Assembly: GCA_025451235.1 (NCBI GenBank)
Contig: JANWKT010000008.1
Coordinates: forward strand, 310,001 to 374,000
Direction: 5' to 3'
DNA length: 64,000 bases
From: Flavobacteriales bacterium
GTDB lineage: Bacteria > Bacteroidota > Bacteroidia > CAIKAF01
Part shown: one piece after another, positions 1 to 64,000 of the stretch
How positions within the stretch are numbered: the stretch's first letter is position 1
Layout: each line of letters begins with the position of its first letter
Notes under the pieces: generated by a model
Database searches by the model: none
The model's input: the letters and a program-made list of their open reading frames with translations, nothing else
What the model was told of the DNA's origin: nothing
Made by a program: the position numbers and the translations under genes

Positions 1-930
1 TTATTAGGCACTGCCAAAAGATATTTACTTACCAAAGGTATGAAAGCCATTGATGGGCCGATTAATTTCGGGGAGAAAAATGAATATTGGGGATTGCTGG
101 TACAAAATTTTGACTATCCACCCACCTATCAGGTCAACTTTAATCCACCTTATTACCAGACCTTTTTTGAGGAGTTTGGGTTCAAAGTTTATTACGAGCA
201 ATACTTGTTTTGGAGAGACCTGAAGAGGGATGCCGATGAAGTTTTTCAAAGAAAAGCTGCTGTGTTATGGAAAGACCCCAAATTCAAAGTAACCAACGTA
301 AAAGGTTATTCAGATGAACAATTGGCCGAATATTTTCTTGCAGTATATAACGATGCATGGGGAAAACATGAAGGATTCAAATCCATGAAATATGACCAAG
401 CATTAAAGATCATGAAGGCCATTAAGCCGGTGAAGGATGTGAGGATCACTCTTTTTGCATTTTACGATAATAAACCTATTGCCTTTTATATCAATCTCCC
501 TGAATTGAATCAGATCTTTAAACATGTAAATGGAAACTTGAATCTCTGGGGCAAATTAAAATTCCTTTTCTACAAGAAGTTTGTAGGAAGTACCACCATG
601 TATGGGGTGGTATTTGGTGTAATACCCGAGTACCAAGGCCATGGAGTAGAAGGGGCCATGTTAAAGTTCGGAGGGATCAACATCATCGGACATACTCCCT
701 ATCAGGATACCATTATTACATGGATTGGTGATTTTAATGTAAAAATGCTGAAGATCTGTAAAAATCTCAACGCTTCGTTGCTTCGAAAATTATTTACCTA
801 CCGGTTGATCATGGATGAAAACATTCCGTTTGAGAGGGCCCCCTTTATAAGTGGAACAAAAGAAGATGTGGATGAGATCATCAACGGACTTATGCCACTG
901 GAGGAGAATATGAAGAAGTACGGGAAGTAA
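1..930 (+). CDS. GNAT-superfamily-like acyltransferase, 5' partial
   Basis: The reading frame is open from base 1, so the gene begins outside the window; the first ATG (base 40) is internal. The visible part carries the signature of a Bacteroidota GNAT-like family: GPINFGE followed by WGLLV, then NPPYY and FEEFGFK (first third), and a C-terminal GNAT-like core with GVIPEYQGHGVEGAM (about residue 200 counted from base 40), which resembles the acetyl-CoA-binding loop. Members are usually near 370-400 residues, so about 70-100 N-terminal residues are probably missing. The substrate is unknown. It converges on the minus-strand glycosyltransferase that ends 5 bases beyond its stop. Recognised from remembered family motifs; a specific reaction cannot be assigned. 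Confidence 0.75.
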   Translation, partial: LLGTAKRYLLTKGMKAIDGPINFGEKNEYWGLLVQNFDYPPTYQVNFNPPYYQTFFEEFGFKVYYEQYLFWRDLKRDADEVFQRKAAVLWKDPKFKVTNVKGYSDEQLAEYFLAVYNDAWGKHEGFKSMKYDQALKIMKAIKPVKDVRITLFAFYDNKPIAFYINLPELNQIFKHVNGNLNLWGKLKFLFYKKFVGSTTMYGVVFGVIPEYQGHGVEGAMLKFGGINIIGHTPYQDTIITWIGDFNVKMLKICKNLNASLLRKLFTYRLIMDENIPFERAPFISGTKEDVDEIINGLMPLEENMKKYGK

Positions 931-935
931 AATAA

Positions 936-2033
936 TTATTTTTTTACCATTTGCATCAATACTTCCAGGTAGGCTTTTTTATTGGCATCGATAGAAAATT
1001 CCTTTTCAATTTTCTCTCTTCCTTTTTTCCCTATCTTTTCTCGTAACGAAGGTGATTCAATGAGTTGAGAAAGGGCTTGGGTCCACTCCTCTTTCGTTTT
1101 TACCAGCATGCCTGATTCTTCATGATCTATCACCCTGAAATTGGCACCTAATGCGGTTGCAACAGTGGGTATGCCGAGTGCCATATATTGGATGGCCTTT
1201 AAACCGCTTTTACCTAATACCCATTCTTCATCAGGTAAAGGATATAACCCAATATCAAATTGCTGAAGTGTTTTTAATTCCACTTCTTCACTCCAGGCAA
1301 TGGCCTCTATATTTAATCCTTCTATATGGATATGGGGATCTCCCATGAGGAGTACCTTGATCGGGTATTTCTTTGACAGGTCCACCAATACCTCTTCTAA
1401 CAAGTAAAAGTATTTGGAGGTGGTAATACTTCCGCTCCATCCAAGGATGATGGGTTCACCATTGCTATAGGTGTTTACTGGTGTATATTTTTTTGTATCC
1501 ACAGTTGATGAAATATCCGTGGTATAAGGATTGTATTTTTTTACAAATTCATCTAAATAGGGGGTACACGTAATCACATGATCTGCTTTTCGCATCAGGT
1601 AAATGGGTTTCTTTCTGCTCTTGAATAATCCCACTGCTTTGTTTGCTTTACTTTTGTTCTCCCTTAAGTAAACAAGATCGTCAATATCATACACGATCTT
1701 TTTTCCTATCATGCAATAAATCCACTCATACAGGGGAATGAAGAACGGAGTTACCCAGAGATGGATATAAACAATATCGTATTTTCTCAATGAAAATATA
1801 AGCCAGAATCTTTTCCAATAACCAATCATTGTTTGGATGAACTTGGTAAAGAAATATCCTTTCTTATAAACGATGGACCAAAGTTTTTTGGTAACAAAGG
1901 GTTTTATGTCTACCTGGAGGCCCGCTTCTTCAAATGCTTCGAAATATTGCTCATATTTAAGTCGCTGACTGGGAGCCACACCCACAGGATAGGGGCAAAT
2001 GATCAACATCTTATATGTACCTGAGTTCTTCAA
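936..2033 (-). CDS. Family 4 glycosyltransferase
   Basis: A 365-residue cytoplasmic glycosyltransferase of the GT-B fold. The N-terminal Rossmann half starts with LIICPYPVGVAPSQRLKYEQ. The C-terminal half holds ILGWSGSITTSKY and the donor-binding stretch KSGLKAIQYMALGIPTVAT, corresponding to the usual nucleotide-sugar-binding region of GT1/GT4 enzymes. It starts 1 base after the stop of the glycosyltransferase upstream (2035-3252), so the two are almost certainly co-transcribed and probably act on the same surface polysaccharide or glycan. Donor and acceptor cannot be read from sequence. No signal peptide is seen. Confidence 0.85.
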   Translation of the reverse strand: MKNSGTYKMLIICPYPVGVAPSQRLKYEQYFEAFEEAGLQVDIKPFVTKKLWSIVYKKGYFFTKFIQTMIGYWKRFWLIFSLRKYDIVYIHLWVTPFFIPLYEWIYCMIGKKIVYDIDDLVYLRENKSKANKAVGLFKSRKKPIYLMRKADHVITCTPYLDEFVKKYNPYTTDISSTVDTKKYTPVNTYSNGEPIILGWSGSITTSKYFYLLEEVLVDLSKKYPIKVLLMGDPHIHIEGLNIEAIAWSEEVELKTLQQFDIGLYPLPDEEWVLGKSGLKAIQYMALGIPTVATALGANFRVIDHEESGMLVKTKEEWTQALSQLIESPSLREKIGKKGREKIEKEFSIDANKKAYLEVLMQMVKK

Positions 2034-2034
2034 C

Positions 2035-3252
2035 TTAACCGATTAGGTGATAAATGTCAGCATATTTTTTTACAGCTGTATCCAATGCATAGTATTTTTT
2101 GCATTCATTCCGGATATGAAGAGGATCGGTATTCAATAATGCTGAGATCGATTCTGCAGCCATTTGATAGTTTTCTTCATTGAATTGTTTTACAATTGTG
2201 CCCGAATGGGTGCTCATGATGATCTGGTCAAGATCTCCAACACCCGAGTTGGTGATCAGTGGGATGCCCATACTCATGATCTCCGCATGTTTGGTTGGAG
2301 AAGAGGACAATTTTGAAAAACAGGGCTGAATGAAAAACAAGGCCACCTGCGTAGCTGCAATATAATAAGGCATATCCGCCCTTTTAGCCCTTGTAATATG
2401 GATGGAAGACTTTTCAATTTGTTTTTTTTCTAATAGCTGATCCATGGCTTTGGTCCAGTCATCATTGCTTACCATGAGAAATGTAGCCTTTGGATATTGT
2501 TTTTTTATTTCCTTGAACTGGTCGAGCATCTCATTCAACATATACCAGGTGCCCAGTGAACCATAATACCCGATGACCATATCGGATCCTATTTCATTTT
2601 TGATAGATTGAAGTTTTTCACCATTCAGGGCATTTCGATCGAACAGATCCATATCGACACTGCATGGGATAACGGTGATCTTATTGAGATGCTTTAAGGT
2701 GGGCCATTCCAGCATGAGCTTTTTACCAGCTTCGGTAAGTGATACAATGGCATTGGAATATTGGGCAAAGGCCGCTTCTTTCGACTTGAAATATTTATAC
2801 ACCAATTTATAAATGGGATTCGAAAGATCCCATAGTTTGCCATCCACCCTTTCATCTGCCCAAAAACCCCGCATATCAAAAACAAAGGGTACATATTTTT
2901 TTCTTTTCAGTTCTAATCCTACCAAAGCGGATATATAACTTCGACAATGCACGAGACTGAATTTTTTTTGTTCATTCAGTGCAAATGCTTTCTTTTTTAT
3001 GGTTTGCACATCCCTAATAGTAGAGATCACCGGAGGTTTTTTACGATAGGGGAGTGGATGCCAATCGATGGCATGTTCATCACATATTTCTTGTATATAA
3101 GTTTTGCCTGATTCGAATTTTTCAGGTTTTTCGCAGCTAATAACGCTAAATCGATAACCTTTTTTTGAAAGCCCAATGATATAGGGTAAAATTTGTGATT
3201 GCCCCAGTGCATCCGTTAGTCCATCATATGTTATATACAAAACCTGTTTCAA
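2035..3252 (-). CDS. Family 4 glycosyltransferase
   Basis: A 405-residue GT-B glycosyltransferase. The N-terminus reads YDGLTDALGQSQILPYIIGL, a hallmark of a GT4 subgroup in polysaccharide clusters. The donor-binding half includes VIGYYGSLGTWYML and HAEIMSMGIPLITNSGVGD. First gene of a two-gene minus-strand operon with the glycosyltransferase at 936-2033. A matching Bacteroidota promoter lies just upstream (-7 box at 3270-3277), in the 113-bp divergent region shared with gcvT. Likely role: synthesis of exopolysaccharide, capsule or O-antigen-like glycan; the exact sugar is unknown. Confidence 0.85.
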   Translation of the reverse strand: MKQVLYITYDGLTDALGQSQILPYIIGLSKKGYRFSVISCEKPEKFESGKTYIQEICDEHAIDWHPLPYRKKPPVISTIRDVQTIKKKAFALNEQKKFSLVHCRSYISALVGLELKRKKYVPFVFDMRGFWADERVDGKLWDLSNPIYKLVYKYFKSKEAAFAQYSNAIVSLTEAGKKLMLEWPTLKHLNKITVIPCSVDMDLFDRNALNGEKLQSIKNEIGSDMVIGYYGSLGTWYMLNEMLDQFKEIKKQYPKATFLMVSNDDWTKAMDQLLEKKQIEKSSIHITRAKRADMPYYIAATQVALFFIQPCFSKLSSSPTKHAEIMSMGIPLITNSGVGDLDQIIMSTHSGTIVKQFNEENYQMAAESISALLNTDPLHIRNECKKYYALDTAVKKYADIYHLIG

Positions 3253-3269
3253 TAGTGGGGAATTATGGG

Positions 3270-3277
3270 CAAAATTA
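3270..3277 (-). promoter_or_regulatory. Bacteroidota -7 box (TAATTTTG) of the glycosyltransferase operon
   Basis: Reading the minus strand, TAATTTTG fits TAnnTTTG and sits 18 bases upstream of the start codon at 3252, giving a short leader of about 12 bases. A CTG at about the -33 position is a one-base mismatch to the expected TTG. Confidence 0.5.
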
Positions 3278-3311
3278 ATAAAATGAATTGAGTGGCAGTA
3301 TGATGCATTGA

Positions 3312-3343
3312 TTGTTAAAAGTATGAATATACTTATATATTTG
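3312..3343 (+). promoter_or_regulatory. gcvT promoter (TTG ... TATATTTG)
   Basis: TTG at 3312-3314 and TATATTTG at 3336-3343 fit the Bacteroidota -33/-7 promoter, with a 21-bp spacer, predicting a start of transcription near 3349 and a leader of about 16 bases. The spacer holds an inverted repeat, AAGTAT gaat ATACTT (3319-3334), which could be an operator; that part is inference. Confidence 0.6.
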
Positions 3344-3365
3344 TCCTTTAATATTTCATTAAAAA

Positions 3366-4454
3366 ATGAAAAACACCGCTTTAACTAACAAACATATTGG
3401 CCTTGGTGCTAAAATGGTTGAATTTGCTGGCTATAACATGCCTATACAATACTCTAACCTTCTGTTGGAACACGAAAATGTAAGGACCAAAGCCGGAATG
3501 TTTGATGTTTCCCATATGGGTGAATTCCTGGTGGAGGGCAAGGGGGCATTGGATTTATTGCAGTTTGTTACTTCCAATGATGTTTCCAAACTCAGTCCTG
3601 GTAAGGTTCAGTATTCTTGTCTACCTAACGAGCAAGGAGGAATTGTGGATGATCTTCTGGTGTATATGATGGATACCGACAAATATATGCTGGTGGTGAA
3701 TGCATCGAATATCGAAAAAGATTGGAACTGGATCAACCAATGGAATGAAAAATTTGGTGCTGAGCTCAAAAATGCCTCTGAATTTATGTCATTACTGGCA
3801 ATTCAAGGCCCAAAAGCCACTCAAATTTTGCAAAAACTTACGAAAACAGATTTAAGTGCGATCCCTTATTATCATTTTGCCATTGGACAATTTGCAGGTG
3901 AGGATGGAGTGATCATTTCCAATACTGGGTATACGGGTGCAGGCGGCTTCGAGATCTATATGAAGAATGAAGATGCCGAAAAAATATGGGATGCAATCAT
4001 GGAAGCCGGTAAGGAATTCGGGTTGTTACCGGTTGGTTTGGGTGCCAGGGATACACTTCGCTTAGAAATGGCTTTCTGCCTATATGGAAATGATATCAAC
4101 GATACCACATCACCCATAGCGGCAGGATTGGGTTGGATCACTAAATTCAATAAAGATTTTATCAATAAAGCCAATCTCCTCAAAGATAAAGAAGAGGGTA
4201 CTCCGAGAAAATTAGTAGGATTTGAAATGATCGACAAAGGAATTCCACGGCATGACTATGAGATCAAAGATGAAAGTGGAATTAAGATTGGAGTGGTGAC
4301 TTCAGGAACCCAATCCCCATCGCTTGGCAAGGCCATTGGAATGGGTTATGTAAACACAGATACCATCAAGCAGAATAAACCTATCTTTGTTGAAGTGAGG
4401 GGAAAGTTACTCCAGGCAAAGATCGTAAAAACTCCTTTTTATATTAACAACTAA
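3366..4454 (+). CDS. gcvT: Aminomethyltransferase (glycine cleavage T protein)
   Basis: The 362-residue length equals that of the family. GcvT transfers the methylene group from the aminomethyl-lipoyl arm of the H protein to tetrahydrofolate, releasing ammonia. Visible family motifs are [22 protein letters not shown] and [14 protein letters not shown] (folate-binding region), [12 protein letters not shown], and [19 protein letters not shown]. The C-terminal beta-barrel ends with GYVN and FVEVRGK. No gcvH or gcvP is adjacent, as is usual in Bacteroidota. comB follows after 11 bases, so the two are probably co-transcribed. The upstream promoter is well formed. Confidence 0.97.
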
Positions 4455-4465
4455 TCCGCTTCATT

Positions 4466-5212
4466 TTGAGCAAAAAACCAATCGTTAGAGTTTGCATATC
4501 TCCAGCCTTATATGAGCTATATAGGCAGCAGGAAGGAATTACCGTGGTGGTGGATATTTTCAGAGCCACATCGGCTATTTGCACGGCCCTACAGAATGGT
4601 GTGAATGAAGTGATCCCAGTGGCATCCATTCACGATGCAAAAAGATATGCCGAAGATGATGATGTGATCATTGCAGCTGAAAGAGGGGGTGAAGTGGTGG
4701 ATGGATTCAAATATGGGAATTCTCCTTTATCTTATATTGACAACCCTGAGATCATAGGGAAGACCTTGGTACTAACTACCACCAATGGAACCCAGGCGAT
4801 AGATGCTGCCAAAAATGATGGAGCATTGGTGATAGGTGCTTTTTGTAACCTGGATGTACTTACTGCCTGGTTGATCAACGAAAACCAGGATGTGATGATC
4901 CTTTGTTCGGGTTGGAAGAACAGGTTGAATCTGGAGGATTCTTTATTCGCAGGTGCTGTTGTGGATGCATTGCTGAACTCCGGTTTCGAATATGATATCG
5001 ATAGCGACGCGGCTATCATTACAAGACTACTCTACACTTCTTCGGGGAATGATATGCTTGGATTCCTGGAGAATTCATCCCATCGTAACCGTTTAAAAAA
5101 CCTGCATCTCGAAAAGGATATTGAATATTGTCTTCAACGGAATACCTGTCATGTAGTCCCTAAATTAACGGGAGGAGCCATCAAAAATATTCTCAAACAA
5201 CCAGCTTATTAA
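4466..5212 (+). CDS. comB: 2-phosphosulfolactate phosphatase-like protein (ComB family)
   Basis: A 248-residue ComB-family protein. The family dephosphorylates 2-phospho-3-sulfolactate, a Mg-dependent step first described in coenzyme M synthesis. Characteristic stretches are VVVDIFRATSAICTAL, AAERGGEVVDGFKYGNSP and LVLTTTNGTQAI (the TTTNGT block), with a C-terminal tail close to NRLKNLHLEKDIEYCL. The only in-frame start close to gcvT is TTG at 4466. Coenzyme M is not expected here, so the substrate may be a sulfonate used elsewhere (for example for sulfonolipids) or a different phosphoester; this is inference. No comA or comC partner is in view. Confidence 0.85.
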   Translation: MSKKPIVRVCISPALYELYRQQEGITVVVDIFRATSAICTALQNGVNEVIPVASIHDAKRYAEDDDVIIAAERGGEVVDGFKYGNSPLSYIDNPEIIGKTLVLTTTNGTQAIDAAKNDGALVIGAFCNLDVLTAWLINENQDVMILCSGWKNRLNLEDSLFAGAVVDALLNSGFEYDIDSDAAIITRLLYTSSGNDMLGFLENSSHRNRLKNLHLEKDIEYCLQRNTCHVVPKLTGGAIKNILKQPAY

Positions 5213-5218
5213 TTTGAT

Positions 5219-5271
5219 ATTCTAAAATTTGAGATTCGAAATTTCAAATTTCGAATCTCAAATTTTAGAAT
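5219..5271. terminator. Bidirectional terminator: perfect 26-bp inverted repeat
   Basis: Arms 5219-5244 and 5246-5271 are exact reverse complements separated by a single C. The AT-rich hairpin lies between the convergent comB (+) and DUF4476 gene (-), 6 bases after one stop and 4 bases before the other. The ends of each arm are rich in A or T in both directions, so it can terminate both transcripts. Confidence 0.75.
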
Positions 5272-5275
5272 GAAT

Positions 5276-6370
5276 TTACTGTCTTCCCTGAACGTATTTG
5301 GTGAGATCATCTTTACTGCTGGAAAATTGGAATACATCATTTACCTGATAGTAGTTCGATCGATCACTGCAAAAATCATAGGCGTATTTTGCTACTTCCA
5401 ACTTCGAATCATCGAAGGAAAATAATCCCAGGATTTCTTTGATCTGACTTACGGTAAAGCATTTTTTTGCCGATAAAACCTGTTTTGCCAAGGTTATCTT
5501 CCCACTATCGAAGGAGGTATTTTTGATCGAATTCTTGATATCCGTCATATCTGTTTGCGTAACCGTACAAGCCACCGAAATAATGGTGGTTGTGGTAGTA
5601 GTGGTTGAATTTCCTTTGAGAAAATTATTGAAATCAATTTTATACGTAGAAGTAGGCAATAATTGATCTGCATATCCGTAGTTGCCTCGGTCGTATGCCC
5701 TTAAGTAAGCAGATTTCAATATATCCAGCCTCATACTTTCCATGCTGAAAATGCTGGTCAGTTTCATGATCTGTGCAGTGCTTAAACAATTCATATTGAT
5801 GAAATCCTTCACAACAGTGGCTTTGGCGTTGTCCGACATTTTATTGAATTTATATCCGGTATAGCTGGTATAAAAAGCAGATTCATCCATCGGATAATTA
5901 CATCCGGTCATTCCGAAATAGTTAGTGAATTCGGGATAGGTGTATACAGGATAATCGTAGGCATTGATAGTAGTTGTCGTTGTATATGTATTGGTATTGG
6001 TTTGCATTCTTTGTGCAGCCACGTAATCATGTAAACGAAATACCGTTGAAAAATAGGCGAAGGCGTCATATACATCATAGAAATTCTCTTTATCCACCGT
6101 ATTTTTATAGGCAGCCTTACTGAACTCCAATTTATCCTGGTCGCCAAAAAAAAGCATGGTGATCTGTTTTACCTGAGAAGAACTCAAGCAGTTATTATTG
6201 GCGAGGTTAATAGCATAGGTTAGTTTGGAGGTAGTGTTAACCGTTGAGCTGATGGTTCCATATTCTCTCTGGAAAAATGTATTACTTACGGGAACAGTAC
6301 AAGTAGTTTGCGAAAAACTACTTACTGAAAATAATACAAAAGCTAAAACTAAAAGTACATGTTTGTTCAT
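5276..6370 (-). CDS. Secreted DUF4476 repeat protein
   Basis: 364 residues beginning with a clear signal peptide (MNKHVLLVLAFVLFSVSSFSQ). The mature part holds about three copies of the helical DUF4476 module, each with a version of CLSxxQxKxxxxxFxxDxxKLxxxKxAY followed by a DxxNY/F segment: roughly residues 50-120, 190-250 and 275-360. Between the modules are Thr-rich linkers (NTNTYTTTTTINAY; NSTTTTTTTII), typical of surface-exposed spacers. DUF4476 is of unknown function and nearly confined to Bacteroidota. A TAAATTTG -7 box lies 53 bases upstream. Calcium or protein binding would be guesswork. Confidence 0.85.
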   Translation of the reverse strand: MNKHVLLVLAFVLFSVSSFSQTTCTVPVSNTFFQREYGTISSTVNTTSKLTYAINLANNNCLSSSQVKQITMLFFGDQDKLEFSKAAYKNTVDKENFYDVYDAFAYFSTVFRLHDYVAAQRMQTNTNTYTTTTTINAYDYPVYTYPEFTNYFGMTGCNYPMDESAFYTSYTGYKFNKMSDNAKATVVKDFINMNCLSTAQIMKLTSIFSMESMRLDILKSAYLRAYDRGNYGYADQLLPTSTYKIDFNNFLKGNSTTTTTTTIISVACTVTQTDMTDIKNSIKNTSFDSGKITLAKQVLSAKKCFTVSQIKEILGLFSFDDSKLEVAKYAYDFCSDRSNYYQVNDVFQFSSSKDDLTKYVQGRQ

Positions 6371-6422
6371 AACCTATATATTAATTGGTTTATTATGTTT
6401 TTGAATATTTCAATTAACATGC

Positions 6423-6430
6423 CAAATTTA
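6423..6430 (-). promoter_or_regulatory. -7 box (TAAATTTG) of the DUF4476 gene
   Basis: On the minus strand TAAATTTG matches TAnnTTTG exactly and predicts a start of transcription near 6417, leaving a 5' leader of about 45 bases before the ATG at 6370. Confidence 0.5.
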
Positions 6431-6551
6431 GGGATTAACTGATTGGTAGTTCTTCTCAATAAGGCCGTTGGGAAAAAATTAAGAACTTGTAGAGAGGTTG
6501 TAGAGATTATTTTGTGGCAGCAGTTTGAAAGGTGGGTAGCATCGGACCTTC

Positions 6552-7142
6552 TTATTTACTTTCTTTCCAGGTTTTATATCCTTTGTCCTGGATTTTCCGA
6601 TCAGCAGGAACTTCTCTCAACGGTTCGCAAGCTTTTAAGCTATTATAACAATCTGCCGGCAATTGCTGATAGATCTTGGTCCCTTCGGTTTTCCAACGGA
6701 TCATCTCATCACTTACATCCTTTACGATCTTGGCGGGATTGCCCACCACCACTTTTCTGGCCGGAATTTCCATCTCTGCCGGGATAAAACAAAGAGCCCC
6801 TACAATACATTCATTGCCCAGTTTTACTTCATCCATGACCACCGCATTCATTCCTATTAAACAGTTTTCGCCAATCTCAGCCCCGTGAATAATGGCCCCA
6901 TGACCTATATGTGCATTTTTACGAAGGTAGACAGTGGTCCCCGGGAACATATGGACAGTACAATTTTCCTGAACATTGCACCCATCTTCGATAATGATCT
7001 GGCCCCAATCACCACGGATGGCCGCCCCTGGACCGATATATACATTTTTACCAATGATTACATTGCCTGTAACTGCGGCCTGCGGATGAATAAAAGAGGA
7101 GGGGTCGACCACCGGTATATAACCTTCAAACTCGTAAATCAT
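6552..7142 (-). CDS. Hexapeptide-repeat protein, gamma-carbonic anhydrase / PaaY family
   Basis: 196 residues. Residues 15-150 form a left-handed parallel beta-helix of hexapeptide repeats (NVIIGKNVYIGPGAAI; ENCLIGMNAVVMDEV; GNECIVGALC). Three histidines at the positions used for metal binding in gamma-carbonic anhydrases are present: H64 (TVHMFPG), H81 and H86 (IGHGAIIHG). The C-terminal extension (VGNPAKIVKDVSDEMIRWKTEGTKIYQQLP) is that of the PaaY/CaiE subgroup. Possible activities are a carbonic anhydrase or a CoA-thioester-related housekeeping function; no phenylacetate or carnitine genes are nearby. The short region upstream is divergent with the gene at 7280. Confidence 0.85.
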   Translation of the reverse strand: MIYEFEGYIPVVDPSSFIHPQAAVTGNVIIGKNVYIGPGAAIRGDWGQIIIEDGCNVQENCTVHMFPGTTVYLRKNAHIGHGAIIHGAEIGENCLIGMNAVVMDEVKLGNECIVGALCFIPAEMEIPARKVVVGNPAKIVKDVSDEMIRWKTEGTKIYQQLPADCYNSLKACEPLREVPADRKIQDKGYKTWKESK

Positions 7143-7218
7143 AGCTCATTAATTGTATTTTCCTGTTCAAATGTAGAATAATAGGGGTTAATCCCCTGCT
7201 GTTCATATTTTGTTTTCT

Positions 7219-7226
7219 TAAATTTG
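7219..7226 (+). promoter_or_regulatory. -7 box (TAAATTTG) of the type B T9SS cargo gene
   Basis: Exact match to TAnnTTTG, 53 bases before the ATG at 7280. A GGGG-TTAAT-CCCC inverted repeat at 7184-7196 lies 22 bases upstream of the box, in the divergent region, and could be an operator or a hairpin; this is inference. Confidence 0.5.
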
Positions 7227-7279
7227 CAACTATATCAACGATTGTTCCCTCTTTATAATACTAGAAAAGCAATATTTAG

Positions 7280-9478
7280 ATGCAGACCAACTATATCAAA
7301 GCCCTAGGAATCCTTACTATCCTCGTCTATTTTTCGGCTCATACCAATGCACAGGTATCCACCAATGGCACATTGACCCCAACGCAGTTAGTGAACAATG
7401 TATTATTGGGTGGGGGAATAACGGCCACCAATGTTACCTATACTGGTTATGTTAATAGTATCAGTGAGTTTACCATTAGTCAGCCCAGTAATTTTGGGAT
7501 GACGGGGGGGGTGTTTTTAACGACAGGTTCTTACCTGGCCAATGACCCTTTAGGATGGGGTGGGGGAGCAGACGGACCTATGGGGCCTTCTTTAAATTTT
7601 CAAAGTGTTTCAACCGGTGGTTGGGGAACTTCAGGAGATCCTGACCTGGATATTATGTTACAAACCCTTACCAACGATCCTTTTGCTCAAACCAACGATG
7701 CTGCGGTACTCGAATTTGATTTCGTACCTCAAAGTGATACCGTAAAATTCAGGTATCGTTTCGGATCAGAAGAATATAACGACTTTGTAAGCCAGGGTGG
7801 TGTGGGTGGTGTAAATGACGTTTTCGGATTTTATTTGACTGGTATAACCACTCCTTTGGCTCAAACCAATATTGCTTTAATACCAGGTGGATCAACTCCG
7901 GTAAGTATTTTTACCGTGAATAATGGATATTCATTCGGTGTTTCAGGTGGGCCTTGCACTAATTGCCAATATTTTGTGGATAATATCAATGGAGGCTTGG
8001 ATGTGGTATACGACGGATTGACAACCATTCTTACCGCAGTATATCCTGTTATTTGTGGGGAGACCTACCATATCAAAATTGCGATTGCGGATGCAAGTGA
8101 TAATGCATACGATTCGGGGGTATTCCTGGAAGCAGGTTCTTTCTCAAGCGCAGGGGGTGTGAATATTTCATCGAATGTAAACTGGAGTACCAATGATACT
8201 ATTCTCTATGAAGGATGCAATGGAGCGGATGTTACTTTTGTTAGATTTGGAGATATTACGCAGGCAGCTAGTATGACCTATACCTTAACAGGAACTGCGA
8301 CCACAGGAACTGATTATACAGGTTTGAACGGTACATTGAACTTTGCTGCCAACCAGGATTCTATTACCATCCCGGTAACTGCCATTGCCGACGGAATTCC
8401 AGAGGGGATAGAAACCATTACCATCACAGTGACCAATATTACTTCTTGTGGAGCACAACAATCGAACACCTATACTTTTTATATTGATGAGCCACCTGCC
8501 TTAACAGTGGATGCAGGATTGGACCAGACATTGGATTGCAGCACCCTTCAAAATGGGGCCCAGCTAAATGCAGTGGCCAATGGTGGAATTCCAGCATTAA
8601 CCTATCTATGGAGTGGTGGAAGTGGCTCGGCCTCTACCACTGTATTTACAGCAGGAGTACATCAGGTAACAGTAACCGATTTCTGTGGACAAACAGCAAC
8701 GGATTCATTAACCATTAGCATCATCAATGCAAACCCGATCGATGTTACAGCATCCAATGATACGATCGTTTGTGAAGGAAGTCTGGTAATATTGAATGCA
8801 CAGTTTACCGGAGGGAATGGTGGAGAAACGTATAGCTGGACCACGGGATCAAATTCACAAAGCGTTAATTTTATTGCCACCAATACCCAAACAGTTACCG
8901 TAACCGTACTGGATGTTTGTGGAGAAACAGATAGCGAATCAGTATTGGTAACCGTTGATCCGGTGAATGCAGCTTTCCTGCATCATTTTACTGCGGTGGA
9001 TGGAGAAGTGGGTTTCATTAATACCTCCATTCCTCCAGGAGCTACTTATTTCTGGGATTTTGGTGATGGAAGTACTTCAACAGAGGAAGAACCATTGCAT
9101 ACCTTTGGTAGTGCAGGTACTTATACCGTTACACTTATCGTAACCAATCCAAATGGCTGTATAGATTCAACGGTACACCAGATCACCGTTCACATGGATT
9201 CATATATTTATATACCTAATACATTTACGCCAGGGAATGCAGATGGGCTGAATGATATTTTTCAGGTGTATGGATTAGGATTTACCAACGGAACATTGAG
9301 AATATTCAATCGCTGGGGTGAAGAATTGCATGTAGACAGCGATGGTGATCTTACCTGGAATGGAGCGAAAACGGATAAATCTTTATATCCTCAGGGAGTA
9401 TATGCCTATAAAGTGGACTATACCGATGGTCAAGGTAAAGATCGTGTGATCTATGGTCATGTGAATTTGATCAGGTAA
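7280..9478 (+). CDS. Large secreted adhesin-like protein with gliding-motility (type B) sorting domain
   Basis: 732 residues. After a signal peptide ending near AHTNAQ comes a choice-of-anchor L-type domain (about 30-290: TPTQLVNNVLLGGGI, FRYRFGSEEYNDFV, DVFGFYLTG, FVDNINGG). A Calx-beta-like domain follows (about 300-400, TGTATTGTDYTGLNGTL), then two Ig-like repeats (about 405-555), a PKD domain (about 560-640, YFWDFGDGSTSTEEEPLHTF) and a C-terminal CHU_C type B domain (about 645-732: YIPNTFTPGNADGLNDIF, IFNRWGEELH, YPQGVYAYKV). T9SS type B cargo is exported to the surface and often fixed there by a partner. Probable adhesin or matrix protein. Promoter at 7219. A nested palindromic repeat follows the gene. 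Confidence 0.93.
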   Translation: MQTNYIKALGILTILVYFSAHTNAQVSTNGTLTPTQLVNNVLLGGGITATNVTYTGYVNSISEFTISQPSNFGMTGGVFLTTGSYLANDPLGWGGGADGPMGPSLNFQSVSTGGWGTSGDPDLDIMLQTLTNDPFAQTNDAAVLEFDFVPQSDTVKFRYRFGSEEYNDFVSQGGVGGVNDVFGFYLTGITTPLAQTNIALIPGGSTPVSIFTVNNGYSFGVSGGPCTNCQYFVDNINGGLDVVYDGLTTILTAVYPVICGETYHIKIAIADASDNAYDSGVFLEAGSFSSAGGVNISSNVNWSTNDTILYEGCNGADVTFVRFGDITQAASMTYTLTGTATTGTDYTGLNGTLNFAANQDSITIPVTAIADGIPEGIETITITVTNITSCGAQQSNTYTFYIDEPPALTVDAGLDQTLDCSTLQNGAQLNAVANGGIPALTYLWSGGSGSASTTVFTAGVHQVTVTDFCGQTATDSLTISIINANPIDVTASNDTIVCEGSLVILNAQFTGGNGGETYSWTTGSNSQSVNFIATNTQTVTVTVLDVCGETDSESVLVTVDPVNAAFLHHFTAVDGEVGFINTSIPPGATYFWDFGDGSTSTEEEPLHTFGSAGTYTVTLIVTNPNGCIDSTVHQITVHMDSYIYIPNTFTPGNADGLNDIFQVYGLGFTNGTLRIFNRWGEELHVDSDGDLTWNGAKTDKSLYPQGVYAYKVDYTDGQGKDRVIYGHVNLIR

Positions 9479-9483
9479 TTTTT

Positions 9484-9655
9484 AGGGGCGCCTGAGCCCA
9501 GCTGTTATCCGCTATATCTTTTTATTTCCACCGAAGTACGAATAAAACCATACGAACTTACGAACTACCAACCGCTTTGGACAAGATTCGTAGTTCGTAA
9601 GTTCGTACCAGTTCGTACTTCGTTGTCAATAAAAGGATGTCGCTGCTATCCCTGC
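9484..9655. repeat. Nested palindromic intergenic repeat, copy 1
   Basis: A large imperfect palindrome with an outer 11-bp pair CGAAGTACGAA (9532-9542) / TTCGTACTTCG (9612-9622) and an inner 18-bp perfect pair TACGAACTTACGAACTAC (9551-9568) / GTAGTTCGTAAGTTCGTA (9590-9607). The same element recurs at 44591-44740, including the flanks TATTTCCACCGAAGTACGAA and GTCAATAAAAGGATG. The element has no coding potential and occupies nearly the whole gap between two plus-strand genes. It resembles REP/BIME- or MITE-like dispersed elements; no transposase is present in the window. Confidence 0.8.
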
Positions 9656-9683
9656 CGCATTCTCCTTTTTTATATCTTTAAGC

Positions 9684-11627
9684 ATGATTCAGCGCCTGAT
9701 CAGAAATTATCCAATTCTATGTATCATCTTGTTGCTGGCTTTTATTATCCGCCTTGTTGCCGGTCATGTTCAATCTTTTTCTAATGATGAATTAAGCGCT
9801 TTATACAGGTTACAATATTCCAATTTTTATGATCTCATGTATTGGGGAGTCCAGGTAGATAACCATCCGGCTCTTGTGCAGTTATTCCTCTATTATTATG
9901 TTCAGTTGGTACCAAAAGGCGAGGTTTTCGTCCGACTTCCTTTTATCCTGGCAACTACCTGTTCTTTGGGTTATGTATTTTTTTCCATGAAAAAATTATC
10001 TGGAGAATTTGCGGCTTATATGGTTACGATCATACTAGCATTCGCAGGATTCAGCATTCAAATGGGATACTTTGCCCGCCCTTATGCTTTTGGGATCTTA
10101 TTCACTTCAGCCGCTACTTATTATTGGATCCGGATATTTATAGATAAAGAAAAGGGATTCAAATACCTGCTGTTTTTTACCCTATGCTGCATATTGGCAG
10201 CTTATACACATTACCTGGCCCTGTTACAGATCGCTATTTTAGGTGCAGCCACTTTTGTATTTTCTTCGCCCAGGCTATGGTGGAAAATATTAGTAGCAGC
10301 ATTCTTTTCCTTGTTGGCCTTTGCCCCCCATTATACGATTACAAAATATCATCTATCGGTGGGTGGGATTGGTGCCTGGCTGGGAAAAGCGAACAATGCG
10401 TTTATCATAGATATGTGGTTTGAATATTTCGACCGGTCTGCCATCATTCTTGGCTTTTTTCTCCTGGTGGCTTTTGCTTCTATCCTCATGAAACCCACTC
10501 AACCTGTGATCAGGAAACTTTTACTACTTGGATTTTTATCGGTTACTCCTTATATGATCTTATATTTCTATTCAGTAAAAGTGAATCCCCTTTTGCAATA
10601 CTCTGCAGGATTCTTTTTAATGCCCTATCTATTGGGCTTGTTTTTTTCAGGCTTCGAAACCAGCTGGGTCCAATCAAAAATGATAAAATGGGTATATGTT
10701 GGCTTGATCATGGTTTTTTTAAGCAGTACTTTATATACTTATTCTGCATTTGCTCCCATTCACTTTGCTGAATTCAAAAAGATCGCCGCTTATATAGAAG
10801 AACATGAATCTGATTCGGTAACTACGGTAGTAGCGGTGAACAACCCATTTTATATTGATTATTACCTAAAAGATAAAAAACCAGATCTCTATATTACCGA
10901 TATGTATGATAACTTGAATTTTTTAAGGAAATATATCGATACATGCAAGTCTGTTGGTTTTATTTATGCATTTACCAACGACCGGAGTAATATGGAAATC
11001 CCTTTTATGATCAGGAACAGGTTTTACCATTTACAAGAGGTTAGATATTATATGAACAGTGAGCTAATGCATTTTAGTTTATCAAAGATGGATGCTGAGA
11101 TTCCCATAGACCCTTTTCAGCCATTGTTCGAATACGGTCTGAACTCCGAAACCAAGGTGTTTGAAAAAACAGATGAAAACGGCGGACCTTTTTCTGAATA
11201 TACCCTTTTTTCGGAAGAAGCCTTTTCACCTTCTTTCAAAATAAAACTCTCGGACCTGAACTTAAAACCTTTTGATCGCATTTTTGCTTCTGCAACTATT
11301 ACCGGTGCTGATCGTTGTGACCTGGAAATGGTGCTCTCCATTGAGAATGAAAAAGAGTCGGTTTTCTGGAGATCCAGAAAATTATCCTATCAATACGGAG
11401 TGTATGATAACTTTGAAAAGGATTCGTTGCCCAGGTATAGAGGGGATAGGTTTAATATCCACAGATATTTGGTGATAGGTGAATCTTTAAATGATATCCG
11501 GGTGGACCTGAAAGAGCATTTTTTAAAGGTATATATCTGGAACCCTCAGGGCTGTAGTTGTCATGTAACCCGGTTTACGGTGTCTATTTTAAAAGGGAAC
11601 CCATTAGTGACCGGATATTCACAATAA
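9684..11627 (+). CDS. Integral membrane glycosyltransferase, GT39/ArnT-like
   Basis: 647 residues. The N-terminal 350 residues hold about 9-10 transmembrane segments. The first periplasmic loop has the acidic motif NDELSALYRLQYSNFYDL and DNHPALVQLFLYYYVQL, typical of GT-C enzymes that use polyprenyl-phosphate sugars (PMT/ArnT, glycosyltransferase family 39). FARPYAFGILF and YTHYLALLQIAILG are further family-like stretches. The C-terminal 270 residues are soluble, probably periplasmic. The donor would be a lipid-linked sugar, and the acceptor a protein, lipid A or glycan. No other pathway gene is adjacent. The ATG at 9684 is preceded closely by TATATCTTTAA, a one-mismatch -7 box. Confidence 0.8.
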   Translation: MIQRLIRNYPILCIILLLAFIIRLVAGHVQSFSNDELSALYRLQYSNFYDLMYWGVQVDNHPALVQLFLYYYVQLVPKGEVFVRLPFILATTCSLGYVFFSMKKLSGEFAAYMVTIILAFAGFSIQMGYFARPYAFGILFTSAATYYWIRIFIDKEKGFKYLLFFTLCCILAAYTHYLALLQIAILGAATFVFSSPRLWWKILVAAFFSLLAFAPHYTITKYHLSVGGIGAWLGKANNAFIIDMWFEYFDRSAIILGFFLLVAFASILMKPTQPVIRKLLLLGFLSVTPYMILYFYSVKVNPLLQYSAGFFLMPYLLGLFFSGFETSWVQSKMIKWVYVGLIMVFLSSTLYTYSAFAPIHFAEFKKIAAYIEEHESDSVTTVVAVNNPFYIDYYLKDKKPDLYITDMYDNLNFLRKYIDTCKSVGFIYAFTNDRSNMEIPFMIRNRFYHLQEVRYYMNSELMHFSLSKMDAEIPIDPFQPLFEYGLNSETKVFEKTDENGGPFSEYTLFSEEAFSPSFKIKLSDLNLKPFDRIFASATITGADRCDLEMVLSIENEKESVFWRSRKLSYQYGVYDNFEKDSLPRYRGDRFNIHRYLVIGESLNDIRVDLKEHFLKVYIWNPQGCSCHVTRFTVSILKGNPLVTGYSQ

Positions 11628-11631
11628 TATT

Positions 11632-11639
11632 TAATTTTG
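11632..11639 (+). promoter_or_regulatory. porZ -7 box (TAATTTTG)
   Basis: Exact TAnnTTTG match, 18 bases upstream of the porZ ATG at 11657 and just after the preceding stop codon, so porZ-recO probably has its own transcript. Confidence 0.5.
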
Positions 11640-11656
11640 ACAGTTAATATTGCGTT

Positions 11657-13957
11657 ATGAAGAACCTGATTTTTTTACTGGCCGGGCTTTGCTTTTTGAA
11701 CCAGCTGCCTGCACAGATCGGCATAGGCCAGTGGGAGACTTTTCAAACTTATACAAACGGGACAGCCGTTTCCCTGGCCGGGACCACTGCTTTTTGCGGT
11801 ACCAAAGAAGGCTTATTTTCCTTTGATTATGTTACCAATGAGGTCGAGAAATATACCAAACCCGGTGGTTATGCCGGTATTGGGGTGACAGCTTTAGGCT
11901 ATTCTTCCAAACTCAATGCCACCATTATTGCATACGATGATGCCAATCTGGACATCATTAAACCAGGTGAGATCGTCAATCTGCCCCAGATCAAGAACTA
12001 TAGTATCTCCGGTGATAAAAAAATATATAATATCACCATGGCCGGTGATAGCGCCATTTTAAGTTGTGGATTTGGAGTGGTGATCGTTGACATGAGATTG
12101 GAGATCATTAAAACCGACGTAAAATTCAGTGATGATATAGGTTTTGCCGGTGAAGTTTGTTATGATGCTACTATCATGAACAATTATTATTATTTCGCTA
12201 CTTCTCAAGGAGTTTATAAAGTTCCTTACAATTCCAATATCAAGGATTTATCGTTCTGGCAATTAATGCCTGGTCTGCCGGCAGGTACCTATAACACGAT
12301 TGCAGCACATAATGGGAATTTATATTTTAATTATTCTAATTATCTCACCAGTTTAACCGACAATTCTGATACAGTTTTTGTGTCGGACGGAACCAGCTCT
12401 TCCATTTTTCAGCCAGGATGGAACCCCAGGATCATGGATATTGCATCAAACTCGAATAATTTGGGCATACTAGCTGTTGATCATGCTAAGATATATGATA
12501 TCAATGGGACCTTTGCGTATGATATTCTTCCGGGTTGTTTCGATCGTTCAGAAAAAATGGATTTTGACAATGGAGGAGGAGTTTGGGTAGCCTTTACCGG
12601 CAGCGGAATGATCAGCTACCAGGGAGGGAATTGTGCAGTTCATTATATCGATGGGCCCTTTAGCAAAAATGTTTGGGACATGCAGATCGTAAAAGGAGAT
12701 ATGTGGGTAGCCGGGGGTGGAATAAGTCTTACCTATGTAAATTCATATCTCACCACCCAAATGTATTATCGCAGGAACAACGACTGGAAATGGCTGAACA
12801 TTCCCAATTTCGGATATTGGACCAGCCATACCGATATTGTGACCTTAGCGGTGGATCCCGATGATGCGGGTCATGTTTTCTCCGGGTCGTGGGGTACAGG
12901 TTTGTATCAAATGCAGAATTATATAGCTACCAATCAATATGTACATCCTTTTCTCGATTCTACTACCTTGATCAGTTCATTGACCTTCAGGGTGGGTGGA
13001 ATGGCTTTTGATGAAGACAAAAATCTTTGGTTCAGCAATTCAAATTCTGATTCAGCTTTAAGGGTTAGAAGGACCAATGGAACATTTACTAGCTATCCGC
13101 TAGCCGGTGCGACTGTTGGGTCTAATGTAGGTAAAGTGGCGGTTGATGATCATAACCAGGTTTGGGTATCGGTCGATGGTAAAGGAATTGCGGTAGTTGA
13201 ATTAAGTAGTAACGGCATTCCTACCCAGCAACGATTGCTTACCAGCACTTTTAACAGTGGTGACCTTCCTAATCTAAATGTTCGTGCTATCGAAGTTGAC
13301 AACGATGGTCAAGTATGGGTGGGGACCCATGATGGTATTAGAATATTTTCTCCGTCACAGGTATTTCCAACAACCAATACGATCAATGGACAAAAGATAG
13401 TGATCAAAGATGAAGATGGAGTGAATGAACTCTTGTTAAAGGAAACCATTATCAATGACATTGAAACGGATGGAGCCAACAGAAAATGGATAGCCACCCA
13501 GGGAACAGGTGTTCGTTTGGTATCGAGTGATGGTAGAGAGATCATCCATTCTTTTACTGCTGAGAACAGTCCATTATTATCGAATGTGGTACGATGTATT
13601 GCCATTGATGATGAATCGGGAGAGGTTTGTTTTGGAACTGATGTTGGAATTATTTGTTTCCGCAGTGATGCAACAGCAGCCACCAATAGTTTCGGGCATG
13701 TATATGCCTATCCCAATCCAGTAAAACCTGAATACGAAGGACCCATTGCTATCACAGGCATGGCCAATAACTCCATAGTAAAGATTACGGATATAGCAGG
13801 TAATATTGTTTACGAAACAACCTCCGAAGGTGGTCAAGCGATTTGGAATGGAAAGAAGTATGATGGAAAAAGACCATCTACGGGGGTTTATCTTGTTTAC
13901 TGTGCCAATGAAGATGCATCTGAAACAGTGGTTACCAAAATCCTGTTTATTCACTAA
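11657..13957 (+). CDS. porZ: Type IX secretion system attachment-complex protein PorZ
   Basis: 766 residues. A signal peptide (MKNLIFLLAGLCFLNQLPAQ) is followed by IGIGQWETFQTYTNGTAVS, the characteristic PorZ start (IGxWxxxxxYxxG). Two seven-bladed beta-propellers fill about residues 25-660, with blade motifs such as VWVAFTGSGMISY, VWVSVDGKGIAVV and VWVGTHDGIRIFS. A T9SS-like C-terminal domain follows (YAYPNPVKPEYEGPIAI, YDGKRPSTGVYLVYCAN). In Porphyromonas, PorZ is a surface component of the PorU-PorV-PorQ-PorZ complex that removes sorting domains and attaches cargo to A-LPS. The location immediately before recO (2-base gap) is a conserved arrangement and supports the assignment. This gene implies that the organism has a T9SS, consistent with the many sorting domains in this window. 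Confidence 0.88.
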   Translation: MKNLIFLLAGLCFLNQLPAQIGIGQWETFQTYTNGTAVSLAGTTAFCGTKEGLFSFDYVTNEVEKYTKPGGYAGIGVTALGYSSKLNATIIAYDDANLDIIKPGEIVNLPQIKNYSISGDKKIYNITMAGDSAILSCGFGVVIVDMRLEIIKTDVKFSDDIGFAGEVCYDATIMNNYYYFATSQGVYKVPYNSNIKDLSFWQLMPGLPAGTYNTIAAHNGNLYFNYSNYLTSLTDNSDTVFVSDGTSSSIFQPGWNPRIMDIASNSNNLGILAVDHAKIYDINGTFAYDILPGCFDRSEKMDFDNGGGVWVAFTGSGMISYQGGNCAVHYIDGPFSKNVWDMQIVKGDMWVAGGGISLTYVNSYLTTQMYYRRNNDWKWLNIPNFGYWTSHTDIVTLAVDPDDAGHVFSGSWGTGLYQMQNYIATNQYVHPFLDSTTLISSLTFRVGGMAFDEDKNLWFSNSNSDSALRVRRTNGTFTSYPLAGATVGSNVGKVAVDDHNQVWVSVDGKGIAVVELSSNGIPTQQRLLTSTFNSGDLPNLNVRAIEVDNDGQVWVGTHDGIRIFSPSQVFPTTNTINGQKIVIKDEDGVNELLLKETIINDIETDGANRKWIATQGTGVRLVSSDGREIIHSFTAENSPLLSNVVRCIAIDDESGEVCFGTDVGIICFRSDATAATNSFGHVYAYPNPVKPEYEGPIAITGMANNSIVKITDIAGNIVYETTSEGGQAIWNGKKYDGKRPSTGVYLVYCANEDASETVVTKILFIH

Positions 13958-13959
13958 CA

Positions 13960-14670
13960 ATGCTACAGAAAACAGAAGGCATCGTTATTCATACCCTTCC
14001 ATATTCCGACACGTCTATCATTGCTAAAATATTTACTGCTGACTTTGGATTACTTTCTTTCATGGTGAAAGGGACCAGGGGAAAAAAATCATCCAATAAA
14101 GCAGTATTGTTCCAGCCTTTATCTTTATTGGCATTGGATATTTACCACCAGGCCAATAAAAATCTTCAAACCATCAAGGAATCCAAGCTTATCTTCCATC
14201 CCATAGGAATCTATGGAAATATTCATAAAACTTCGGTAGTATTATTTATTGCCGAAGTATTACAAAAGATCTTGAAAGAAGATTACCATAACCACATGTT
14301 GTTTGATCTGATCAAACAAAAGGTTAAAAAGCTGAATGACGAACCGTTTGATCCTGATTTTCATTTGCAGTTTTTACTGGATATGTCGAATGAACTAGGT
14401 TTTGTTCCGTATAATAATTACTCTGCAACGGAGAATATATTTTCTATCCAGGAAGGAAAATTCGTAGCAAATAATATGGATCATAACGGAGTACTGTATA
14501 TGAGCAGCACCGATAGCCACCATTTACATCAGATGCTTTCATCGGTTCCGATGCAATTGAGCAGAATGGATAGAAGAAGCCTTTTGACCGAATTACTTAA
14601 ATATTTCCAGTTCCATAACCCCGGTATGAGCTCCATAAAATCAACCTCAGTACTACAGGAGGTATTATAG
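13960..14670 (+). CDS. recO: DNA repair protein RecO
   Basis: 236 residues. RecO loads RecA with RecR at SSB-coated gaps and anneals complementary strands. The N-terminal OB fold is recognised from TEGIVIHTLPYSDTSIIAKIFTADFGLLSFMVKGTRGKKS (residues 4-43, read as separate short motifs), followed by the helical domain with TSVVLFIAEVLQKILKED. The C-terminal Cys4 zinc site of some RecO proteins is not evident, as is common in Bacteroidota. It starts 2 bases after porZ and is probably co-transcribed. Confidence 0.93.
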   Translation: MLQKTEGIVIHTLPYSDTSIIAKIFTADFGLLSFMVKGTRGKKSSNKAVLFQPLSLLALDIYHQANKNLQTIKESKLIFHPIGIYGNIHKTSVVLFIAEVLQKILKEDYHNHMLFDLIKQKVKKLNDEPFDPDFHLQFLLDMSNELGFVPYNNYSATENIFSIQEGKFVANNMDHNGVLYMSSTDSHHLHQMLSSVPMQLSRMDRRSLLTELLKYFQFHNPGMSSIKSTSVLQEVL

Positions 14671-14695
14671 GTTCCCTTACCCATTTGTTTTTTTA

Positions 14696-14703
14696 TATTT
14701 TTG
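14696..14703 (+). promoter_or_regulatory. -7 box (TATTTTTG) before the 14711 gene
   Basis: Exact match to TAnnTTTG, ending 7 bases before the ATG at 14711, so the transcript would be leaderless or nearly so. Confidence 0.4.
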
Positions 14704-14710
14704 TATAGTA

Positions 14711-15259
14711 ATGATCTTATACCTCCGACATAGATACCGGCGAGTCCTCTTATTCTTTTTGCCTGCCAGGTCATATGTATTGGAATGCCAGATACCTCAG
14801 GATGAAGTGGTCCAACGCTTACATTCTTTGGTCAATCCGGATAAACTATATTTCTTCATTCCGGCTAAAACAGAAAAACCCTATTCAGGTAGGTTTGGTA
14901 CCAACAAATTTGTGGCGATTAAATCCCATAAAAAAACATTCCAGCGGCAAATTAAGGTCCGAGGTAATTTTTACCTGGTGAACAATAAAATTTTTGTACG
15001 CCTTATTTTATCGAATCCATTTTCTATTATCAACTTTATTGTATTAGGGGCTTTGTATTTTTCTCTCCTTATTTTCAGGGTATGGATCTTCGATTGGTGG
15101 TTATGGAATATACTGATCATGCTGGTTCCTATAGCACTTACTTATTTGGTCACCAATTTCTCCTTTCAATCAGTGTATAGAAAAGAAAAGCAGAAGTTTT
15201 TTAAATTATTCAATTCACGCAGGTTATCTGATAAGGAGCTTGAAAAACTGGGCGTATAA
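14711..15259 (+). CDS. Small membrane protein of unknown function
   Basis: 182 residues, with no family recognised. The first 90 residues are soluble and basic (YSGRFGTNKFVAIKSHKKTF); two strongly hydrophobic segments follow at about 97-118 (NPFSIINFIVLGALYFSLLI) and 123-147 (WLWNILIMLVPIALTYLV). The C-terminal tail is highly charged (YRKEKQKFFKLFNSRRLSDKELEKL). It overlaps the following glycosyltransferase by one base (TAATG), so translational coupling and a related envelope role are plausible. The start was chosen because it follows a consensus -7 box closely. Confidence 0.7.
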   Translation: MILYLRHRYRRVLLFFLPARSYVLECQIPQDEVVQRLHSLVNPDKLYFFIPAKTEKPYSGRFGTNKFVAIKSHKKTFQRQIKVRGNFYLVNNKIFVRLILSNPFSIINFIVLGALYFSLLIFRVWIFDWWLWNILIMLVPIALTYLVTNFSFQSVYRKEKQKFFKLFNSRRLSDKELEKLGV

Positions 15260-16365
15260 TGCGGATAGGATTTGATGCGAAAAGAGCTTTCATGAATTAT
15301 ACCGGCCTGGGAAACTATAGCCGTAACATCATTCGCAGCCTGCTTTTGCATTATCCTCAGCACGAATATTTTTTATTTACGCCTTCCATTGAACATAAGG
15401 ATTTCTATAACGAAGTAAAGGATCTTCCCAATATCACGATTGTTCAACCGAAAAACCGACTCTTTAGTTCTTGCTGGAGGAGGTATGGGATCACTCCGCT
15501 GATCAAAAAGCTGAACCTGGATGTGTACCATGGGTTGAGCAATGAATTGCCTGCAAACATTCAGGCGTCAAAAGCGAGAAAAATGGTTACGATCCACGAT
15601 TTGATCCCATTTAAAGAAGATGTTTTCCGGAATGTATTTGAAGACTATTTTTATCGATCTAAACTCAGGTCAGCTGCCCAACATGCTGATTTAATTACTC
15701 CTATCAGCAAAGCCACTTCTTTAGATATCCAAAAAATGTTTGGAACAGATCCGCAAAAACTGCGGGTGGTTGAGCCACCCATTTTATTGAAACCCATCCA
15801 TCAATATGAGGATGTATTGGCGAATGTAAAGATCAAATATAAGTTACCGGAGAAATTCTTGCTTCAGGTAGGCACGGTAGAGTATAGAAAAAATATCCAG
15901 GTGATCATCAGGGCACTTAAACAATTGAAAGATCCTTCTATTCACCTGGTGATCGTTGGCAGAAAAACAAGATTTGCCCGATCATTAATTGATTTTTCCA
16001 TCAATAGTGGATTAAAGGACCAGGTACATTTTATGGATCCTGTAAACGATGATGAGTTGGCATGCTTATACCTACTTTCAAAAGCGGTGGTGTACCCGTC
16101 TTTATATGAAGGATTTGGATTACCCATTGTAGAAGCCATTTCTTATGGGAAACCCGTTCTTACCACCCATGGAAGTTGTTTCGAGGAAGCTGGAGGACCA
16201 GGGGCTTATTATTGCAATACCAATCAGGTGGAAGAAGTAGCCCAAACAATTTCCAGGATGCTTCAAGGGGATCATGCCCAAATGCTCGAAGCCGGCAAGC
16301 AATATATAAGCCGCTTTAACTTCAAGGCAACCGCCGATACCCTGATGGTATGTTACAAAGGATAA
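15259..16365 (+). CDS. Family 4 glycosyltransferase (mannosyltransferase-like)
   Basis: 368 residues of GT-B fold. The N-terminus RIGFDAKRAFMNYTGLGNYSRNII holds the glycine-rich acceptor-side loop typical of MtfB/WbdA-like mannosyltransferases. HDLIPF occurs mid-protein; the C-terminal donor half has LLQVGTVEYRKNIQVIIRA and the EX7E motif in SLYEGFGLPIVEAISYGKPV. It is coupled by a TAATG overlap to the membrane protein upstream. Probable step in lipopolysaccharide or exopolysaccharide synthesis; the sugar specificity is inferred only from family resemblance. Confidence 0.88.
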   Translation: MRIGFDAKRAFMNYTGLGNYSRNIIRSLLLHYPQHEYFLFTPSIEHKDFYNEVKDLPNITIVQPKNRLFSSCWRRYGITPLIKKLNLDVYHGLSNELPANIQASKARKMVTIHDLIPFKEDVFRNVFEDYFYRSKLRSAAQHADLITPISKATSLDIQKMFGTDPQKLRVVEPPILLKPIHQYEDVLANVKIKYKLPEKFLLQVGTVEYRKNIQVIIRALKQLKDPSIHLVIVGRKTRFARSLIDFSINSGLKDQVHFMDPVNDDELACLYLLSKAVVYPSLYEGFGLPIVEAISYGKPVLTTHGSCFEEAGGPGAYYCNTNQVEEVAQTISRMLQGDHAQMLEAGKQYISRFNFKATADTLMVCYKG

Positions 16366-16408
16366 AATATATGGCTCCTCAGAAGTCAGCTAAATAGCGT
16401 ATTTCTCT

Positions 16409-16416
16409 TATTTTTG
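16409..16416 (+). promoter_or_regulatory. -7 box (TATTTTTG) of cca
   Basis: Exact TAnnTTTG match. It predicts transcription from about 16422, which rules out the TTG at 16414 as a start and favours GTG at 16429 with a leader of about 7 bases. Confidence 0.5.
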
Positions 16417-16428
16417 TGGTATCTATTT

Positions 16429-17847
16429 GTGAAAAAGCCTACCAACATAGCGCTCAATGATGAAATATTTAAGCTGATCGGCCAAAAAGCAGATGAACTT
16501 AAATTAGACACCTATGTAATAGGTGGCTATGTACGTGATATATTACTTGGCAGAGATTCAAAAGATATTGATATTATGTCCGTAGGGCATGGGATCACCC
16601 TGGCAGAGTCAGTTGCTCATCAACTTGGGTTGGAAGATAAACTGGTGGTCTATAAAAACTTTGGAACTGCATTGATCAATTACAAAGAGTATGTAATTGA
16701 ATTTGTAGGTGCCCGTAAAGAATCCTATCGATCTGAGTCAAGGAAACCTATTGTAGAAGATGGGTCTTTGCAAGATGATGTGAACCGCCGTGATTTTACG
16801 ATCAATGCCATGGCGATCTCTATCAATAAAGATTCATTTGGGAAATTGGTGGATCTGCACGACGGATGGAACGACCTTCAGCAAAAACTGTTGCGAACTC
16901 CCTTAGATCCGGACATTACCTATGCCGATGATCCGCTTCGAATGCTCAGAGGGATCCGTTTTTCGTCTCAACTCGATTTTATGATCGAACAGGATTCATT
17001 GGATGCCATTTCAAAAAATGCTGAAAGGGTAAAAATACTTTCCAAAGAAAGGATCGTTGATGAACTCAATAAAATTATCCTGAGTCCTGTTCCTTCCAAG
17101 GGATTCAAGCTATTGTACAAAACAGGTATCCTTGGATTTGTTTTTCCCGAGATGGTTGCACTTGCCGGTGTGGAAAAACAGAATGGAAAATCACACAAGG
17201 ATAATTTTTTCCATACCCTGCAAGTATTGGATAATTTGTCGGAGCATACCAACAATCTATGGCTGAGATGGGCGGCTATTTTACATGATATAGCTAAACC
17301 TGCTACTAAAAAATTCGAAGAAGGTTCGGGCTGGACATTTCATGGTCATGAGGACCTGGGAGCAAGAATGGTTCCTGGTATTTTTAAAAGACTCTCATTA
17401 CCATTGAATGAGAAAATGAAATATGTACAAAAATTGGTGGCTCTGCATCTACGCCCCATTGCATTAACGAAAGAAAATATTACTGACTCAGCAGTTCGCC
17501 GACTTATATTCGAAGCGGGAGATGACCTGGAGGATCTGATGATGCTTTGTAATGCCGACATTACTTCTAAGAATCCGGTGAAGGTAAAAAAATACATGGC
17601 GAATTTTCAATTGGTAAAGGAGAAAGTGGTGACAGTGGAAGAAAAAGACCGCATTAGAAATTTTCAACCTCCGGTTACCGGTGAAATGATCATGAAAATT
17701 TTTGGCATCGGACCATCAAAATATATTGGAGAGATCAAAACAGCCGTAAAAGATGCTATCCTGGATGGGATCATCGAAAATGATCCTGATCAGGCCTTTC
17801 AATTTATGATAGAAACTGGAAAGAAACTGGGGTTAACGCAACAATAA
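16429..17847 (+). CDS. cca: CCA tRNA nucleotidyltransferase / HD-domain protein
   Basis: 472 residues from the GTG at 16429 (an upstream TTG at 16414 would add five residues but lies inside the -7 box). The N-terminal nucleotidyltransferase domain has VIGGYVRDILLGRDSKDIDIM (GG and DxD catalytic residues), then RRDFTINAMAI and DPLRMLRGIRF. A C-terminal HD domain (LHDIAKPATKK, FHGHEDLGA) shows that it belongs to the class II enzymes fused to a metal-dependent phosphohydrolase. It adds or repairs the 3' CCA of tRNAs. It runs straight into miaA with no gap (stop 17847, ATG 17848), forming a tRNA-maturation pair. Confidence 0.92.
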   Translation: MKKPTNIALNDEIFKLIGQKADELKLDTYVIGGYVRDILLGRDSKDIDIMSVGHGITLAESVAHQLGLEDKLVVYKNFGTALINYKEYVIEFVGARKESYRSESRKPIVEDGSLQDDVNRRDFTINAMAISINKDSFGKLVDLHDGWNDLQQKLLRTPLDPDITYADDPLRMLRGIRFSSQLDFMIEQDSLDAISKNAERVKILSKERIVDELNKIILSPVPSKGFKLLYKTGILGFVFPEMVALAGVEKQNGKSHKDNFFHTLQVLDNLSEHTNNLWLRWAAILHDIAKPATKKFEEGSGWTFHGHEDLGARMVPGIFKRLSLPLNEKMKYVQKLVALHLRPIALTKENITDSAVRRLIFEAGDDLEDLMMLCNADITSKNPVKVKKYMANFQLVKEKVVTVEEKDRIRNFQPPVTGEMIMKIFGIGPSKYIGEIKTAVKDAILDGIIENDPDQAFQFMIETGKKLGLTQQ

Positions 17848-18753
17848 ATGTATAGGAATCTGATCGTCATTGCCGGACCAACGGCCACTGGTAAAACCCA
17901 ATTGGCTATTGATCTTGCAAAGGCTTTAAAAACAGAGATCGTTTCCTTCGATTCAAGGCAATTTTATAAGGAAATATCTATTGGCACAGCAAAACCTACA
18001 GCCGTGCAACTGGCTGAAGTTCCTCATCATTTTATCAGCCATATTTCTATACACACCGAGTACAATGCAGGTGAATATGAAAAAGATGCGATTGAGTTGC
18101 TGGAAAAACTTTTTCAAAAACATCACTATGTAATTTTAACCGGTGGATCTGGCATGTATCTCGATTCCATCTTGTATGGGTTCGACCCACTGCCAAAAGT
18201 GGAAGAAGCGCTTCGTGATAAACTCAATGCCATTTATAAAGAAGAAGGATTAGAAACACTTCAGACCATGCTGGCCAAGTTAGACCCTGAACATTATAAC
18301 AATGTTGATCTCAACAATCCACATCGGTTAATAAGAGCATTGGAAGTTACCTTAAGCACTGGCATACCTTATTCCCAGCAGCGGAAAGGAAAGACCAAGG
18401 AAAGAAATTTCAGTTCATTCCTTTTTGGAATAGAAATGGAGAAGGAAAAATTGTATGAAAGGATCAACCAAAGAGTAGATAAAATGATGGAACAGGGATT
18501 GTTGGAAGAGGTAAAAAACGTGGCTTCCATGAAAAATCTGAATGCATTGCAAACGGTTGGATACAAAGAATTATTTGCCTACCTGGAGGGGAAAACCGAT
18601 TTACCTACCGCCATTCACTTGATCAAACAAAATACCCGCCGATTTGCCAAACGGCAAATGACATGGTTCAGGAAGTATGAAGAGATGATTTGGGTAAAAC
18701 CGGATGAGGGGCAGCAGGAAATTATGCGCCACCTTCACCAGCCCCCATTGTAA
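17848..18753 (+). CDS. miaA: tRNA dimethylallyltransferase
   Basis: 301 residues. MiaA transfers the dimethylallyl group to N6 of A37 in tRNAs reading UNN codons. Motifs: P-loop GPTATGKT (residues 10-17), SFDSRQFYKEISIGTAKP (substrate tRNA and catalytic Asp region), LTGGSGMYLDSILYG, and C-terminal LNALQTVGYKEL and NTRRFAKRQMTWFRK. It abuts cca directly and overlaps the convergent ferritin gene at its 3' end by 32 bases. Confidence 0.96.
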   Translation: MYRNLIVIAGPTATGKTQLAIDLAKALKTEIVSFDSRQFYKEISIGTAKPTAVQLAEVPHHFISHISIHTEYNAGEYEKDAIELLEKLFQKHHYVILTGGSGMYLDSILYGFDPLPKVEEALRDKLNAIYKEEGLETLQTMLAKLDPEHYNNVDLNNPHRLIRALEVTLSTGIPYSQQRKGKTKERNFSSFLFGIEMEKEKLYERINQRVDKMMEQGLLEEVKNVASMKNLNALQTVGYKELFAYLEGKTDLPTAIHLIKQNTRRFAKRQMTWFRKYEEMIWVKPDEGQQEIMRHLHQPPL

Positions 18754-19261
18754 TGGCAGTACTTTTTTTCTTATTTACATGTTTGGCAATTTCGTTATCG
18801 ATCAAATACAAACCATTTGCCTCCATTCCTATTAATTTGATCTTATCTAACAAGGTTCTCGCCAAAGTTTCTTCTTCGTGCTGTTCAGTAACATACCATT
18901 GCAGAAAATTCAGGGTAGTATAATCCTGTTCCTGGTTCGCTACATATACCAATTTATTAACGGATGCACTCACCGCTTTTTCACTATGATGAAAATATTT
19001 GATCAGGTCAATGATGTTTTTAAAATCTGCTTTAGGAGCCTTGTTAACCGGTACCATTGCATGTCCGCCTTTTTCATTGATATATTTGAAAAGCTTCAGC
19101 ATATGAATCCTTTCTTCATCGCTTTGCTTGTAAAAAAAAGCGGCAGCACCTTCCAAACCATTTACATCACACCAGGATGCAGCGGCTAAATACCCGTATG
19201 ATGAATTGCTTTCAACTTCTATTTGTTCCTGCAATAATTTTTCTATTTTTTTGGATAACAT
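18722..19261 (-). CDS. ftn: Ferritin
   Basis: 179 residues, the normal length for bacterial non-haem ferritin. It oxidises Fe(II) and stores it in a 24-subunit shell. The four-helix bundle carries the ferroxidase residues in EVESNSSYGYLAAASW (helix A), FYKQSDEERIHMLKLFKYI (helix B, Glu/His pair), and LQWYVTEQHEEETLA (helix C/D, with the QxxEE motif). The C-terminus is Gly-rich and ends within the miaA 3' end. The upstream region (19262-19330) is AT-rich; no Fur box was recognised. Confidence 0.95.
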   Translation of the reverse strand: MLSKKIEKLLQEQIEVESNSSYGYLAAASWCDVNGLEGAAAFFYKQSDEERIHMLKLFKYINEKGGHAMVPVNKAPKADFKNIIDLIKYFHHSEKAVSASVNKLVYVANQEQDYTTLNFLQWYVTEQHEEETLARTLLDKIKLIGMEANGLYLIDNEIAKHVNKKKSTAITMGAGEGGA

Positions 19262-19339
19262 GTTTGTTCGTTTTTAAGTATAACGAAGTTAAACAAAAAA
19301 TAGGCTCCCTAGGATATATTTTTCTCTAAGAATGGGTCT

Positions 19340-19518
19340 AAATATTGGGTTTTGGGCGCCATACGCTACGTTACGGGCTGCGCTTCGCTCCGGTGTCCGC
19401 CAAAAGGCGGAACACTTCCCCTTCACATCGCTGGCGCAGTTTGTTATTTCAAAGCCATTCTGGCATCGTTCGGACGCAATATATTGCGTCCTTACCACCA
19501 CAAATGATGATTTGAAAT
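19340..19518. repeat. GC-rich structured intergenic island
   Basis: Between rnz and ftn (both minus) lies a GC-rich stretch without convincing coding potential. It contains a hairpin GTGTCCGCC-AAAA-GGCGGAACAC (19394-19416), a perfect 20-bp palindrome GGACGCAATATATTGCGTCC (19472-19491), and an enclosing pair ATTTCAAA (19446-19453) / TTTGAAAT (19511-19518). The composition and structure look like a dispersed palindromic element or a structured RNA. It may also act as a terminator or attenuator between rnz and ftn. Nothing more specific is supported. Confidence 0.5.
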
Positions 19519-19522
19519 CCCT

Positions 19523-20440
19523 TTATACTTCCACTTCCAATCCCTCATACGAGCAGATGGTATTTTCAAACACCGTCTTGGCTTCATTCAATACCAATTC
19601 CAGGTTATCATATCTTACCGAATAATGGCCGATCATTAATTTCTTCACCTGGGCCTTCATCGCCATTTCTGCCGCTTCTTTTGCAGTTGAATGCATGGTG
19701 GATTTGGCCCTGGCTTTCATATCCTCGGTAAAGGTAGATTCATGGTATAAAAGATCCACTCCTGTAATAAAAGGCAATATAGATTCTGTATATACTGTAT
19801 CTGTTACAAATGCGTAAGACCTGGGCGGAGCAGGAGGAATGGTTATATCAGCGTTGGCCAGTTTTTTACCATCACTCAATACCAGGTCATCCCCATTTTT
19901 TATCTTATGTATTTGCTCGATAGTTGGGTGGTAATGATCAATGATCTCTTTTTTAATATTGGGATGCCGGGGCTTTTCCTTCACTAGGAATCCGTTACAG
20001 GGTACGGCGTGTTTTACCGGAAATGTGCTTATTTGGATATGGTTGTTTTCAAATAATACCAGATCTTGCTTTTTAGGGATAGGGTGGATATGCACAGGAA
20101 AGCTCCAGATGGAAGCCGTGGCCTGCAAAAACCCTGTCATGAAAATATTCAGTTCTTCAAAAACATGGATATGTATTTCACTTTTCCTTCCCAATAGGTC
20201 CATCGTGGAAAGAAGCCCAGGCAGACCCAGAAAATGATCAGCATGTAAATGAGAAATAAATATCCGGTCAATCCGTTGAAAACTGATCTTGTACTTGCGT
20301 AATTGTATTTGTGTTCCTTCACCACAATCAAGCAGGTAATGCCGGCTGTAACAACTTACCAGCTGGGAGGTGGGAAACCTGTCCCTGGTGGGGATGGCTG
20401 AGCTACTGCCTAAAATGGTTACGGTAAAGTTTTTTGACAT
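19523..20440 (-). CDS. rnz: Ribonuclease Z
   Basis: 305 residues. Zinc-dependent endonuclease of the metallo-beta-lactamase fold that trims tRNA 3' ends before CCA addition. The signature HLHADH is at residues 64-69 (ISHLHADHFLGLPGLL); LDCGEGTQIQL, FVTDT, LYHESTF and LMIGHYSVRY complete the metal and phosphate sites. The ATG at 20440 is chosen because the N-terminus MSKNFTVTILGSSSAIPT aligns with the family; the longer frame beginning at 20506 would run through the end of the SRP RNA gene. Confidence 0.95.
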   Translation of the reverse strand: MSKNFTVTILGSSSAIPTRDRFPTSQLVSCYSRHYLLDCGEGTQIQLRKYKISFQRIDRIFISHLHADHFLGLPGLLSTMDLLGRKSEIHIHVFEELNIFMTGFLQATASIWSFPVHIHPIPKKQDLVLFENNHIQISTFPVKHAVPCNGFLVKEKPRHPNIKKEIIDHYHPTIEQIHKIKNGDDLVLSDGKKLANADITIPPAPPRSYAFVTDTVYTESILPFITGVDLLYHESTFTEDMKARAKSTMHSTAKEAAEMAMKAQVKKLMIGHYSVRYDNLELVLNEAKTVFENTICSYEGLEVEV

Positions 20441-20490
20441 GGAATGAAGTTCTCTTTTTGTAAACCTGCACCCATCAAAGGGAAAAAAAA

Positions 20491-20590
20491 GGGGCAAGTT
20501 ACTCATATCGCACCGCTACAACCTCTTACCCTTGCTTCGTTCCCGACCTGGGGGAGTTGAGAGGGAGCTGGTCGTACAAGACTTACCCCA
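20491..20590 (-). ncRNA. ffs: Signal recognition particle RNA, small bacterial (4.5S) type
   Basis: Read on the minus strand, the segment holds the conserved SRP domain IV sequence CCAGGTCGGGAACGAAGCA, with the asymmetric loop and apical tetraloop. The ends GGGGTAAGT (20589-20581) and ACTTGCCCC (20499-20491) pair completely (one G-U). Eight T residues follow directly (20490-20483 on the minus strand), giving a terminator. The length of about 100 nt is that of the Alu-less bacterial RNA. It binds Ffh for membrane-protein targeting. rnz begins about 50 bases downstream. Confidence 0.92.
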
Positions 20591-20593
20591 GCG

Positions 20594-20601
20594 CAAAAGT
20601 A
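20594..20601 (-). promoter_or_regulatory. SRP RNA -7 box (TACTTTTG)
   Basis: On the minus strand TACTTTTG matches TAnnTTTG and ends 4 bases before the GGGG that opens the SRP RNA helix, as expected for a stable-RNA promoter in Bacteroidota. Confidence 0.65.
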
Positions 20602-20653
20602 TAAATTTTTATTGATTATAGCCGGATTATGGCAGAGCTATACATCAAATCAT

Positions 20654-20661
20654 TAATTTTG
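20654..20661 (+). promoter_or_regulatory. -7 box (TAATTTTG) of the DUF4199 gene
   Basis: Exact TAnnTTTG match 12 bases before the ATG at 20673, giving a very short leader. It lies back to back with the SRP RNA promoter. Confidence 0.5.
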
Positions 20662-20672
20662 ACCGGGTTTAT

Positions 20673-21182
20673 ATGTATAAACAAGCTTTAAATATTGGCA
20701 CTTTGGCAGGGATCGCTGCCTTCGCATTGTTCCTGCTCATGTATTATATAGGGCTTTCCCCAATTAGTATTGGCAAGTTTACAGGGTTCTGGATACCTAT
20801 TGTAGCGATCCTTTGGGTAAACCTAAAGGTGAGAAGGGAAGTGCTCGGCGGCTATTTAACCTATGCCCAGGGCTTTTTAACGGGATTGCTTACCGTACTC
20901 GTATGGAGTACTTTTAAAGGATTTTCCATGTATATTTTTATGATCTTATTCGACCAGCATGTGATTGATCAATATATACAGTTCACCGAAAGTTATTTTG
21001 CCTTTTTGGAAAATTTTTCAGGAGAAAGCTTTGAGCAAAAACCGGAGATTCAGGAGATGATGAAAGGTCTTACCCCCTGGAAGATCATGTTAGGGGATAT
21101 CAATATGAACATTATTTTCGGTGCGTTATGCACCTTTATAATCCCCTTTATTACCAAAAGAACGCCCCGGCATAGTGGTTAA
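20673..21182 (+). CDS. DUF4199 integral membrane protein
   Basis: 169 residues with four predicted transmembrane segments: about 7-27, 38-53, 63-95 and 142-162. The loop with KVRREVLGGYLTYAQGFLTGLLT matches the DUF4199 family (the YxxxxxxG motif after the second helix). The charged periplasmic loop at about 100-138 ends in a predicted helix. DUF4199 is of unknown function and common in Bacteroidota. A perfect 16-bp palindrome, TAGTGGTTAACCACTA (21173-21188), spans the stop codon and may stabilise the 3' end. Confidence 0.8.
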   Translation: MYKQALNIGTLAGIAAFALFLLMYYIGLSPISIGKFTGFWIPIVAILWVNLKVRREVLGGYLTYAQGFLTGLLTVLVWSTFKGFSMYIFMILFDQHVIDQYIQFTESYFAFLENFSGESFEQKPEIQEMMKGLTPWKIMLGDINMNIIFGALCTFIIPFITKRTPRHSG

Positions 21183-21264
21183 CCACTAGATCCAATCATT
21201 ACCTATATATCGGTATTGACCTATTTTCACTTCCCACGTACATTTACCCAAGATTTTATGAGTT

Positions 21265-21672
21265 ATGAAAATTAAATACATGATGGGTGCTTTGGTTTTT
21301 TTAATTGCTTCCTGTGGCCCCAAACCTTCTACCATTAAAGATTATGTAAAGAATTCCGACAGTGCCTCTATTGCCTTTTACCAAATGGGTAAGGACAGCA
21401 ATACGCAAATTGTGATTAAGGATAAGGTATCTATTGAAAAACTGGGGAACTATATAAATGGAAAGCCCATGGATCCCCAAAAATGTACTGATAATGGCAG
21501 CATCTGGTTTTATGAAGGGGGTAAAAAGAAAATGCAGGTAGATTTTAGCTTGAATGGAGATTGTAATTATTTCTCCTATATGATGAATGATAAGATCTAT
21601 GCTAAAACTATGGGAGAAGAAGCGAGTAAATACTTAACAGGTATCATGGAAATAGCGACCGATTCGCTATAG
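21265..21672 (+). CDS. Small lipoprotein of unknown function
   Basis: 135 residues with a lipobox at LIASC (Cys17), so it should be lipidated and membrane-anchored in the periplasm or on the surface. The mature domain (TIKDYVKNSDSASIAFYQMG ... NYIN ... CTDNGSIWFYEGGKKKMQVDFS) has two cysteines that could form a disulfide. No family was recognised. It follows the DUF4199 gene after 82 bases. A hairpin terminator lies 47 bases after the stop. Confidence 0.7.
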   Translation: MKIKYMMGALVFLIASCGPKPSTIKDYVKNSDSASIAFYQMGKDSNTQIVIKDKVSIEKLGNYINGKPMDPQKCTDNGSIWFYEGGKKKMQVDFSLNGDCNYFSYMMNDKIYAKTMGEEASKYLTGIMEIATDSL

Positions 21673-21719
21673 TCAACATATTTCTCAGAGTGCTCTATCC
21701 TAAACAGAGAAAGTTCGGA

Positions 21720-21748
21720 GTCCGTACGGCTATGCTGTATGGGCTTTT
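21720..21748 (+). terminator. Rho-independent terminator after the 21265 lipoprotein gene
   Basis: Stem GTCCGTAC (21720-21727) / GTATGGGC (21737-21744, with G-U pairs) is followed by TTTT. It lies between convergent genes. A second hairpin, TTTCTC / GAGAAA (21681-21712), lies just before it. Confidence 0.55.
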
Positions 21749-21766
21749 GAACGTTCAACCTTATTC

Positions 21767-23194
21767 CTACTTCTTTGGAGCTCCCCCAAAATAACTAGGA
21801 AATTTTTCTTTGAAAAAGTTGGAAATAATTAATCCTTCCGGATCTGTTTTCTTTTTTAATTCGATCAATTCTTGGATCTCTTTTTCATACATCTTTTCTA
21901 TCAAAGCAGGCTCAATAAATAAATTCTTTACCAGGTTCATTTTGCCTTTCATCTCAAAACATAGCTCATTCAGCTCCTGATAAAAGGCCATCAGGTTTTT
22001 TTCGTTGATGGTATCAAAGAAAGTGGTATTGATATAAAATCCATCTATATCCCTCGATGCTGAAAGTACAAAAGGTTCGTCTTTAGGGATGTACATAATA
22101 TCGAACATGCCAAATCGCAAACCGTATTTCAGTAACAGGTCACAAACCTTCTGTGTAAAGGTAGTTACCTTGTTTCCCTCCAACGGAATAAAGTATGAAT
22201 TCTGGTACAACTTGGGCTTATACCCAAATATGAAAAAGAGTTTGCTGATATATTTCGACCAAAAATAATCAGGCTCGGCATACATGGTTCCATAATATAC
22301 ATTGTCTAATCCTTTTAAAACCCTTTTTTTCTTCGGACTTCTTTTTTCATCTTTTACCATGATGCGGTTGGCATATTCGGGAAAAAAACGGATCACCGAC
22401 ATGGTGAGGGCACCCAAATACAGATAAGGACTAAAATGCGATTGCTTTTTTGGAATGGTAACATATTTACGGGTATATACACCAAACTTAGGTTGGTTTC
22501 CATCAAAATAAAATAAGGAGCCTTGAGATCTCAGGTCGTCCACAGTTTTAAATTCTTTAGACTCACGAATATAAAACCTGGTTTCTATGTCTTCTATGGT
22601 ATCGTATAATTGTGGACTCAGATCGATCTTAAAGGGAGCTCCAATATAAAACAATTGATATTTGATCCTTGTAATAAATCCCAACAAGCCTAAACCGGCG
22701 ATCACACCATAAAAGATATCTGCATTTTCGGTTCGGCTGCAGGTGATCAACTCACCTTTGGGAGTGAGGAGGTCTAATTCGATACAATGTTTTCCCTCTT
22801 TTCCGCAACCCGGGGTCCATACAGAATTGGTATGGGCCGACAAGGTACCACCCGCGGTGGGTTTTGAACCTGTAATTGTGGTAAAAGGAATGGAAAAATT
22901 TGCATAAGCGGTTTTTAGGATCTTTCCCCAATTGGCGCCAGGGCCCACTTCAATGGTTTTGTCATCCGCATTAAATCGAATAAAGTCGATTTTTTTTAAG
23001 GAGATCACCATATCTGATCCCGAATTTTGGTTATCAAATGAGTGGAAGCTACCTGCTATGGTTATTTTTCGCTGGTTGTTTTTGGCGAACTGAACCATTT
23101 CTTTCAGCTCATCTACATGGATAGGATAAAATATTTCCGCTTTGGATTTATAATAATTTCCGTAGCTATCATATGTTCGCAGAATTCCTTTCAT
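21767..23194 (-). CDS. FAD-binding oxidoreductase, aldono-lactone oxidase-like
   Basis: About 475 residues from the ATG at 23194 (an earlier ATG at 23203 adds three residues). The N-terminal PCMH-type FAD domain shows AGSFHSFDNQNSG, VGPGANWGKIL, TTITGSKPTAGGTLSAHTNSVW and GVIAGLGLLGFITRIKYQL. The C-terminal half resembles the D-arabinono-1,4-lactone/sugar-lactone oxidase group (YADPDYFW-like YAEPDYFW, FEMKGKMNLVKN, FFKEKFPSYFGG). The His in GSFHS occupies the position that, in the family, can bind FAD covalently. The substrate is unknown. It is the last gene of the TonB-MarR-oxidase operon, so MarR may control it. Confidence 0.8.
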   Translation of the reverse strand: MKGILRTYDSYGNYYKSKAEIFYPIHVDELKEMVQFAKNNQRKITIAGSFHSFDNQNSGSDMVISLKKIDFIRFNADDKTIEVGPGANWGKILKTAYANFSIPFTTITGSKPTAGGTLSAHTNSVWTPGCGKEGKHCIELDLLTPKGELITCSRTENADIFYGVIAGLGLLGFITRIKYQLFYIGAPFKIDLSPQLYDTIEDIETRFYIRESKEFKTVDDLRSQGSLFYFDGNQPKFGVYTRKYVTIPKKQSHFSPYLYLGALTMSVIRFFPEYANRIMVKDEKRSPKKKRVLKGLDNVYYGTMYAEPDYFWSKYISKLFFIFGYKPKLYQNSYFIPLEGNKVTTFTQKVCDLLLKYGLRFGMFDIMYIPKDEPFVLSASRDIDGFYINTTFFDTINEKNLMAFYQELNELCFEMKGKMNLVKNLFIEPALIEKMYEKEIQELIELKKKTDPEGLIISNFFKEKFPSYFGGAPKK

Positions 23195-23254
23195 CCAGAG
23201 CAAAGATAAATGAACTGAACCAATAAACCCCTTACAATATCTCTAGAACCGTTA

Positions 23255-23686
23255 TCATTTGCTGCAATTCTTTATTATTTTTTCCAATACCACACCCATA
23301 GTTTCCAACTCTTCCTCATTACAACCTACCAATGCATTTTTCCGGTTGGATCGGATGGTGGGTAAAATGGCTTCAATAATGGCTTTTCCTGCCTTGGTAA
23401 TGGTAAGCTGTACCCTTCTTCTGTTTTCGGTCGACGGCTCTCTTTTTAAATATCCCTTCGTAATTAAAAGATCGATGATCCTGGTAACCGAGGCCTTGTC
23501 TTTGAAAATATACTCGGCTATTTCATTCTGACTAATATCATCATGATCAAGAATGGTTTTTAATACCAACCATTGATCGATGGTGATGGCATATCCTTTT
23601 TCAGTAAGCCGTTTTTGGGCATATTGCCGGTACGACTTAATGGCCCGGTCGAGTTGAAAGAAAATAGTACTGCTTAGTTTTTCCAT
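23255..23686 (-). CDS. MarR-family transcriptional regulator
   Basis: 143 residues, the standard MarR length. The winged helix-turn-helix is evident: LDHDDISQNEIAEYIFKDKASVTRIIDLLITKGYL (residues about 47-81, read as separate short motifs) and the wing REPSTENRRRVQLTITKAG. MarR proteins are dimeric repressors released by phenolic or oxidising ligands. It sits between a TonB-domain protein (16-base gap) and the FAD oxidase. A 20-bp perfect palindrome of MarR-operator type precedes the operon (24202-24221), so autoregulation is likely. Confidence 0.92.
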   Translation of the reverse strand: MEKLSSTIFFQLDRAIKSYRQYAQKRLTEKGYAITIDQWLVLKTILDHDDISQNEIAEYIFKDKASVTRIIDLLITKGYLKREPSTENRRRVQLTITKAGKAIIEAILPTIRSNRKNALVGCNEEELETMGVVLEKIIKNCSK

Positions 23687-23702
23687 TGTTATCCAGCTTG
23701 AA

Positions 23703-24152
23703 TTAAAGCTGAAAGTTAAAAGAAAAAAGCTTTTTGGTCTTCATCATATGCCCGGCCTGGTTAGTTGGTTTCCAGGTAGGCATGGAACTAAGCACCCTGA
23801 TTACTTCTTCTTCACATCCTCCACCAATCCCCTGGATCACCTCAATATTAGAAATGGTGCCCGATTCATTGATGGTTAAGGCAACCGTTACCTTTCCTAC
23901 AATCCCTTGTTGCTTGGCGATCATTGGATATTGAATATTATCATCGAAATATTCCATCAGGGCTTCTTCACCACCTGGAAATTCGGCATCTTCCTCAATT
24001 ACCAGAAAAGTAGATTCGGTAGTCGGAAATGAAATATTTTTCTCTAAACCCAAAGTTTTAGGAAGGGTAGGACCATTTATGGCAAATGAATGGATGGATG
24101 TGGTCATCATAAATACCAATCCGATGGCTGAAGCAATGATTTGATTTTTCAT
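23703..24152 (-). CDS. Secreted TonB C-terminal-domain protein
   Basis: 149 residues from the ATG at 24152. An upstream ATG at 24176 falls at the predicted transcription start and is rejected. A signal peptide (MKNQIIASAIGLVFMMTTSIHSFA) precedes a TonB C-terminal domain: PGGEEALMEYFDDNIQYPMIA, QGIVGKVTVALTINESG, IQGIGGGCEEEVIRVLSSMPTW. There is no Pro-rich spacer, so this is a free periplasmic domain, unlike ExbB/D-linked TonB. A paralogue lies at 26486-26929. It leads an operon with marR and an FAD oxidase, behind a palindromic operator. It may interact with a TonB-dependent receptor or another periplasmic partner. Confidence 0.85.
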   Translation of the reverse strand: MKNQIIASAIGLVFMMTTSIHSFAINGPTLPKTLGLEKNISFPTTESTFLVIEEDAEFPGGEEALMEYFDDNIQYPMIAKQQGIVGKVTVALTINESGTISNIEVIQGIGGGCEEEVIRVLSSMPTWKPTNQAGHMMKTKKLFSFNFQL

Positions 24153-24180
24153 ATGTATTAATTTTATTCTTTTCACAGTA

Positions 24181-24221
24181 CAAACATACGTTGCCTTATC
24201 AATAGTTGATATATCAACTAT
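24181..24221 (-). promoter_or_regulatory. Operon promoter with overlapping MarR-type operator
   Basis: The -7 box on the minus strand is TATGTTTG (24181-24188). Immediately upstream lies the perfect palindrome ATAGTTGATATATCAACTAT (24202-24221), 14-33 bp from the box, where the -33 element and sigma would bind. GTTGA-N-TCAAC half-sites are typical of MarR-family repressors (for example MexR). The operator's position fits repression of the operon that includes marR itself. Confidence 0.7.
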
Positions 24222-24246
24222 ATTAAAAACCCTTAAAACAAGGGTT
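24222..24246 (-). terminator. Terminator for the 24299-25054 gene
   Basis: On the minus strand AACCCTT-GTTTT-AAGGGTT (24246-24228) is followed by TTTTTAATA, a compact intrinsic terminator 53 bases after the lipoprotein gene stop. Confidence 0.75.
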
Positions 24247-24298
24247 AAGAATTGTGAAATGAAATTTGACTTTTTATTTGAATGCCTTTAACAGCGAG

Positions 24299-25054
24299 TT
24301 ATTGCTCGATGCAAGTATATTCGTATGAATTGGTATTTAAGGTAAAGGTATTATAGGTAGAAACGATGTTATTATTGCCATCAACCGTGTGTTGGTAATC
24401 GTAGGACTCTATTAGCACCTGTGAGCTGTTATACCGGTCGCGATGGTTAGGTGCATTTTCGGAGAGCAAGGTTACCGGGACTTTATACATCGCCTGAAAA
24501 TCAGTTCGTACCATGTGGTAAGGGCTTTTATAGGCGGAATAGGTATATATACTATAGGATCCGCTGGGATTATGCACTTCTACCAAATTGCCGTTCGACC
24601 ATATATAAGTTTGAACAGGTGTGAATGGATTTCCCGGAGAAGCATATCCCACAGAGCTCATATCGTTTCCGGTATACTGGTATACCCACGTTTCACCCGT
24701 ACTATCCGGCACATTGTCAGCGTCGGTATCATAATGCACCGCAATTGAATCTATCAAACCATTTGTATTCATATAAACGATGTCCTCACATAGGAGGCTA
24801 TCGGTTCCTACGAATTCCAATACAGATGTAATTGCACCACTGCCGTTTCGGGTGATTGTAAACGACCAATCTATAATAGTTCCGGTGGTATCATATTGAT
24901 TGTATTGCTGGAGCTTGCCATTTGAAAAAATATACTCACCCGACAGGAAACCATTTACATATTCCTTATGGATAGTGCAAACTGTTACTTTTTCGGCACA
25001 GGAGGAAAGAAGAAGGGCAACAGAAATAAGGAGAAAAATGATTTTTGATTTCAT
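24299..25054 (-). CDS. Lipoprotein with YD-like repeats
   Basis: 251 residues. The lipobox is LLLSSC (Cys19). The rest resembles secreted Bacteroidota proteins with YD/RHS-like strands: YIFSNGKLQQYNQYDTTG, VYMNTNGLIDSIAVHYD, YIWSNGNLVEVHN, YNSSQVLIESYDYQHTVDG. No enzyme motif is seen. The tail ends in two cysteines. It is preceded by the WG-repeat gene and followed by a clear terminator. Function unknown. Confidence 0.75.
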   Translation of the reverse strand: MKSKIIFLLISVALLLSSCAEKVTVCTIHKEYVNGFLSGEYIFSNGKLQQYNQYDTTGTIIDWSFTITRNGSGAITSVLEFVGTDSLLCEDIVYMNTNGLIDSIAVHYDTDADNVPDSTGETWVYQYTGNDMSSVGYASPGNPFTPVQTYIWSNGNLVEVHNPSGSYSIYTYSAYKSPYHMVRTDFQAMYKVPVTLLSENAPNHRDRYNSSQVLIESYDYQHTVDGNNNIVSTYNTFTLNTNSYEYTCIEQ

Positions 25055-25101
25055 AAAGGGGATTTTTGTGAACCAAATTTAGCTTTTTATTAAAAAAAAT
25101 C

Positions 25102-26319
25102 CTATTTATTCATCTGGATCTTTCCATCCGGCAAAAACAGGCCTTTTCTGCCCAATGAATCAGTTAGATAGGCTTTTAACCCTTCCTTGGTTATTTCAAA
25201 ACAGGTAATATCTTCATAAATAAAATCTGTTTTTTGAACCATTTTTTTTGTTTTACGATCATAGCTAAACAGGGCATACCAATCGCCATTGGAAATTTCG
25301 TATGGATAAAGGGTAGGATCCATTCCGTTGAAGCATACTTCTGAAATAATTTCATACAAAGGCTCTATCAATACTTCCCCATCGAGGTTGATCAACCCCT
25401 TTTTACCATTTAATTCGGTGATAACGTAATCTACATCTCCAAGGGGTGTTAGGTTATCATAGATGCATGGGATTCTGATCTTACCCGTATTGTCAATGGC
25501 TCCTAATTTATCGTTCATGTCCTGAACCACGGTGAAAGGTTCCAGGATTTCGCTCATCTCAGAATTGTTGAGCATTTTACCGGTAACTACGTTCAACAAA
25601 TGCTCTTCCCCATTTACCTCTACTACCTTTAATTCGTTTCCTGAGTCATGGTAAACGCTGAACATGTTTTGTACTTCCAGGTTATTGAACATCCGGTGGT
25701 TCTTCTGATCAACAAAATAGTATTTCCCTTTTTCGCCTACCAGAAAAAGATAATGCGAAGGTTTTGTGCTATCTGCATTGGGAACTTCGAGGTCCTGAAC
25801 AAAAGGATAGATAAAATCAAAGAGCATTTTTCCTTCCATTGTAAAGATGGCCATTTTCCCTTTATCAATGGCCTGGTAAGTATGGTTCTTAAATGCAAAG
25901 GATAAATGTGCATCGATTTGAAAAGTATTGATCTCACCTTCCTGTAATTGGTAGAGAGGAACGATGGTCTTTCCTTTTAGGTTCACGATCCCATATTTAT
26001 CCGCTTGTTTTACCAATAGCGAATTGGGAACCCTGGAAAATTCCCAGATCTGATCGTAAACAGGATCTATCATATAGGCCCCGTACCTGTTAATAGTCCC
26101 CCATTTATTGTCTTTGGCAACGATAAATTCATGTGACGAAATATATTGGGCAATATCATAGATCTGCGGGACCCTGATGGTGTCTGCATAACAGATCCCA
26201 TATTTTTTAGTGACTTTATTCTGGCAAACATTATACGCCTGTGAAAAGGATAGGGTTGAATGAATAATAGATGTACACCCAGTAATGACCAGGGAAAGCA
26301 ATAGCCGATTCGATTTCAT
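25102..26319 (-). CDS. WG-repeat protein
   Basis: 405 residues with several WG-like repeats: DNKWGTINRYGAYMIDPVYD, ADKYGIVNLKGKTIVPLY, NDKLGAIDNTGKIRIPCIYD, NGKKGLINLDGEVLIEPLYE, and DSLGRKGLFLPDGK near the C-terminus. The repeats form a beta-rich solenoid or propeller of unknown function. The N-terminus may be a lipoprotein signal (LVITGC, Cys15) or a type I signal ending near FSQ; both readings fit. Direction and spacing suggest a unit with the lipoprotein gene at 24299-25054. Confidence 0.85.
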   Translation of the reverse strand: MKSNRLLLSLVITGCTSIIHSTLSFSQAYNVCQNKVTKKYGICYADTIRVPQIYDIAQYISSHEFIVAKDNKWGTINRYGAYMIDPVYDQIWEFSRVPNSLLVKQADKYGIVNLKGKTIVPLYQLQEGEINTFQIDAHLSFAFKNHTYQAIDKGKMAIFTMEGKMLFDFIYPFVQDLEVPNADSTKPSHYLFLVGEKGKYYFVDQKNHRMFNNLEVQNMFSVYHDSGNELKVVEVNGEEHLLNVVTGKMLNNSEMSEILEPFTVVQDMNDKLGAIDNTGKIRIPCIYDNLTPLGDVDYVITELNGKKGLINLDGEVLIEPLYEIISEVCFNGMDPTLYPYEISNGDWYALFSYDRKTKKMVQKTDFIYEDITCFEITKEGLKAYLTDSLGRKGLFLPDGKIQMNK

Positions 26320-26396
26320 AGCAGGAGAAATTCTATTTGACTACAATATAAAAAAAATGTTTGAATGTATGCTGTGTCCTGCCCTGGGCCTTATTG

Positions 26397-26433
26397 GAAA
26401 ACATCATACCCGTTCTAAAGGAACCGGTATGAT
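26397..26433 (-). terminator. Terminator after the second TonB-domain gene
   Basis: Hairpin CATCATACC (26433-26425 on the minus strand) / GGTATGATG (26409-26401), with an inner GTTC/GAAC pair, followed on the minus strand by TTTTCC. It lies 53 bases after the stop at 26486. Confidence 0.7.
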
Positions 26434-26485
26434 GAATGAACGAATAAACAAAGTCTATGAAAGGATCTCAATAATAGTTACCATT

Positions 26486-26929
26486 TTATGAAAATTGAAA
26501 GTCAAACGAAAAAAGTTTTCTTGTTTTTATATAATGACCAGCCTGGATGGTTGGTTTCCAATCAGGCATTGATAAAAGTACCCGGATGACTTCTTCTTCG
26601 CAACCGCCACCAATGCCTTGTATAATTTCAATATCACAAACAGAGCCGAATTCATCAATCACCATGGATATAATTACTTTACCTTCGATCCCTTGTTGTT
26701 TGGCAATTAAAGGGTAGTTCATGTTTCGTTGGATGTACTTTTGTAAAGCTAGATCTCCTCCAGGAAATAGGGCAACGTTTTCATAAAGCCTGAAAGGTTC
26801 AACTGACCCTACCTGAGAATTGGATGGAATCGCTTTGTAAATTTGCAAGGGAGCTCCATTGGTTGCAAACCCTTTCATGGAGGTTAATGTAATAAGGATA
26901 AGAACTAAAGTAATGGCAAGTGTTTTCAT
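26486..26929 (-). CDS. Secreted TonB C-terminal-domain protein, paralogue
   Basis: 147 residues, a close paralogue of 23703-24152. A signal peptide (MKTLAITLVLILITLTSMKGFA) is followed by LFPGGDLALQKYIQRNMNYP, IAKQQGIEGKVIISMVIDEFG, IIQGIGGGCEEEVIRVLLSMPDW and KTRKLFSFDFQF. It also lacks the Pro-rich spacer. It stands alone rather than with a regulator, and no palindrome comparable to the MarR operator is seen upstream. A small free TonB C-terminal domain could act as an adaptor, but no partner can be named. Confidence 0.85.
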   Translation of the reverse strand: MKTLAITLVLILITLTSMKGFATNGAPLQIYKAIPSNSQVGSVEPFRLYENVALFPGGDLALQKYIQRNMNYPLIAKQQGIEGKVIISMVIDEFGSVCDIEIIQGIGGGCEEEVIRVLLSMPDWKPTIQAGHYIKTRKLFSFDFQFS

Positions 26930-27058
26930 TTTAATTGAATTTTTATAAATTATTTTTTGAAGTGCAAAGGTGATCAGAATTGATCTCCTATAGGCAGTGA
27001 ACTATTACGCAAATGAATATGTAATTATACGTAGTGAAAAAAACTTAAAATGGGATGA

Positions 27059-27394
27059 TTACCATTCCAGGTCACCGTCGTCATCGTCGAAAGCATCTTC
27101 ATCAGGAGTTTCGGTAAAATCGTAACCGAACTCTTCGATCAATGTACCGCCTTCTATCTCTATTTGAGAATTGGAAAATTCACCTTTAGGATATTCCCAT
27201 ACTTCGTAATCGATCTCTATATGGTGTTGGCAAACACATTCCATCGTATGGTGCCAGGTATAGGTATGTTCCGGATCCTCTATGTCTTCATCCTCATCGA
27301 TGCGATGGAACTCTGCATCTTCCGCAGGAATATCATGCCGCTGCGAACAGGCATTGCAGCTAAAAGAAAATATTCCGGTAGCCATATCCTTCAT
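27059..27394 (-). CDS. Small acidic Cys-rich protein of unknown function
   Basis: 111 residues (or 108 if translation starts at the in-frame ATG at 27385). SCNACSQRHD near residue 12 and MECVCQHH near residue 52 could form a Cys/His metal site, resembling a zinc ribbon; this is inference. The C-terminus is very acidic (DEDAFDDDDGDLEW). A consensus -7 box ends 5 bases before the first ATG, so the transcript would be leaderless or start at the second ATG. No family was recognised. Confidence 0.65.
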   Translation of the reverse strand: MKDMATGIFSFSCNACSQRHDIPAEDAEFHRIDEDEDIEDPEHTYTWHHTMECVCQHHIEIDYEVWEYPKGEFSNSQIEIEGGTLIEEFGYDFTETPDEDAFDDDDGDLEW

Positions 27395-27399
27395 GCCAA

Positions 27400-27407
27400 C
27401 AAATATA
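27400..27407 (-). promoter_or_regulatory. -7 box (TATATTTG) of the 27059-27394 gene
   Basis: Exact TAnnTTTG match so close to the start codon that the mRNA would be leaderless from 27394 or have a leader of about 9 bases before 27385. Confidence 0.5.
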
Positions 27408-27480
27408 TGATGGAATAACCGGCCTTGAAATTCATTTATGACTTTTTAAATGGGTCGGACAGGTTGCTTCAATTTTGTTG

Positions 27481-27957
27481 TTAAATAAACAGCTCTGCCT
27501 CGATCTCAACAGGGCAATTGAAAGGTAAGCTCACAACGCCCAGCGCCGAACGTGTATGTGCCCCCACTTCATCCCCAAATAATTCCAATATAAATTCAGA
27601 GAACCCATTGATCACAAAGGGGTGGTTGTAAAAATCCGGATCAGAATTTACAAACCCAATTACTTTTACCCATCCTTTTATTTTATCCAAATCGCCTAAT
27701 TCCAACTGTAAACTGCCGAGCATGGAGATGGCTACTAACTTTGCATAATTCTTGGCGGCTTCCTGACTTATTTCTGCACCCACTTTTCCACGTATATCCG
27801 AAATGGCCCCATCATGCTGAATGCCTACATGGCCACTTACCAGTACCCGGTTACCTAATACTTTTACTTTTTTAAATGGGAGGTTCATCGTTTTCATATG
27901 AGTCTGGGTAGGAGGGAGGATGATCCCCATTTCTTGTAGTTTGGCTTCGATGTGCAT
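27481..27957 (-). CDS. RidA/YjgF/YER057c-family protein
   Basis: 158 residues from the ATG at 27957, chosen because MHIEAKLQEMGIILPP aligns with the YER057c/YjgF subgroup start; an open frame continues upstream to 28059. Family stretches: VLVSGHVGI, RGKVGAEISQEAAKNYAKLVA, KVIGFVNSDPDFYNHP, and HTRSALGVVSLPFNCPVEIEAELFI, which contains the conserved Arg of the RidA site. RidA proteins deaminate reactive enamine/imine intermediates; this subgroup's substrate is less certain. Confidence 0.85.
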   Translation of the reverse strand: MHIEAKLQEMGIILPPTQTHMKTMNLPFKKVKVLGNRVLVSGHVGIQHDGAISDIRGKVGAEISQEAAKNYAKLVAISMLGSLQLELGDLDKIKGWVKVIGFVNSDPDFYNHPFVINGFSEFILELFGDEVGAHTRSALGVVSLPFNCPVEIEAELFI

Positions 27958-28068
27958 AGGCTGGAATTTAGAAGCAATGATAAGGATTTTTACTTGTTTT
28001 CTAGCAGCTAAATTAGGTACATAAAAAAAGATGAGTATATTTAATCCATCATCAAACACCCAAGGACT

Positions 28069-29664
28069 ATGAAAAAAGTTTTTACATTGTCAATTACATG
28101 TATTTTTCTAATGCATATAAATGCTCAATTGAATGTTGATACCCTTGCCATACAAGATTTTGAATTGGTACCAACCACGCCAACCTGGAATTTTACAGGA
28201 CCGGTTATTTATAATAGCAACGGCTTCAGTTCTGCTACTGCTGCTCCACCCAACAGTCCGATAGGCATTGGTGGATCACGTGCATGGGAAACCACTACCA
28301 ATAGCGGAGGGCTTTTGCTGGAGTTTGCCAATACAAGTATACCGGCAGGTTATGATAGTATCCGGGTACATTTTAACCTGGCAGCTATGAATCTTAACGG
28401 CAGCAGTGGAGGTCCTGACAACCTTGATTACGTATTGGTGGCTTATAGTACCGACGGAGGTTCAATTTTCTCGAACCGTTTGAGAATTAGAGGTGCGGTA
28501 AATGATAATTGCTTCTGGGCATACGATGCCACGGGAGTTGCAAAAGTGAATTACCTTCCTGCAACGGAGGCGTTGTTTCAACCTATCAATACAGGATTAG
28601 CAACCACTTTAGGTTTTAGCAATTGTGAAATTGTTTTTCCCGGGACCGTTACCCAAGTCATGCTCAGAATTACGTGCAGGTCAAGTTCATCTACAGATAC
28701 CTGGTTGGTGGATAATGTGTTGATCACGGGTGAAAATGGTTGTTCCGCTTCGACCTCTTCAGTGAATGCTAGCGCATGCAATAGCTATACGGCTCCCAGC
28801 GGAGCGGTGCTTTCCTCTACGGGTTTACATTATGATACCATACCTAATTTTACCGGCTGCGACAGTGTGATCTCTATCAATCTCACCATCAACAATGCTT
28901 CTACCTCTACCATTAATCCTGTAGAATGTGATGCCTACCTTGCTCCCGGTGGTGCAGTATTATCAAGTTCAGGAACTTATTTAGACACCATTCCGAATAG
29001 TAGTGGCTGTGATAGTGTGATCACGATCAACCTCACCATCAACTCAAGTTCTACCAGCACCATCAATCCGGTTGAATGCGGATCCTATTTATCGCCGGCA
29101 GGGAACCTATATACGAATTCGGGAACTTATAACAATGTAATTCCTAACAGTCTTGGGTGTGATAGTATGATCACTATTAATCTTACCATTAATAATGTAA
29201 ATGCCAATGTGAACCAAACCGGCAATGTACTAACGGCAGTATCAGCTACGGGTACTTATCAATGGATCAATTGCACAACATTATTGCCAGTGGCGGGAGA
29301 AACCAACCAGAGTTTTGCGCCTGTTAGTAATGGGAACTATGCCTTGGTGATCACCGATAACGGCTGCACAGATACTTCCAGCTGTTTCACCATTTCCGGA
29401 TTGTCAGTGGACGAAAATGAATTATCAGAAGTGCTGATCTATCCGAATCCTGTAATGGACTATTTTACCATTGATATGGGAATGGACCAGGAAAAAATAT
29501 GGGTAGAGATCATGGATGGAACAGGAAGAGTGGTGAAAGCGAAATGCTTTACCCAAACCAACTCAATTCAAATGAATATCGGTGATGTTAGTCCAGGAGT
29601 CTACCTGATCCGGCTTACCAACGCGAATGGGTTGAAAGTAGTGAAGAGGATGGTGAAAAATTAA
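28069..29664 (+). CDS. Secreted T9SS type A cargo protein with tandem Cys repeats
   Basis: 531 residues. A signal peptide (MKKVFTLSITCIFLMHINAQ) is followed by a beta-rich N-terminal domain of about 200 residues. Three tandem repeats of about 45 residues then carry the pattern ACNSYTAPSGAVLSSTG ... CDSVISINLTIN (about residues 230-385), each with two Cys probably forming a disulfide. A T9SS type A sorting domain ends the protein (VLIYPNPVMDYFTID, ISPGVYLIRLTNANG-like VSPGVYLIRL, KVVKRMVK). Likely surface-attached after cleavage by the T9SS sortase PorU. Convergent with the next cargo gene (9-base gap). Confidence 0.92.
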   Translation: MKKVFTLSITCIFLMHINAQLNVDTLAIQDFELVPTTPTWNFTGPVIYNSNGFSSATAAPPNSPIGIGGSRAWETTTNSGGLLLEFANTSIPAGYDSIRVHFNLAAMNLNGSSGGPDNLDYVLVAYSTDGGSIFSNRLRIRGAVNDNCFWAYDATGVAKVNYLPATEALFQPINTGLATTLGFSNCEIVFPGTVTQVMLRITCRSSSSTDTWLVDNVLITGENGCSASTSSVNASACNSYTAPSGAVLSSTGLHYDTIPNFTGCDSVISINLTINNASTSTINPVECDAYLAPGGAVLSSSGTYLDTIPNSSGCDSVITINLTINSSSTSTINPVECGSYLSPAGNLYTNSGTYNNVIPNSLGCDSMITINLTINNVNANVNQTGNVLTAVSATGTYQWINCTTLLPVAGETNQSFAPVSNGNYALVITDNGCTDTSSCFTISGLSVDENELSEVLIYPNPVMDYFTIDMGMDQEKIWVEIMDGTGRVVKAKCFTQTNSIQMNIGDVSPGVYLIRLTNANGLKVVKRMVKN

Positions 29665-29673
29665 TTCACCTTC

Positions 29674-31188
29674 CTAATCCTTTTTAATAATAGCTTGGGA
29701 GTATACCTGATGAGCTCCGGTTATTCGGATCACATACATTCCATTTTCCAATGATCCGATATTGATCTCCTGGTTAGCTTTGTTCAGGGTTAACGTGATC
29801 ACTGCTTCACCTAAGATGGTAATGATCTCCAATTTCGGATGAGCCGCTGCTATTTCTTCCGGCACCTGAATAATTAACTTACCGGAAGTTGGATTGGGAT
29901 AAATATTTGCCTCAAAAGAATGAGATTCTTCAAAACCATTGGAACATACTTCCACAAAAATACTATCGGTATCCATTCCAATGCAACTGTTGGTATCTGT
30001 ATATGAATAGGTGATCACATTCCAACCCAGGCTTGAACCTGATGGCGTAAATTGATTAGCACTTACTCCAGGACCCGTAAAAGTTCCTCCTAAAGGACTT
30101 TCTCCACTCAATGTAATGGCCAACGCATCGCTACAAACTGAATCTGTGCCTGCTAAACTAAGGGTAACGGTTGTTGGTGGAATATCTAAGATCGTATGAT
30201 CAAAAGTAGTTGTACAACCATTGGTATCCGAAATATCACAATGGTAGCTACCTCCATCTAAGTTGGTAATCGTTGACGTAGTTCCACCAGATAACCAGTT
30301 ATAGGAATATCCAGGCGTTCCACCTCCAACATTGATACTCAAATTTCCGTTACTTGCATTGCAGGTTTCATCCGTGGCAGAATTTAAACTTGCGGCGAGG
30401 GGAGTGGGTTCAGAAATAATCACTGAAACTGTATCGCTGCCGCAGGCATTCGTTACGATACAGGTAAATGTACCTGCCGCAAGGTTAAAGGCAGTATCGT
30501 TGGTCCCCCCATAAGGGAACCATTGATAAGTACAACTCGTATCCGGCCCACCCTGGACCGTAGCCATCCCGGTACTATCGCCATTGCAGTCTGCATCTAA
30601 CTGACCTTGAACAGATGCAACAGGAGCAATACAACATGGAGTCATGGTATGGTTGCCAATATGTGTCATTTCATTTTGAGGATATACATCCCATTCGGTA
30701 GCATTTATTGTCCAATTTGTATTACCCTGTTGGATGGATGCCATTCTTACCAATGTAAACTCACTGGTTGCACCGCTACCTACAGGCCAGTTAGTGCCAG
30801 GATCAACCCCCAACTCACCAATTACATCTAGCAATATCCCATTATGTCTTAAATGCAATACATCATCTCCATTAAAAAATGTGACGGTATGCAAAGTGTC
30901 GGACACTGCCAGAATTGCTGCTACGGCGGAAGGATTGCCCACCACATAAACTCCCCCTGCAGGAATGGTTCCTGATAAAAATAGTGAGTCCTGGTAGACA
31001 GGGCTTCCATTATTCGATCTATATATTATATAACCAGCAAGATTAACGGCAGAAGAAGTGGGATTATATATCTCGAGCGCTTTATTGTTACTGGTCCCTT
31101 CCAGGTATTCGCTAAAAAACAAATCGGTACATTGTGAAAATACGTTTGAAGTAAATCCTAAAAGAATGAGGTAGAATATTTTTTTCAT
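29674..31188 (-). CDS. Secreted T9SS type A cargo with lamin-tail domain
   Basis: 504 residues with a signal peptide (MKKIFYLILLGFTSNVFSQ). The N-terminal lamin-tail (LTD) domain is clear: LFFSEYLEGTSNNKALEIYNP, NLAGYIIYRSNNGS, GTIPAGGVYVVGNPSA (about residues 22-170). Ig-like/SprB-type repeats follow (DADCNGDSTGMATVQGG, CNASNGNLSINVGGGTPGYSYNW). The C-terminal type A domain reads ANIYPNPTSGKLII and LENGMYVIRITG. LTD domains occur in extracellular nucleases and surface proteins; no nuclease motif is seen here. The gene converges on the preceding cargo gene. Confidence 0.92.
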   Translation of the reverse strand: MKKIFYLILLGFTSNVFSQCTDLFFSEYLEGTSNNKALEIYNPTSSAVNLAGYIIYRSNNGSPVYQDSLFLSGTIPAGGVYVVGNPSAVAAILAVSDTLHTVTFFNGDDVLHLRHNGILLDVIGELGVDPGTNWPVGSGATSEFTLVRMASIQQGNTNWTINATEWDVYPQNEMTHIGNHTMTPCCIAPVASVQGQLDADCNGDSTGMATVQGGPDTSCTYQWFPYGGTNDTAFNLAAGTFTCIVTNACGSDTVSVIISEPTPLAASLNSATDETCNASNGNLSINVGGGTPGYSYNWLSGGTTSTITNLDGGSYHCDISDTNGCTTTFDHTILDIPPTTVTLSLAGTDSVCSDALAITLSGESPLGGTFTGPGVSANQFTPSGSSLGWNVITYSYTDTNSCIGMDTDSIFVEVCSNGFEESHSFEANIYPNPTSGKLIIQVPEEIAAAHPKLEIITILGEAVITLTLNKANQEINIGSLENGMYVIRITGAHQVYSQAIIKKD

Positions 31189-31329
31189 AAGATATAGTGA
31201 TTATTCATTGCTAAATTATAAACTGGTAGCCCAAATAAAAATTTTTGTCGCGAACAACCAGCATGGGTGCCTGAACTTGTCAAAAACAGGCATCAGGTAT
31301 ATTCACTAAAAGGGTTATCCAAAACTCAA

Positions 31330-32877
31330 CTACTTCGCTACTGCAACAGATCTCCTCTCCCTGATCACCGTTACTTTTACTTGTCCGGGATAGGTCATTT
31401 CTGTTTGAATGCGGTTAGATATGGTAAATGCCAATGCATCACTTTCTGCATCTGTTACCTTATCGGATTCTACCAACACACGTAATTCTCGTCCGGCTTG
31501 GATGGCATAGCTTTTTAGTACACCCGGATATTCCAATGCCAATGATTCCAATTCTTTGATACGTTTGATATAATTCTCCGTCATCTCACGTCTTGCTCCA
31601 GGTCTTGCTCCTGAAATGGCATCACATACCTGAACAATAGGTGCGTATAAAGAGGTCATTTCTACCTCATCGTGGTGAGCACCGATGGCATTACAAATTT
31701 CTGGTTTCTCTTTATATTTTTCTGCCAACTTCATTCCATAAATAGCATGGGGCATTTCGGTCTCACCATCTGGTACTTTTCCAATATCATGTAACAATCC
31801 TGCACGTTTGGCAATCTTTGGATTCAAACCTAGTTCTGCTGCCATAATGGAACATAAATTGGCCACCTCACGGCTATGTTGTAATAAATTTTGGCCATAT
31901 GAGGAACGGTAACGCATTTTACCCACATGACGGATCAGGTCGGAATGCAAACCATGAATTCCTAAGTCGATAGTGGTTCGTTTGCCAATCTCCATGATCT
32001 CTTCATCGATCTGTTTTTGTACTTTTTGAACCACTTCCTCAATACGTGCTGGGTGGATACGTCCATCCATTACCAACTGATGAAGGGCTAAACGTGCAAT
32101 TTCCCGTTTTACGGGATCAAAGCACGACAATACAATGGCTTCTGGAGTGTCATCAATGATGATTTCAACACCGGTAGCGGCTTCCAGGGCCCTGATATTT
32201 CTTCCTTCACGCCCAATGATCCTTCCTTTGATCTCATCTGATTCGATGTTAAAAACCGTAATGGCATTTTCAACGGAAGCTTCAACACCAACCCGTTGAA
32301 TGGTTTGTAATACCACTTTTTTGGCTTCTTTGCTGGCATTGAGTTTGGCTTCTTCCATGATCTCCTGGATATAGGCCAGGGCGTTGGTTTTGGCTTCAGC
32401 CTTTAATGCTTCTACCAATTGGGCCTTGGCATCTTCTTTGCTCAGGTTGGCCAACGCCTCTAATTGCTGTACCTGGCGTATATGTACTTTTTCTACATCC
32501 TGACGGCGTTTTTCATAGATCTCTTTTTGATCAATGATGTCCTTTTTAACATTTTCTATTTCCAGCTCCTTCTTTTTATATTCTTCTATCTTGTTATTGA
32601 GCTGCTGTTCCTTTTGCTTGATGCGGTTTTCGGAGTCTGATATGCCTTTGTTCTTTTCATGTACCTGCTTGTCGTGTTCCGATTTAAGCTGGATGAACTT
32701 TTCCTTGGCTTGCAGGATCTTTTTCTCCTTGATCACTTCTCCTTCAGCTTCTGCCTTTTTGAGAAGCTCTTCAGTTTTCTTTTTATTGGCTCCTTTAATA
32801 ATAAAGAAGGCTATAATAGTACCAAAGGCTAAGCCCCCGATTCCGGCAATGATGCTAATTAATGTTGGTGTGTCCAT
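31330..32877 (-). CDS. rny: Ribonuclease Y
   Basis: 515 residues, the normal size. A membrane-anchored endoribonuclease that initiates mRNA decay. Order of features: N-terminal transmembrane helix (about 5-27), long charged coiled coil (about 30-190), KH domain with [22 protein letters not shown] (read as GRIIGREG and IRALEAATG), HD domain with LLHDIGK (about residue 360) and HHDEVE. The C-terminus has [15 protein letters not shown] and [13 protein letters not shown]. In Bacteroidota it lies downstream of zapA, as here (43-base gap). Confidence 0.97.
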
Positions 32878-32920
32878 ACGTCAATTGATTTTATGAATAG
32901 TCAATTGAATGGGCAAGGAT

Positions 32921-33214
32921 CTAATACTGGCTGAGATATTGGGAGAGGAATTTTTCCATTTCTTCCAATTGGTCGCTAACAGATTCATCAATGGCAGATC
33001 TTCGGTTTTCCGTTTCCAGAAATTTGGAGGCAAACTCCAGGGCACACATTGCAATGAGGTCCTGGTGGTCTTTTACCGAATAATTGGCTTCATATACTTT
33101 CATCCTTTCGTTGATCAGGGTGGCCGCTTTCCGCATATATTCCTCCTGCTCTGCCTTGATGGTAAGCGGATAGGTTCGGTTAGCAACGGTTAATTTGATC
33201 GACAGGTCTTCCAT
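32921..33214 (-). CDS. zapA: Cell division protein ZapA
   Basis: 97 residues. The ZapA N-terminal beta-alpha domain (KLTVANRTYPLTIKAEQEEYMRKAATLINERMKVYE, read in short motifs KLTVANRTYPL and EEYMRKAATLINERM) and a C-terminal coiled coil are visible. ZapA crosslinks FtsZ filaments at the division septum. It follows a ZapB-like coiled-coil gene (7-base gap) and precedes rny; the promoter lies upstream of the ZapB-like gene. Confidence 0.88.
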   Translation of the reverse strand: MEDLSIKLTVANRTYPLTIKAEQEEYMRKAATLINERMKVYEANYSVKDHQDLIAMCALEFASKFLETENRRSAIDESVSDQLEEMEKFLSQYLSQY

Positions 33215-33221
33215 GATTCTC

Positions 33222-33512
33222 TTATCTGTTTAGCAGGGCCAGGGCTTTATCCACTTCGCGAACCAACTCATTGATTTTGAGCTTAAGATCCAGCGAATCT
33301 CCTCCTTCTTCCTTGAGGTCCTTTGCCATTCTAATTGCTTTATTCTGTTCTTCTAAATAATTGCTTTTTATTTTTAGTTCCTGTATAATTTTTAATAAAT
33401 CCTGTTTTTCAGCATTGAGTCTCATTTTTTCCTCTTCTAAACTGCGATGAAGGAAGATAAGTTTCTCAATCTTTGAATTTAAACTGGTAATAATGGATGA
33501 GTAATTACTCAT
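33222..33512 (-). CDS. ZapB-like coiled-coil protein
   Basis: 96 residues, almost entirely helical coiled coil (LNSKIEKLIFLHRSLEEEKM, LLKIIQELKIKSNYLEEQNK), Lys/Glu/Leu-rich, with no signal peptide. It is the first gene of the operon with zapA and rny. Small coiled-coil partners next to zapA in Bacteroidota are thought to act with ZapA in the division ring. Assignment rests on position and composition only. Confidence 0.75.
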   Translation of the reverse strand: MSNYSSIITSLNSKIEKLIFLHRSLEEEKMRLNAEKQDLLKIIQELKIKSNYLEEQNKAIRMAKDLKEEGGDSLDLKLKINELVREVDKALALLNR

Positions 33513-33548
33513 TTAGCTTCAAATCTTTACGGCTGAAAAGTTAAAGTA

Positions 33549-33578
33549 CAAAATTAAGGAACCATTTGAAATAAACAA
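33549..33578 (-). promoter_or_regulatory. Promoter of the ZapB-like-zapA(-rny) operon
   Basis: On the minus strand TTG (33578-33576) and TAATTTTG (33556-33549) are separated by 19 bases, an ideal Bacteroidota sigma-ABfr promoter. It predicts a leader of about 30 bases before 33512. Confidence 0.7.
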
Positions 33579-33643
33579 TATTTTTACGGGACAAAACTTT
33601 AATAATAATCCTTGTACCCCTCACGTTCGTATAATAGATCAAA

Positions 33644-35377
33644 ATGGCATTAAAACCCCTTCATACCATCCTCTTCATTTTCTGCTGCTTTACTTGCATA
33701 CAAGGGCAAAACTATCCGCAGTACGACCGGCAACCCATGGATTTGAGTCCTGATATTTCAGGAGGATTTTGTGTGATGCGAAGCCATCATTTCCACTTGG
33801 GACTCGACTTTAGAACCCAGCGCAAGGAAGGCTGGAACATCTATGCCATTGAAGCAGGTTGGGTAAAAAGGATCAAAGTATCCCATTATGGATATGGCAA
33901 ACTCATCCAGATCCAGCATCCGGATGGGTATGTAAGTCATTATGGACACTTAAGCAAATATGCATCGCCTATTGACGCTTATGTGAAACAAATGCAATAT
34001 AAGCTCAAGTCCTATGAATTCGAGATCTTTCCCGAAGCCGGACTCATACCGGTATATAAAGGACAAGTAATTGCTTATTCAGGCAATAGTGGCGGAAGCC
34101 AAGGGCCTCATCTGCATTTTGAAATCCGGGATAGTACCAACAATTATGTATATAACCCCATGTTATTTGGGATTAAAATATCGGATACAAAAAAACCCGT
34201 ATTAAAGGGATTGAGGTTTTATACTTCAGGTAAAGATCCAGTAACCTATGCTGTGAAAAAAGATAAATATGGGAACTATTATATAAGTGGTGGAAGCACC
34301 TTTACGGCCAATAGCTTTTGGCGATTCGCATATAACGCAGTTGATCCGCAAAATGGAAGTGGATTCAATAACTCAGTTCATCATGCACAATTGTTCGTGG
34401 ATGATCAACTGGCCTTTGAATTCAAAATGGATAAATTGAAGATTGATGATCAGCGAAGCAGTGATTATCATATGGATTATGAATATTGGGTAAAAACGAG
34501 CAATTATTATGAAAAGCTATGGTATGAGCCAAGCAATCCTTTGGATATTTATAATAAAAACTTACAAGACCTTTCCAGGACCTTAACTTCAGGTGTACAT
34601 ACCATCAAGATCAAACTCCTTGATTTTTATAAAAACACGGTGGAGTTTTCTTTCAAAGTTAACTTTACACAGGGAAGTGGGGGACTTGGTGTCGATCCAT
34701 CAGCCGGGCTTCGATATGATCAGGAATATAAGGAGTCGAGCAGCAGCGGAGAAATAAAGGTAACCATACCCGCCTATACCCTATTCGAAAACCTGAAGGG
34801 AGGACTTCCACCTACGGTTACCGCAACATCCAATGAATTTGGTCAAATGAATTTTACCATTGGTAATAGATATATTCCTATCCACAATGCTTATCAAGTG
34901 GAACTCAAGATCAACAATTCGCAGGTTCCTGACGATAAATTATGTGTGGTTTATTATGGAAAAGAAGGAAAGATGAAATACTATCATCCTATCTCTGTAA
35001 AAGATGGTTATCTAAAAGTGGAACTGAAGGATTTTGGAAGTTTTTCTGTTTGGGCTGATACCGTTCGGCCTGTTATTAAGAAAATGAGCATCCGTGATAG
35101 TATGTATGTGATGTATAATTCTACGGTTACCACCATTGCCACAGATGAACTCTCGGATATTTATAAATACAACGTATATATTGACGGAGTTTGGCATTTA
35201 ACGGAATACGAATTCAAAGAAGATCTTCTTACCACTCCTTTGCCCGATGGATTGTCTCCTGGCCCCCATGTTTTTGAAATAGAGGTGATGGATGAACGAA
35301 AAAATATAGCCTATCGAAAGATGACGATCTTCATTACACAAAATGCGGATGATCTATTATTGAATAAGAAGAAGTAA
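33644..35377 (+). CDS. M23-family metallopeptidase
   Basis: 577 residues with a signal peptide (MALKPLHTILFIFCCFTCIQ, ending near GQ). The LytM/M23 domain occupies about 25-180: HLGLD (H51, D55) and HLH (H156, H158) give the zinc ligands and catalytic His, with YGHLSKY between. The long C-terminal part (about 180-577) contains Ig-like beta domains and ends NADDLLLNKKK. M23 enzymes cut peptidoglycan cross-bridges; in Bacteroidota such proteins may be involved in division or cell shape. The gene lies upstream of and converges on dacB. It is near the zapA operon, but divergent from it. Confidence 0.93.
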   Translation: MALKPLHTILFIFCCFTCIQGQNYPQYDRQPMDLSPDISGGFCVMRSHHFHLGLDFRTQRKEGWNIYAIEAGWVKRIKVSHYGYGKLIQIQHPDGYVSHYGHLSKYASPIDAYVKQMQYKLKSYEFEIFPEAGLIPVYKGQVIAYSGNSGGSQGPHLHFEIRDSTNNYVYNPMLFGIKISDTKKPVLKGLRFYTSGKDPVTYAVKKDKYGNYYISGGSTFTANSFWRFAYNAVDPQNGSGFNNSVHHAQLFVDDQLAFEFKMDKLKIDDQRSSDYHMDYEYWVKTSNYYEKLWYEPSNPLDIYNKNLQDLSRTLTSGVHTIKIKLLDFYKNTVEFSFKVNFTQGSGGLGVDPSAGLRYDQEYKESSSSGEIKVTIPAYTLFENLKGGLPPTVTATSNEFGQMNFTIGNRYIPIHNAYQVELKINNSQVPDDKLCVVYYGKEGKMKYYHPISVKDGYLKVELKDFGSFSVWADTVRPVIKKMSIRDSMYVMYNSTVTTIATDELSDIYKYNVYIDGVWHLTEYEFKEDLLTTPLPDGLSPGPHVFEIEVMDERKNIAYRKMTIFITQNADDLLLNKKK

Positions 35378-35425
35378 GGGGGGGGTGAAAGTTTGAGGTT
35401 GTGGAACTTCAACACCCTATACCAC

Positions 35426-36898
35426 TCAATTCAGTTCCGCGATCTTTACGATCACTTCCTCACAAATTTTTCGGATCTCTGTATTCTTGCAGGTATAATT
35501 ATTGAACAAGATGGTGAATACAAGATTTTTTCCAGTTTTCGCCTTTACATAACCGGCATAAGACCTAACACGGGTCATAGAGCCGCTTTTGGCGGTTAGA
35601 TTATTTTCCAAAATAGTCCCCTTTCCAAAACTTATCATGGTCCCGCTTTTTCCAGAAACGGGCAGGCTTGATAGAAAATCACTATAATATTTTTCTGACT
35701 GCATTTTTATAAGAAGATCCGTTAATGCTGAGGCAGAGATCGCATTGCTTCTGCTCAATCCGCTTCCATCAACCGGGATCAGTTCATTCGAAGGAATTCC
35801 TTTATTTGCCCAATAGGTTTGTATGAACTCGTTGGCCGAAATATTTGAACCGAAACCATTTTGTGAATAAGCAATGTATTTATGCAATTGTTCGGCATAT
35901 AAATTATTGCTATGTACATTCACCTGTTTGATGATGTTTTTTAATACCGGAGAATAAACCGTAGCTATTTTTGTCCGGCTATCATTAGAGGTATATTTCA
36001 TTTTATTTTCTTTCATGATGCGGGTAGTGGTAGGCAACTTGGTAATGGTAACTGAATTTGCCCTTAAAACACTATCGAGTATATAAGCAGCATACCAGGC
36101 AGGATCCGGAATGGACCCTTTTACTTTGAATTCCTCTTCATTGCCACTTACTGTGCCAACAATGTGGCGATAATAACTATACTCCGAGCCAAAGATGAAC
36201 GAATCATCCCCGCTTTTGCTTACCCCGCTTTTTACATCATTGATCACTGTAATATTAGGTACATAGGGCTGCATCCGGATAAATTTAGTAGGACTGTTCT
36301 CGTTGCCGGATTTGAGATAATAACAAACCATATTATCACAGATGGTAAGCCCTGAAGGACCAGCGCCGTAGTATTGACCAATATCCCCCCAATCCCAGGT
36401 CCCGGGTGCCATAATAGATTCGAATATTTCATCATCCCCAATGACCTGTCCTTCGATCTTTTTTACCCCAAGGGCTTTCACTTTCGCAATGAGTTTACTA
36501 AGGAGGGTATCAACCAAAGTCGAGGAGAACTTTTCTGAACCCAGCGTAGGGTCTCCACCGCCTCTTAAAAAAATATTTCCCTTAAGTGTTCCACTGTTGG
36601 CATCAAAGCTTCCGTCGTATTGAAGATATGTTTTGAATTGAAAATCGGGTCCGAACATGAGCAAAGCGGTGGAGGTGGTCACCAGTTTCTGACAGGAGGC
36701 AGGCGACAGCAGAAGGTCCTCGTTATAGCCGGCTATTTTGGTTCCATCCGAGCTTTTAACGGATATCCCGATCAAAGCAGTTTCTATACCGGTTTTGGAA
36801 GGCAACCCATTTAGATAGGTTTGCAGCCCAGACTGCGCAAATACAGTGGAAATGCTGAAAAAACAAATGCTTAAAATTCTTAAAAATGGAAGCCTCAT
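35426..36898 (-). CDS. dacB: D-alanyl-D-alanine carboxypeptidase/endopeptidase (PBP4)
   Basis: 490 residues with a signal peptide ending near VFAQ. Class C penicillin-binding protein motifs: SxxK as S68-C-Q-K71 (LLSPASCQKLVTTSTALL), SxN in VHSNNLYAEQLHKY, and KSG in LPVSGKSGTM. A large insertion between the first two motifs contains GNIFLRGGGDPTLGSEKF, as in PBP4. The enzyme trims peptidoglycan pentapeptides and cross-links. A loose hairpin lies between it and the convergent M23 gene (35384-35420). Confidence 0.94.
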   Translation of the reverse strand: MRLPFLRILSICFFSISTVFAQSGLQTYLNGLPSKTGIETALIGISVKSSDGTKIAGYNEDLLLSPASCQKLVTTSTALLMFGPDFQFKTYLQYDGSFDANSGTLKGNIFLRGGGDPTLGSEKFSSTLVDTLLSKLIAKVKALGVKKIEGQVIGDDEIFESIMAPGTWDWGDIGQYYGAGPSGLTICDNMVCYYLKSGNENSPTKFIRMQPYVPNITVINDVKSGVSKSGDDSFIFGSEYSYYRHIVGTVSGNEEEFKVKGSIPDPAWYAAYILDSVLRANSVTITKLPTTTRIMKENKMKYTSNDSRTKIATVYSPVLKNIIKQVNVHSNNLYAEQLHKYIAYSQNGFGSNISANEFIQTYWANKGIPSNELIPVDGSGLSRSNAISASALTDLLIKMQSEKYYSDFLSSLPVSGKSGTMISFGKGTILENNLTAKSGSMTRVRSYAGYVKAKTGKNLVFTILFNNYTCKNTEIRKICEEVIVKIAELN

Positions 36899-37005
36899 TT
36901 TGATCTTTTAGAACTATTAGGTGTATTACTCGTTAAAATTCACAAAATATATTATATCCCAACGTAAAAATTTAGAAATTTGTACACTATTCACTGTTCA
37001 ATGCT

Positions 37006-38568
37006 ATGAGAAAACCAATCCTGTTCTTATTATTTTTCATCTTGTTTCAATTCAGTCAGGCCCAAAAACCATTTGTTCTATTAAAAACGTATACCAATCA
37101 TCATGCCCCCATTGAATGCTTGGAGATCTCACCGGATGGAAGAACTGCGGTAACTGCTGACCGGGATGGATATATCATCTTCTGGGATGTGGTAGACAGT
37201 ATGAAAATGCTTTATAAGGTAAAAGGGCATACCGGTGGTATCAATTGCCTATTGTTCAATAAATCCGGAACCAAGTTTGTAACAGCCGGCGATGACTATA
37301 AAGTTAAACTTTGGAACTTTACAACCCGTAAACCCATTAATTCTTATAGCTCGCCCTATAGTTCAGTCAACTTTGCCGTATTAGCCCCGGATGAAAGAAG
37401 CATTTATTTTGGAGGATATAGTAAATCATCCAGCAATTCCTTTATCAAGACCAATGAATTTACAGGTTTGTACCAAGTGAATGTAGACGGTAAATCGGAC
37501 CCATTGTTATTGTATAACGATGCAACAGAGAGTTCAGACTATAGTACCAATACCTGGGGGATTACAGATGGCAACCTGGATGCTTCCAGGAAGTATGTGG
37601 CATATACCAAGGGCTACTATGTATATTTTTGGGATATCAATGCCAATAAAATGGGATTTAGAAAATCATCCGAAACCAATTTGAATAACCTTTCGTGTAC
37701 TAAGAACTATATTTATTTATGGGGCGATGGATATATATCTAAAATGAACGTGAAAGACAATTATTCAATTACCACTACCATTGCGGGTGCCAATGATCCT
37801 ATCAATTCAGGCTACAGCAAATTTGCATTTTCAAAATCCGGCAAGTATATGATCACTGGGGATGATGACCGGCGTGTAAATGTTTGGAACACTTCCACCT
37901 TATCGAAAACCCAGGTCCTATTGGGCCATTCGGATGTGGTAAGAGCATTTGCGTTTGGAGACAGTGATAGCATCATTGTTACCGCCGGATATGATGGTAC
38001 GATCAAGATATGGGGATATCAGGAGATAAAAGACCGGTTAGACAGGCAGGACAATATTCCAAAAGATACGATTGTTGAAATACGGGATACCGTAGTGGTG
38101 GTAGAGGATACTATGAAATTTGTATTCGTAAAGGATAGTGTGGAAATCAAACCCGATACAGCTCATACTATACCCGTGGTTCATGACGTTATATTTACCG
38201 AGAACAATATTCCTGTAACCATTAAAGATCGAGAAGTAATACTACAAAGCACGGTAACCGTGGACCAGCCTGAATTTGATATTGAGGTTTGGGACCAGTC
38301 CCTGGTGGATGGAGATAGCATTTCATTGAATTTGAATGGAGATTGGATATTGGAGGAGTATATGGTGGTGAAAGAAAAACGAAAGATCCATATCGTAATA
38401 GACCCGAGTGCCAGTAACAATTATTTGATCCTGTTTGCCCATAACCTGGGGAAATTTTCGCCGAATACAGCAGCCGTGCAGGTATTGATCGGGGATAAAA
38501 AGTATAGATTGGAGTTGAGTTCTGATCTGAAGAAATCCGGAGCATTGAATTTTATATATAAACCATAA
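37006..38568 (+). CDS. Secreted WD40 protein with the cluster's C-terminal module (paralogue 1)
   Basis: 520 residues. Signal peptide MRKPILFLLFFILFQFSQAQ. Residues about 25-335 form a WD40 propeller (HHAPIECLEISPDGRTAVTADRDG; HTGGINCLLF; HSDVVRAFAFGDSDSIIVTAG; YDGTIKIWGY). A Thr/Asp/Val-rich linker (about 340-393) leads to a C-terminal module at residues 395-520: VIFTENNIPVTIKDREV, WDQSLVDGDSISLNLNGDWIL, NNYLILFAHNLGKFSPNTAA, SSDLKKSGALNFIY. The module recurs in the next four genes. It is beta-rich and may be an anchoring or protein-binding unit; no function is known to me. First gene of a plus-strand cluster. Confidence 0.88.
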   Translation: MRKPILFLLFFILFQFSQAQKPFVLLKTYTNHHAPIECLEISPDGRTAVTADRDGYIIFWDVVDSMKMLYKVKGHTGGINCLLFNKSGTKFVTAGDDYKVKLWNFTTRKPINSYSSPYSSVNFAVLAPDERSIYFGGYSKSSSNSFIKTNEFTGLYQVNVDGKSDPLLLYNDATESSDYSTNTWGITDGNLDASRKYVAYTKGYYVYFWDINANKMGFRKSSETNLNNLSCTKNYIYLWGDGYISKMNVKDNYSITTTIAGANDPINSGYSKFAFSKSGKYMITGDDDRRVNVWNTSTLSKTQVLLGHSDVVRAFAFGDSDSIIVTAGYDGTIKIWGYQEIKDRLDRQDNIPKDTIVEIRDTVVVVEDTMKFVFVKDSVEIKPDTAHTIPVVHDVIFTENNIPVTIKDREVILQSTVTVDQPEFDIEVWDQSLVDGDSISLNLNGDWILEEYMVVKEKRKIHIVIDPSASNNYLILFAHNLGKFSPNTAAVQVLIGDKKYRLELSSDLKKSGALNFIYKP

Positions 38569-38610
38569 CCTGCTTTACTAACCCACAACTAATCTATAAT
38601 CCAACAACAC

Positions 38611-40047
38611 ATGTATATCATAAAAAAAATTTCCGTTATACTTTTATTAGCCATTGGCTTATATGCCCCTGTATATAGCCAGGATTATATTCTGCTTGAA
38701 ACCAAAACAGACCATAATTCTCCCATTGAATCATTGGTATTGGCTCCTGACGGGATGACCATGATCAGTGGCCATCATGACGGATACCTGGTTTGCTGGG
38801 ATATGAAAACGCATAAGATCATCAGCGAAACCCATCCACATGGTGGGCAGATCAATTCAATTATTTTTGATAGATCCGGGAAAAAGCTGATCACTTCAAG
38901 CGATGATAGCAAAGTTTGTGTGATCGAGTATCCATCTATGAAAGTGCTCAAGACATATCCGGTACCTACCAATTCCAACAGCTTTGCCTGTATTACTTCG
39001 GAGGGGGTTCTTTATTTTGGAGGATCAAATACCAACCGGACTTATGATGCGGAAACATTTATGTATGCCCAGCCCTATGGTGCCCTCTACAGAATTAATA
39101 CCAAGATGGGCGACAAGGCGGAGATCGCTTATAACGATGAAAGACCTATGGAATCAGGATCTAATATTACGGATGGGAATATGGATTATTCTGGTAAGTA
39201 TATTATTTATACCAAAAACAGGTTCCTTTCTTTTTATGATATTGCGAACAAGAGATTGGAGTACCGAATGGAACTTCCTAACTCATTGAATAATTTTACA
39301 TCTACCAAAGATGCATTGTATGTTTGGGGTGATGCCCACTTAATGAAATTGACCAGCAATGGAAGCAGGTATAGTTTAGTTAAAACTGTATTGGCCGGGA
39401 CCCGGCCCTCCTATATCGGCTTCAGTAAACTGGTGCTATCCAATAACGAAAAGATGTTGGTAACCGGAGATGATGGTAACAATGTGAACATTTGGACCAC
39501 CGATCTGGAAAGAAAACAGGTTTTGACGGGTCATACAGATGCTGTACGAAATTTTTTATTCTGGAACAACGATTCAATTCTTGTGACCGGGGGATATGAC
39601 GGCAAGCTCCTTTTCTGGGGATTTGAGCAACCACCGAAAGATACTACACCGGTAATTGTTGATGTAATTTTTACCGAAAACAATATTCCAGTAAAAATTA
39701 AAGACAGGGATGTGGAATTGCAAAGTACCATCACAGTGAATCAACCTGAATTCGATATAGAAGTATGGGATCAATCGATGGCCGATGGGGATAGCATTTC
39801 ATTGAATATTAATGGGGAATGGATCTTGCAGGAATACGAGGTGATCAAAGAGAAATTGAGATTGCATGTAAAGATCAATCCGAATGCATCCAATAATTAT
39901 TTGATCCTGTATGCGCATAACCTGGGGAAATTTTCTCCCAATACCGCAGCTGTGCAAGTATTGATTGGGGAGAAAAAATACCGGTTACAATTGAGCTCCA
40001 GTTTATCAAAATCCGGAGCATTGAATTTTTCTTATGTACCTGAATAG
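38611..40047 (+). CDS. Secreted WD40 protein with the cluster's C-terminal module (paralogue 2)
   Basis: 478 residues. Signal peptide MYIIKKISVILLLAIGLYAP, ending near YSQ. The WD40 propeller (about 25-335: HNSPIESLVLAPDGMTMISG; HGGQINSIIFDRSGKKLITS; HTDAVRNFLFWNNDSILVTG; YDGKLLFWGF) is clearly related to paralogue 1 throughout. The linker is short. The C-terminal module at 352-478 is nearly identical in its core (WDQSMADGDSISLNINGEWIL, NNYLILYAHNLGKFSPNTAA). Lies 42 bases after paralogue 1; co-transcription is likely. Confidence 0.88.
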   Translation: MYIIKKISVILLLAIGLYAPVYSQDYILLETKTDHNSPIESLVLAPDGMTMISGHHDGYLVCWDMKTHKIISETHPHGGQINSIIFDRSGKKLITSSDDSKVCVIEYPSMKVLKTYPVPTNSNSFACITSEGVLYFGGSNTNRTYDAETFMYAQPYGALYRINTKMGDKAEIAYNDERPMESGSNITDGNMDYSGKYIIYTKNRFLSFYDIANKRLEYRMELPNSLNNFTSTKDALYVWGDAHLMKLTSNGSRYSLVKTVLAGTRPSYIGFSKLVLSNNEKMLVTGDDGNNVNIWTTDLERKQVLTGHTDAVRNFLFWNNDSILVTGGYDGKLLFWGFEQPPKDTTPVIVDVIFTENNIPVKIKDRDVELQSTITVNQPEFDIEVWDQSMADGDSISLNINGEWILQEYEVIKEKLRLHVKINPNASNNYLILYAHNLGKFSPNTAAVQVLIGEKKYRLQLSSSLSKSGALNFSYVPE

Positions 40048-40049
40048 AA

Positions 40050-41210
40050 ATGAATATTAACAAAGCATTTATTGCTTTTTTACTTTTTCTGATTTTTTTC
40101 CAATCATTCTCTTTTGCACAAAAAATTGAATGCGATCATATCTATTGGGTAAACAATTCTGAGATTTTCGAGTATGATCCTTTGATGGAAATATCCAAAT
40201 ATACCGGTTTCAATAGCCCTCCGGGCGCAAGCGGGATAGCCATAGCACCCAATATTAACGGAGGTGGCAAAGAACTCACTTTTTACTGTGTAGTGAATGA
40301 AAGGATCAATTATTATGATGGGAAAACATGGATCAACACCGGACATTTGAGTGGATCGGTAAACCTGGCGGGTGGTGGTAATTATATCTACATTCTGGAT
40401 GGTATCAATTCGAAATTATTCAGATATGATGGAAAAGAAAATGCCAAAGAACTTTTAAAATTTAATTCATTTGCGGGCCCGTTCGACCTGGTGGCAGATA
40501 GTAAAGGAAATTTCTATCTCATTTTCACCAAAATGAACAAAATGGTGCAGTATGATCCAGAGGGAAAAGTATTGAAGCAATATAGACTGGAAGGGTTAAG
40601 CGGACAGACTTCGGGTGGTGGATTTGCTTATAGGGACAATGTGATCTATGGAAATTTTACCAGTGGTTCTATGATCGGGGTTTTTAAAGGAGGAGTGATC
40701 AGGTTCACGCCTACCGGACTTATACCGAATTCAGTGGATGATTTTGCCTCTTGCCCCCTTGAGATGTATGAACCGGAGAAAAAACCCGATACAGTTAAGA
40801 TCGATACGGCTGAAGTGATCAAAGATGTGGTATTTACGGATGGAAATATTCCCTTAAGCATTAAGGACCGCGAAGTAAAACTTCAGAGCAGTATTACCGT
40901 GCATGAACCCGAATTTGAAATAGAAATATGGGATATATCTATGCCCGATGGCGACAGCATTTCTTTGAACCTGAATGGAAAATGGATCCTGGAGAATTAC
41001 GAGGTGGTGAAGGCCAAGTTAAAGATGAAGGTGAGTATCCATGCGGATAGCCCCAATAATTACCTGATCCTGTTCGCCCATAACCTGGGTAAGATCTCCC
41101 CCAATACGGCTGCGGTATCGGTATTGATCAATGGCCAACAGCATAAACTCAGCCTTACCTCTGATTTAAAGTCATCCGGAGCACTTAATTTTATATATGA
41201 ACCCGAATAG
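40050..41210 (+). CDS. Secreted NHL/SMP-30-like propeller protein with the C-terminal module (paralogue 3)
   Basis: 386 residues. Signal peptide MNINKAFIAFLLFLIFFQSF, cut near FAQ. Residues about 25-250 form a propeller of a different type from the WD40 pair (YDPLMEISKYTGFNSPPGAS; NLAGGGNYIYILDGINSKLFRYDG; DLVADSKGNFYLIFTKMNKMVQYDPEGKV), followed by a Ser-Cys-Pro motif (DDFASCPLEMYEP). The C-terminal module (260-386) has VVFTDGNIPLSIKDREVKLQ, WDISMPDGDSISLNLNGKWIL and AHNLGKISPNTAA. Separated from paralogue 2 by 2 bases; overlaps paralogue 4's longest frame by 14 bases. Confidence 0.88.
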   Translation: MNINKAFIAFLLFLIFFQSFSFAQKIECDHIYWVNNSEIFEYDPLMEISKYTGFNSPPGASGIAIAPNINGGGKELTFYCVVNERINYYDGKTWINTGHLSGSVNLAGGGNYIYILDGINSKLFRYDGKENAKELLKFNSFAGPFDLVADSKGNFYLIFTKMNKMVQYDPEGKVLKQYRLEGLSGQTSGGGFAYRDNVIYGNFTSGSMIGVFKGGVIRFTPTGLIPNSVDDFASCPLEMYEPEKKPDTVKIDTAEVIKDVVFTDGNIPLSIKDREVKLQSSITVHEPEFEIEIWDISMPDGDSISLNLNGKWILENYEVVKAKLKMKVSIHADSPNNYLILFAHNLGKISPNTAAVSVLINGQQHKLSLTSDLKSSGALNFIYEPE

Positions 41211-41229
41211 TATTCATATCTTTGTAAAA

Positions 41230-42384
41230 ATGAAATCAATGTATAGATCAGCCCTGTTCGCTTTCCTTTTATTTCTTCCGATAGGAGCCTTGTCCGCTCA
41301 GTCGATCAATTGTGATCATATTTATTGGTTAGAAGCAGGAAGTATTATTGTGGACTTTGATCCTTCCACCCAAACCTATTCACATTATTCCCTTGTAACA
41401 CCACCCAACTCATCAGGTCTTGCCATTGCTCCAGACTTTAAAAGAAAAAACACGCTGACCTTCTATACCACCGTAGCCAATTACATGTATTATTACGATG
41501 GTTCCCAATGGGTAAATACCAATCATAATGTAACCACGGTAAACATTGCAGGCGGAGGGGACTATATGTATATATTGGATGGAGTGAACTCGAAGGTTTA
41601 TAAATATACCAGGAAAGGGGACGCCACCTTATTGCTGGATCTGGGTGGAGTGAACGGTAACTTTGCTGGTCCTTATGACGTGGTTTGTGACAACAAGGGA
41701 AATTTTTACCTCATGCATGTGAGAAGAAAAAAACTGATCCAATATGATCCTACGGGAAAAGTGATCAAAGAGTATGAATTGGCTGGGCTGAGCGATCAAC
41801 CCTCTGGTGGAGGGTTTGCATATAGGAATGGGGTTATTTATGCCAATGTTTCCGGGGCATCTGTTATAGGTGAAATGAGGAACGGAGTGATCGTTTTTAC
41901 GAGAACCACCGCCTTGCCTCAAAATATGAACGATTTTGCTTCCTGCCCCTTGGATGTTTTTGTTCCTAAGGAAAAAGATACGGTGATTGTTGACAAGGAT
42001 GTGATCTTTACGGATGGAAATATCCCATTAACGATCAAAGAGCGAAATGTTGTATTACAAAGCACCATTACAGTCAATACGCCTGAATTTGAAATCCAGA
42101 TATGGGACCAATCTATGCCAGATGGTGATAGCATTTCCCTCAACCTGAATGGAAAATGGATCTTAGAAAATTATGAAGTTGTAAAGGAGAAACTAAAGCT
42201 GAAAGTTAAAATAAGTCCCAGTAACCCCAATAACTATTTAATTCTGTATGCCTTGAATTTGGGTAAATTCTCACCCAACACAGCCGCTGTTGCTGTAATT
42301 ATCGATGGAAAGGAACAGAGGCTTACCTTGAAGTCGGATATGAAAACATCCGGGGCATTGAACTTTACCTACGTCCCGGAATAA
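41230..42384 (+). CDS. Secreted NHL/SMP-30-like propeller protein with the C-terminal module (paralogue 4)
   Basis: 384 residues from the ATG at 41230, which gives a standard signal peptide (MKSMYRSALFAFLLFLPIGA, cut near SAQ); an earlier in-frame ATG at 41197 lies in the paralogue 3 coding end. The propeller resembles paralogue 3 (NIAGGGDYMYILDGVNSKVYKY; DVVCDNKGNFYLMHVRRKKLIQYDPTGKV; DDFASCPL-like NDFASCPLDVF). The C-terminal module has WDQSMPDGDSISLNLNGKWIL and ALNLGKFSPNTAA; here the conserved His of AHNLGK is Leu (ALNLGK). 3 bases before paralogue 5. Confidence 0.88.
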   Translation: MKSMYRSALFAFLLFLPIGALSAQSINCDHIYWLEAGSIIVDFDPSTQTYSHYSLVTPPNSSGLAIAPDFKRKNTLTFYTTVANYMYYYDGSQWVNTNHNVTTVNIAGGGDYMYILDGVNSKVYKYTRKGDATLLLDLGGVNGNFAGPYDVVCDNKGNFYLMHVRRKKLIQYDPTGKVIKEYELAGLSDQPSGGGFAYRNGVIYANVSGASVIGEMRNGVIVFTRTTALPQNMNDFASCPLDVFVPKEKDTVIVDKDVIFTDGNIPLTIKERNVVLQSTITVNTPEFEIQIWDQSMPDGDSISLNLNGKWILENYEVVKEKLKLKVKISPSNPNNYLILYALNLGKFSPNTAAVAVIIDGKEQRLTLKSDMKTSGALNFTYVPE

Positions 42385-42387
42385 GAT

Positions 42388-43515
42388 ATGAATAGATCTG
42401 TGAATAAATTAATCGGATGTATGATGCTAATAGTAGGTTTGGCATCACAACTAGTTTTTTCACAATCGATCAATCCGCAATATGTATATTGGTTAAATAA
42501 TGAAATTATTTATGAATTGGATCCCGTGACCAATAAGTCCCATGAATTTTCATTAAAAATGCCGATGGGCTCTACAGGATTAACCATAGCATCCAATCCA
42601 CGAATGCCTGAAACTTTGACCTTTTATACTACGGTGATGAGCCTTATTTACTATTATGATGGGAAAAAATGGGTGAGTACTAACCACTTTTCCTATGTTA
42701 ATTTAGGTGGCGGTAAAAAGTATGTATACATATTGGATGGTGTTGGTTCAAAAGTATACAGATATGATGGCAATGAAGAAATCCAATTGGTCTTATCGTT
42801 GGATCCAAATTTTTGCGGTCCATATGACATAGTAGCGGACACCCAAGATCATTTTTATTTACTGCACAACAAACTAAAAAAACTGGTGGAATATGATCCT
42901 GGTGGAAAGGTGATCAGGGAAATTCCCCTTACCGGATTAAAAGATGAAGTCTCCGGCGGTGGTTTTGCCATGGTAAATGGATATGTGTATGCGAATGTTT
43001 CAGGCAGGAGCGTGGTTGGACAATTGAAAGACGGAGTGATTGAATTTTCGGATGCCAGTTATTTACCCAGCAGCCTGAATGATTTTGCCACTGTTCCCTA
43101 TAAGCACGATTTGATGGTAAGCAACCCTTCCACAAATGCACCTTCGAATTCCAATATACGCATACCTTTAAATTTGAGACCTGTTGAATTACAGCATACC
43201 ATTTCCGTAGACCAAAATAAACTTAGACTTAGTGTTTGGCTTCCTTCAACAGATCATAGGAGCAGGGTATCATTTATCTTTAATGGAGTGAAAATATTGG
43301 ATAATACCCTCCTCTCAGATACCAAAGTGGAATTTGATTTGACTGTATCTTCCCAGGGTGATAACCATTTATCGATGGAATTAATGAATGAGAATAAAGG
43401 AATAGCTATTGCCGCCAATGTTTCGGTGATGGTAAATGGGCAAGAACAACTGGTGAGTTTAACCTCCGATTATAAAAAATCAGGAGCCATTAATTTGGTG
43501 TTACATTCCAGATAG
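42388..43515 (+). CDS. Secreted NHL/SMP-30-like propeller protein with degenerate C-terminal module (paralogue 5)
   Basis: 375 residues. Signal peptide MNRSVNKLIGCMMLIVGLAS, cut near FSQ. The propeller aligns with paralogues 3 and 4 (NLGGGKKYVYILDGVGSKVYRYDG; DIVADTQDHFYLLHNKLKKLVEYDPGGKV; LNDFATVPYKHD, where the Ser-Cys-Pro motif is lost). The C-terminal part (257-375) keeps the start (RPVELQHTISVDQ) and end (LVSLTSDYKKSGAINLVL) but has lost GDxISLxLNGxWIL and the LGKxSPNTAA core, so it is a diverged version of the module. Last of the five tandem paralogues. Confidence 0.88.
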   Translation: MNRSVNKLIGCMMLIVGLASQLVFSQSINPQYVYWLNNEIIYELDPVTNKSHEFSLKMPMGSTGLTIASNPRMPETLTFYTTVMSLIYYYDGKKWVSTNHFSYVNLGGGKKYVYILDGVGSKVYRYDGNEEIQLVLSLDPNFCGPYDIVADTQDHFYLLHNKLKKLVEYDPGGKVIREIPLTGLKDEVSGGGFAMVNGYVYANVSGRSVVGQLKDGVIEFSDASYLPSSLNDFATVPYKHDLMVSNPSTNAPSNSNIRIPLNLRPVELQHTISVDQNKLRLSVWLPSTDHRSRVSFIFNGVKILDNTLLSDTKVEFDLTVSSQGDNHLSMELMNENKGIAIAANVSVMVNGQEQLVSLTSDYKKSGAINLVLHSR

Positions 43516-43527
43516 TTTCTTTTTTTA

Positions 43528-43544
43528 CTTACATTTAATGTAAG
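43528..43544 (+). promoter_or_regulatory. Palindrome CTTACATTTAATGTAAG before the aminopeptidase gene
   Basis: A 17-base inverted repeat (8-bp arms, one central T) ends 4 bases before the ATG at 43549 and 12 bases after the preceding stop. It could be a repressor operator or an mRNA hairpin occluding the ribosome-binding region. Confidence 0.4.
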
Positions 43545-43548
43545 AAAC

Positions 43549-44589
43549 ATGATCATCTCCCTTAAATATTTATTGCTGAAATACTTTGCCGGTATCACAG
43601 CCTTGGTGGTGACCGCCAATTATGATCTCGTGGATTATGGTATGAGAATGGGGCAGGGGCAGCTCAAAATATTGATGGGTAGCAAAAAGATCGAGCGCTA
43701 TCTGGAGGATCCCCACTATCCGGATTCACTCAAACAAAAAATATTACTGATCCAGGAGATCAAAAAATTTACGGTGGATGAATTGGGTTTTCAGCCTTCA
43801 CCCAACTATAAAAAACTATATGATCAAAAAGGAAAACCCATGATGTATGTGGTAACGGGTTCCGAGAAATATGCGCTGAAACCTATGAAATGGAAATTCC
43901 CTATCGTAGGTGAGGTAACCTATAAAGGATTTTTTACGAAGGAGGAAGCCAATGAGGAAGCAGCCAGGATTGAAAAACTCGGTTATGAATCAAGGATAAG
44001 GATCGTAAATGCATGGAGTACCCTGGGTTGGTTCAGGGATCCTATTATGAGCAGTATGCTGGAGGAGTCGCCCGGAGATATTGCGGAGGTGATCATTCAT
44101 GAATTATCGCACGGAACTATTTTTATTAAGAACAATGTGGATCTGAGTGAAAACCTGGCCAACTTTATTGGAGATAAAGGTGCTCATCTTTTTTTGCAAT
44201 ATAAATATGGGATCAGTTCTCCTGAGTATAAAGAGTATATTGAATCAGCCAGTGATTATGAAAAGTTCTCGATGCACTTTATTCAAAGTGCAAAAATGAT
44301 GGATAGTTTGTACGCTACCCCTGGGTTCATTCAGGCGGATACCATTCAAAAAAAAGCCTTGAAGCAACAATATATTGAAATGGTGGTGGCTGGAATCGAT
44401 ACCATTACCTTTTTTGATCCTCTACGTTTTAAAAATAAATTCAAGGAAAAGCTACCCAACAATGCTACTTTTATCGTATTCAGACAATACAACAGCATGC
44501 AGGATGTATTCGAAGCGGAGTTCCAGAAGGAGGGTAAAGGGGATTTAAAAAAATACATAGACTTTTTGATCAGAAAGTACAATAAGTAG
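43549..44589 (+). CDS. Predicted zinc aminopeptidase (COG4324/PF10023-type)
   Basis: 346 residues. An N-terminal hydrophobic segment (KYLLLKYFAGITALVVTANY) is followed by YGMRMGQGQLKILMGSKKIE, the characteristic start of this family. The zinc motif HELSH is at residues 184-188 (IIHELSHGTIFIK); the third ligand is probably the Glu in LSENLANFIGDKGAHLFL. The family is annotated as predicted aminopeptidase, and its substrate is unknown. Because it follows the five paralogues after 33 bases in the same direction, it may process or act with them, but a separate promoter is possible. Its 3' end adjoins the second nested palindromic repeat. Confidence 0.82.
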   Translation: MIISLKYLLLKYFAGITALVVTANYDLVDYGMRMGQGQLKILMGSKKIERYLEDPHYPDSLKQKILLIQEIKKFTVDELGFQPSPNYKKLYDQKGKPMMYVVTGSEKYALKPMKWKFPIVGEVTYKGFFTKEEANEEAARIEKLGYESRIRIVNAWSTLGWFRDPIMSSMLEESPGDIAEVIIHELSHGTIFIKNNVDLSENLANFIGDKGAHLFLQYKYGISSPEYKEYIESASDYEKFSMHFIQSAKMMDSLYATPGFIQADTIQKKALKQQYIEMVVAGIDTITFFDPLRFKNKFKEKLPNNATFIVFRQYNSMQDVFEAEFQKEGKGDLKKYIDFLIRKYNK

Positions 44590-44590
44590 G

Positions 44591-44740
44591 GCGGCATCCC
44601 CGGCTGTTTGCTATATATTTTATTTCCACCGAAGTACGAATAAAACGATACGAACCTACGAACTACGAATCATCAATTGTTCGGTTCGTAGGTTCGTAAA
44701 AAGTTCGTACTTCGTTGTCAATAAAAGGATGCCGCTTCCA
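44591..44740. repeat. Nested palindromic intergenic repeat, copy 2
   Basis: Same element as 9484-9655. Outermost pair GCGGCATCC (44591-44599) / GGATGCCGC (44727-44735); outer pair CGAAGTACGAA (44630-44640) / TTCGTACTTCG (44704-44714); inner 15-bp pair TACGAACCTACGAAC (44649-44663) / GTTCGTAGGTTCGTA (44684-44698). The inner stem differs from copy 1 by a T-to-C change matched by A-to-G in the other arm, so pairing is preserved. It sits between convergent genes. Confidence 0.85.
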
Positions 44741-44758
44741 TCCGGGCCGCTATTCCGG

Positions 44759-47026
44759 TTATGTTTTAACCGCCTTCTTATTTTTGATGGTAAGTAAGAA
44801 TATGGGGAGCAGGCAGAGGTCTGCCACCACCGCAATAAATAAAGTAAGCGATAGTAAAAAACCTACATAGAAAATGCTCATAAAACTGGAAGAGACCATG
44901 GTAACAAATCCTGCACAAAGTACAATGGAAGTGAGGATCATCGCTTTTCCGGTACTTAAAAAACTTCGTTTAATGGCATAAAGGGTTGACCTTCCGTTCT
45001 GTCGTTCGATCTGGAACCGACTCAGGAAATGTATGGTATCATCTTCGGCAATACCAAAGGCAATGGTAAATATCATGGACGTAGAAACCTTGATATCAAT
45101 GCCTAAATATCCCATGATCCCTGCAATACAGACCATAGGAATAATGTTTACCGTTAATGCGATGACGATCATTTTCCATGACCGGTACATAAAACCAAAA
45201 ATAATAGCAACGATGAGAATACCTGATGCTAATCCTTGCATAAGATTTACAGCCAGGTATGAAATATTCTGATCAACTAACCTTGCGCTACCGGTGAGCC
45301 GATAATTAACATGCTGAAGAGGAGGTACCGACGCTAAAAAGTCTTTTTCCATGCTCCGCACTTTATAGCTTCCGAGGTCATGCATTTTTCCACTGATCCT
45401 TGCCTTTCGCAGGTCGGCTGAAATAAATTTTTGTACATCCGCGCTATCGAGCAGACCCGACATTTTTATTTGGTCCAAAAGGACATTGTGCTCTTTTTCT
45501 GTTGCCGGTAGTTTATAATAATCATTCAACCCTGAATTCATGGAGCGGTTGAACCTTTTAATAAGAGCTATGGGCGAAATAACAAATCCTAATTCGAATT
45601 TTTGAGTGGCTACGTCCTCCAGTTTTTTTAATTCCTGGATAGAGGCATAGGAAAGGATTTCCTGGGTAGTATCCTTTACTTCTATATACATTTCAAAGGG
45701 CCTTCCTCCCGAAAAATTCTTTTCAAAAAACAAAAACTCTTTTCGCAGGGGTTCTTTTGCACTGAGGTCTTCGAGCAATAAATTATTTACCTTCAGAAAA
45801 TAAATGCCACTGCCACAACCCACAAAAGCCAGGAATGTAATGACCAACACCATTTTTTTATGACGAAACACCCATAGTAACTGTCGGTGAAGGACCCTGT
45901 TCCAGATCCCATCATATTTGGGATTATGTACTACCTTAGGAGGAGGTAACAATAACAATACAGATGGTAACAAAGTGATAGAAAGGAAATAGGCGATCAA
46001 TACTCCAAACCCGGTATAGATACCAAATTCACGAATAGGGGAAATATTGGCCGTGATCAATGTAAAAAATCCGATAGCGGTAATGAGGGAGGTAAGAAAA
46101 GTAGCAAATCCTACTTCTTTGATGGTTTTGATCAAAGCCGGTTTTTTGGTTAATCCAGCCCTGAGTTCCTCCATATATTTGGAAAGGATATGGATCACAT
46201 CACTCATACCTACGATGAATAAGATGGTAGGGAGTAAAACGGTAAGGATGTCAATTTTTTTGCCCACAAAATGCATGATACCTAGTTGCCAGGTAACCGA
46301 ACCCAACACCACTACCAAAGGCACCAGTATACTATAAAACGATTGGAAAGTAACGGCCAGGAATATGATCACCAGTACAATGGCAATGGCCAAAAATAGA
46401 ATGATCTCTTTTTGCATCCGGCTGAGATATACTTGCTGGGCCTTGATCTTACCTGCCATGTGCACTTCCTCTATGTCCGAGATCGCTACTGTTTTTTCTA
46501 TTTGATCAATGAGTTGATCTGATTTATTTTTGGATAGTTTTTCTTCCGTCTGTAAAAAAATACAAGTGGTCTTCTGGTCGTTGGATATGAGGCTCCCTGA
46601 AAATTCGTTGGTTTGGTTGAGCCGAATTGAATCTATCTTGAGCAAAGAGTCATTATGTAAATGCACATATTTTTTAGAACCCCTGCTTCCCCCTGCTACC
46701 ACCGGCATACTCAGGTTGGTAATGGAGGTAACATCTACCACATAAGGAATGGTTTTTAAGGTATCGGTCAACTTGTTCACCTTTTGAAGAAAAGTGGTAT
46801 CGTAGATTCCTTTGGGAGAGCTTAGGCCAATCAACAGGAAATCGTAATCATTTTCAAAGTTTTCTCTGAATTTTTCGAAAAATTCAGTCTCCTGATCACC
46901 CGGTGGAAAAAATTTCTCAAAATCATAATCGAAACTTGACTTGCTTACTCCAACACCAAAGAAAGCCGTAGCAGCTGATAAAACCAGGAGGATGAGAATA
47001 GAGGTTTTACGGTTAAACCATTGCAT
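44759..47026 (-). CDS. RND/MMPL-family transporter
   Basis: 755 residues, with twelve predicted transmembrane helices in two halves. Each half has a large periplasmic loop after the first helix (about 30-220 and about 400-590) and a five-helix bundle. Characteristic stretches: DFLLIGLSSPKGIYDT, TLLPTILFIVGMSDVIHILSKYMEEL and IAFGIAEDDTIHFLSRFQIE, where the Asp residues (GMSDV, AEDD) are the proton-relay region of MMPL proteins. Such proteins export lipids or hydrophobic compounds. No outer-membrane or fusion partner is adjacent. The plus-strand region upstream contains the structured element at 47130-47320. Confidence 0.92.
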   Translation of the reverse strand: MQWFNRKTSILILLVLSAATAFFGVGVSKSSFDYDFEKFFPPGDQETEFFEKFRENFENDYDFLLIGLSSPKGIYDTTFLQKVNKLTDTLKTIPYVVDVTSITNLSMPVVAGGSRGSKKYVHLHNDSLLKIDSIRLNQTNEFSGSLISNDQKTTCIFLQTEEKLSKNKSDQLIDQIEKTVAISDIEEVHMAGKIKAQQVYLSRMQKEIILFLAIAIVLVIIFLAVTFQSFYSILVPLVVVLGSVTWQLGIMHFVGKKIDILTVLLPTILFIVGMSDVIHILSKYMEELRAGLTKKPALIKTIKEVGFATFLTSLITAIGFFTLITANISPIREFGIYTGFGVLIAYFLSITLLPSVLLLLPPPKVVHNPKYDGIWNRVLHRQLLWVFRHKKMVLVITFLAFVGCGSGIYFLKVNNLLLEDLSAKEPLRKEFLFFEKNFSGGRPFEMYIEVKDTTQEILSYASIQELKKLEDVATQKFELGFVISPIALIKRFNRSMNSGLNDYYKLPATEKEHNVLLDQIKMSGLLDSADVQKFISADLRKARISGKMHDLGSYKVRSMEKDFLASVPPLQHVNYRLTGSARLVDQNISYLAVNLMQGLASGILIVAIIFGFMYRSWKMIVIALTVNIIPMVCIAGIMGYLGIDIKVSTSMIFTIAFGIAEDDTIHFLSRFQIERQNGRSTLYAIKRSFLSTGKAMILTSIVLCAGFVTMVSSSFMSIFYVGFLLSLTLFIAVVADLCLLPIFLLTIKNKKAVKT

Positions 47027-47129
47027 ATGATAAAGATAGAGATATTATCTCATGTACGATTGACGATCGACAATTTACGATTAGTAACCCGAAATGCCTG
47101 CTGCGACTGGAAATATTCATCATCCACGG

Positions 47130-47320
47130 TTCGTATGGATGGATTCTTTCCCGATAGCTATCGGGAGGACCCGCCCTTCATGGGATTTTGCTACCAGGCT
47201 GGGAAGAGGGTAGCCGGTGAACCCCGCGAGCCAGACACTTTAACGTCCCTCTCCATAGCGATCAGGACGCCGGTCCTAGGGCATTGGGCTAAACCTCAGT
47301 AACAGCGGCCCAAGCCGAAG
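47130..47320. other. GC-rich structured intergenic element, unidentified
   Basis: Part of the 369-base gap 47027-47395. This stretch is visibly more GC-rich than its surroundings. It contains the perfect palindrome TCCCGATAGCTATCGGGA (47149-47166), the hairpin GCTACC / GGTAGC (47190-47195 / 47209-47214), GAGGG / CCCTC pairing across 47206-47252, and AGGAC-GCCG-GTCCT (47264-47277). Some blocks on the plus strand (GGACCCGCC, GCTGGGAAG, CCGCGAGCCAGA) recall parts of the cobalamin riboswitch core, but the total is too short and the conserved ACCUGCC end is absent, and the next plus-strand gene has no B12 link. It could be a degenerate riboswitch, an unknown RNA or a dispersed element. The rest of the gap is ordinary AT-rich sequence. 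Confidence 0.4.
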
Positions 47321-47395
47321 AAATTAACATCACTTCCTTAATATTTAATTAACAATATAAAAACGCAAGTTTAAATTTTGCTCATTTTTGTTAGC

Positions 47396-47854
47396 ATGGT
47401 TGCCTACGTAAAAAAAGTAAAAAAGGTAATTGGCAGAAAAGAAAAGATCCACTTCAATGAATATGGCCTGAAAAACCTTGTTGCAAAGGTGGATACAGGT
47501 GCCTATAGCTCATCATTGCATTGTCATATTTTAGGTATTACCGAAAAGGACAATGTGGAATATGTGAGGTTTGTTCCGTTGGTATACAAGAATAAGGTAA
47601 AAAACGCCCCGGAAATTAAAGTGCCTGTGTCCAAGAAAAAACTGGTTAAAAGCTCTAGCGGACATATTGAAGAAAGGTATTTTGTGAGAATGCTTGTGCA
47701 ATTGAACGGACATTCGCTGATGACTGAATTTTCATTGACCGACCGCAGCAACATGCGCCATACCATACTTTTAGGCCGAAAATTCTTAAAAGGACATTTT
47801 GTGGTAGATGTATCCAAAAAATTTATGCTGTCGAAAAAGAAAAAAAAGTCGTAA
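47396..47854 (+). CDS. RimK-associated ATP-dependent zinc protease-like protein (RimB/PF05618)
   Basis: About 152 residues from the ATG at 47396 (an earlier ATG at 47378 adds six residues). The aspartyl-protease-like fold of this family is shown by KVDTGAYSSSLHCHIL (DTGA motif) and LLGRKFLKGHFVVDVSKKF. The C-terminus is very Lys-rich (KKKKKS). The family is linked with RimK ATP-grasp ligases, but no rimK is in view; the phosphoribosyltransferase gene follows after 24 bases. Function is therefore uncertain. Confidence 0.8.
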   Translation: MVAYVKKVKKVIGRKEKIHFNEYGLKNLVAKVDTGAYSSSLHCHILGITEKDNVEYVRFVPLVYKNKVKNAPEIKVPVSKKKLVKSSSGHIEERYFVRMLVQLNGHSLMTEFSLTDRSNMRHTILLGRKFLKGHFVVDVSKKFMLSKKKKKS

Positions 47855-47878
47855 AATTGCAGTAAATACAAAGCAAAC

Positions 47879-48376
47879 TTGAAGACCCTCATTTTAGATC
47901 ACCTACAGATCCAGCAAAAATTAAATAGGTTGGCTTATCAGATCTATGAAGCTAATTACCAGGAAGAAGAGATCATTGTAGCGGGTATCGAACCTAACGG
48001 CGCACTGCTGGCCCAGCGATTAGCAGAGAAACTCAAGGAGGTAACCGGTAAAAAAATAGGATTGGCGACTTTGAAAGTAAATAAAGATAATCCCCTGAAC
48101 AGCGAATTGGTTTGCGAAAAAGGAGGTTGTGAATTTGCTGGAAAATCCGTTGTGTTGGTGGATGATGTATTGAATACAGGGCGCACCATGATCTATGGGA
48201 TCAAATATTTTCTAGAATATTCCATTAAGCAATTACATACAGTGGTTTTGGTTGATCGTGACCATAAGCTTTTTCCAGTAAGAGCTGACTATATTGGCTT
48301 ATCCTTATCCACGAACCTGCAGGAGCATGTTTCGGTAGAAATGAAAGATGGAGGAGATGCCGTTTATTTATTGTAA
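47879..48376 (+). CDS. Phosphoribosyltransferase, PyrR-like
   Basis: 165 residues starting with TTG at 47879; no ATG lies between the previous stop and the conserved sequence. The PRPP-binding motif is VVLVDDVLNTGRTMIYG (about 95-111), with the flanking LAQRLAEKLKEVTGKKIGLATLKVN and TVVLVDRDHKLFPVRADYIGLS. The family includes PyrR, a uracil phosphoribosyltransferase and/or regulator of pyrimidine genes; here no attenuator is visible. It is in line with the protease-like gene upstream. Confidence 0.85.
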   Translation: MKTLILDHLQIQQKLNRLAYQIYEANYQEEEIIVAGIEPNGALLAQRLAEKLKEVTGKKIGLATLKVNKDNPLNSELVCEKGGCEFAGKSVVLVDDVLNTGRTMIYGIKYFLEYSIKQLHTVVLVDRDHKLFPVRADYIGLSLSTNLQEHVSVEMKDGGDAVYLL

Positions 48377-48381
48377 AAGAC

Positions 48382-48474
48382 CTATCGGTCCATCTGGAGC
48401 AATAAACAGCAAGCGAATAAAATAGAAAGTATGAATGCGATCACTTTAGGAATGAGGGGGCCGATGTTTTTCAT
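48382..48474 (-). CDS. Mini-ORF: 30-residue single-pass membrane peptide
   Basis: An ATG-to-TAG frame encoding MKNIGPLIPKVIAFILSILF followed by ACCLLLQMDR. Residues 11-27 form a hydrophobic segment; the N-terminal side has two Lys residues and the C-terminus is polar. Its ATG directly follows the stop of the next mini-ORF (TAAATG), the sort of arrangement seen in translationally coupled genes. It is far too short for usual gene calls; conservation would decide. Confidence 0.4.
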   Translation of the reverse strand: MKNIGPLIPKVIAFILSILFACCLLLQMDR

Positions 48475-48564
48475 TTATAAATACATATTATAGATGAACA
48501 ATACGATCACCAATATGGTAAATCCTACCAGGTAAATACAAACACTCGATGGTTTTTTGTTCAT
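48475..48564 (-). CDS. Mini-ORF: 29-residue single-pass membrane peptide
   Basis: An ATG-to-TAA frame encoding MNKKPSSVCIYLVGFTILVI followed by VLFIYNMYL. A basic/polar N-terminus (NKKPSS) precedes a hydrophobic helix of about 19 residues reaching the C-terminus, as in small bacterial membrane proteins. It abuts the second mini-ORF. Both lie in the gap between the phosphoribosyltransferase and the histidine kinase. The upstream sequence contains no clear promoter box, so expression is unproven. Confidence 0.4.
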   Translation of the reverse strand: MNKKPSSVCIYLVGFTILVIVLFIYNMYL

Positions 48565-48626
48565 GTTTTTCTTTTTTACAAAGAAATATGAACAGGTGGT
48601 GCATTCTATACGGGTTAACCCCGGTT

Positions 48627-51590
48627 TTATTTTTGAATGGGTAAGGTGATCTCCGTTTGGGTACCTTGTTGTGGTTTGGTCCTGATCTGGAGATTGCCAT
48701 TGAGCGATTTTATCCTTTCTTTAATCGTCGAAAGTCCAAGAGAGTTGAGTTTCTCCTGATCTAAATGAAAGCCTTTACCATTGTCCTGAATAAGGATACG
48801 TATTTCTTTTGGCTTGAGCTGAAAACTAACCTTGGCATTTTTAGCTTCACTATGCTTGATAATATTGTTGATACATTCCTGTACCATTCTAAAGATCATG
48901 AGTTGGCTTTTGGTGTCGAAATAACCGTCGATGTTTTCTAATTCGTGTACCCAATAAATGGTGCTATGTTGCTGGGTTTCCTCGAGTAGCATTTCAACCG
49001 CTTTTGTAAGCCCTAGTTTTTCAAAATAATGAGGGTGTATGTTTCTGGAAAGAAGGCGGATATCTTCAATGATCTTGTTCACTTTCTTTTCGATGATCTC
49101 GTTCTTTTGTTTTTCAGCACTTACCTTCAGCATCGACAATTCTTGCCCAACTCCATCATGCAATTCTCTGGCGATCCTTTTTCTTTCTTCTTCCTGTGAC
49201 TCAAGAATGGCTTGTGTAAGCTTTTCTTGCCGCTCCTTGGCTTTGCGAAGACTCCTGATCCTCCATAAAAATATTAAATAGATACAACCGGCAAGTGCAA
49301 AGGTCATCAATACCCTGAACCAGGTTTGCTGATACCAGGGGGGCTGAATGCTGAAACTAAATGAATAGGGTTCTTTGTTCCAGATACCATCGTTGTTGCA
49401 CGACATGAGCTGAAAGGTATACTTACCAGCCGAAAGATTGTTATAAGTAATATGCCGGTCCTGGAATGGATTGCTCCAGTTTTCCTGCAATCCTAAAAGA
49501 CGGGTTCTATAAAATACTTTTTCATGCCCTTTATGTGTTACTGCCAGGTATTCGAAGGTGATCTCATTCTTGTTGTAAGGAAGTTGGAGGTTTACAGGCA
49601 ATTCATCGAAATCGTCGTAGCCCGTGCAAAATTTGCTGAAATCAATTACTTCATCCTTGATCCTGATCTGGTTGATATGGTTGATCGTTTCGGTAAGGTT
49701 CTTTTTGTTTTTAGTTATCTGATACCGCTGTGCTCCATAAAGGCCGCAGATCCATAAGGCATTCGAATGATCAATGTACAATTCAGAAAAATAAGCTGTT
49801 TCAGGATTTAACCCTTCTGATTGGTCGATTTTATCAATCAACATGGGTTTGCCGGCATATATGCTGTTCAGTTCAACAATGTATACATCAGTAAAGGATC
49901 TGAGAACAAAAAAATCATCCTTGCAATAAATATTATACGGACCTTCTATATTGAATAGATCTTTGAGATTGTACTTTTTATAATTATCAGGACCTTGTAC
50001 GTTGGTCTTGAACTGAAGGATTTCATTCTCCCCGATATCGGCCCAGACCGATTGATATTTATCGGAGCAAATAACCTTTAATTCTATCTTCCCATCAATA
50101 TCCTCCTTCAAGCCTGGGATATCAATAATTTGGCCTCCTGATATTTTTTTTAAGCCTGCACCGGTGGCCAGATAAATACCATTATCTGTAGTTGTTCCTT
50201 TCCTTACCAACAGCCCATGTTCCACCTGGTTATTTTTGCTGTAATAGTAAGGAGTGATTTTTTCATCTTTTATCCTGGTCACTCCATCCATGGAGGTAAT
50301 ATAGACGGAGGTATCAAAAGCACTAAAAAAAACATTTATAACAGATGAAGAAGAGAATTGAGACAAATTGGTAAAGGTGGTAGTTTTTTTGTCCTCCACC
50401 TTGACCACATTTTCATGTCCAACATACCAAACCGTATTATTTACAGGATCATAAGCATTTAACCCTGGAGAATCCGTAGATGGAATGGTATCTCTGATAA
50501 GAACTCCATTCTTACCATATTGAAGGCTTGAAAAGTAATTTACTCCAAAATAGCCAAACCAATAGGTGCCTTTTTCATCCTGCACAACTCCATAAACGGG
50601 ATCAATATCTTTGTTATGGTCGGAAAACCGATGATAGTATACATTTTTGATTTCATACGCACCACTACCGTTACCGCCGAGCCAGATGTTTTCTTCCGAA
50701 TCGAGAAATCCGAAATAAAAAGAATTGGTGGATAGATGATTATTAGCTGCGGAAATTTTGTGGATGATCTCCTTACCATCAAATATATTTATGCCCAGAA
50801 ATCCCAATAACCAGATATTTTGATCCGGATCCATAAAAGTTTGCATGATAGGTCCTAATGAAAGACCTTCGACCAAACCAATGGTTGTACCCTTGCTGAA
50901 TACCGAAACGGCATTTTCATGGCCGAACAATAACTTTTCACCCACCTTGTTAACCGAGAATACCGTATTGCTCAATAATCCATTCTGATTGGTGATAGCT
51001 GAAAATTCTCTGGTTTTGGTATTGAAAACGATTACTCCGCTATCCCTGGATCCAATATAAATGGATTCGTTGTGCAGAATAGCTGCGTACTTTTTATTGT
51101 ATTCTGCGTTTGCAGGAATAAGGGTTTTATAAATAATTTTCTCATCTCTTATCTGGTATAGATTGTTTTCGGAAAAGCACCAGACATTGTCATTGTCGAA
51201 TAGAATCTTCTTGGCTTTTTTAATTTCATTAAAGAAAACAAATCGTTTGGTTATTTTGTTCTTGTTGTAACAAACAAATAAACAGGTGTCTTCCGATCCG
51301 ACCCAAAGCCCATTGTTTTTACCCTTTTCCAGGTCATAAATCACCCCACTTCCCATGGGCCATCCCTTGTCTTTGGTGCATCGCTTAATTTCCAATCCAT
51401 CATATATAGCCAGTTCATCACTCCCAGCCATCCAAAGATATCCCTGCTCATCCTGCAAAATATCATAGATGGCTCCTGATATAAGCCCCTGTTCCCAGGA
51501 AATATTATTGAACATGAACTCCTGGCTATGTAAAAGACCAGTTGCTGTGGTAAGAAGTAGGATCCCTATTTTTTTTACCAGGCTTTGCAT
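48627..51590 (-). CDS. Two-component sensor histidine kinase with regulator-propeller sensor
   Basis: 987 residues. A signal peptide (MQSLVKKIGILLLTTATGLL) is followed by periplasmic two-component-regulator propeller repeats (DILQDEQGYLWMAGSDELAIYDG; FMDPDQNIWLLGFLGINIFDG; FLDSEENIWLGGNGSGAYEI) forming two propellers (about 25-650) and a Y_Y_Y-type Ig domain (about 690-760, YNNLSAGKYTFQLMSCNNDGIWNK). One transmembrane segment (about 770-790) precedes a HisKA_3 domain with His811 in RELHDGVG, and a HATPase domain (QDNGKGF; LGLSTIKERIKSLNG). It partners the response regulator upstream (stop 51591, start 51590). Ligands are unknown; similar proteins sense glycans or envelope signals. Confidence 0.92.
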   Translation of the reverse strand: MQSLVKKIGILLLTTATGLLHSQEFMFNNISWEQGLISGAIYDILQDEQGYLWMAGSDELAIYDGLEIKRCTKDKGWPMGSGVIYDLEKGKNNGLWVGSEDTCLFVCYNKNKITKRFVFFNEIKKAKKILFDNDNVWCFSENNLYQIRDEKIIYKTLIPANAEYNKKYAAILHNESIYIGSRDSGVIVFNTKTREFSAITNQNGLLSNTVFSVNKVGEKLLFGHENAVSVFSKGTTIGLVEGLSLGPIMQTFMDPDQNIWLLGFLGINIFDGKEIIHKISAANNHLSTNSFYFGFLDSEENIWLGGNGSGAYEIKNVYYHRFSDHNKDIDPVYGVVQDEKGTYWFGYFGVNYFSSLQYGKNGVLIRDTIPSTDSPGLNAYDPVNNTVWYVGHENVVKVEDKKTTTFTNLSQFSSSSVINVFFSAFDTSVYITSMDGVTRIKDEKITPYYYSKNNQVEHGLLVRKGTTTDNGIYLATGAGLKKISGGQIIDIPGLKEDIDGKIELKVICSDKYQSVWADIGENEILQFKTNVQGPDNYKKYNLKDLFNIEGPYNIYCKDDFFVLRSFTDVYIVELNSIYAGKPMLIDKIDQSEGLNPETAYFSELYIDHSNALWICGLYGAQRYQITKNKKNLTETINHINQIRIKDEVIDFSKFCTGYDDFDELPVNLQLPYNKNEITFEYLAVTHKGHEKVFYRTRLLGLQENWSNPFQDRHITYNNLSAGKYTFQLMSCNNDGIWNKEPYSFSFSIQPPWYQQTWFRVLMTFALAGCIYLIFLWRIRSLRKAKERQEKLTQAILESQEEERKRIARELHDGVGQELSMLKVSAEKQKNEIIEKKVNKIIEDIRLLSRNIHPHYFEKLGLTKAVEMLLEETQQHSTIYWVHELENIDGYFDTKSQLMIFRMVQECINNIIKHSEAKNAKVSFQLKPKEIRILIQDNGKGFHLDQEKLNSLGLSTIKERIKSLNGNLQIRTKPQQGTQTEITLPIQK

Positions 51591-52241
51591 TTAGAATATA
51601 CCCTTGTTCTCCAATAAAAACTTCATAAGGGCATTTTTCCCTCCTTCTAATCCCAGTTTTTTTACACAATTACCCCGATGTGTTTCAATGGTCTTTTCTG
51701 AAACAAACAAAATTTCGGCAATCTCCTTGGTGGTTTTTCCTTCACTCACCAACTTGAGTACGTTGAGCTCGGAAAGGGTAAGTTCATATTTTCTGGACCA
51801 GTCTGTTGACAGTTGCTTGGCTTCTCTTTTCTCGAGGAACTGGTGAAGGGTCGGACTTACATAGGTACCCCCTTTTTGTACAGCATATATACATTCCACC
51901 AGATCATTCAATACCGCATCTTTTAAGAGATATCCCCTTACCCCAATATTCATGGCCTCATTGTAAAACCCTTCTTCCCGATGCATGGTGAGGATCACGA
52001 AGCGGGTGTAAACATTTTTTGAAATGGCTTTCTTACAAACATCCAAGCCATTCATCATGGGCATATCAATGTCTACAATGGCCAGATCAGGTTCAAGTTT
52101 ACATATTTGCTCGTATGCTTCAAGTCCGTCTTTGGCTTCCCCTATACATTGAATATTGTTTTGTTCCTGGATGATTTCGATCAGTCCTTTTCTTACAATT
52201 GGATGATCATCGGCGATAAAAATTTTTATGATTCTTTCCAT
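51591..52241 (-). CDS. NarL/LuxR-family response regulator
   Basis: 216 residues. The receiver domain has DDHPIVRKGLIEII, with the phosphorylated Asp57 in LAIVDIDMPMMNG and the conserved Thr/Lys (LTMH, LLKDAV). The C-terminal LuxR HTH is clear: LTLSELNVLKLVSEGKTTKEIAEILFVSEKTIETHRGN (read in short motifs LTLSELNVLKLVSEGKT and KEIAEILFVSEKTIETH). It is the first gene of the operon with the histidine kinase at 48627-51590, with stop and start abutting. Its targets are unknown; no obvious palindromic site lies in the short upstream region. Confidence 0.94.
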   Translation of the reverse strand: MERIIKIFIADDHPIVRKGLIEIIQEQNNIQCIGEAKDGLEAYEQICKLEPDLAIVDIDMPMMNGLDVCKKAISKNVYTRFVILTMHREEGFYNEAMNIGVRGYLLKDAVLNDLVECIYAVQKGGTYVSPTLHQFLEKREAKQLSTDWSRKYELTLSELNVLKLVSEGKTTKEIAEILFVSEKTIETHRGNCVKKLGLEGGKNALMKFLLENKGIF

Positions 52242-52300
52242 AGTGGATTTGGTTATACTAATGTAATTAATTTTTTTAAGGTATCAATTGAACCAGATGG

Positions 52301-52338
52301 AAAAAGCCGGTCTGTCTTTGACAGCACCGGCCTTTTTT
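52301..52338. terminator. Strong bidirectional terminator
   Basis: Stem GCCGGT-CTGTC-TTT-GACAG-C-ACCGGC with A-rich and T-rich sides (AAAAA before, TTTTTT after). It ends transcription of the T9SS gene at 52363-53058 on the minus strand, ahead of the response-regulator promoter. Confidence 0.85.
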
Positions 52339-52362
52339 ACACCTTGATCTACTACTAACACT

Positions 52363-53058
52363 TTAATATATGATGATTTTTGACCTTTGGGTCCCTGATG
52401 GGGTTTGTACGGATAAGTAATAAGTTCCTGAAGCCAATCCTTCAGTTGATAGTTGATTGGTTGCTAACTGAGTTGATTTGATCATTTTACCATACACATC
52501 ATACATCAGAACAGAGAAGGGTGTATGGGTAGGGATTTCTGCATATAATGTAATATTTTGTCCAGCCGCAACCGGATTCGGAAAGATGGTGAACACCTGA
52601 TTGGTTTCTTCTTCCGTTGATGTTAATACATTACACGGAGCTCCAGATCCTCCAACCATACTATAATCATAGGTAATATTGGGGCAGGAACTCCCAATAA
52701 TAATGTTTCCTGGTCCATTGTTATTCAGGGTAACTGTTGCGGGATTCACTGAAACGGCCAACGTGGCATCGGAATAATTGTTGATCACACAATTCTCTTT
52801 TGCATAGATCATTTCGCCGGATGCACCATTCACATTTAGGATGGAGTTAGGTTCCATCACGAATACAGATCCATCGGATGAGTCCAAGGTTACCGTAACA
52901 CCTGAACAGATCCAGTAAAACATACCTTCTCCATATAAATGCTGGTCGTTTGTTATCTGCTGGCTGGCAGGCCAGGGAGGTACGATGGTATTGCATTGAG
53001 TGTAACCAGATCCTAATAATAGAGAGAAACAGAAGATGAGGGTAATTTTCGATTTCAT
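52363..53058 (-). CDS. Secreted T9SS type A cargo protein
   Basis: 231 residues from the ATG at 53058, chosen because a consensus -7 box lies 14 bases upstream; a longer frame to 53088 would begin upstream of it. A signal peptide (MKSKITLIFCFSLLLGSGYT) is followed by a short beta-rich domain with DSSDGSVFVMEPNSILNVNG and four or more Cys. The C-terminus is a type A sorting domain (TIFPNPVAAGQNITLY, GLASGTYYLSVQTPSG, RSKIIIY). It is probably a surface-exposed small protein. A strong terminator follows. Confidence 0.88.
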   Translation of the reverse strand: MKSKITLIFCFSLLLGSGYTQCNTIVPPWPASQQITNDQHLYGEGMFYWICSGVTVTLDSSDGSVFVMEPNSILNVNGASGEMIYAKENCVINNYSDATLAVSVNPATVTLNNNGPGNIIIGSSCPNITYDYSMVGGSGAPCNVLTSTEEETNQVFTIFPNPVAAGQNITLYAEIPTHTPFSVLMYDVYGKMIKSTQLATNQLSTEGLASGTYYLSVQTPSGTQRSKIIIY

Positions 53059-53071
53059 GTTGATTTTTTTA

Positions 53072-53079
53072 CAAATGTA
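53072..53079 (-). promoter_or_regulatory. -7 box (TACATTTG) of the 52363-53058 gene
   Basis: Exact TAnnTTTG match on the minus strand; start of transcription would be near 53066. It decides between two candidate start codons, favouring 53058. Confidence 0.55.
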
Positions 53080-53114
53080 TCTCAACATGTAAAAACCCTT
53101 CTCGGGGTTAACCC

Positions 53115-55025
53115 CTAACTTTTAATGATCTTCTTGACGACCTTTTCACCCTTCACTTCCAAAATAATGAAGTAAGTGCCTCGGCTGAACTGTTCCATGT
53201 TCAATTCGTAGTTCCGGATATCATTTACCGCTTCGGAGATCAATAGTTTTCCATTCATATCATATATATGGATTTGTCCGGTTACCAAATCAGATATGGC
53301 TATATTGGTTTGGTTATCGAATGGATTGGGCATCACGGTAACCGTTATTTCTTTTTTCTCCTTCTTTTTCTTGATGGTATCTTCTTCGGCTGCTTCATCT
53401 TCATCCCGATCCAGGTAAGTCATGAGGTCTTCGTTTAAGGCTACACTATCAGGGATAGCTTCACAAGAAGGCATCATGGTAAAACGGTCAATGATATTCG
53501 TCATCAACGTATTCATTGTATATACATCATATTTATCGGTCGACGGTTTTAAATGAGTTCCACCAATTCCGCTGTGATCAGTGAGGAAGATATAGGTCCC
53601 ATTGGTATAGAGTGCCATGCATCTCATGAGATATTCCAAATGTTTATCAGCCCCACTACAAATTACCGGTACGATCCTGATCCCTTTAGATGAAGCTTTC
53701 ACCATACTGTTCTTAATGGAAACAAGGCTCGCAGTTTCCATGTGTGGAGGTGCATCGAGCAGGATAAACATGATCTTGGTGTTTTCCTTGTCGGTCCATT
53801 TCAATTTATCAATGGCCACTTCCAATCCGGCTTCAACCGCTTCCGGGAAATCACCCCCTCCATCAGCAGATTGTTGACTGATGAATTTAACAGCATCCGA
53901 AATATTAGAAGTGAAGTTTGATTCACGGGTTAAATAATCTTCTCCCTTATCCCGGTAAAAAACAGAAGCAATGGTTAGCTCACCATTTATTTTCTTTTTC
54001 GATTTGGTGAGAATATCCGCGAGATCTTCTTTTAAATAATTGATCTCATCGTCCATCGATCCGGTAGCATCTACTACCATCGCAATTTCCAATCCATGTG
54101 TTGATTGGTTGCAAGGAATATCCATGGTGCAACTATTGATACCTTTGCTAAATTCTTTCGGTTTCTCAATTTCTGCCGACTTTCCCTGATAATCTACCTG
54201 TATTTTAAAATTATCAACTGAGGGCAGATTATCTGCTATCCCGGTCCATAATTCTGCCTTTCCTGTATTGTCCGTAATCGTTTGCCAAATGAGCCGGGTT
54301 CCAGAAAATAAATTGACAGATGCAAATGGAATGGGATTTTGTCGCGGATCATATACTTCTACCGTAAATCTTTTTCCAGTGCTGATCTTTAATTGATCAG
54401 AGTAGGCCTTGAAATCACTATCCAGCAATTTTTGCCAGTCGTCCCATTTGGTAAAATCCGATATTTCACCGGCGGTGAGTTTATTTTCTATTCCCTTGTT
54501 ATTTCCCTTTGGGATGTCTGTTTTGGAGGTGGTTCGTTTATATGCTCCATCTGATTTACCGTCGGAATCTCCGTCAGAATAATATCTAGGAACCGATCTA
54601 TGGCCTCTACCACGGCCTCCACCTCTCCAGGTGGTTCTATACCTGTGGAAATGGACACCACCCGTTGTTCCGGTTGCTACTTTTGTAGTTGTATATGTGC
54701 TCAGCTCTAAGGTGGCAACTGGATCTAGCTCCGCATCCAGTACGGTCATATTTTCCGGACTGATCACAAGATCGGACAGGAGTTTGGTTTTGTAAGAAAT
54801 GCTGCCAATCATTACATCATAGGTACCTGCTTTTACCCCCATCATGATATATTTCCCATCTGTATCCGTTAATAGGCCATATATCAACGAATCTCCCTGG
54901 TACAATGCAATGCTGGCAAAAGCAATCGTAGCTCCTGTACTGTCTTTTACAACACCTTTTAAATTTCCTGTTTGGGCATAAGCCATCATGAACAGGCCTG
55001 CAACTAAAATGGATATCTTTTTCAT
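53115..55025 (-). CDS. VWA-domain T9SS cargo protein (twin 1)
   Basis: 636 residues with a signal peptide (MKKISILVAGLFMMAYAQ). A carboxypeptidase-regulatory-like/TonB-plug-type beta domain (about 20-110, TGNLKGVVKDSTGATIAFAS) is followed by a variable Gly/Arg-rich segment (WRGGGRGRGHRSVPRYY). Next come MG2-like GKRFTVEVYDPRQNPIPFAS and a VWA domain (about 330-530) with the MIDAS motif VDATGSMDDEI and HMETASLV. The C-terminal T9SS type A domain reads VMPNPFDNQTNIAI and FSRGTYFIIL. It is a close paralogue of the next gene: the sequence is nearly identical from GKRFT onward. A GGGGTTAACCCC palindrome lies at the stop codon. Confidence 0.9.
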   Translation of the reverse strand: MKKISILVAGLFMMAYAQTGNLKGVVKDSTGATIAFASIALYQGDSLIYGLLTDTDGKYIMMGVKAGTYDVMIGSISYKTKLLSDLVISPENMTVLDAELDPVATLELSTYTTTKVATGTTGGVHFHRYRTTWRGGGRGRGHRSVPRYYSDGDSDGKSDGAYKRTTSKTDIPKGNNKGIENKLTAGEISDFTKWDDWQKLLDSDFKAYSDQLKISTGKRFTVEVYDPRQNPIPFASVNLFSGTRLIWQTITDNTGKAELWTGIADNLPSVDNFKIQVDYQGKSAEIEKPKEFSKGINSCTMDIPCNQSTHGLEIAMVVDATGSMDDEINYLKEDLADILTKSKKKINGELTIASVFYRDKGEDYLTRESNFTSNISDAVKFISQQSADGGGDFPEAVEAGLEVAIDKLKWTDKENTKIMFILLDAPPHMETASLVSIKNSMVKASSKGIRIVPVICSGADKHLEYLMRCMALYTNGTYIFLTDHSGIGGTHLKPSTDKYDVYTMNTLMTNIIDRFTMMPSCEAIPDSVALNEDLMTYLDRDEDEAAEEDTIKKKKEKKEITVTVMPNPFDNQTNIAISDLVTGQIHIYDMNGKLLISEAVNDIRNYELNMEQFSRGTYFIILEVKGEKVVKKIIKS

Positions 55026-55093
55026 AACCCTGGGTTTATGAACCTAATTTATTCAATTATTACTAAAACTCGGTTATGTATGTCCAGGTTTAA

Positions 55094-57133
55094 TTAGCTT
55101 TTAATAATCTTCTTCACGATCTTTTCTCCCTTTACCTCCAGAATGATGAAATAAGTGCCCCTGCTGAATTGTTGCATATTTAATTCATAATTCCTGATAT
55201 CGTTGACGGGTTCGGAGATCAATAATTTTCCATTCATGTCATATAAATGAAGTTGACCAGTAACCGGATCAGAGATAACCACATTGGTTTGATTATCGAA
55301 AGGGTTGGGCATTACCGTTACTGTGATTTCTTTTTTCTTGGTTAAGGTATCTTCTGGCTCCTCGGTACCTTCGTCCCTATTCAGGTAAGTAAGCAGATTT
55401 TCAGTTACAGCAACACTGTCAGGAATATTCTCACAAGATGGCATTAACGTAAAACGGTCGATGATATTGGTCATTAAAGTATTCAATGTGTATACATCGT
55501 ATTTATCTGTGGATGGTTTTAAGTGTGTACCTCCAATTCCGCTATGGTCAGTAAGGAATACGTAGGTTCCATTGGTGAACAATGCTGAAGATCTCATTAA
55601 ATATTCAAGATGTTTATCCGCACCGCTACAAATAACAGGTACTATCCTAATTCCTTTGGCAGAAGCTTTGATAATGCTATTCCTGATGGAAACCAGGTTG
55701 GCCACTTCCAGGTGTGGTGGTGCATCCAATAATAAGAACATGATCTTCGTATTTTCTTTATCAGACCAACTTAATTTGTCGATGGCTACTTCAAGTCCGG
55801 CTTCCACCGCTTCAGGAAAATCACCCCCACCGTTTGCCGATTGCTCACTGATGAATTTAACCGCTTCTTTAATATCAGCTGTAAAATTTGATTCACGTGT
55901 TACATACTCTTCCCCTTTATCCCGATAAAAGACAGAGGCAATGGTGAGCTCCCCATTAATTTTTCTTTTCGACTTGGTTAAAATATCCGTTAAATCTTCC
56001 TTTAGATAATTGATCTCATCATCCATGGAGCCGGTTGCATCTACCACCACGGCAATTTCCAGTCCATGTTTTGTTTGTGTGCATGGAATATCCAATGTAC
56101 AGCTATTGATCCCTTTCTTGAATTCTTTTGGCTTTTTTATTTCGGTGGTTTTTCCTTTATATTGAACAGATACCCTGAATTCGTCGTTCGATTTTAGGTT
56201 TTCAGAAAGGCCTGTCCATAATTCAGCTTTACCGGTATTGTCGGTGATTGTTTGCCAAACCAATTGGCTACCGGAGAATAAACTAACCGATGCAAACGGA
56301 ATAGGATTTTGCTGAGGATCGTATACTTCGATGGTAAATCTCTTTCCGGTATTCATTTTTAACTCCTCCGAATATCCTTTAAAGTCTTCTTCCAATAATT
56401 TTTGCCAATAATTCCATTTGGTGAAATCAGATATTTCACCGGCAGTGAGTAAATTATTAAAGTTAGTATTGGGATTATTGTTCAGGATCTTTTCTGCTGA
56501 CTTATCTTCATCAACATCACCCTCTCTTGTATCGGTAAAAACTACTCCTTCTCGGTGTGTGTCAGCACCTACAGCATCTGTAACAGTTACCTCGTATCTG
56601 GCTCCTCCTAAAGTTGCTGGTGCATCCGGAGAGCCTGCACTCCATGTATAGGTGGTGCCTCCGGTAGCTACTGGGGTGATATCATGGGACTCTTCACTAT
56701 AACCATAGCTGATAATTCCGGTGGATAGTGGAGCCATTTCCTGATAATCAGTTCCATTGGTTATGGTGATATCTGATTTTTTAACCTTATTGGTCAACAC
56801 CACATATTCTTTCAATTCTGTATTGTTATCCATTTCGGTATTCAGGAAGGTGATATTTTCACCTTTGATATATACCTTTTCTACGATCTCTTCTTTCAGG
56901 CCTGCACTTTTAAAATGCACTTCATAGGTTCCTTCCGGAATACCCATGAACCAGAATTTTCCATCTATATCGGCAGCCTGACCGTATAGAACCGAATCTT
57001 TTTGTTGAAGGGTGATATTGGCAAAGGGGATCGCTGAACCGGTAGGATCTTTTATAACTCCTTTTAATTCACCTGATTGAGCATAGAGATAGCCACTGGC
57101 TATCATACATAAAATAAGAATAGTCTTTCTCAT
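55094..57133 (-). CDS. VWA-domain T9SS cargo protein (twin 2)
   Basis: 679 residues, same order as twin 1: signal peptide (MRKTILILCMIASGYLYAQS), carboxypeptidase-regulatory-like domain (GELKGVIKDPTGSAIPFANI), variable central segment (about 125-230, rich in Thr, Gly and Asp, with no Gly/Arg block), MG2-like GKRFTIEVYDPQQNPIPFAS, VWA domain with VDATGSMDDEI, and type A sorting domain (VMPNPFDNQTNVVI, FSRGTYFIIL). Because the two genes are adjacent and much alike, recent duplication is likely. The differing middle suggests partner or ligand differences. Function unknown; VWA domains bind proteins in a metal-dependent manner. Confidence 0.9.
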   Translation of the reverse strand: MRKTILILCMIASGYLYAQSGELKGVIKDPTGSAIPFANITLQQKDSVLYGQAADIDGKFWFMGIPEGTYEVHFKSAGLKEEIVEKVYIKGENITFLNTEMDNNTELKEYVVLTNKVKKSDITITNGTDYQEMAPLSTGIISYGYSEESHDITPVATGGTTYTWSAGSPDAPATLGGARYEVTVTDAVGADTHREGVVFTDTREGDVDEDKSAEKILNNNPNTNFNNLLTAGEISDFTKWNYWQKLLEEDFKGYSEELKMNTGKRFTIEVYDPQQNPIPFASVSLFSGSQLVWQTITDNTGKAELWTGLSENLKSNDEFRVSVQYKGKTTEIKKPKEFKKGINSCTLDIPCTQTKHGLEIAVVVDATGSMDDEINYLKEDLTDILTKSKRKINGELTIASVFYRDKGEEYVTRESNFTADIKEAVKFISEQSANGGGDFPEAVEAGLEVAIDKLSWSDKENTKIMFLLLDAPPHLEVANLVSIRNSIIKASAKGIRIVPVICSGADKHLEYLMRSSALFTNGTYVFLTDHSGIGGTHLKPSTDKYDVYTLNTLMTNIIDRFTLMPSCENIPDSVAVTENLLTYLNRDEGTEEPEDTLTKKKEITVTVMPNPFDNQTNVVISDPVTGQLHLYDMNGKLLISEPVNDIRNYELNMQQFSRGTYFIILEVKGEKIVKKIIKS

Positions 57134-57267
57134 AACCTTGCTGTTTGTTCGCTATTAGTTACACTAAGGAACGCCAAAAGTTCAATCCATGTATAAACAA
57201 AATACCGGTTTTATCGCAAGGAGATAAAAAATGAAGAAAGGATGATCAGAAGGGGAGGTAAAGATGT

Positions 57268-57645
57268 TTAGGCTTGAGTAACAGGCTTCTCCGTTGGCTC
57301 TTTCCATATTTTCATATACCAGTACACTACATCCCCGATCCAATTGAGAATAACCACTACTAATATCCACATCAATTTATCATTGCTGCTCATTTTATCG
57401 TTCTTACTTATATGGATCACATGGTAAATGGTCATAGCGGTGGTGAGGGCAAAACCCAAAAAGAAAATAAGCATACCTATGGGCATCATAATAAATAAAC
57501 CCATCGGTGGTTCGTTTGAATGATTTCCAGCATCCATGGCCATGGTTCCAAAAACTGTGGCGAAAATAAATATGAAGTAGGCTGCAAAGCAAAAGCCAGG
57601 GAGAATGGTTAAAACACCGATCCAGATTTTTTTAGTTTTACTCAT
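57268..57645 (-). CDS. PLDc_N-domain membrane protein
   Basis: 125 residues with three hydrophobic segments (VLTILPGFCFAAYFIFIFAT; LFIMMPIGMLIFFLGFALTT; LMWILVVVILNWIGDVVYWY). The last segment, with DKLMWILVVVILNWIGDVVYWY (read as DKLMWILVVV and IGDVVYW), is the phospholipase D N-terminal (PLDc_N) motif, also found in small cardiolipin-synthase-like or antitoxin-type proteins. No PLD catalytic HKD motif is present. Function unknown; likely in the inner membrane. Confidence 0.75.
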   Translation of the reverse strand: MSKTKKIWIGVLTILPGFCFAAYFIFIFATVFGTMAMDAGNHSNEPPMGLFIMMPIGMLIFFLGFALTTAMTIYHVIHISKNDKMSSNDKLMWILVVVILNWIGDVVYWYMKIWKEPTEKPVTQA

Positions 57646-57715
57646 AGTGCAAGTTGTTGTTAAGGTAGTTTCTACGATGCAGTATCAGAAAAGGTTATCT
57701 TAAATAGGCTTAATT

Positions 57716-59392
57716 TTATTGCTGAGAAACAAACTTTGTTCTGAAAGTCTTTTGGCTGGTATAAATATTCAACACATATACTCCCCTTGACAGTTCTTTT
57801 TTAAGTGCAATGGTATACGTATCCAGGCTTTTTTCGTAGACCCTGTACAATTGTGTATGTACGGTTTTTCCTTCCGCATCCGCAATACTTATGATGATCT
57901 CTTCTGTAAGATTTGAGTAAAAATCAAATGAAAAATTTAAACCTGTAACCGGATTTGGATAGACTATAATATGTTGGTTGCTGAAATAATCACTAAAGTC
58001 AACGGCCAGCAATAGTTTATCAGCCACACCAAAATTAGGGATACCATATCCATATTGGGCAGTCGGGCTGGAAAAAGTATGGGCACTTTGTTGAACCGCA
58101 TTCATGATCTCGAAATTGGTTTTGGTAGGATGTTTTTGCCATAAGCATGCCACAGCACCGCATAAAATAGGAGAGGAGAAGGAAGTGCCGTTTCCTGTTT
58201 GCACCATTCCCAGGATACCTATTAAATAAGCATCTTGTCCCATCGCAGAAACATTGGGTTTTACCCTTCCATCGGCCGAAGGACCAAAAGAACTGAAACT
58301 TGCATTTACGCGGTTACTTTTTACGGCACCTACCGCTAAAATACTATCGGCATCGGCGGGAGCACCTAAATAATACCAGGAACTTGCTCCGCTATTTCCG
58401 GCACTATTGCAAACCAGGATTCCGGTCCTTGCCACCAGATCAGCCGCTTTTGTAATAATGGTGGTGTTTCCGTTTAGATCTGCATAAGTATAATCCATGC
58501 TCGGAAAATCGAAGGTGGTATATCCCAACGAACTATTGATCATATCAACTCCGACACTGTCTGCAAATTCAGCACCAGCCAACCAGTTATATTCTTCACT
58601 TACCGTTTCGCTGCCTCCTTCTTCGGTTCTTAATAGCCAGTAGGATGCTTGGGGAGCCGTACCCATAAATTGCCCCGGAATATATCCACCCATACATGAA
58701 AGTACATTGGTCCCATGTCCATTATCTCCGGTAACACTTTGCTCGTTGGCTACAAAATCCCAGGTGCCTAAAATTCTGCTGCTATCTCTTAAATGATCAA
58801 AAGCGGTAATACCGGCGGCATCGGTAAATCCTGCATCCAATACTGCGATCACAATACCTTTTCCATGATAATTTCTTTTATGTAAATAATCCAGACTCAT
58901 CATCACTGCCTGGGTATCTGCTTTTCCATAATCAATTCCATAACCACCTGTAAGGGTTACTGCCGGACCAAAGGTACCCGGAAAATCATTGGCCGTGGTT
59001 GGCTTTGGACCTTTAAAGATCCAGCGTACCTGGCTAACATAACTGAGGTTATTAATAGAATCAGCCAAGGTGGAATCGCTGGTGCCCACCACGATGCAAT
59101 TCATCCATTTGCTTTTGTTATAAAAACTGAGTGAATCAGAAATACCTAAAACACCGGCAATATAACTAGGTGCTACAGGCAGATCTAATGTGCTAAGTGG
59201 AATATTGTACTTGGTCCTTCGATCGATGGATCTTTGTGATAAGAAATCGGTAGGGGTGGAAAGGCTATAAGGATAACCCACAGGGCTTTTATCAGAAAAG
59301 GTAACCGCGAATTTATAATAGGATTGCGAAAATAGATTAGTTAAAAGAATAAAACAACATAAAAACAACAATACCCTTTTATTCAAAACCAT
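57716..59392 (-). CDS. Subtilisin-like S8 serine protease with T9SS sorting domain
   Basis: About 558 residues (an ATG at 59398 adds two). Catalytic triad in family order: Asp188 (AVLDAG), His228 (NGHGT), Ser406 (GTSFSSP), with oxyanion Asn331 (CNSAGNSG), numbered from 59398. A prodomain (about 25-165) and C-terminal T9SS type A sorting domain (IVYPNPVTGLNFSFD, KELSRGVYVLNIYT, RTKFVSQ) are clear. A secreted, surface-bound endopeptidase is expected. It overlaps the 3' end of the lipoprotein gene by 14 bases, so the pair is probably co-expressed. Confidence 0.93.
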   Translation of the reverse strand: MVLNKRVLLFLCCFILLTNLFSQSYYKFAVTFSDKSPVGYPYSLSTPTDFLSQRSIDRRTKYNIPLSTLDLPVAPSYIAGVLGISDSLSFYNKSKWMNCIVVGTSDSTLADSINNLSYVSQVRWIFKGPKPTTANDFPGTFGPAVTLTGGYGIDYGKADTQAVMMSLDYLHKRNYHGKGIVIAVLDAGFTDAAGITAFDHLRDSSRILGTWDFVANEQSVTGDNGHGTNVLSCMGGYIPGQFMGTAPQASYWLLRTEEGGSETVSEEYNWLAGAEFADSVGVDMINSSLGYTTFDFPSMDYTYADLNGNTTIITKAADLVARTGILVCNSAGNSGASSWYYLGAPADADSILAVGAVKSNRVNASFSSFGPSADGRVKPNVSAMGQDAYLIGILGMVQTGNGTSFSSPILCGAVACLWQKHPTKTNFEIMNAVQQSAHTFSSPTAQYGYGIPNFGVADKLLLAVDFSDYFSNQHIIVYPNPVTGLNFSFDFYSNLTEEIIISIADAEGKTVHTQLYRVYEKSLDTYTIALKKELSRGVYVLNIYTSQKTFRTKFVSQQ

Positions 59393-60122
59393 AATCAATT
59401 ATTTTGTAATTTACGATTGTACCTTTTTGGATCCTTAAGAGCTTCGGTACCTGATACCATTGAAGCCCTGTATAAGGCCATGGCCCGCAAGCGTTGGTAT
59501 CCACCATCAAAGTCTCTATATCATATTCCTGTTTTCTCACCATACCCACATTCCGGGCATAGGTTTCGGTGAAATAATAATATTGTATCTGGTTGGTATC
59601 CTGGTACTGAACAACTGTAAGGGTACTATCGAATTGATAGATCCCATTGTTGAGAGCAACATCCTGCCCCTGGTAATAATAATCCTGGGCAGGTAATACA
59701 TTATAAGCGTTCCCATTCCATGAATAATCCATGTCAACAGGATAGGTCATTTTTACAAAACGAAGATTTTCTTCCACCTTCTCTAACCGGGTGGTGTTAC
59801 GGTTCAAAAACCATACATCAGGTGTCATGGTAAGCCATGATTGTGTGGAATCACTTCTATAATATCGTTCTATCCTGATAGCCGGATTATTGGATGCATC
59901 AATAAAAGTAGATTCATAATATTCCTTTACCTGGTAGTGGGTGGTATCATTATAAGTAGGGCAGTCGATAAATATAGAGTCCACATCATATATATAGTAC
60001 CTCCCGGTATCGATCGGGAAATAATTATAACCCATGTCAACCGGAGGTTCAATGGTTGGTTCACAACTGATCAATAATCCGGTTACGAGTGCTGTGCTGA
60101 AAAAAATGTGACTTGCTTTCAT
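59379..60122 (-). CDS. Lipoprotein of unknown function
   Basis: 247 residues with a lipobox LLISC (Cys20). The mature protein is acidic and Tyr-rich and begins EPTIEPPVDMGYNYFPIDTG, suggesting a beta-sheet surface lipoprotein. FVKMTYPVDMDYSW, YYQGQDVALNNGIYQFDS and YFTETYARNVGMVRKQEYDIE are other notable stretches. The architecture resembles other uncharacterised lipoproteins adjacent to subtilisins. It overlaps the protease gene by 14 bases, so it could be an inhibitor, chaperone or co-expressed partner; this is inference. Confidence 0.7.
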   Translation of the reverse strand: MKASHIFFSTALVTGLLISCEPTIEPPVDMGYNYFPIDTGRYYIYDVDSIFIDCPTYNDTTHYQVKEYYESTFIDASNNPAIRIERYYRSDSTQSWLTMTPDVWFLNRNTTRLEKVEENLRFVKMTYPVDMDYSWNGNAYNVLPAQDYYYQGQDVALNNGIYQFDSTLTVVQYQDTNQIQYYYFTETYARNVGMVRKQEYDIETLMVDTNACGPWPYTGLQWYQVPKLLRIQKGTIVNYKIIDYGFE

Positions 60123-60206
60123 GGACCAATAATGGGTAAAGATACTAAATCGGGCGTATACTTACAAGATGGGTAAAATAGGCACCAGGGTTGCTTTTAA
60201 AGAAAG

Positions 60207-60328
60207 ACTTAAGACTGTAGGACGTAGGACTTATGACCCAAAACCAAAGTTAGCACTTGGCCTTCATTCCTATGTCTAATGGCAAAGCACTCTGATCGGT
60301 AACTGCATTATGTCTTACAGTCTTAAGT
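60207..60328. repeat. Long-distance inverted repeat
   Basis: Arms ACTTAAGACTGTAGGAC (60207-60223) and GTCTTACAGTCTTAAGT (60312-60328) are complementary with one mismatch and enclose 88 bases. Near the left arm are short repeats (GTAGGACGTAGGACTTATGAC). It fills most of the 226-base gap between two minus-strand genes. It may terminate the 60349-61233 gene or be a dispersed element; no other copy was found here. Confidence 0.5.
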
Positions 60329-60348
60329 TTTTTTAAAGTAATCGGTTA

Positions 60349-61233
60349 TTAGTCCTTCGCAAATTCTTTCTTCCAGAATTCCAGGGTACCTTTTACCGGG
60401 CGGCCTAAAAAATCTTCTATGGACTTTTTTTCGGCGATATTGTCCTTGAATAATAGTTGGAATTGATCGTAATTGATAAGCCCAGGGAACCAAATAGAAA
60501 TGAAATTTTTAGTAACTGCCTCCACCAGATTTTTAGGGATCTCAAGTGCTATTACTTTTTGTTTTCTCACTTCACCCGCCAGGTCTATGAGCCATTGAAA
60601 GGAGATTTGCTCAGCTCCGGGAAGATCCAAGATAGGTTCAGCAGCATTCCGTGTACAAAGCAATTCAATCGTGTCGGCAAAATCTTCTTCCATAATGGGC
60701 TGTATCCTTGTTTTTAAGAAACTGGCTGGTAATACTGCATGGTTAAAGAAATATTTGCTGATATCGAACATCATCTTAAACTTTTTTACCAGCAATGCAT
60801 TCGATGTGCAAACGATGGAGGGTCTTAGCACAAATGTATTAGCCTGTTTGATCAATATGGAGTCTGCCTCTCCTTTTGTTCTTAAAAAAGCAATGGGATG
60901 TTTTTCATCAGCACCCAGCGCCGAGACCTGGATGATCTTAGGATCTCCGATGATATGACGGTTTTCGATGATCTTTTGTACCAGGTGAACATGCACTTTT
61001 TCGAATTCAGCGTCTTTAGATTCGTGGATGATACCAGCCGCATTAATGAGGATATCTATATGGCCCAACTTCTTCCAATCATCTTTTTCAGGTTCAAAAA
61101 CAAGATAGCCTTCAGGACCCAAAGAGGTGTTCCGGGTAAGTTGTACCAATTCAATCTCAGGCATGGAAAGTAACTTCCGTGCAATGATCTTTCCTAAGGT
61201 ACCTGAGGCGCCAATTACAGCCACTCGTTTCAT
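60349..61233 (-). CDS. NAD(P)-binding nucleoside-diphosphate-sugar-epimerase-like protein
   Basis: 294 residues of Rossmann fold. N-terminal VAVIGASGTLGKII has GxxGxxG (G8, G11, G14); LINAAGIIHESKD is the typical dinucleotide-binding strand/loop; QVSALGADEKHPIAFLRTKGEAD carries the Ser/Lys region of atypical SDRs similar to the complex I 39-kDa subunit (NDUFA9-like). The C-terminal part (ILDLPGAEQISFQWLIDLAGEV) is like that group. Whether the protein is an enzyme or a structural dinucleotide-binding protein is not evident. Confidence 0.82.
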   Translation of the reverse strand: MKRVAVIGASGTLGKIIARKLLSMPEIELVQLTRNTSLGPEGYLVFEPEKDDWKKLGHIDILINAAGIIHESKDAEFEKVHVHLVQKIIENRHIIGDPKIIQVSALGADEKHPIAFLRTKGEADSILIKQANTFVLRPSIVCTSNALLVKKFKMMFDISKYFFNHAVLPASFLKTRIQPIMEEDFADTIELLCTRNAAEPILDLPGAEQISFQWLIDLAGEVRKQKVIALEIPKNLVEAVTKNFISIWFPGLINYDQFQLLFKDNIAEKKSIEDFLGRPVKGTLEFWKKEFAKD

Positions 61234-61413
61234 AAGGCAAAGAAAAACAATAACTGGTATAAGTTGTGTATGAAGACCTTATTTGTTTAGGATCATTAAC
61301 GCTTAAGGTTTTTTTAATATGCTATAAAAAGAAGTTAAATGAGCCGGATGGCCCAAAATTCGAAAACTAAAAGCCCTGTTTTAACGTTAAATTAATTAAG
61401 AAAACCCAAGATT

Positions 61414-61821
61414 ATGACTGTAGAAAAAGCAGAAGCAATGATCCGCCAGTATGGTACGGTATTGCAAAAATCAATTCATCCGGCCGTTTTTCAGTCGAAA
61501 AAAGCCCTTCCTTGTAGCATTGCAAAAATGAAATTTGCCATTTTCCGGTATATCACCGAATTATACAGAAGGGACAAATTAAAGAATGAACAAATAGAGA
61601 ACATGATCGTTGCCTATAGTCACCTGAGCTTTTTTGTAGATGATAACCTGGTGAACCCTTTGAATGTGATCATGCTTCAAAAAGATGATAACAGTAGGTA
61701 TTCCTCCCGACTCAAGAATGATTATGGAAGCATTATCCATGACATTGTTGGACAAAAAGAACAGCTTACCCGCGAGATCAAGGATTTTATTCTTGAATTA
61801 AGGGTTTATGTAAAGAATTAA
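61414..61821 (+). CDS. Conserved-looking small helical protein of unknown function
   Basis: 135 residues. No family was recognised. It is predominantly helical and basic (LPCSIAKMKFAIFRYITELY; IENMIVAYSHLSFFVDDNLV; QKEQLTREIKDFILELRVYV), without a signal peptide or transmembrane segment. It lies between a divergent NAD-binding protein gene and topA. The 180-base upstream region includes TTAACGTTAA, but no consensus -7 box is obvious. Confidence 0.65.
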   Translation: MTVEKAEAMIRQYGTVLQKSIHPAVFQSKKALPCSIAKMKFAIFRYITELYRRDKLKNEQIENMIVAYSHLSFFVDDNLVNPLNVIMLQKDDNSRYSSRLKNDYGSIIHDIVGQKEQLTREIKDFILELRVYVKN

Positions 61822-61834
61822 GATCGGTTCAATA

Positions 61835-62075
61835 AGTTCAAGGTTCAAAGTTCAAGGTTCAAGGTTTATTGTCAAACTTTAAACCTCAAACGTTTTTTGG
61901 GGCACTGGCTGAAGCGATAGCAGTTTGTTTATAAATATTTAGCAGGGCTTGGCAGAAAAGAGCGGACAAGGGGAGCTACTTGGCTGCTTAGCCCTGCTAT
62001 ATTTATAAGCAAACTCTAAAGCGGAAGACAGGTTTTCTTTTGTAAAGGCCTGAATATAAGGCTTTACAAAAGAAA
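61835..62075. repeat. Hairpin-rich intergenic region before topA
   Basis: Part of the 341-base gene-free region 61822-62162. It starts with overlapping GTTCAAG-type direct repeats (61835-61866). A long imperfect stem follows: left arm 61922-61949 and right arm 61990-62015 differ by one substitution and a 2-base insertion, with a 40-base loop. A second hairpin has the 14-bp stem TTTCTTTTGTAAAG (62034-62047) / CTTTACAAAAGAAA (62062-62075). It could be a dispersed palindromic element, a terminator for the 61414 gene or a leader of topA. The remainder to 62162 is AT-rich, with no coding potential seen. Confidence 0.55.
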
Positions 62076-62162
62076 GCCCCCCGGCCCAATCCTACCCCTT
62101 ATTTGGGTTTCATTACATTTTATCATTTATTTGTCGGGATTTTTAAATTTTAGTTCCCGCAA

Positions 62163-64000
62163 ATGGCAAAAAACCTGGTTATAGTGGAGTCGCCTGCCAA
62201 GGCCAAGACAATAGAAGGATATCTCGGAAGTGATTTTACTGTGAAAAGCAGCTATGGCCATGTTCGCGACCTAGGTGAAAAAGGCATTTCTATAGATATA
62301 GAAAACGGGTTTGTTCCCATGTACGAAATATCCGAGGACAAGAAAAAAGTAGTGGCTGAGCTGAAAAAGATGTCCAAAGCAGCCGACATGGTTTGGTTGG
62401 CATCGGATGAAGACCGTGAAGGTGAAGCCATTGCATGGCATCTAAGCCAAAGCCTTGAATTGTCGGAAAAAAAAACCAAAAGGATTGTTTTTAACGAGAT
62501 CACCAAATCGGCCATTACAAAGGCTATCCAAAATCCGAGAGGGATCAACTACGACCTGGTTAATGCCCAGCAAGCCAGAAGGATACTCGATAGATTGGTG
62601 GGGTATGAGTTATCACCGGTTCTCTGGAAAAAAGTGAGACCCAGCTTAAGTGCAGGGAGAGTGCAGTCGGTGGCGGTTAGGTTGATTGTTGACCGTGAAA
62701 GAGAAAGGAATAAATTTAAAGTAGACCCTTTTTTCAGGGTAAACGGTTTGTTTACCACCTCAAAGGCTACACGGGCATTTAAAGCCGAACTCAACCAGCG
62801 GTTTAAAACACAAAACGAAGCTGAAAAGTTTTTAGGCGCATGTATTAGCCATTCTTTTAATGTAAATAATACGGAGACTAAACCTGCCACTAAAAGTCCG
62901 GCAGCTCCTTTTACTACTTCTACCTTACAACAGGAGGCCAACAGAAAACTAGGTTTTTCGGTGGCACGTACGATGCAGTTGGCCCAGAAATTATATGAAG
63001 CGGGTAAGATTACTTATATGAGGACGGATAGTGTGAATATGAGTGATTTTGCGTTGGATGCATCGGAGAAAGCGATCCACAGTATGTTCGGAAAAGATTT
63101 TCACCAGAAAAGAAATTATACCACCAAATCAAAAGGTGCCCAGGAAGCCCACGAATGTATACGTCCTACTGATTTTAATGTACAATCCGCCGGCGAAGAT
63201 GCCAGCGCTGAGAAGTTATATGAGTTGATCTGGAAACGGGGTATTGCCTCTCAAATGAGTGATGCAAAACTTGAAAAGACCAATATATATATCAGCACTC
63301 CACAATCCGATCTGCAGTTTGTGGCTAAAGGAGAAGTGATCAAATTCGAAGGGTTCCTGAAAGTATATATGGAAAGCAGCGATGATGATGGAGATGGAAA
63401 AGAGGATGATGCCAATGACCAAACCCTACCTCCGGTGGTAAAAGGCGATGCTTTGGGATATAAAGAAATAACAGCCATTGAAAGATTTACCCAGCCTCCT
63501 TCCAGGTATACGGAAGCTTCGTTGGTGAAGAAATTGGAAGAATTAGGCATTGGAAGACCTTCAACCTATGCTCCTACCATTAGTACGATCCAGAAAAGGC
63601 AGTACGTTGTGAAGGAAGAAAGAGAAGGTACGCCAAGAAATTATGCTGTACTTACGGTTTCAGGAGGAAAAATATCGAAAGAGCAAAAGACTGAAATTAC
63701 CGGTGCTGAAAAAAATAAATTGTTCCCTACCGATATTGGTTCTGTTGTAAATGATTTCCTGGTAGATAATTTCCCCAAGATCATGGATTTTAATTTCACT
63801 GCATTGGTTGAAAAGGAATTCGATGAGATCGCTAATGGGAAAGTGGAATGGCATGCCATGATCAAGGAATTTTATGATCCTTTCCACCAAAATATTGTGA
63901 CTACTGAAAAAGAATCAAAAAGAGTTACGGGTAAAAGATTGTTAGGGGTAGATCCGGCATCCAAGAAAAATATTTATGCCCTTGTTGGCAGGTTCGGACC
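62163..64000 (+). CDS. topA: DNA topoisomerase I, 3' partial
   Basis: The gene runs off the window end (612 codons visible). The TOPRIM domain begins VIVESPAKAKTIEGYLG and continues SDEDREGEAIAWHL (metal site). NAQQARRILDRLVGYELSP and LSAGRVQSVAVRLIVDRERE are type IA motifs. The catalytic Tyr285 lies in ITYMRTDS. The fragment includes domains I-IV and starts the region before the C-terminal zinc or Toprim_Crpt modules. The enzyme relaxes negative supercoils. Confidence 0.98.
   Translation, partial: MAKNLVIVESPAKAKTIEGYLGSDFTVKSSYGHVRDLGEKGISIDIENGFVPMYEISEDKKKVVAELKKMSKAADMVWLASDEDREGEAIAWHLSQSLELSEKKTKRIVFNEITKSAITKAIQNPRGINYDLVNAQQARRILDRLVGYELSPVLWKKVRPSLSAGRVQSVAVRLIVDRERERNKFKVDPFFRVNGLFTTSKATRAFKAELNQRFKTQNEAEKFLGACISHSFNVNNTETKPATKSPAAPFTTSTLQQEANRKLGFSVARTMQLAQKLYEAGKITYMRTDSVNMSDFALDASEKAIHSMFGKDFHQKRNYTTKSKGAQEAHECIRPTDFNVQSAGEDASAEKLYELIWKRGIASQMSDAKLEKTNIYISTPQSDLQFVAKGEVIKFEGFLKVYMESSDDDGDGKEDDANDQTLPPVVKGDALGYKEITAIERFTQPPSRYTEASLVKKLEELGIGRPSTYAPTISTIQKRQYVVKEEREGTPRNYAVLTVSGGKISKEQKTEITGAEKNKLFPTDIGSVVNDFLVDNFPKIMDFNFTALVEKEFDEIANGKVEWHAMIKEFYDPFHQNIVTTEKESKRVTGKRLLGVDPASKKNIYALVGRFG

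Follow-up and report, generated by a model that had tools for sequence, protein, structure and literature searches.

A C-terminal module shared by WD40 and NHL-like propeller proteins of a Flavobacteriales operon, and its possible role in envelope targeting in the Bacteroidia

Several T9SS CTD families are already known (PMC10202324). The type A CTD, which PorZ carries behind its propellers, is a C-terminal Ig-like beta-sandwich of seven strands and about 75 residues that is found in the Bacteroidota on many exported heads, including propellers, of proteins with Sec signal peptides. The type B CTD also takes the C-terminal place on exported Bacteroidota proteins. An adjacent cognate PorP/SprF gene is common for type B CTDs, without being universal. 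Another layout is that of PorE (PG1058), which consists of TPR, a WD40-type propeller, a CRD and a C-terminal OmpA_C domain and is a known case of peptidoglycan binding by the C-terminal end of a propeller protein (PMC5053529, PMC7192894), the propeller being held in the periplasm by the envelope-binding domain at its end. Here we describe, in a stretch of 64,000 nucleotides of Flavobacteriales DNA (the window), five propeller proteins that share another C-terminal module. We give it about an even chance that this module represents a new envelope-targeting class in the Bacteroidia; it would then be a fourth T9SS sorting signal or else a peptidoglycan or outer-membrane docking domain with a metal site, and would present the interchangeable propellers of the operon to one fixed receptor.

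Five genes with two kinds of propeller

A first-pass annotation of the sequence had proposed five tandem, co-directional genes for secreted proteins, and this arrangement was confirmed: the five reading frames lie on the plus strand, separated by 42, 2, 19 and 3 bp, and all encode a hydrophobic signal peptide with A/S then Q at the cleavage point predicted by eye, a pattern named the Bacteroidetes Q-rule (PMC5837995). A putative aminopeptidase gene follows gene 5 after 33 bp. Since promoter and terminator scans of the operon gave no excess over shuffled expectation, it is the spacing that carries the operon claim. The genes are as follows (L numbers denote loci from other genomes).

35426..36898, minus strand: D-Ala-D-Ala carboxypeptidase (S13/PBP4 type; PF02113, E 2e-78), divergent from gene 1; same pairing with a WD40+module gene in L064 and L067 of the same family
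37006..38568, plus strand: gene 1, signal peptide (37006-37062, Q next), WD40 propeller, linker and C-terminal module; ORF of 520 aa, PF00400 E 8e-32 in four stretches
38611..40047, plus strand: gene 2, signal peptide, WD40 propeller and C-terminal module; PF00400 E 7e-19
40050..41210, plus strand: gene 3, signal peptide, NHL/SMP-30-like propeller and C-terminal module; 57% identity to gene 4 over the full length, SGL E 0.045
41230..42384, plus strand: gene 4, signal peptide, NHL/SMP-30-like propeller and C-terminal module; SGL E 7e-4, Foldseek matches to regucalcin, virginiamycin B lyase and NHL domains; start taken as 41230, the mechanical ORF beginning at 41197
42388..43515, plus strand: gene 5, signal peptide, NHL-like propeller and degenerate C-terminal module; identity to genes 3 and 4 of 41-48% in the head and 27-31% in the tail
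43549..44589, plus strand: putative aminopeptidase (PF10023, E 7e-67), probably gene 6 of the operon; same gene about 30 bp after the module genes in L065 of the same genus

The WD40 heads read in genes 1 and 2 were borne out, as both score above the curated cut-off of PF00400 (108.7 and 67.8 bits compared to 27). The NHL/SMP-30-like heads read in genes 3 to 5, which are mutually related over their full length (36-57% identity), stood in part. The NHL domain of mammalian TRIM71 matches gene 4 by sequence (E 2e-4), and a structural model, made for gene 4 only and of low confidence (pLDDT 64), retrieves NHL, SMP-30 and regucalcin propellers with Foldseek (E ~1e-6 to 1e-5), but against the SGL sequence model of Pfam the three proteins remain below threshold (at most 19.8 bits, cut-off 26.3). 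A two-component regulator propeller histidine kinase (Y_Y_Y, HisKA_3) is encoded elsewhere in the window (48627-52241, minus strand), beside a LuxR-type response regulator.

A tail that forms a family of its own

The module measures about 115-125 residues, and its copies and the two loops discussed below are located as follows.

38194..38565, plus strand: module of gene 1; 79% aa identity to the gene 2 tail and 68-69% to those of genes 3 and 4, HMM E 5e-47
39670..40044, plus strand: module of gene 2, the copy modelled
39769..39792, plus strand: gene 2 module, loop between strands 2 and 3, D34-x4-D39-G-D41; D34, D39 and D41 each in 78 of 79 sequences
39919..39945, plus strand: gene 2 module, loop between strands 6 and 7, N84-x-G86-x3-P90-N91-T92; conserved at 97-99%
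40833..41207, plus strand: module of gene 3; 65-74% aa identity to the tails of genes 1, 2 and 4
42007..42381, plus strand: module of gene 4; 69-74% aa identity to the tails of genes 1 to 3
43141..43512, plus strand: degenerate module of gene 5; D34, D39, D41, G86, P90, N91 and T92 all lost

Genes 1 to 4 thus share tails of 65-79% identity across head types that do not align with each other; between genes 1 and 3, for example, the tails match at 65% over 143 aa (E 3e-59) and the heads give no comparable match. The claim that all five genes end in a related module holds as far as homology is concerned, the gene 5 tail being recognizable from that of gene 1 (E 4e-13; 27-31% identity range to the other tails), but the core by which the module had been defined is absent from gene 5, in which GDSISLNLNG is replaced by RSRVSFIFNG and SPNTAA by AIAAN. 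A match of the Pfam family GbpA_D3 to the tail of gene 5 (E 2e-4 when the tail is taken by itself) lies below the cut-off, occurs in one of 25 members and was set aside as chance.

Searches of the own genome retrieve exactly five copies of the module, all within this operon. Sequence and profile searches with the module in Pfam, NCBIfam and PDB yielded no significant match, and no paper was found by a literature search with motif strings such as IPPNTA and DGDSISL. Profile searches detect it in 13 of 60 relatives. In a phylum sample, 55 of 395 genomes carry it, all 55 from the class of the window, and in a class sample 110 of 395 do. A scan of GTDB contigs with the pattern NLGx[IFY][PSH]PNT[AV] gave at least 568 confirmed module loci. 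The 80 loci retained from these are labelled Bacteroidota, bar record L067, which was deposited as Competibacteraceae and of which the WD40+module protein and the PBP4 neighbour match the window's own family. Most module-carrying genomes possess one copy. The heads include WD40, NHL, two-component-type and PQQ-type propellers, L-type lectins, CBM_4_9, amidase_3, an M16 peptidase, outer-membrane barrels and lipoproteins, next to further uncharacterised heads seen by eye. At most 6 residues follow the module in 87 of 92 copies from the loci and the window, and never more than 22; L021 carries two modules and a long tail. The earlier statement that similar tails occur elsewhere in the Bacteroidota is thereby substantiated, and the profile search that had been suggested found independent conservation and matched no known sorting domain: the tail is an independent, widespread domain family of the Bacteroidia, unnamed in the searched libraries. 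In one well-sampled family of the class (L052-L061), short secreted proteins of 190-250 aa consist only of a low-complexity region and a divergent module.

Between genes 1 and 2, non-synonymous divergence (dN) is 0.14 for the tails and 0.63 for the heads; the corresponding values are 0.18 and 0.46 between genes 3 and 4, and 0.13 and 0.58 between gene 2 and its counterpart in L065. In the fourth head-matched comparison, of gene 4 with L065, the two values lie closer together (0.16 and 0.24). The order is reversed for gene 5 compared to genes 3 and 4 (tail 0.72, head 0.53-0.59). Expressed as dN without a ratio, with synonymous sites saturated in most pairs, the tails mostly evolve 2.5-4.5 times slower than their own heads. 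In L065, the WD40 gene is accompanied in the same operon by a glycine-rich gene, a third head type on the same tail, and the two tails agree at 95% in protein sequence and at 85% in DNA. These figures, together with the saturated synonymous sites in the window, led us to reject recent gene conversion of the tails and make constraint the better explanation of their likeness.

AlphaFold2 predicts the gene 2 module with confidence as a nine-strand beta-sandwich (pLDDT 90.6, pTM 0.84). The structure prediction proposed in the first-pass annotation thus delivered a fold, but no significant relative, as Foldseek returned nothing from PDB at E 0.001 or better. The VIA-align neighbours (a lipoxygenase PLAT domain, the alpha-toxin C-terminal domain, Tyro3 and SoxY; best Z 5.4) were treated as common sandwich arrangements. 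Two loops of the model stand out in conservation. N84 is kept in 78 of 79 module sequences; positions 84-92 fell within the pattern used for the contig scan, so that their invariance is partly selected, whereas D34, D39 and D41 lie outside it. Joint loss of D34, D39, D41, G86, P90, N91 and T92 occurs in gene 5 alone, and that these seven residues are lost together there and kept nearly everywhere else is as expected of a single site. Judged by residue type, the two loops possibly form one metal or ligand site, which may bind Ca2+. The Ca2+-binding PLAT/C2 and CalX-beta sandwiches share with the module a weak fold resemblance and acidic residues in inter-strand loops, but Z is only about 5 and there is no sequence match.

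These resemblances bear on the proposal that the module is an extracellular or surface domain for glycan binding or adhesion, CBM- or C2/PLAT-like, of which the heads are further binding domains. The fusions to L-type lectins, CBM_4_9 and propellers, the PLAT/C2-like structural neighbours and the Ca2+-binding type of the loop residues would all suit such a role, but a Z of about 5 is in the range of common arrangements, amidases and barrels carry the module as well, these proteins lack a type A or B CTD for export, and the tail is strongly conserved relative to the head. We therefore consider this proposal improbable.

Comparison with T9SS sorting signals

The first reading that the module is not a canonical T9SS type A or B domain was upheld by negative results in profile and profile-profile comparisons of which the positive controls worked. 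The type A models TIGR04183 and PF18962 match neither the five proteins nor 79 modules, but do match at least 150 places in the own genome, several of them within the window; the type B models TIGR04131 and PF13585 are likewise silent on the five proteins and 79 modules, with 38 places for the type B model in the own genome. With hhalign, the module reaches a probability of 0.4% against the own-genome type A profile and of 0.3% against the type B profile. Compared to the seven strands and about 75 residues of a type A CTD, the module has nine predicted strands over about 115 residues, and it lacks both the YPNP and the late GxY that mark the type A CTDs of its own genome. It also differs from type B CTDs in its heads, which are not SprB-like adhesins, and in its neighbourhood, as no PorP/SprF gene adjoins the five genes, which are flanked by the PBP4 and aminopeptidase genes. 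No NCBIfam match of the type C (ChiA type) kind was obtained at E 0.1, in a library that presumably contains the type C model. Window proteins that served as positive controls are four with a type A CTD and one with a type B CTD and Calx-beta and PKD domains (28069-29664 plus, 29674-31188 minus, 53115-55025 minus, 55094-57133 minus and 7280-9478 plus strand). At some 23 kb from the operon, the window further encodes a homologue of the T9SS component PorZ (11657-13957, plus strand; E 2e-25 to the N-terminal propeller family PF21544).

The module might still be a further class of T9SS sorting signal besides A, B and C, sending the propeller proteins across the outer membrane. Its strict C-terminal position on varied heads fits this idea, as does the existence of several CTD families (PMC10202324). 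SprA is present in 134 of 135 module-positive genomes, namely all 55 from the phylum sample and 79 of another 80, the exception being an 85% complete assembly; within the class, it occurs in 55/55 module-positive compared to 37/43 module-negative genomes (Fisher p 0.006, uncorrected for kinship). Almost all genomes sampled from the class (92 of 98) possess T9SS, and the test ignores phylogeny; we rejected this co-occurrence as proof of T9SS cargo. Moreover, profile similarity to type A or B CTDs is lacking, the module of L021 is internal and doubled, and the fusions to barrels, lipoproteins and an envelope amidase are unlikely T9SS cargo. Taken together, a sorting signal seems to us rather unlikely, though less so than a surface adhesion domain.

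Envelope partners and a possible docking role

Some of the fusions have company that points to the cell envelope. In one family, the module follows an outer-membrane barrel, an assignment that consists of one Pfam match (PF13505, above cut-off in L062) and the BLAST homology of L063, L068, L124 and L135 to it and to each other. A lipoprotein gene that also ends in the module lies directly downstream in all five loci (pairs at L062 4891-7226, L063 924-2926, L068 5140-7108, L124 5212-7150 and L135 5125-7126). By established OMP topology, a C-terminal extension of an outer-membrane barrel is expected on the periplasmic side. The sequences after the lipobox of the five lipoproteins (CTGKKT, CQKKEM, CTQRKV, CQSKKV and CTKKDS) fit none of the surface-export motifs K-(D/E)2, SDDDD and SDDFE described for lipoproteins of this phylum (PMC5080379). 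In L121 (2192-7430), Pfam places an amidase_3+module gene next to the LptD and MlaD genes, and L127, L129 and L137 have a similar layout; the amidase match of the own genome (a 409-aa frame) is without the module. The WD40+module gene is divergent from the S13 carboxypeptidase (PBP4) in the window, L064 and L067. Apart from the amidase-mlaD loci and the barrel-lipoprotein pairs, gene order near module genes is not obviously conserved.

The presence of the module on barrels, on lipoproteins that lack a surface-export motif and on an amidase encoded next to lptD and mlaD speaks for docking in the envelope and against a sorting signal for secretion. We therefore tentatively favour, at slightly less than an even chance, a Bacteroidia-specific, periplasm-facing docking or retention domain of the envelope with a metal or ligand site. 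The periplasmic side, the metal site and the partner are all inferred, and the docking reading, the best supported of those considered, is built on the company the module keeps. In its favour are also the strict C-terminal place on unrelated heads, the tail dN of 0.13-0.18 against head values of 0.46-0.63 in three of four comparisons, and the divergent PBP4; the periplasm is indicated by the barrel family, the downstream lipoproteins, the amidase_3 gene by lptD/mlaD and the M16 peptidase+module fusion. Against it, adhesin-like heads, among them L-type lectin and CBM_4_9, would be just as well placed on the cell surface, the C-terminal position and the SprA distribution also fit a secretion signal, and the structural neighbours of the module are weak.

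Under the docking reading, the signal peptide would lead to Sec export of the module protein, the D-x4-DGD and N-x-G-x3-PNT loops would form one site, possibly for Ca2+, this site would bind a conserved envelope partner, be it peptidoglycan, an outer-membrane component or another module, and the variable N-terminal head would carry out the particular function of each protein. Four of the plugs in this operon would then be functional and present a single partner with two WD40 and two NHL propellers; the gene 5 tail would be a fifth plug that lost its site. The closest parallel is PorE, with a similar layout, but PorE has an OmpA_C tail, TPR, a CRD and a lipoprotein signal, all absent from genes 1 to 5, which have signal peptides of the signal peptidase I type instead, and the Pfam model of the OmpA_C peptidoglycan-binding family does not match the module. 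As a rival to this reading, the modules could bind each other, so that co-encoded module proteins assemble together. Such sets do recur (five genes here, three in L065, barrel and lipoprotein pairs in five loci), but most module genomes hold a single copy, which would leave no partner unless the module homo-oligomerizes; of the explanations weighed, we give this one the lowest probability.

With at least 568 loci ending in this domain, which is unnamed in the searched libraries, the proteins concerned are annotated, if at all, by their heads only. As a sorting signal, the module would lengthen the list of T9SS cargo in many environmental Bacteroidota. As a docking plug, it would single out propellers, an amidase, barrels and lectins as envelope proteins with a common receptor, and the discovery of that receptor would explain all of them together.
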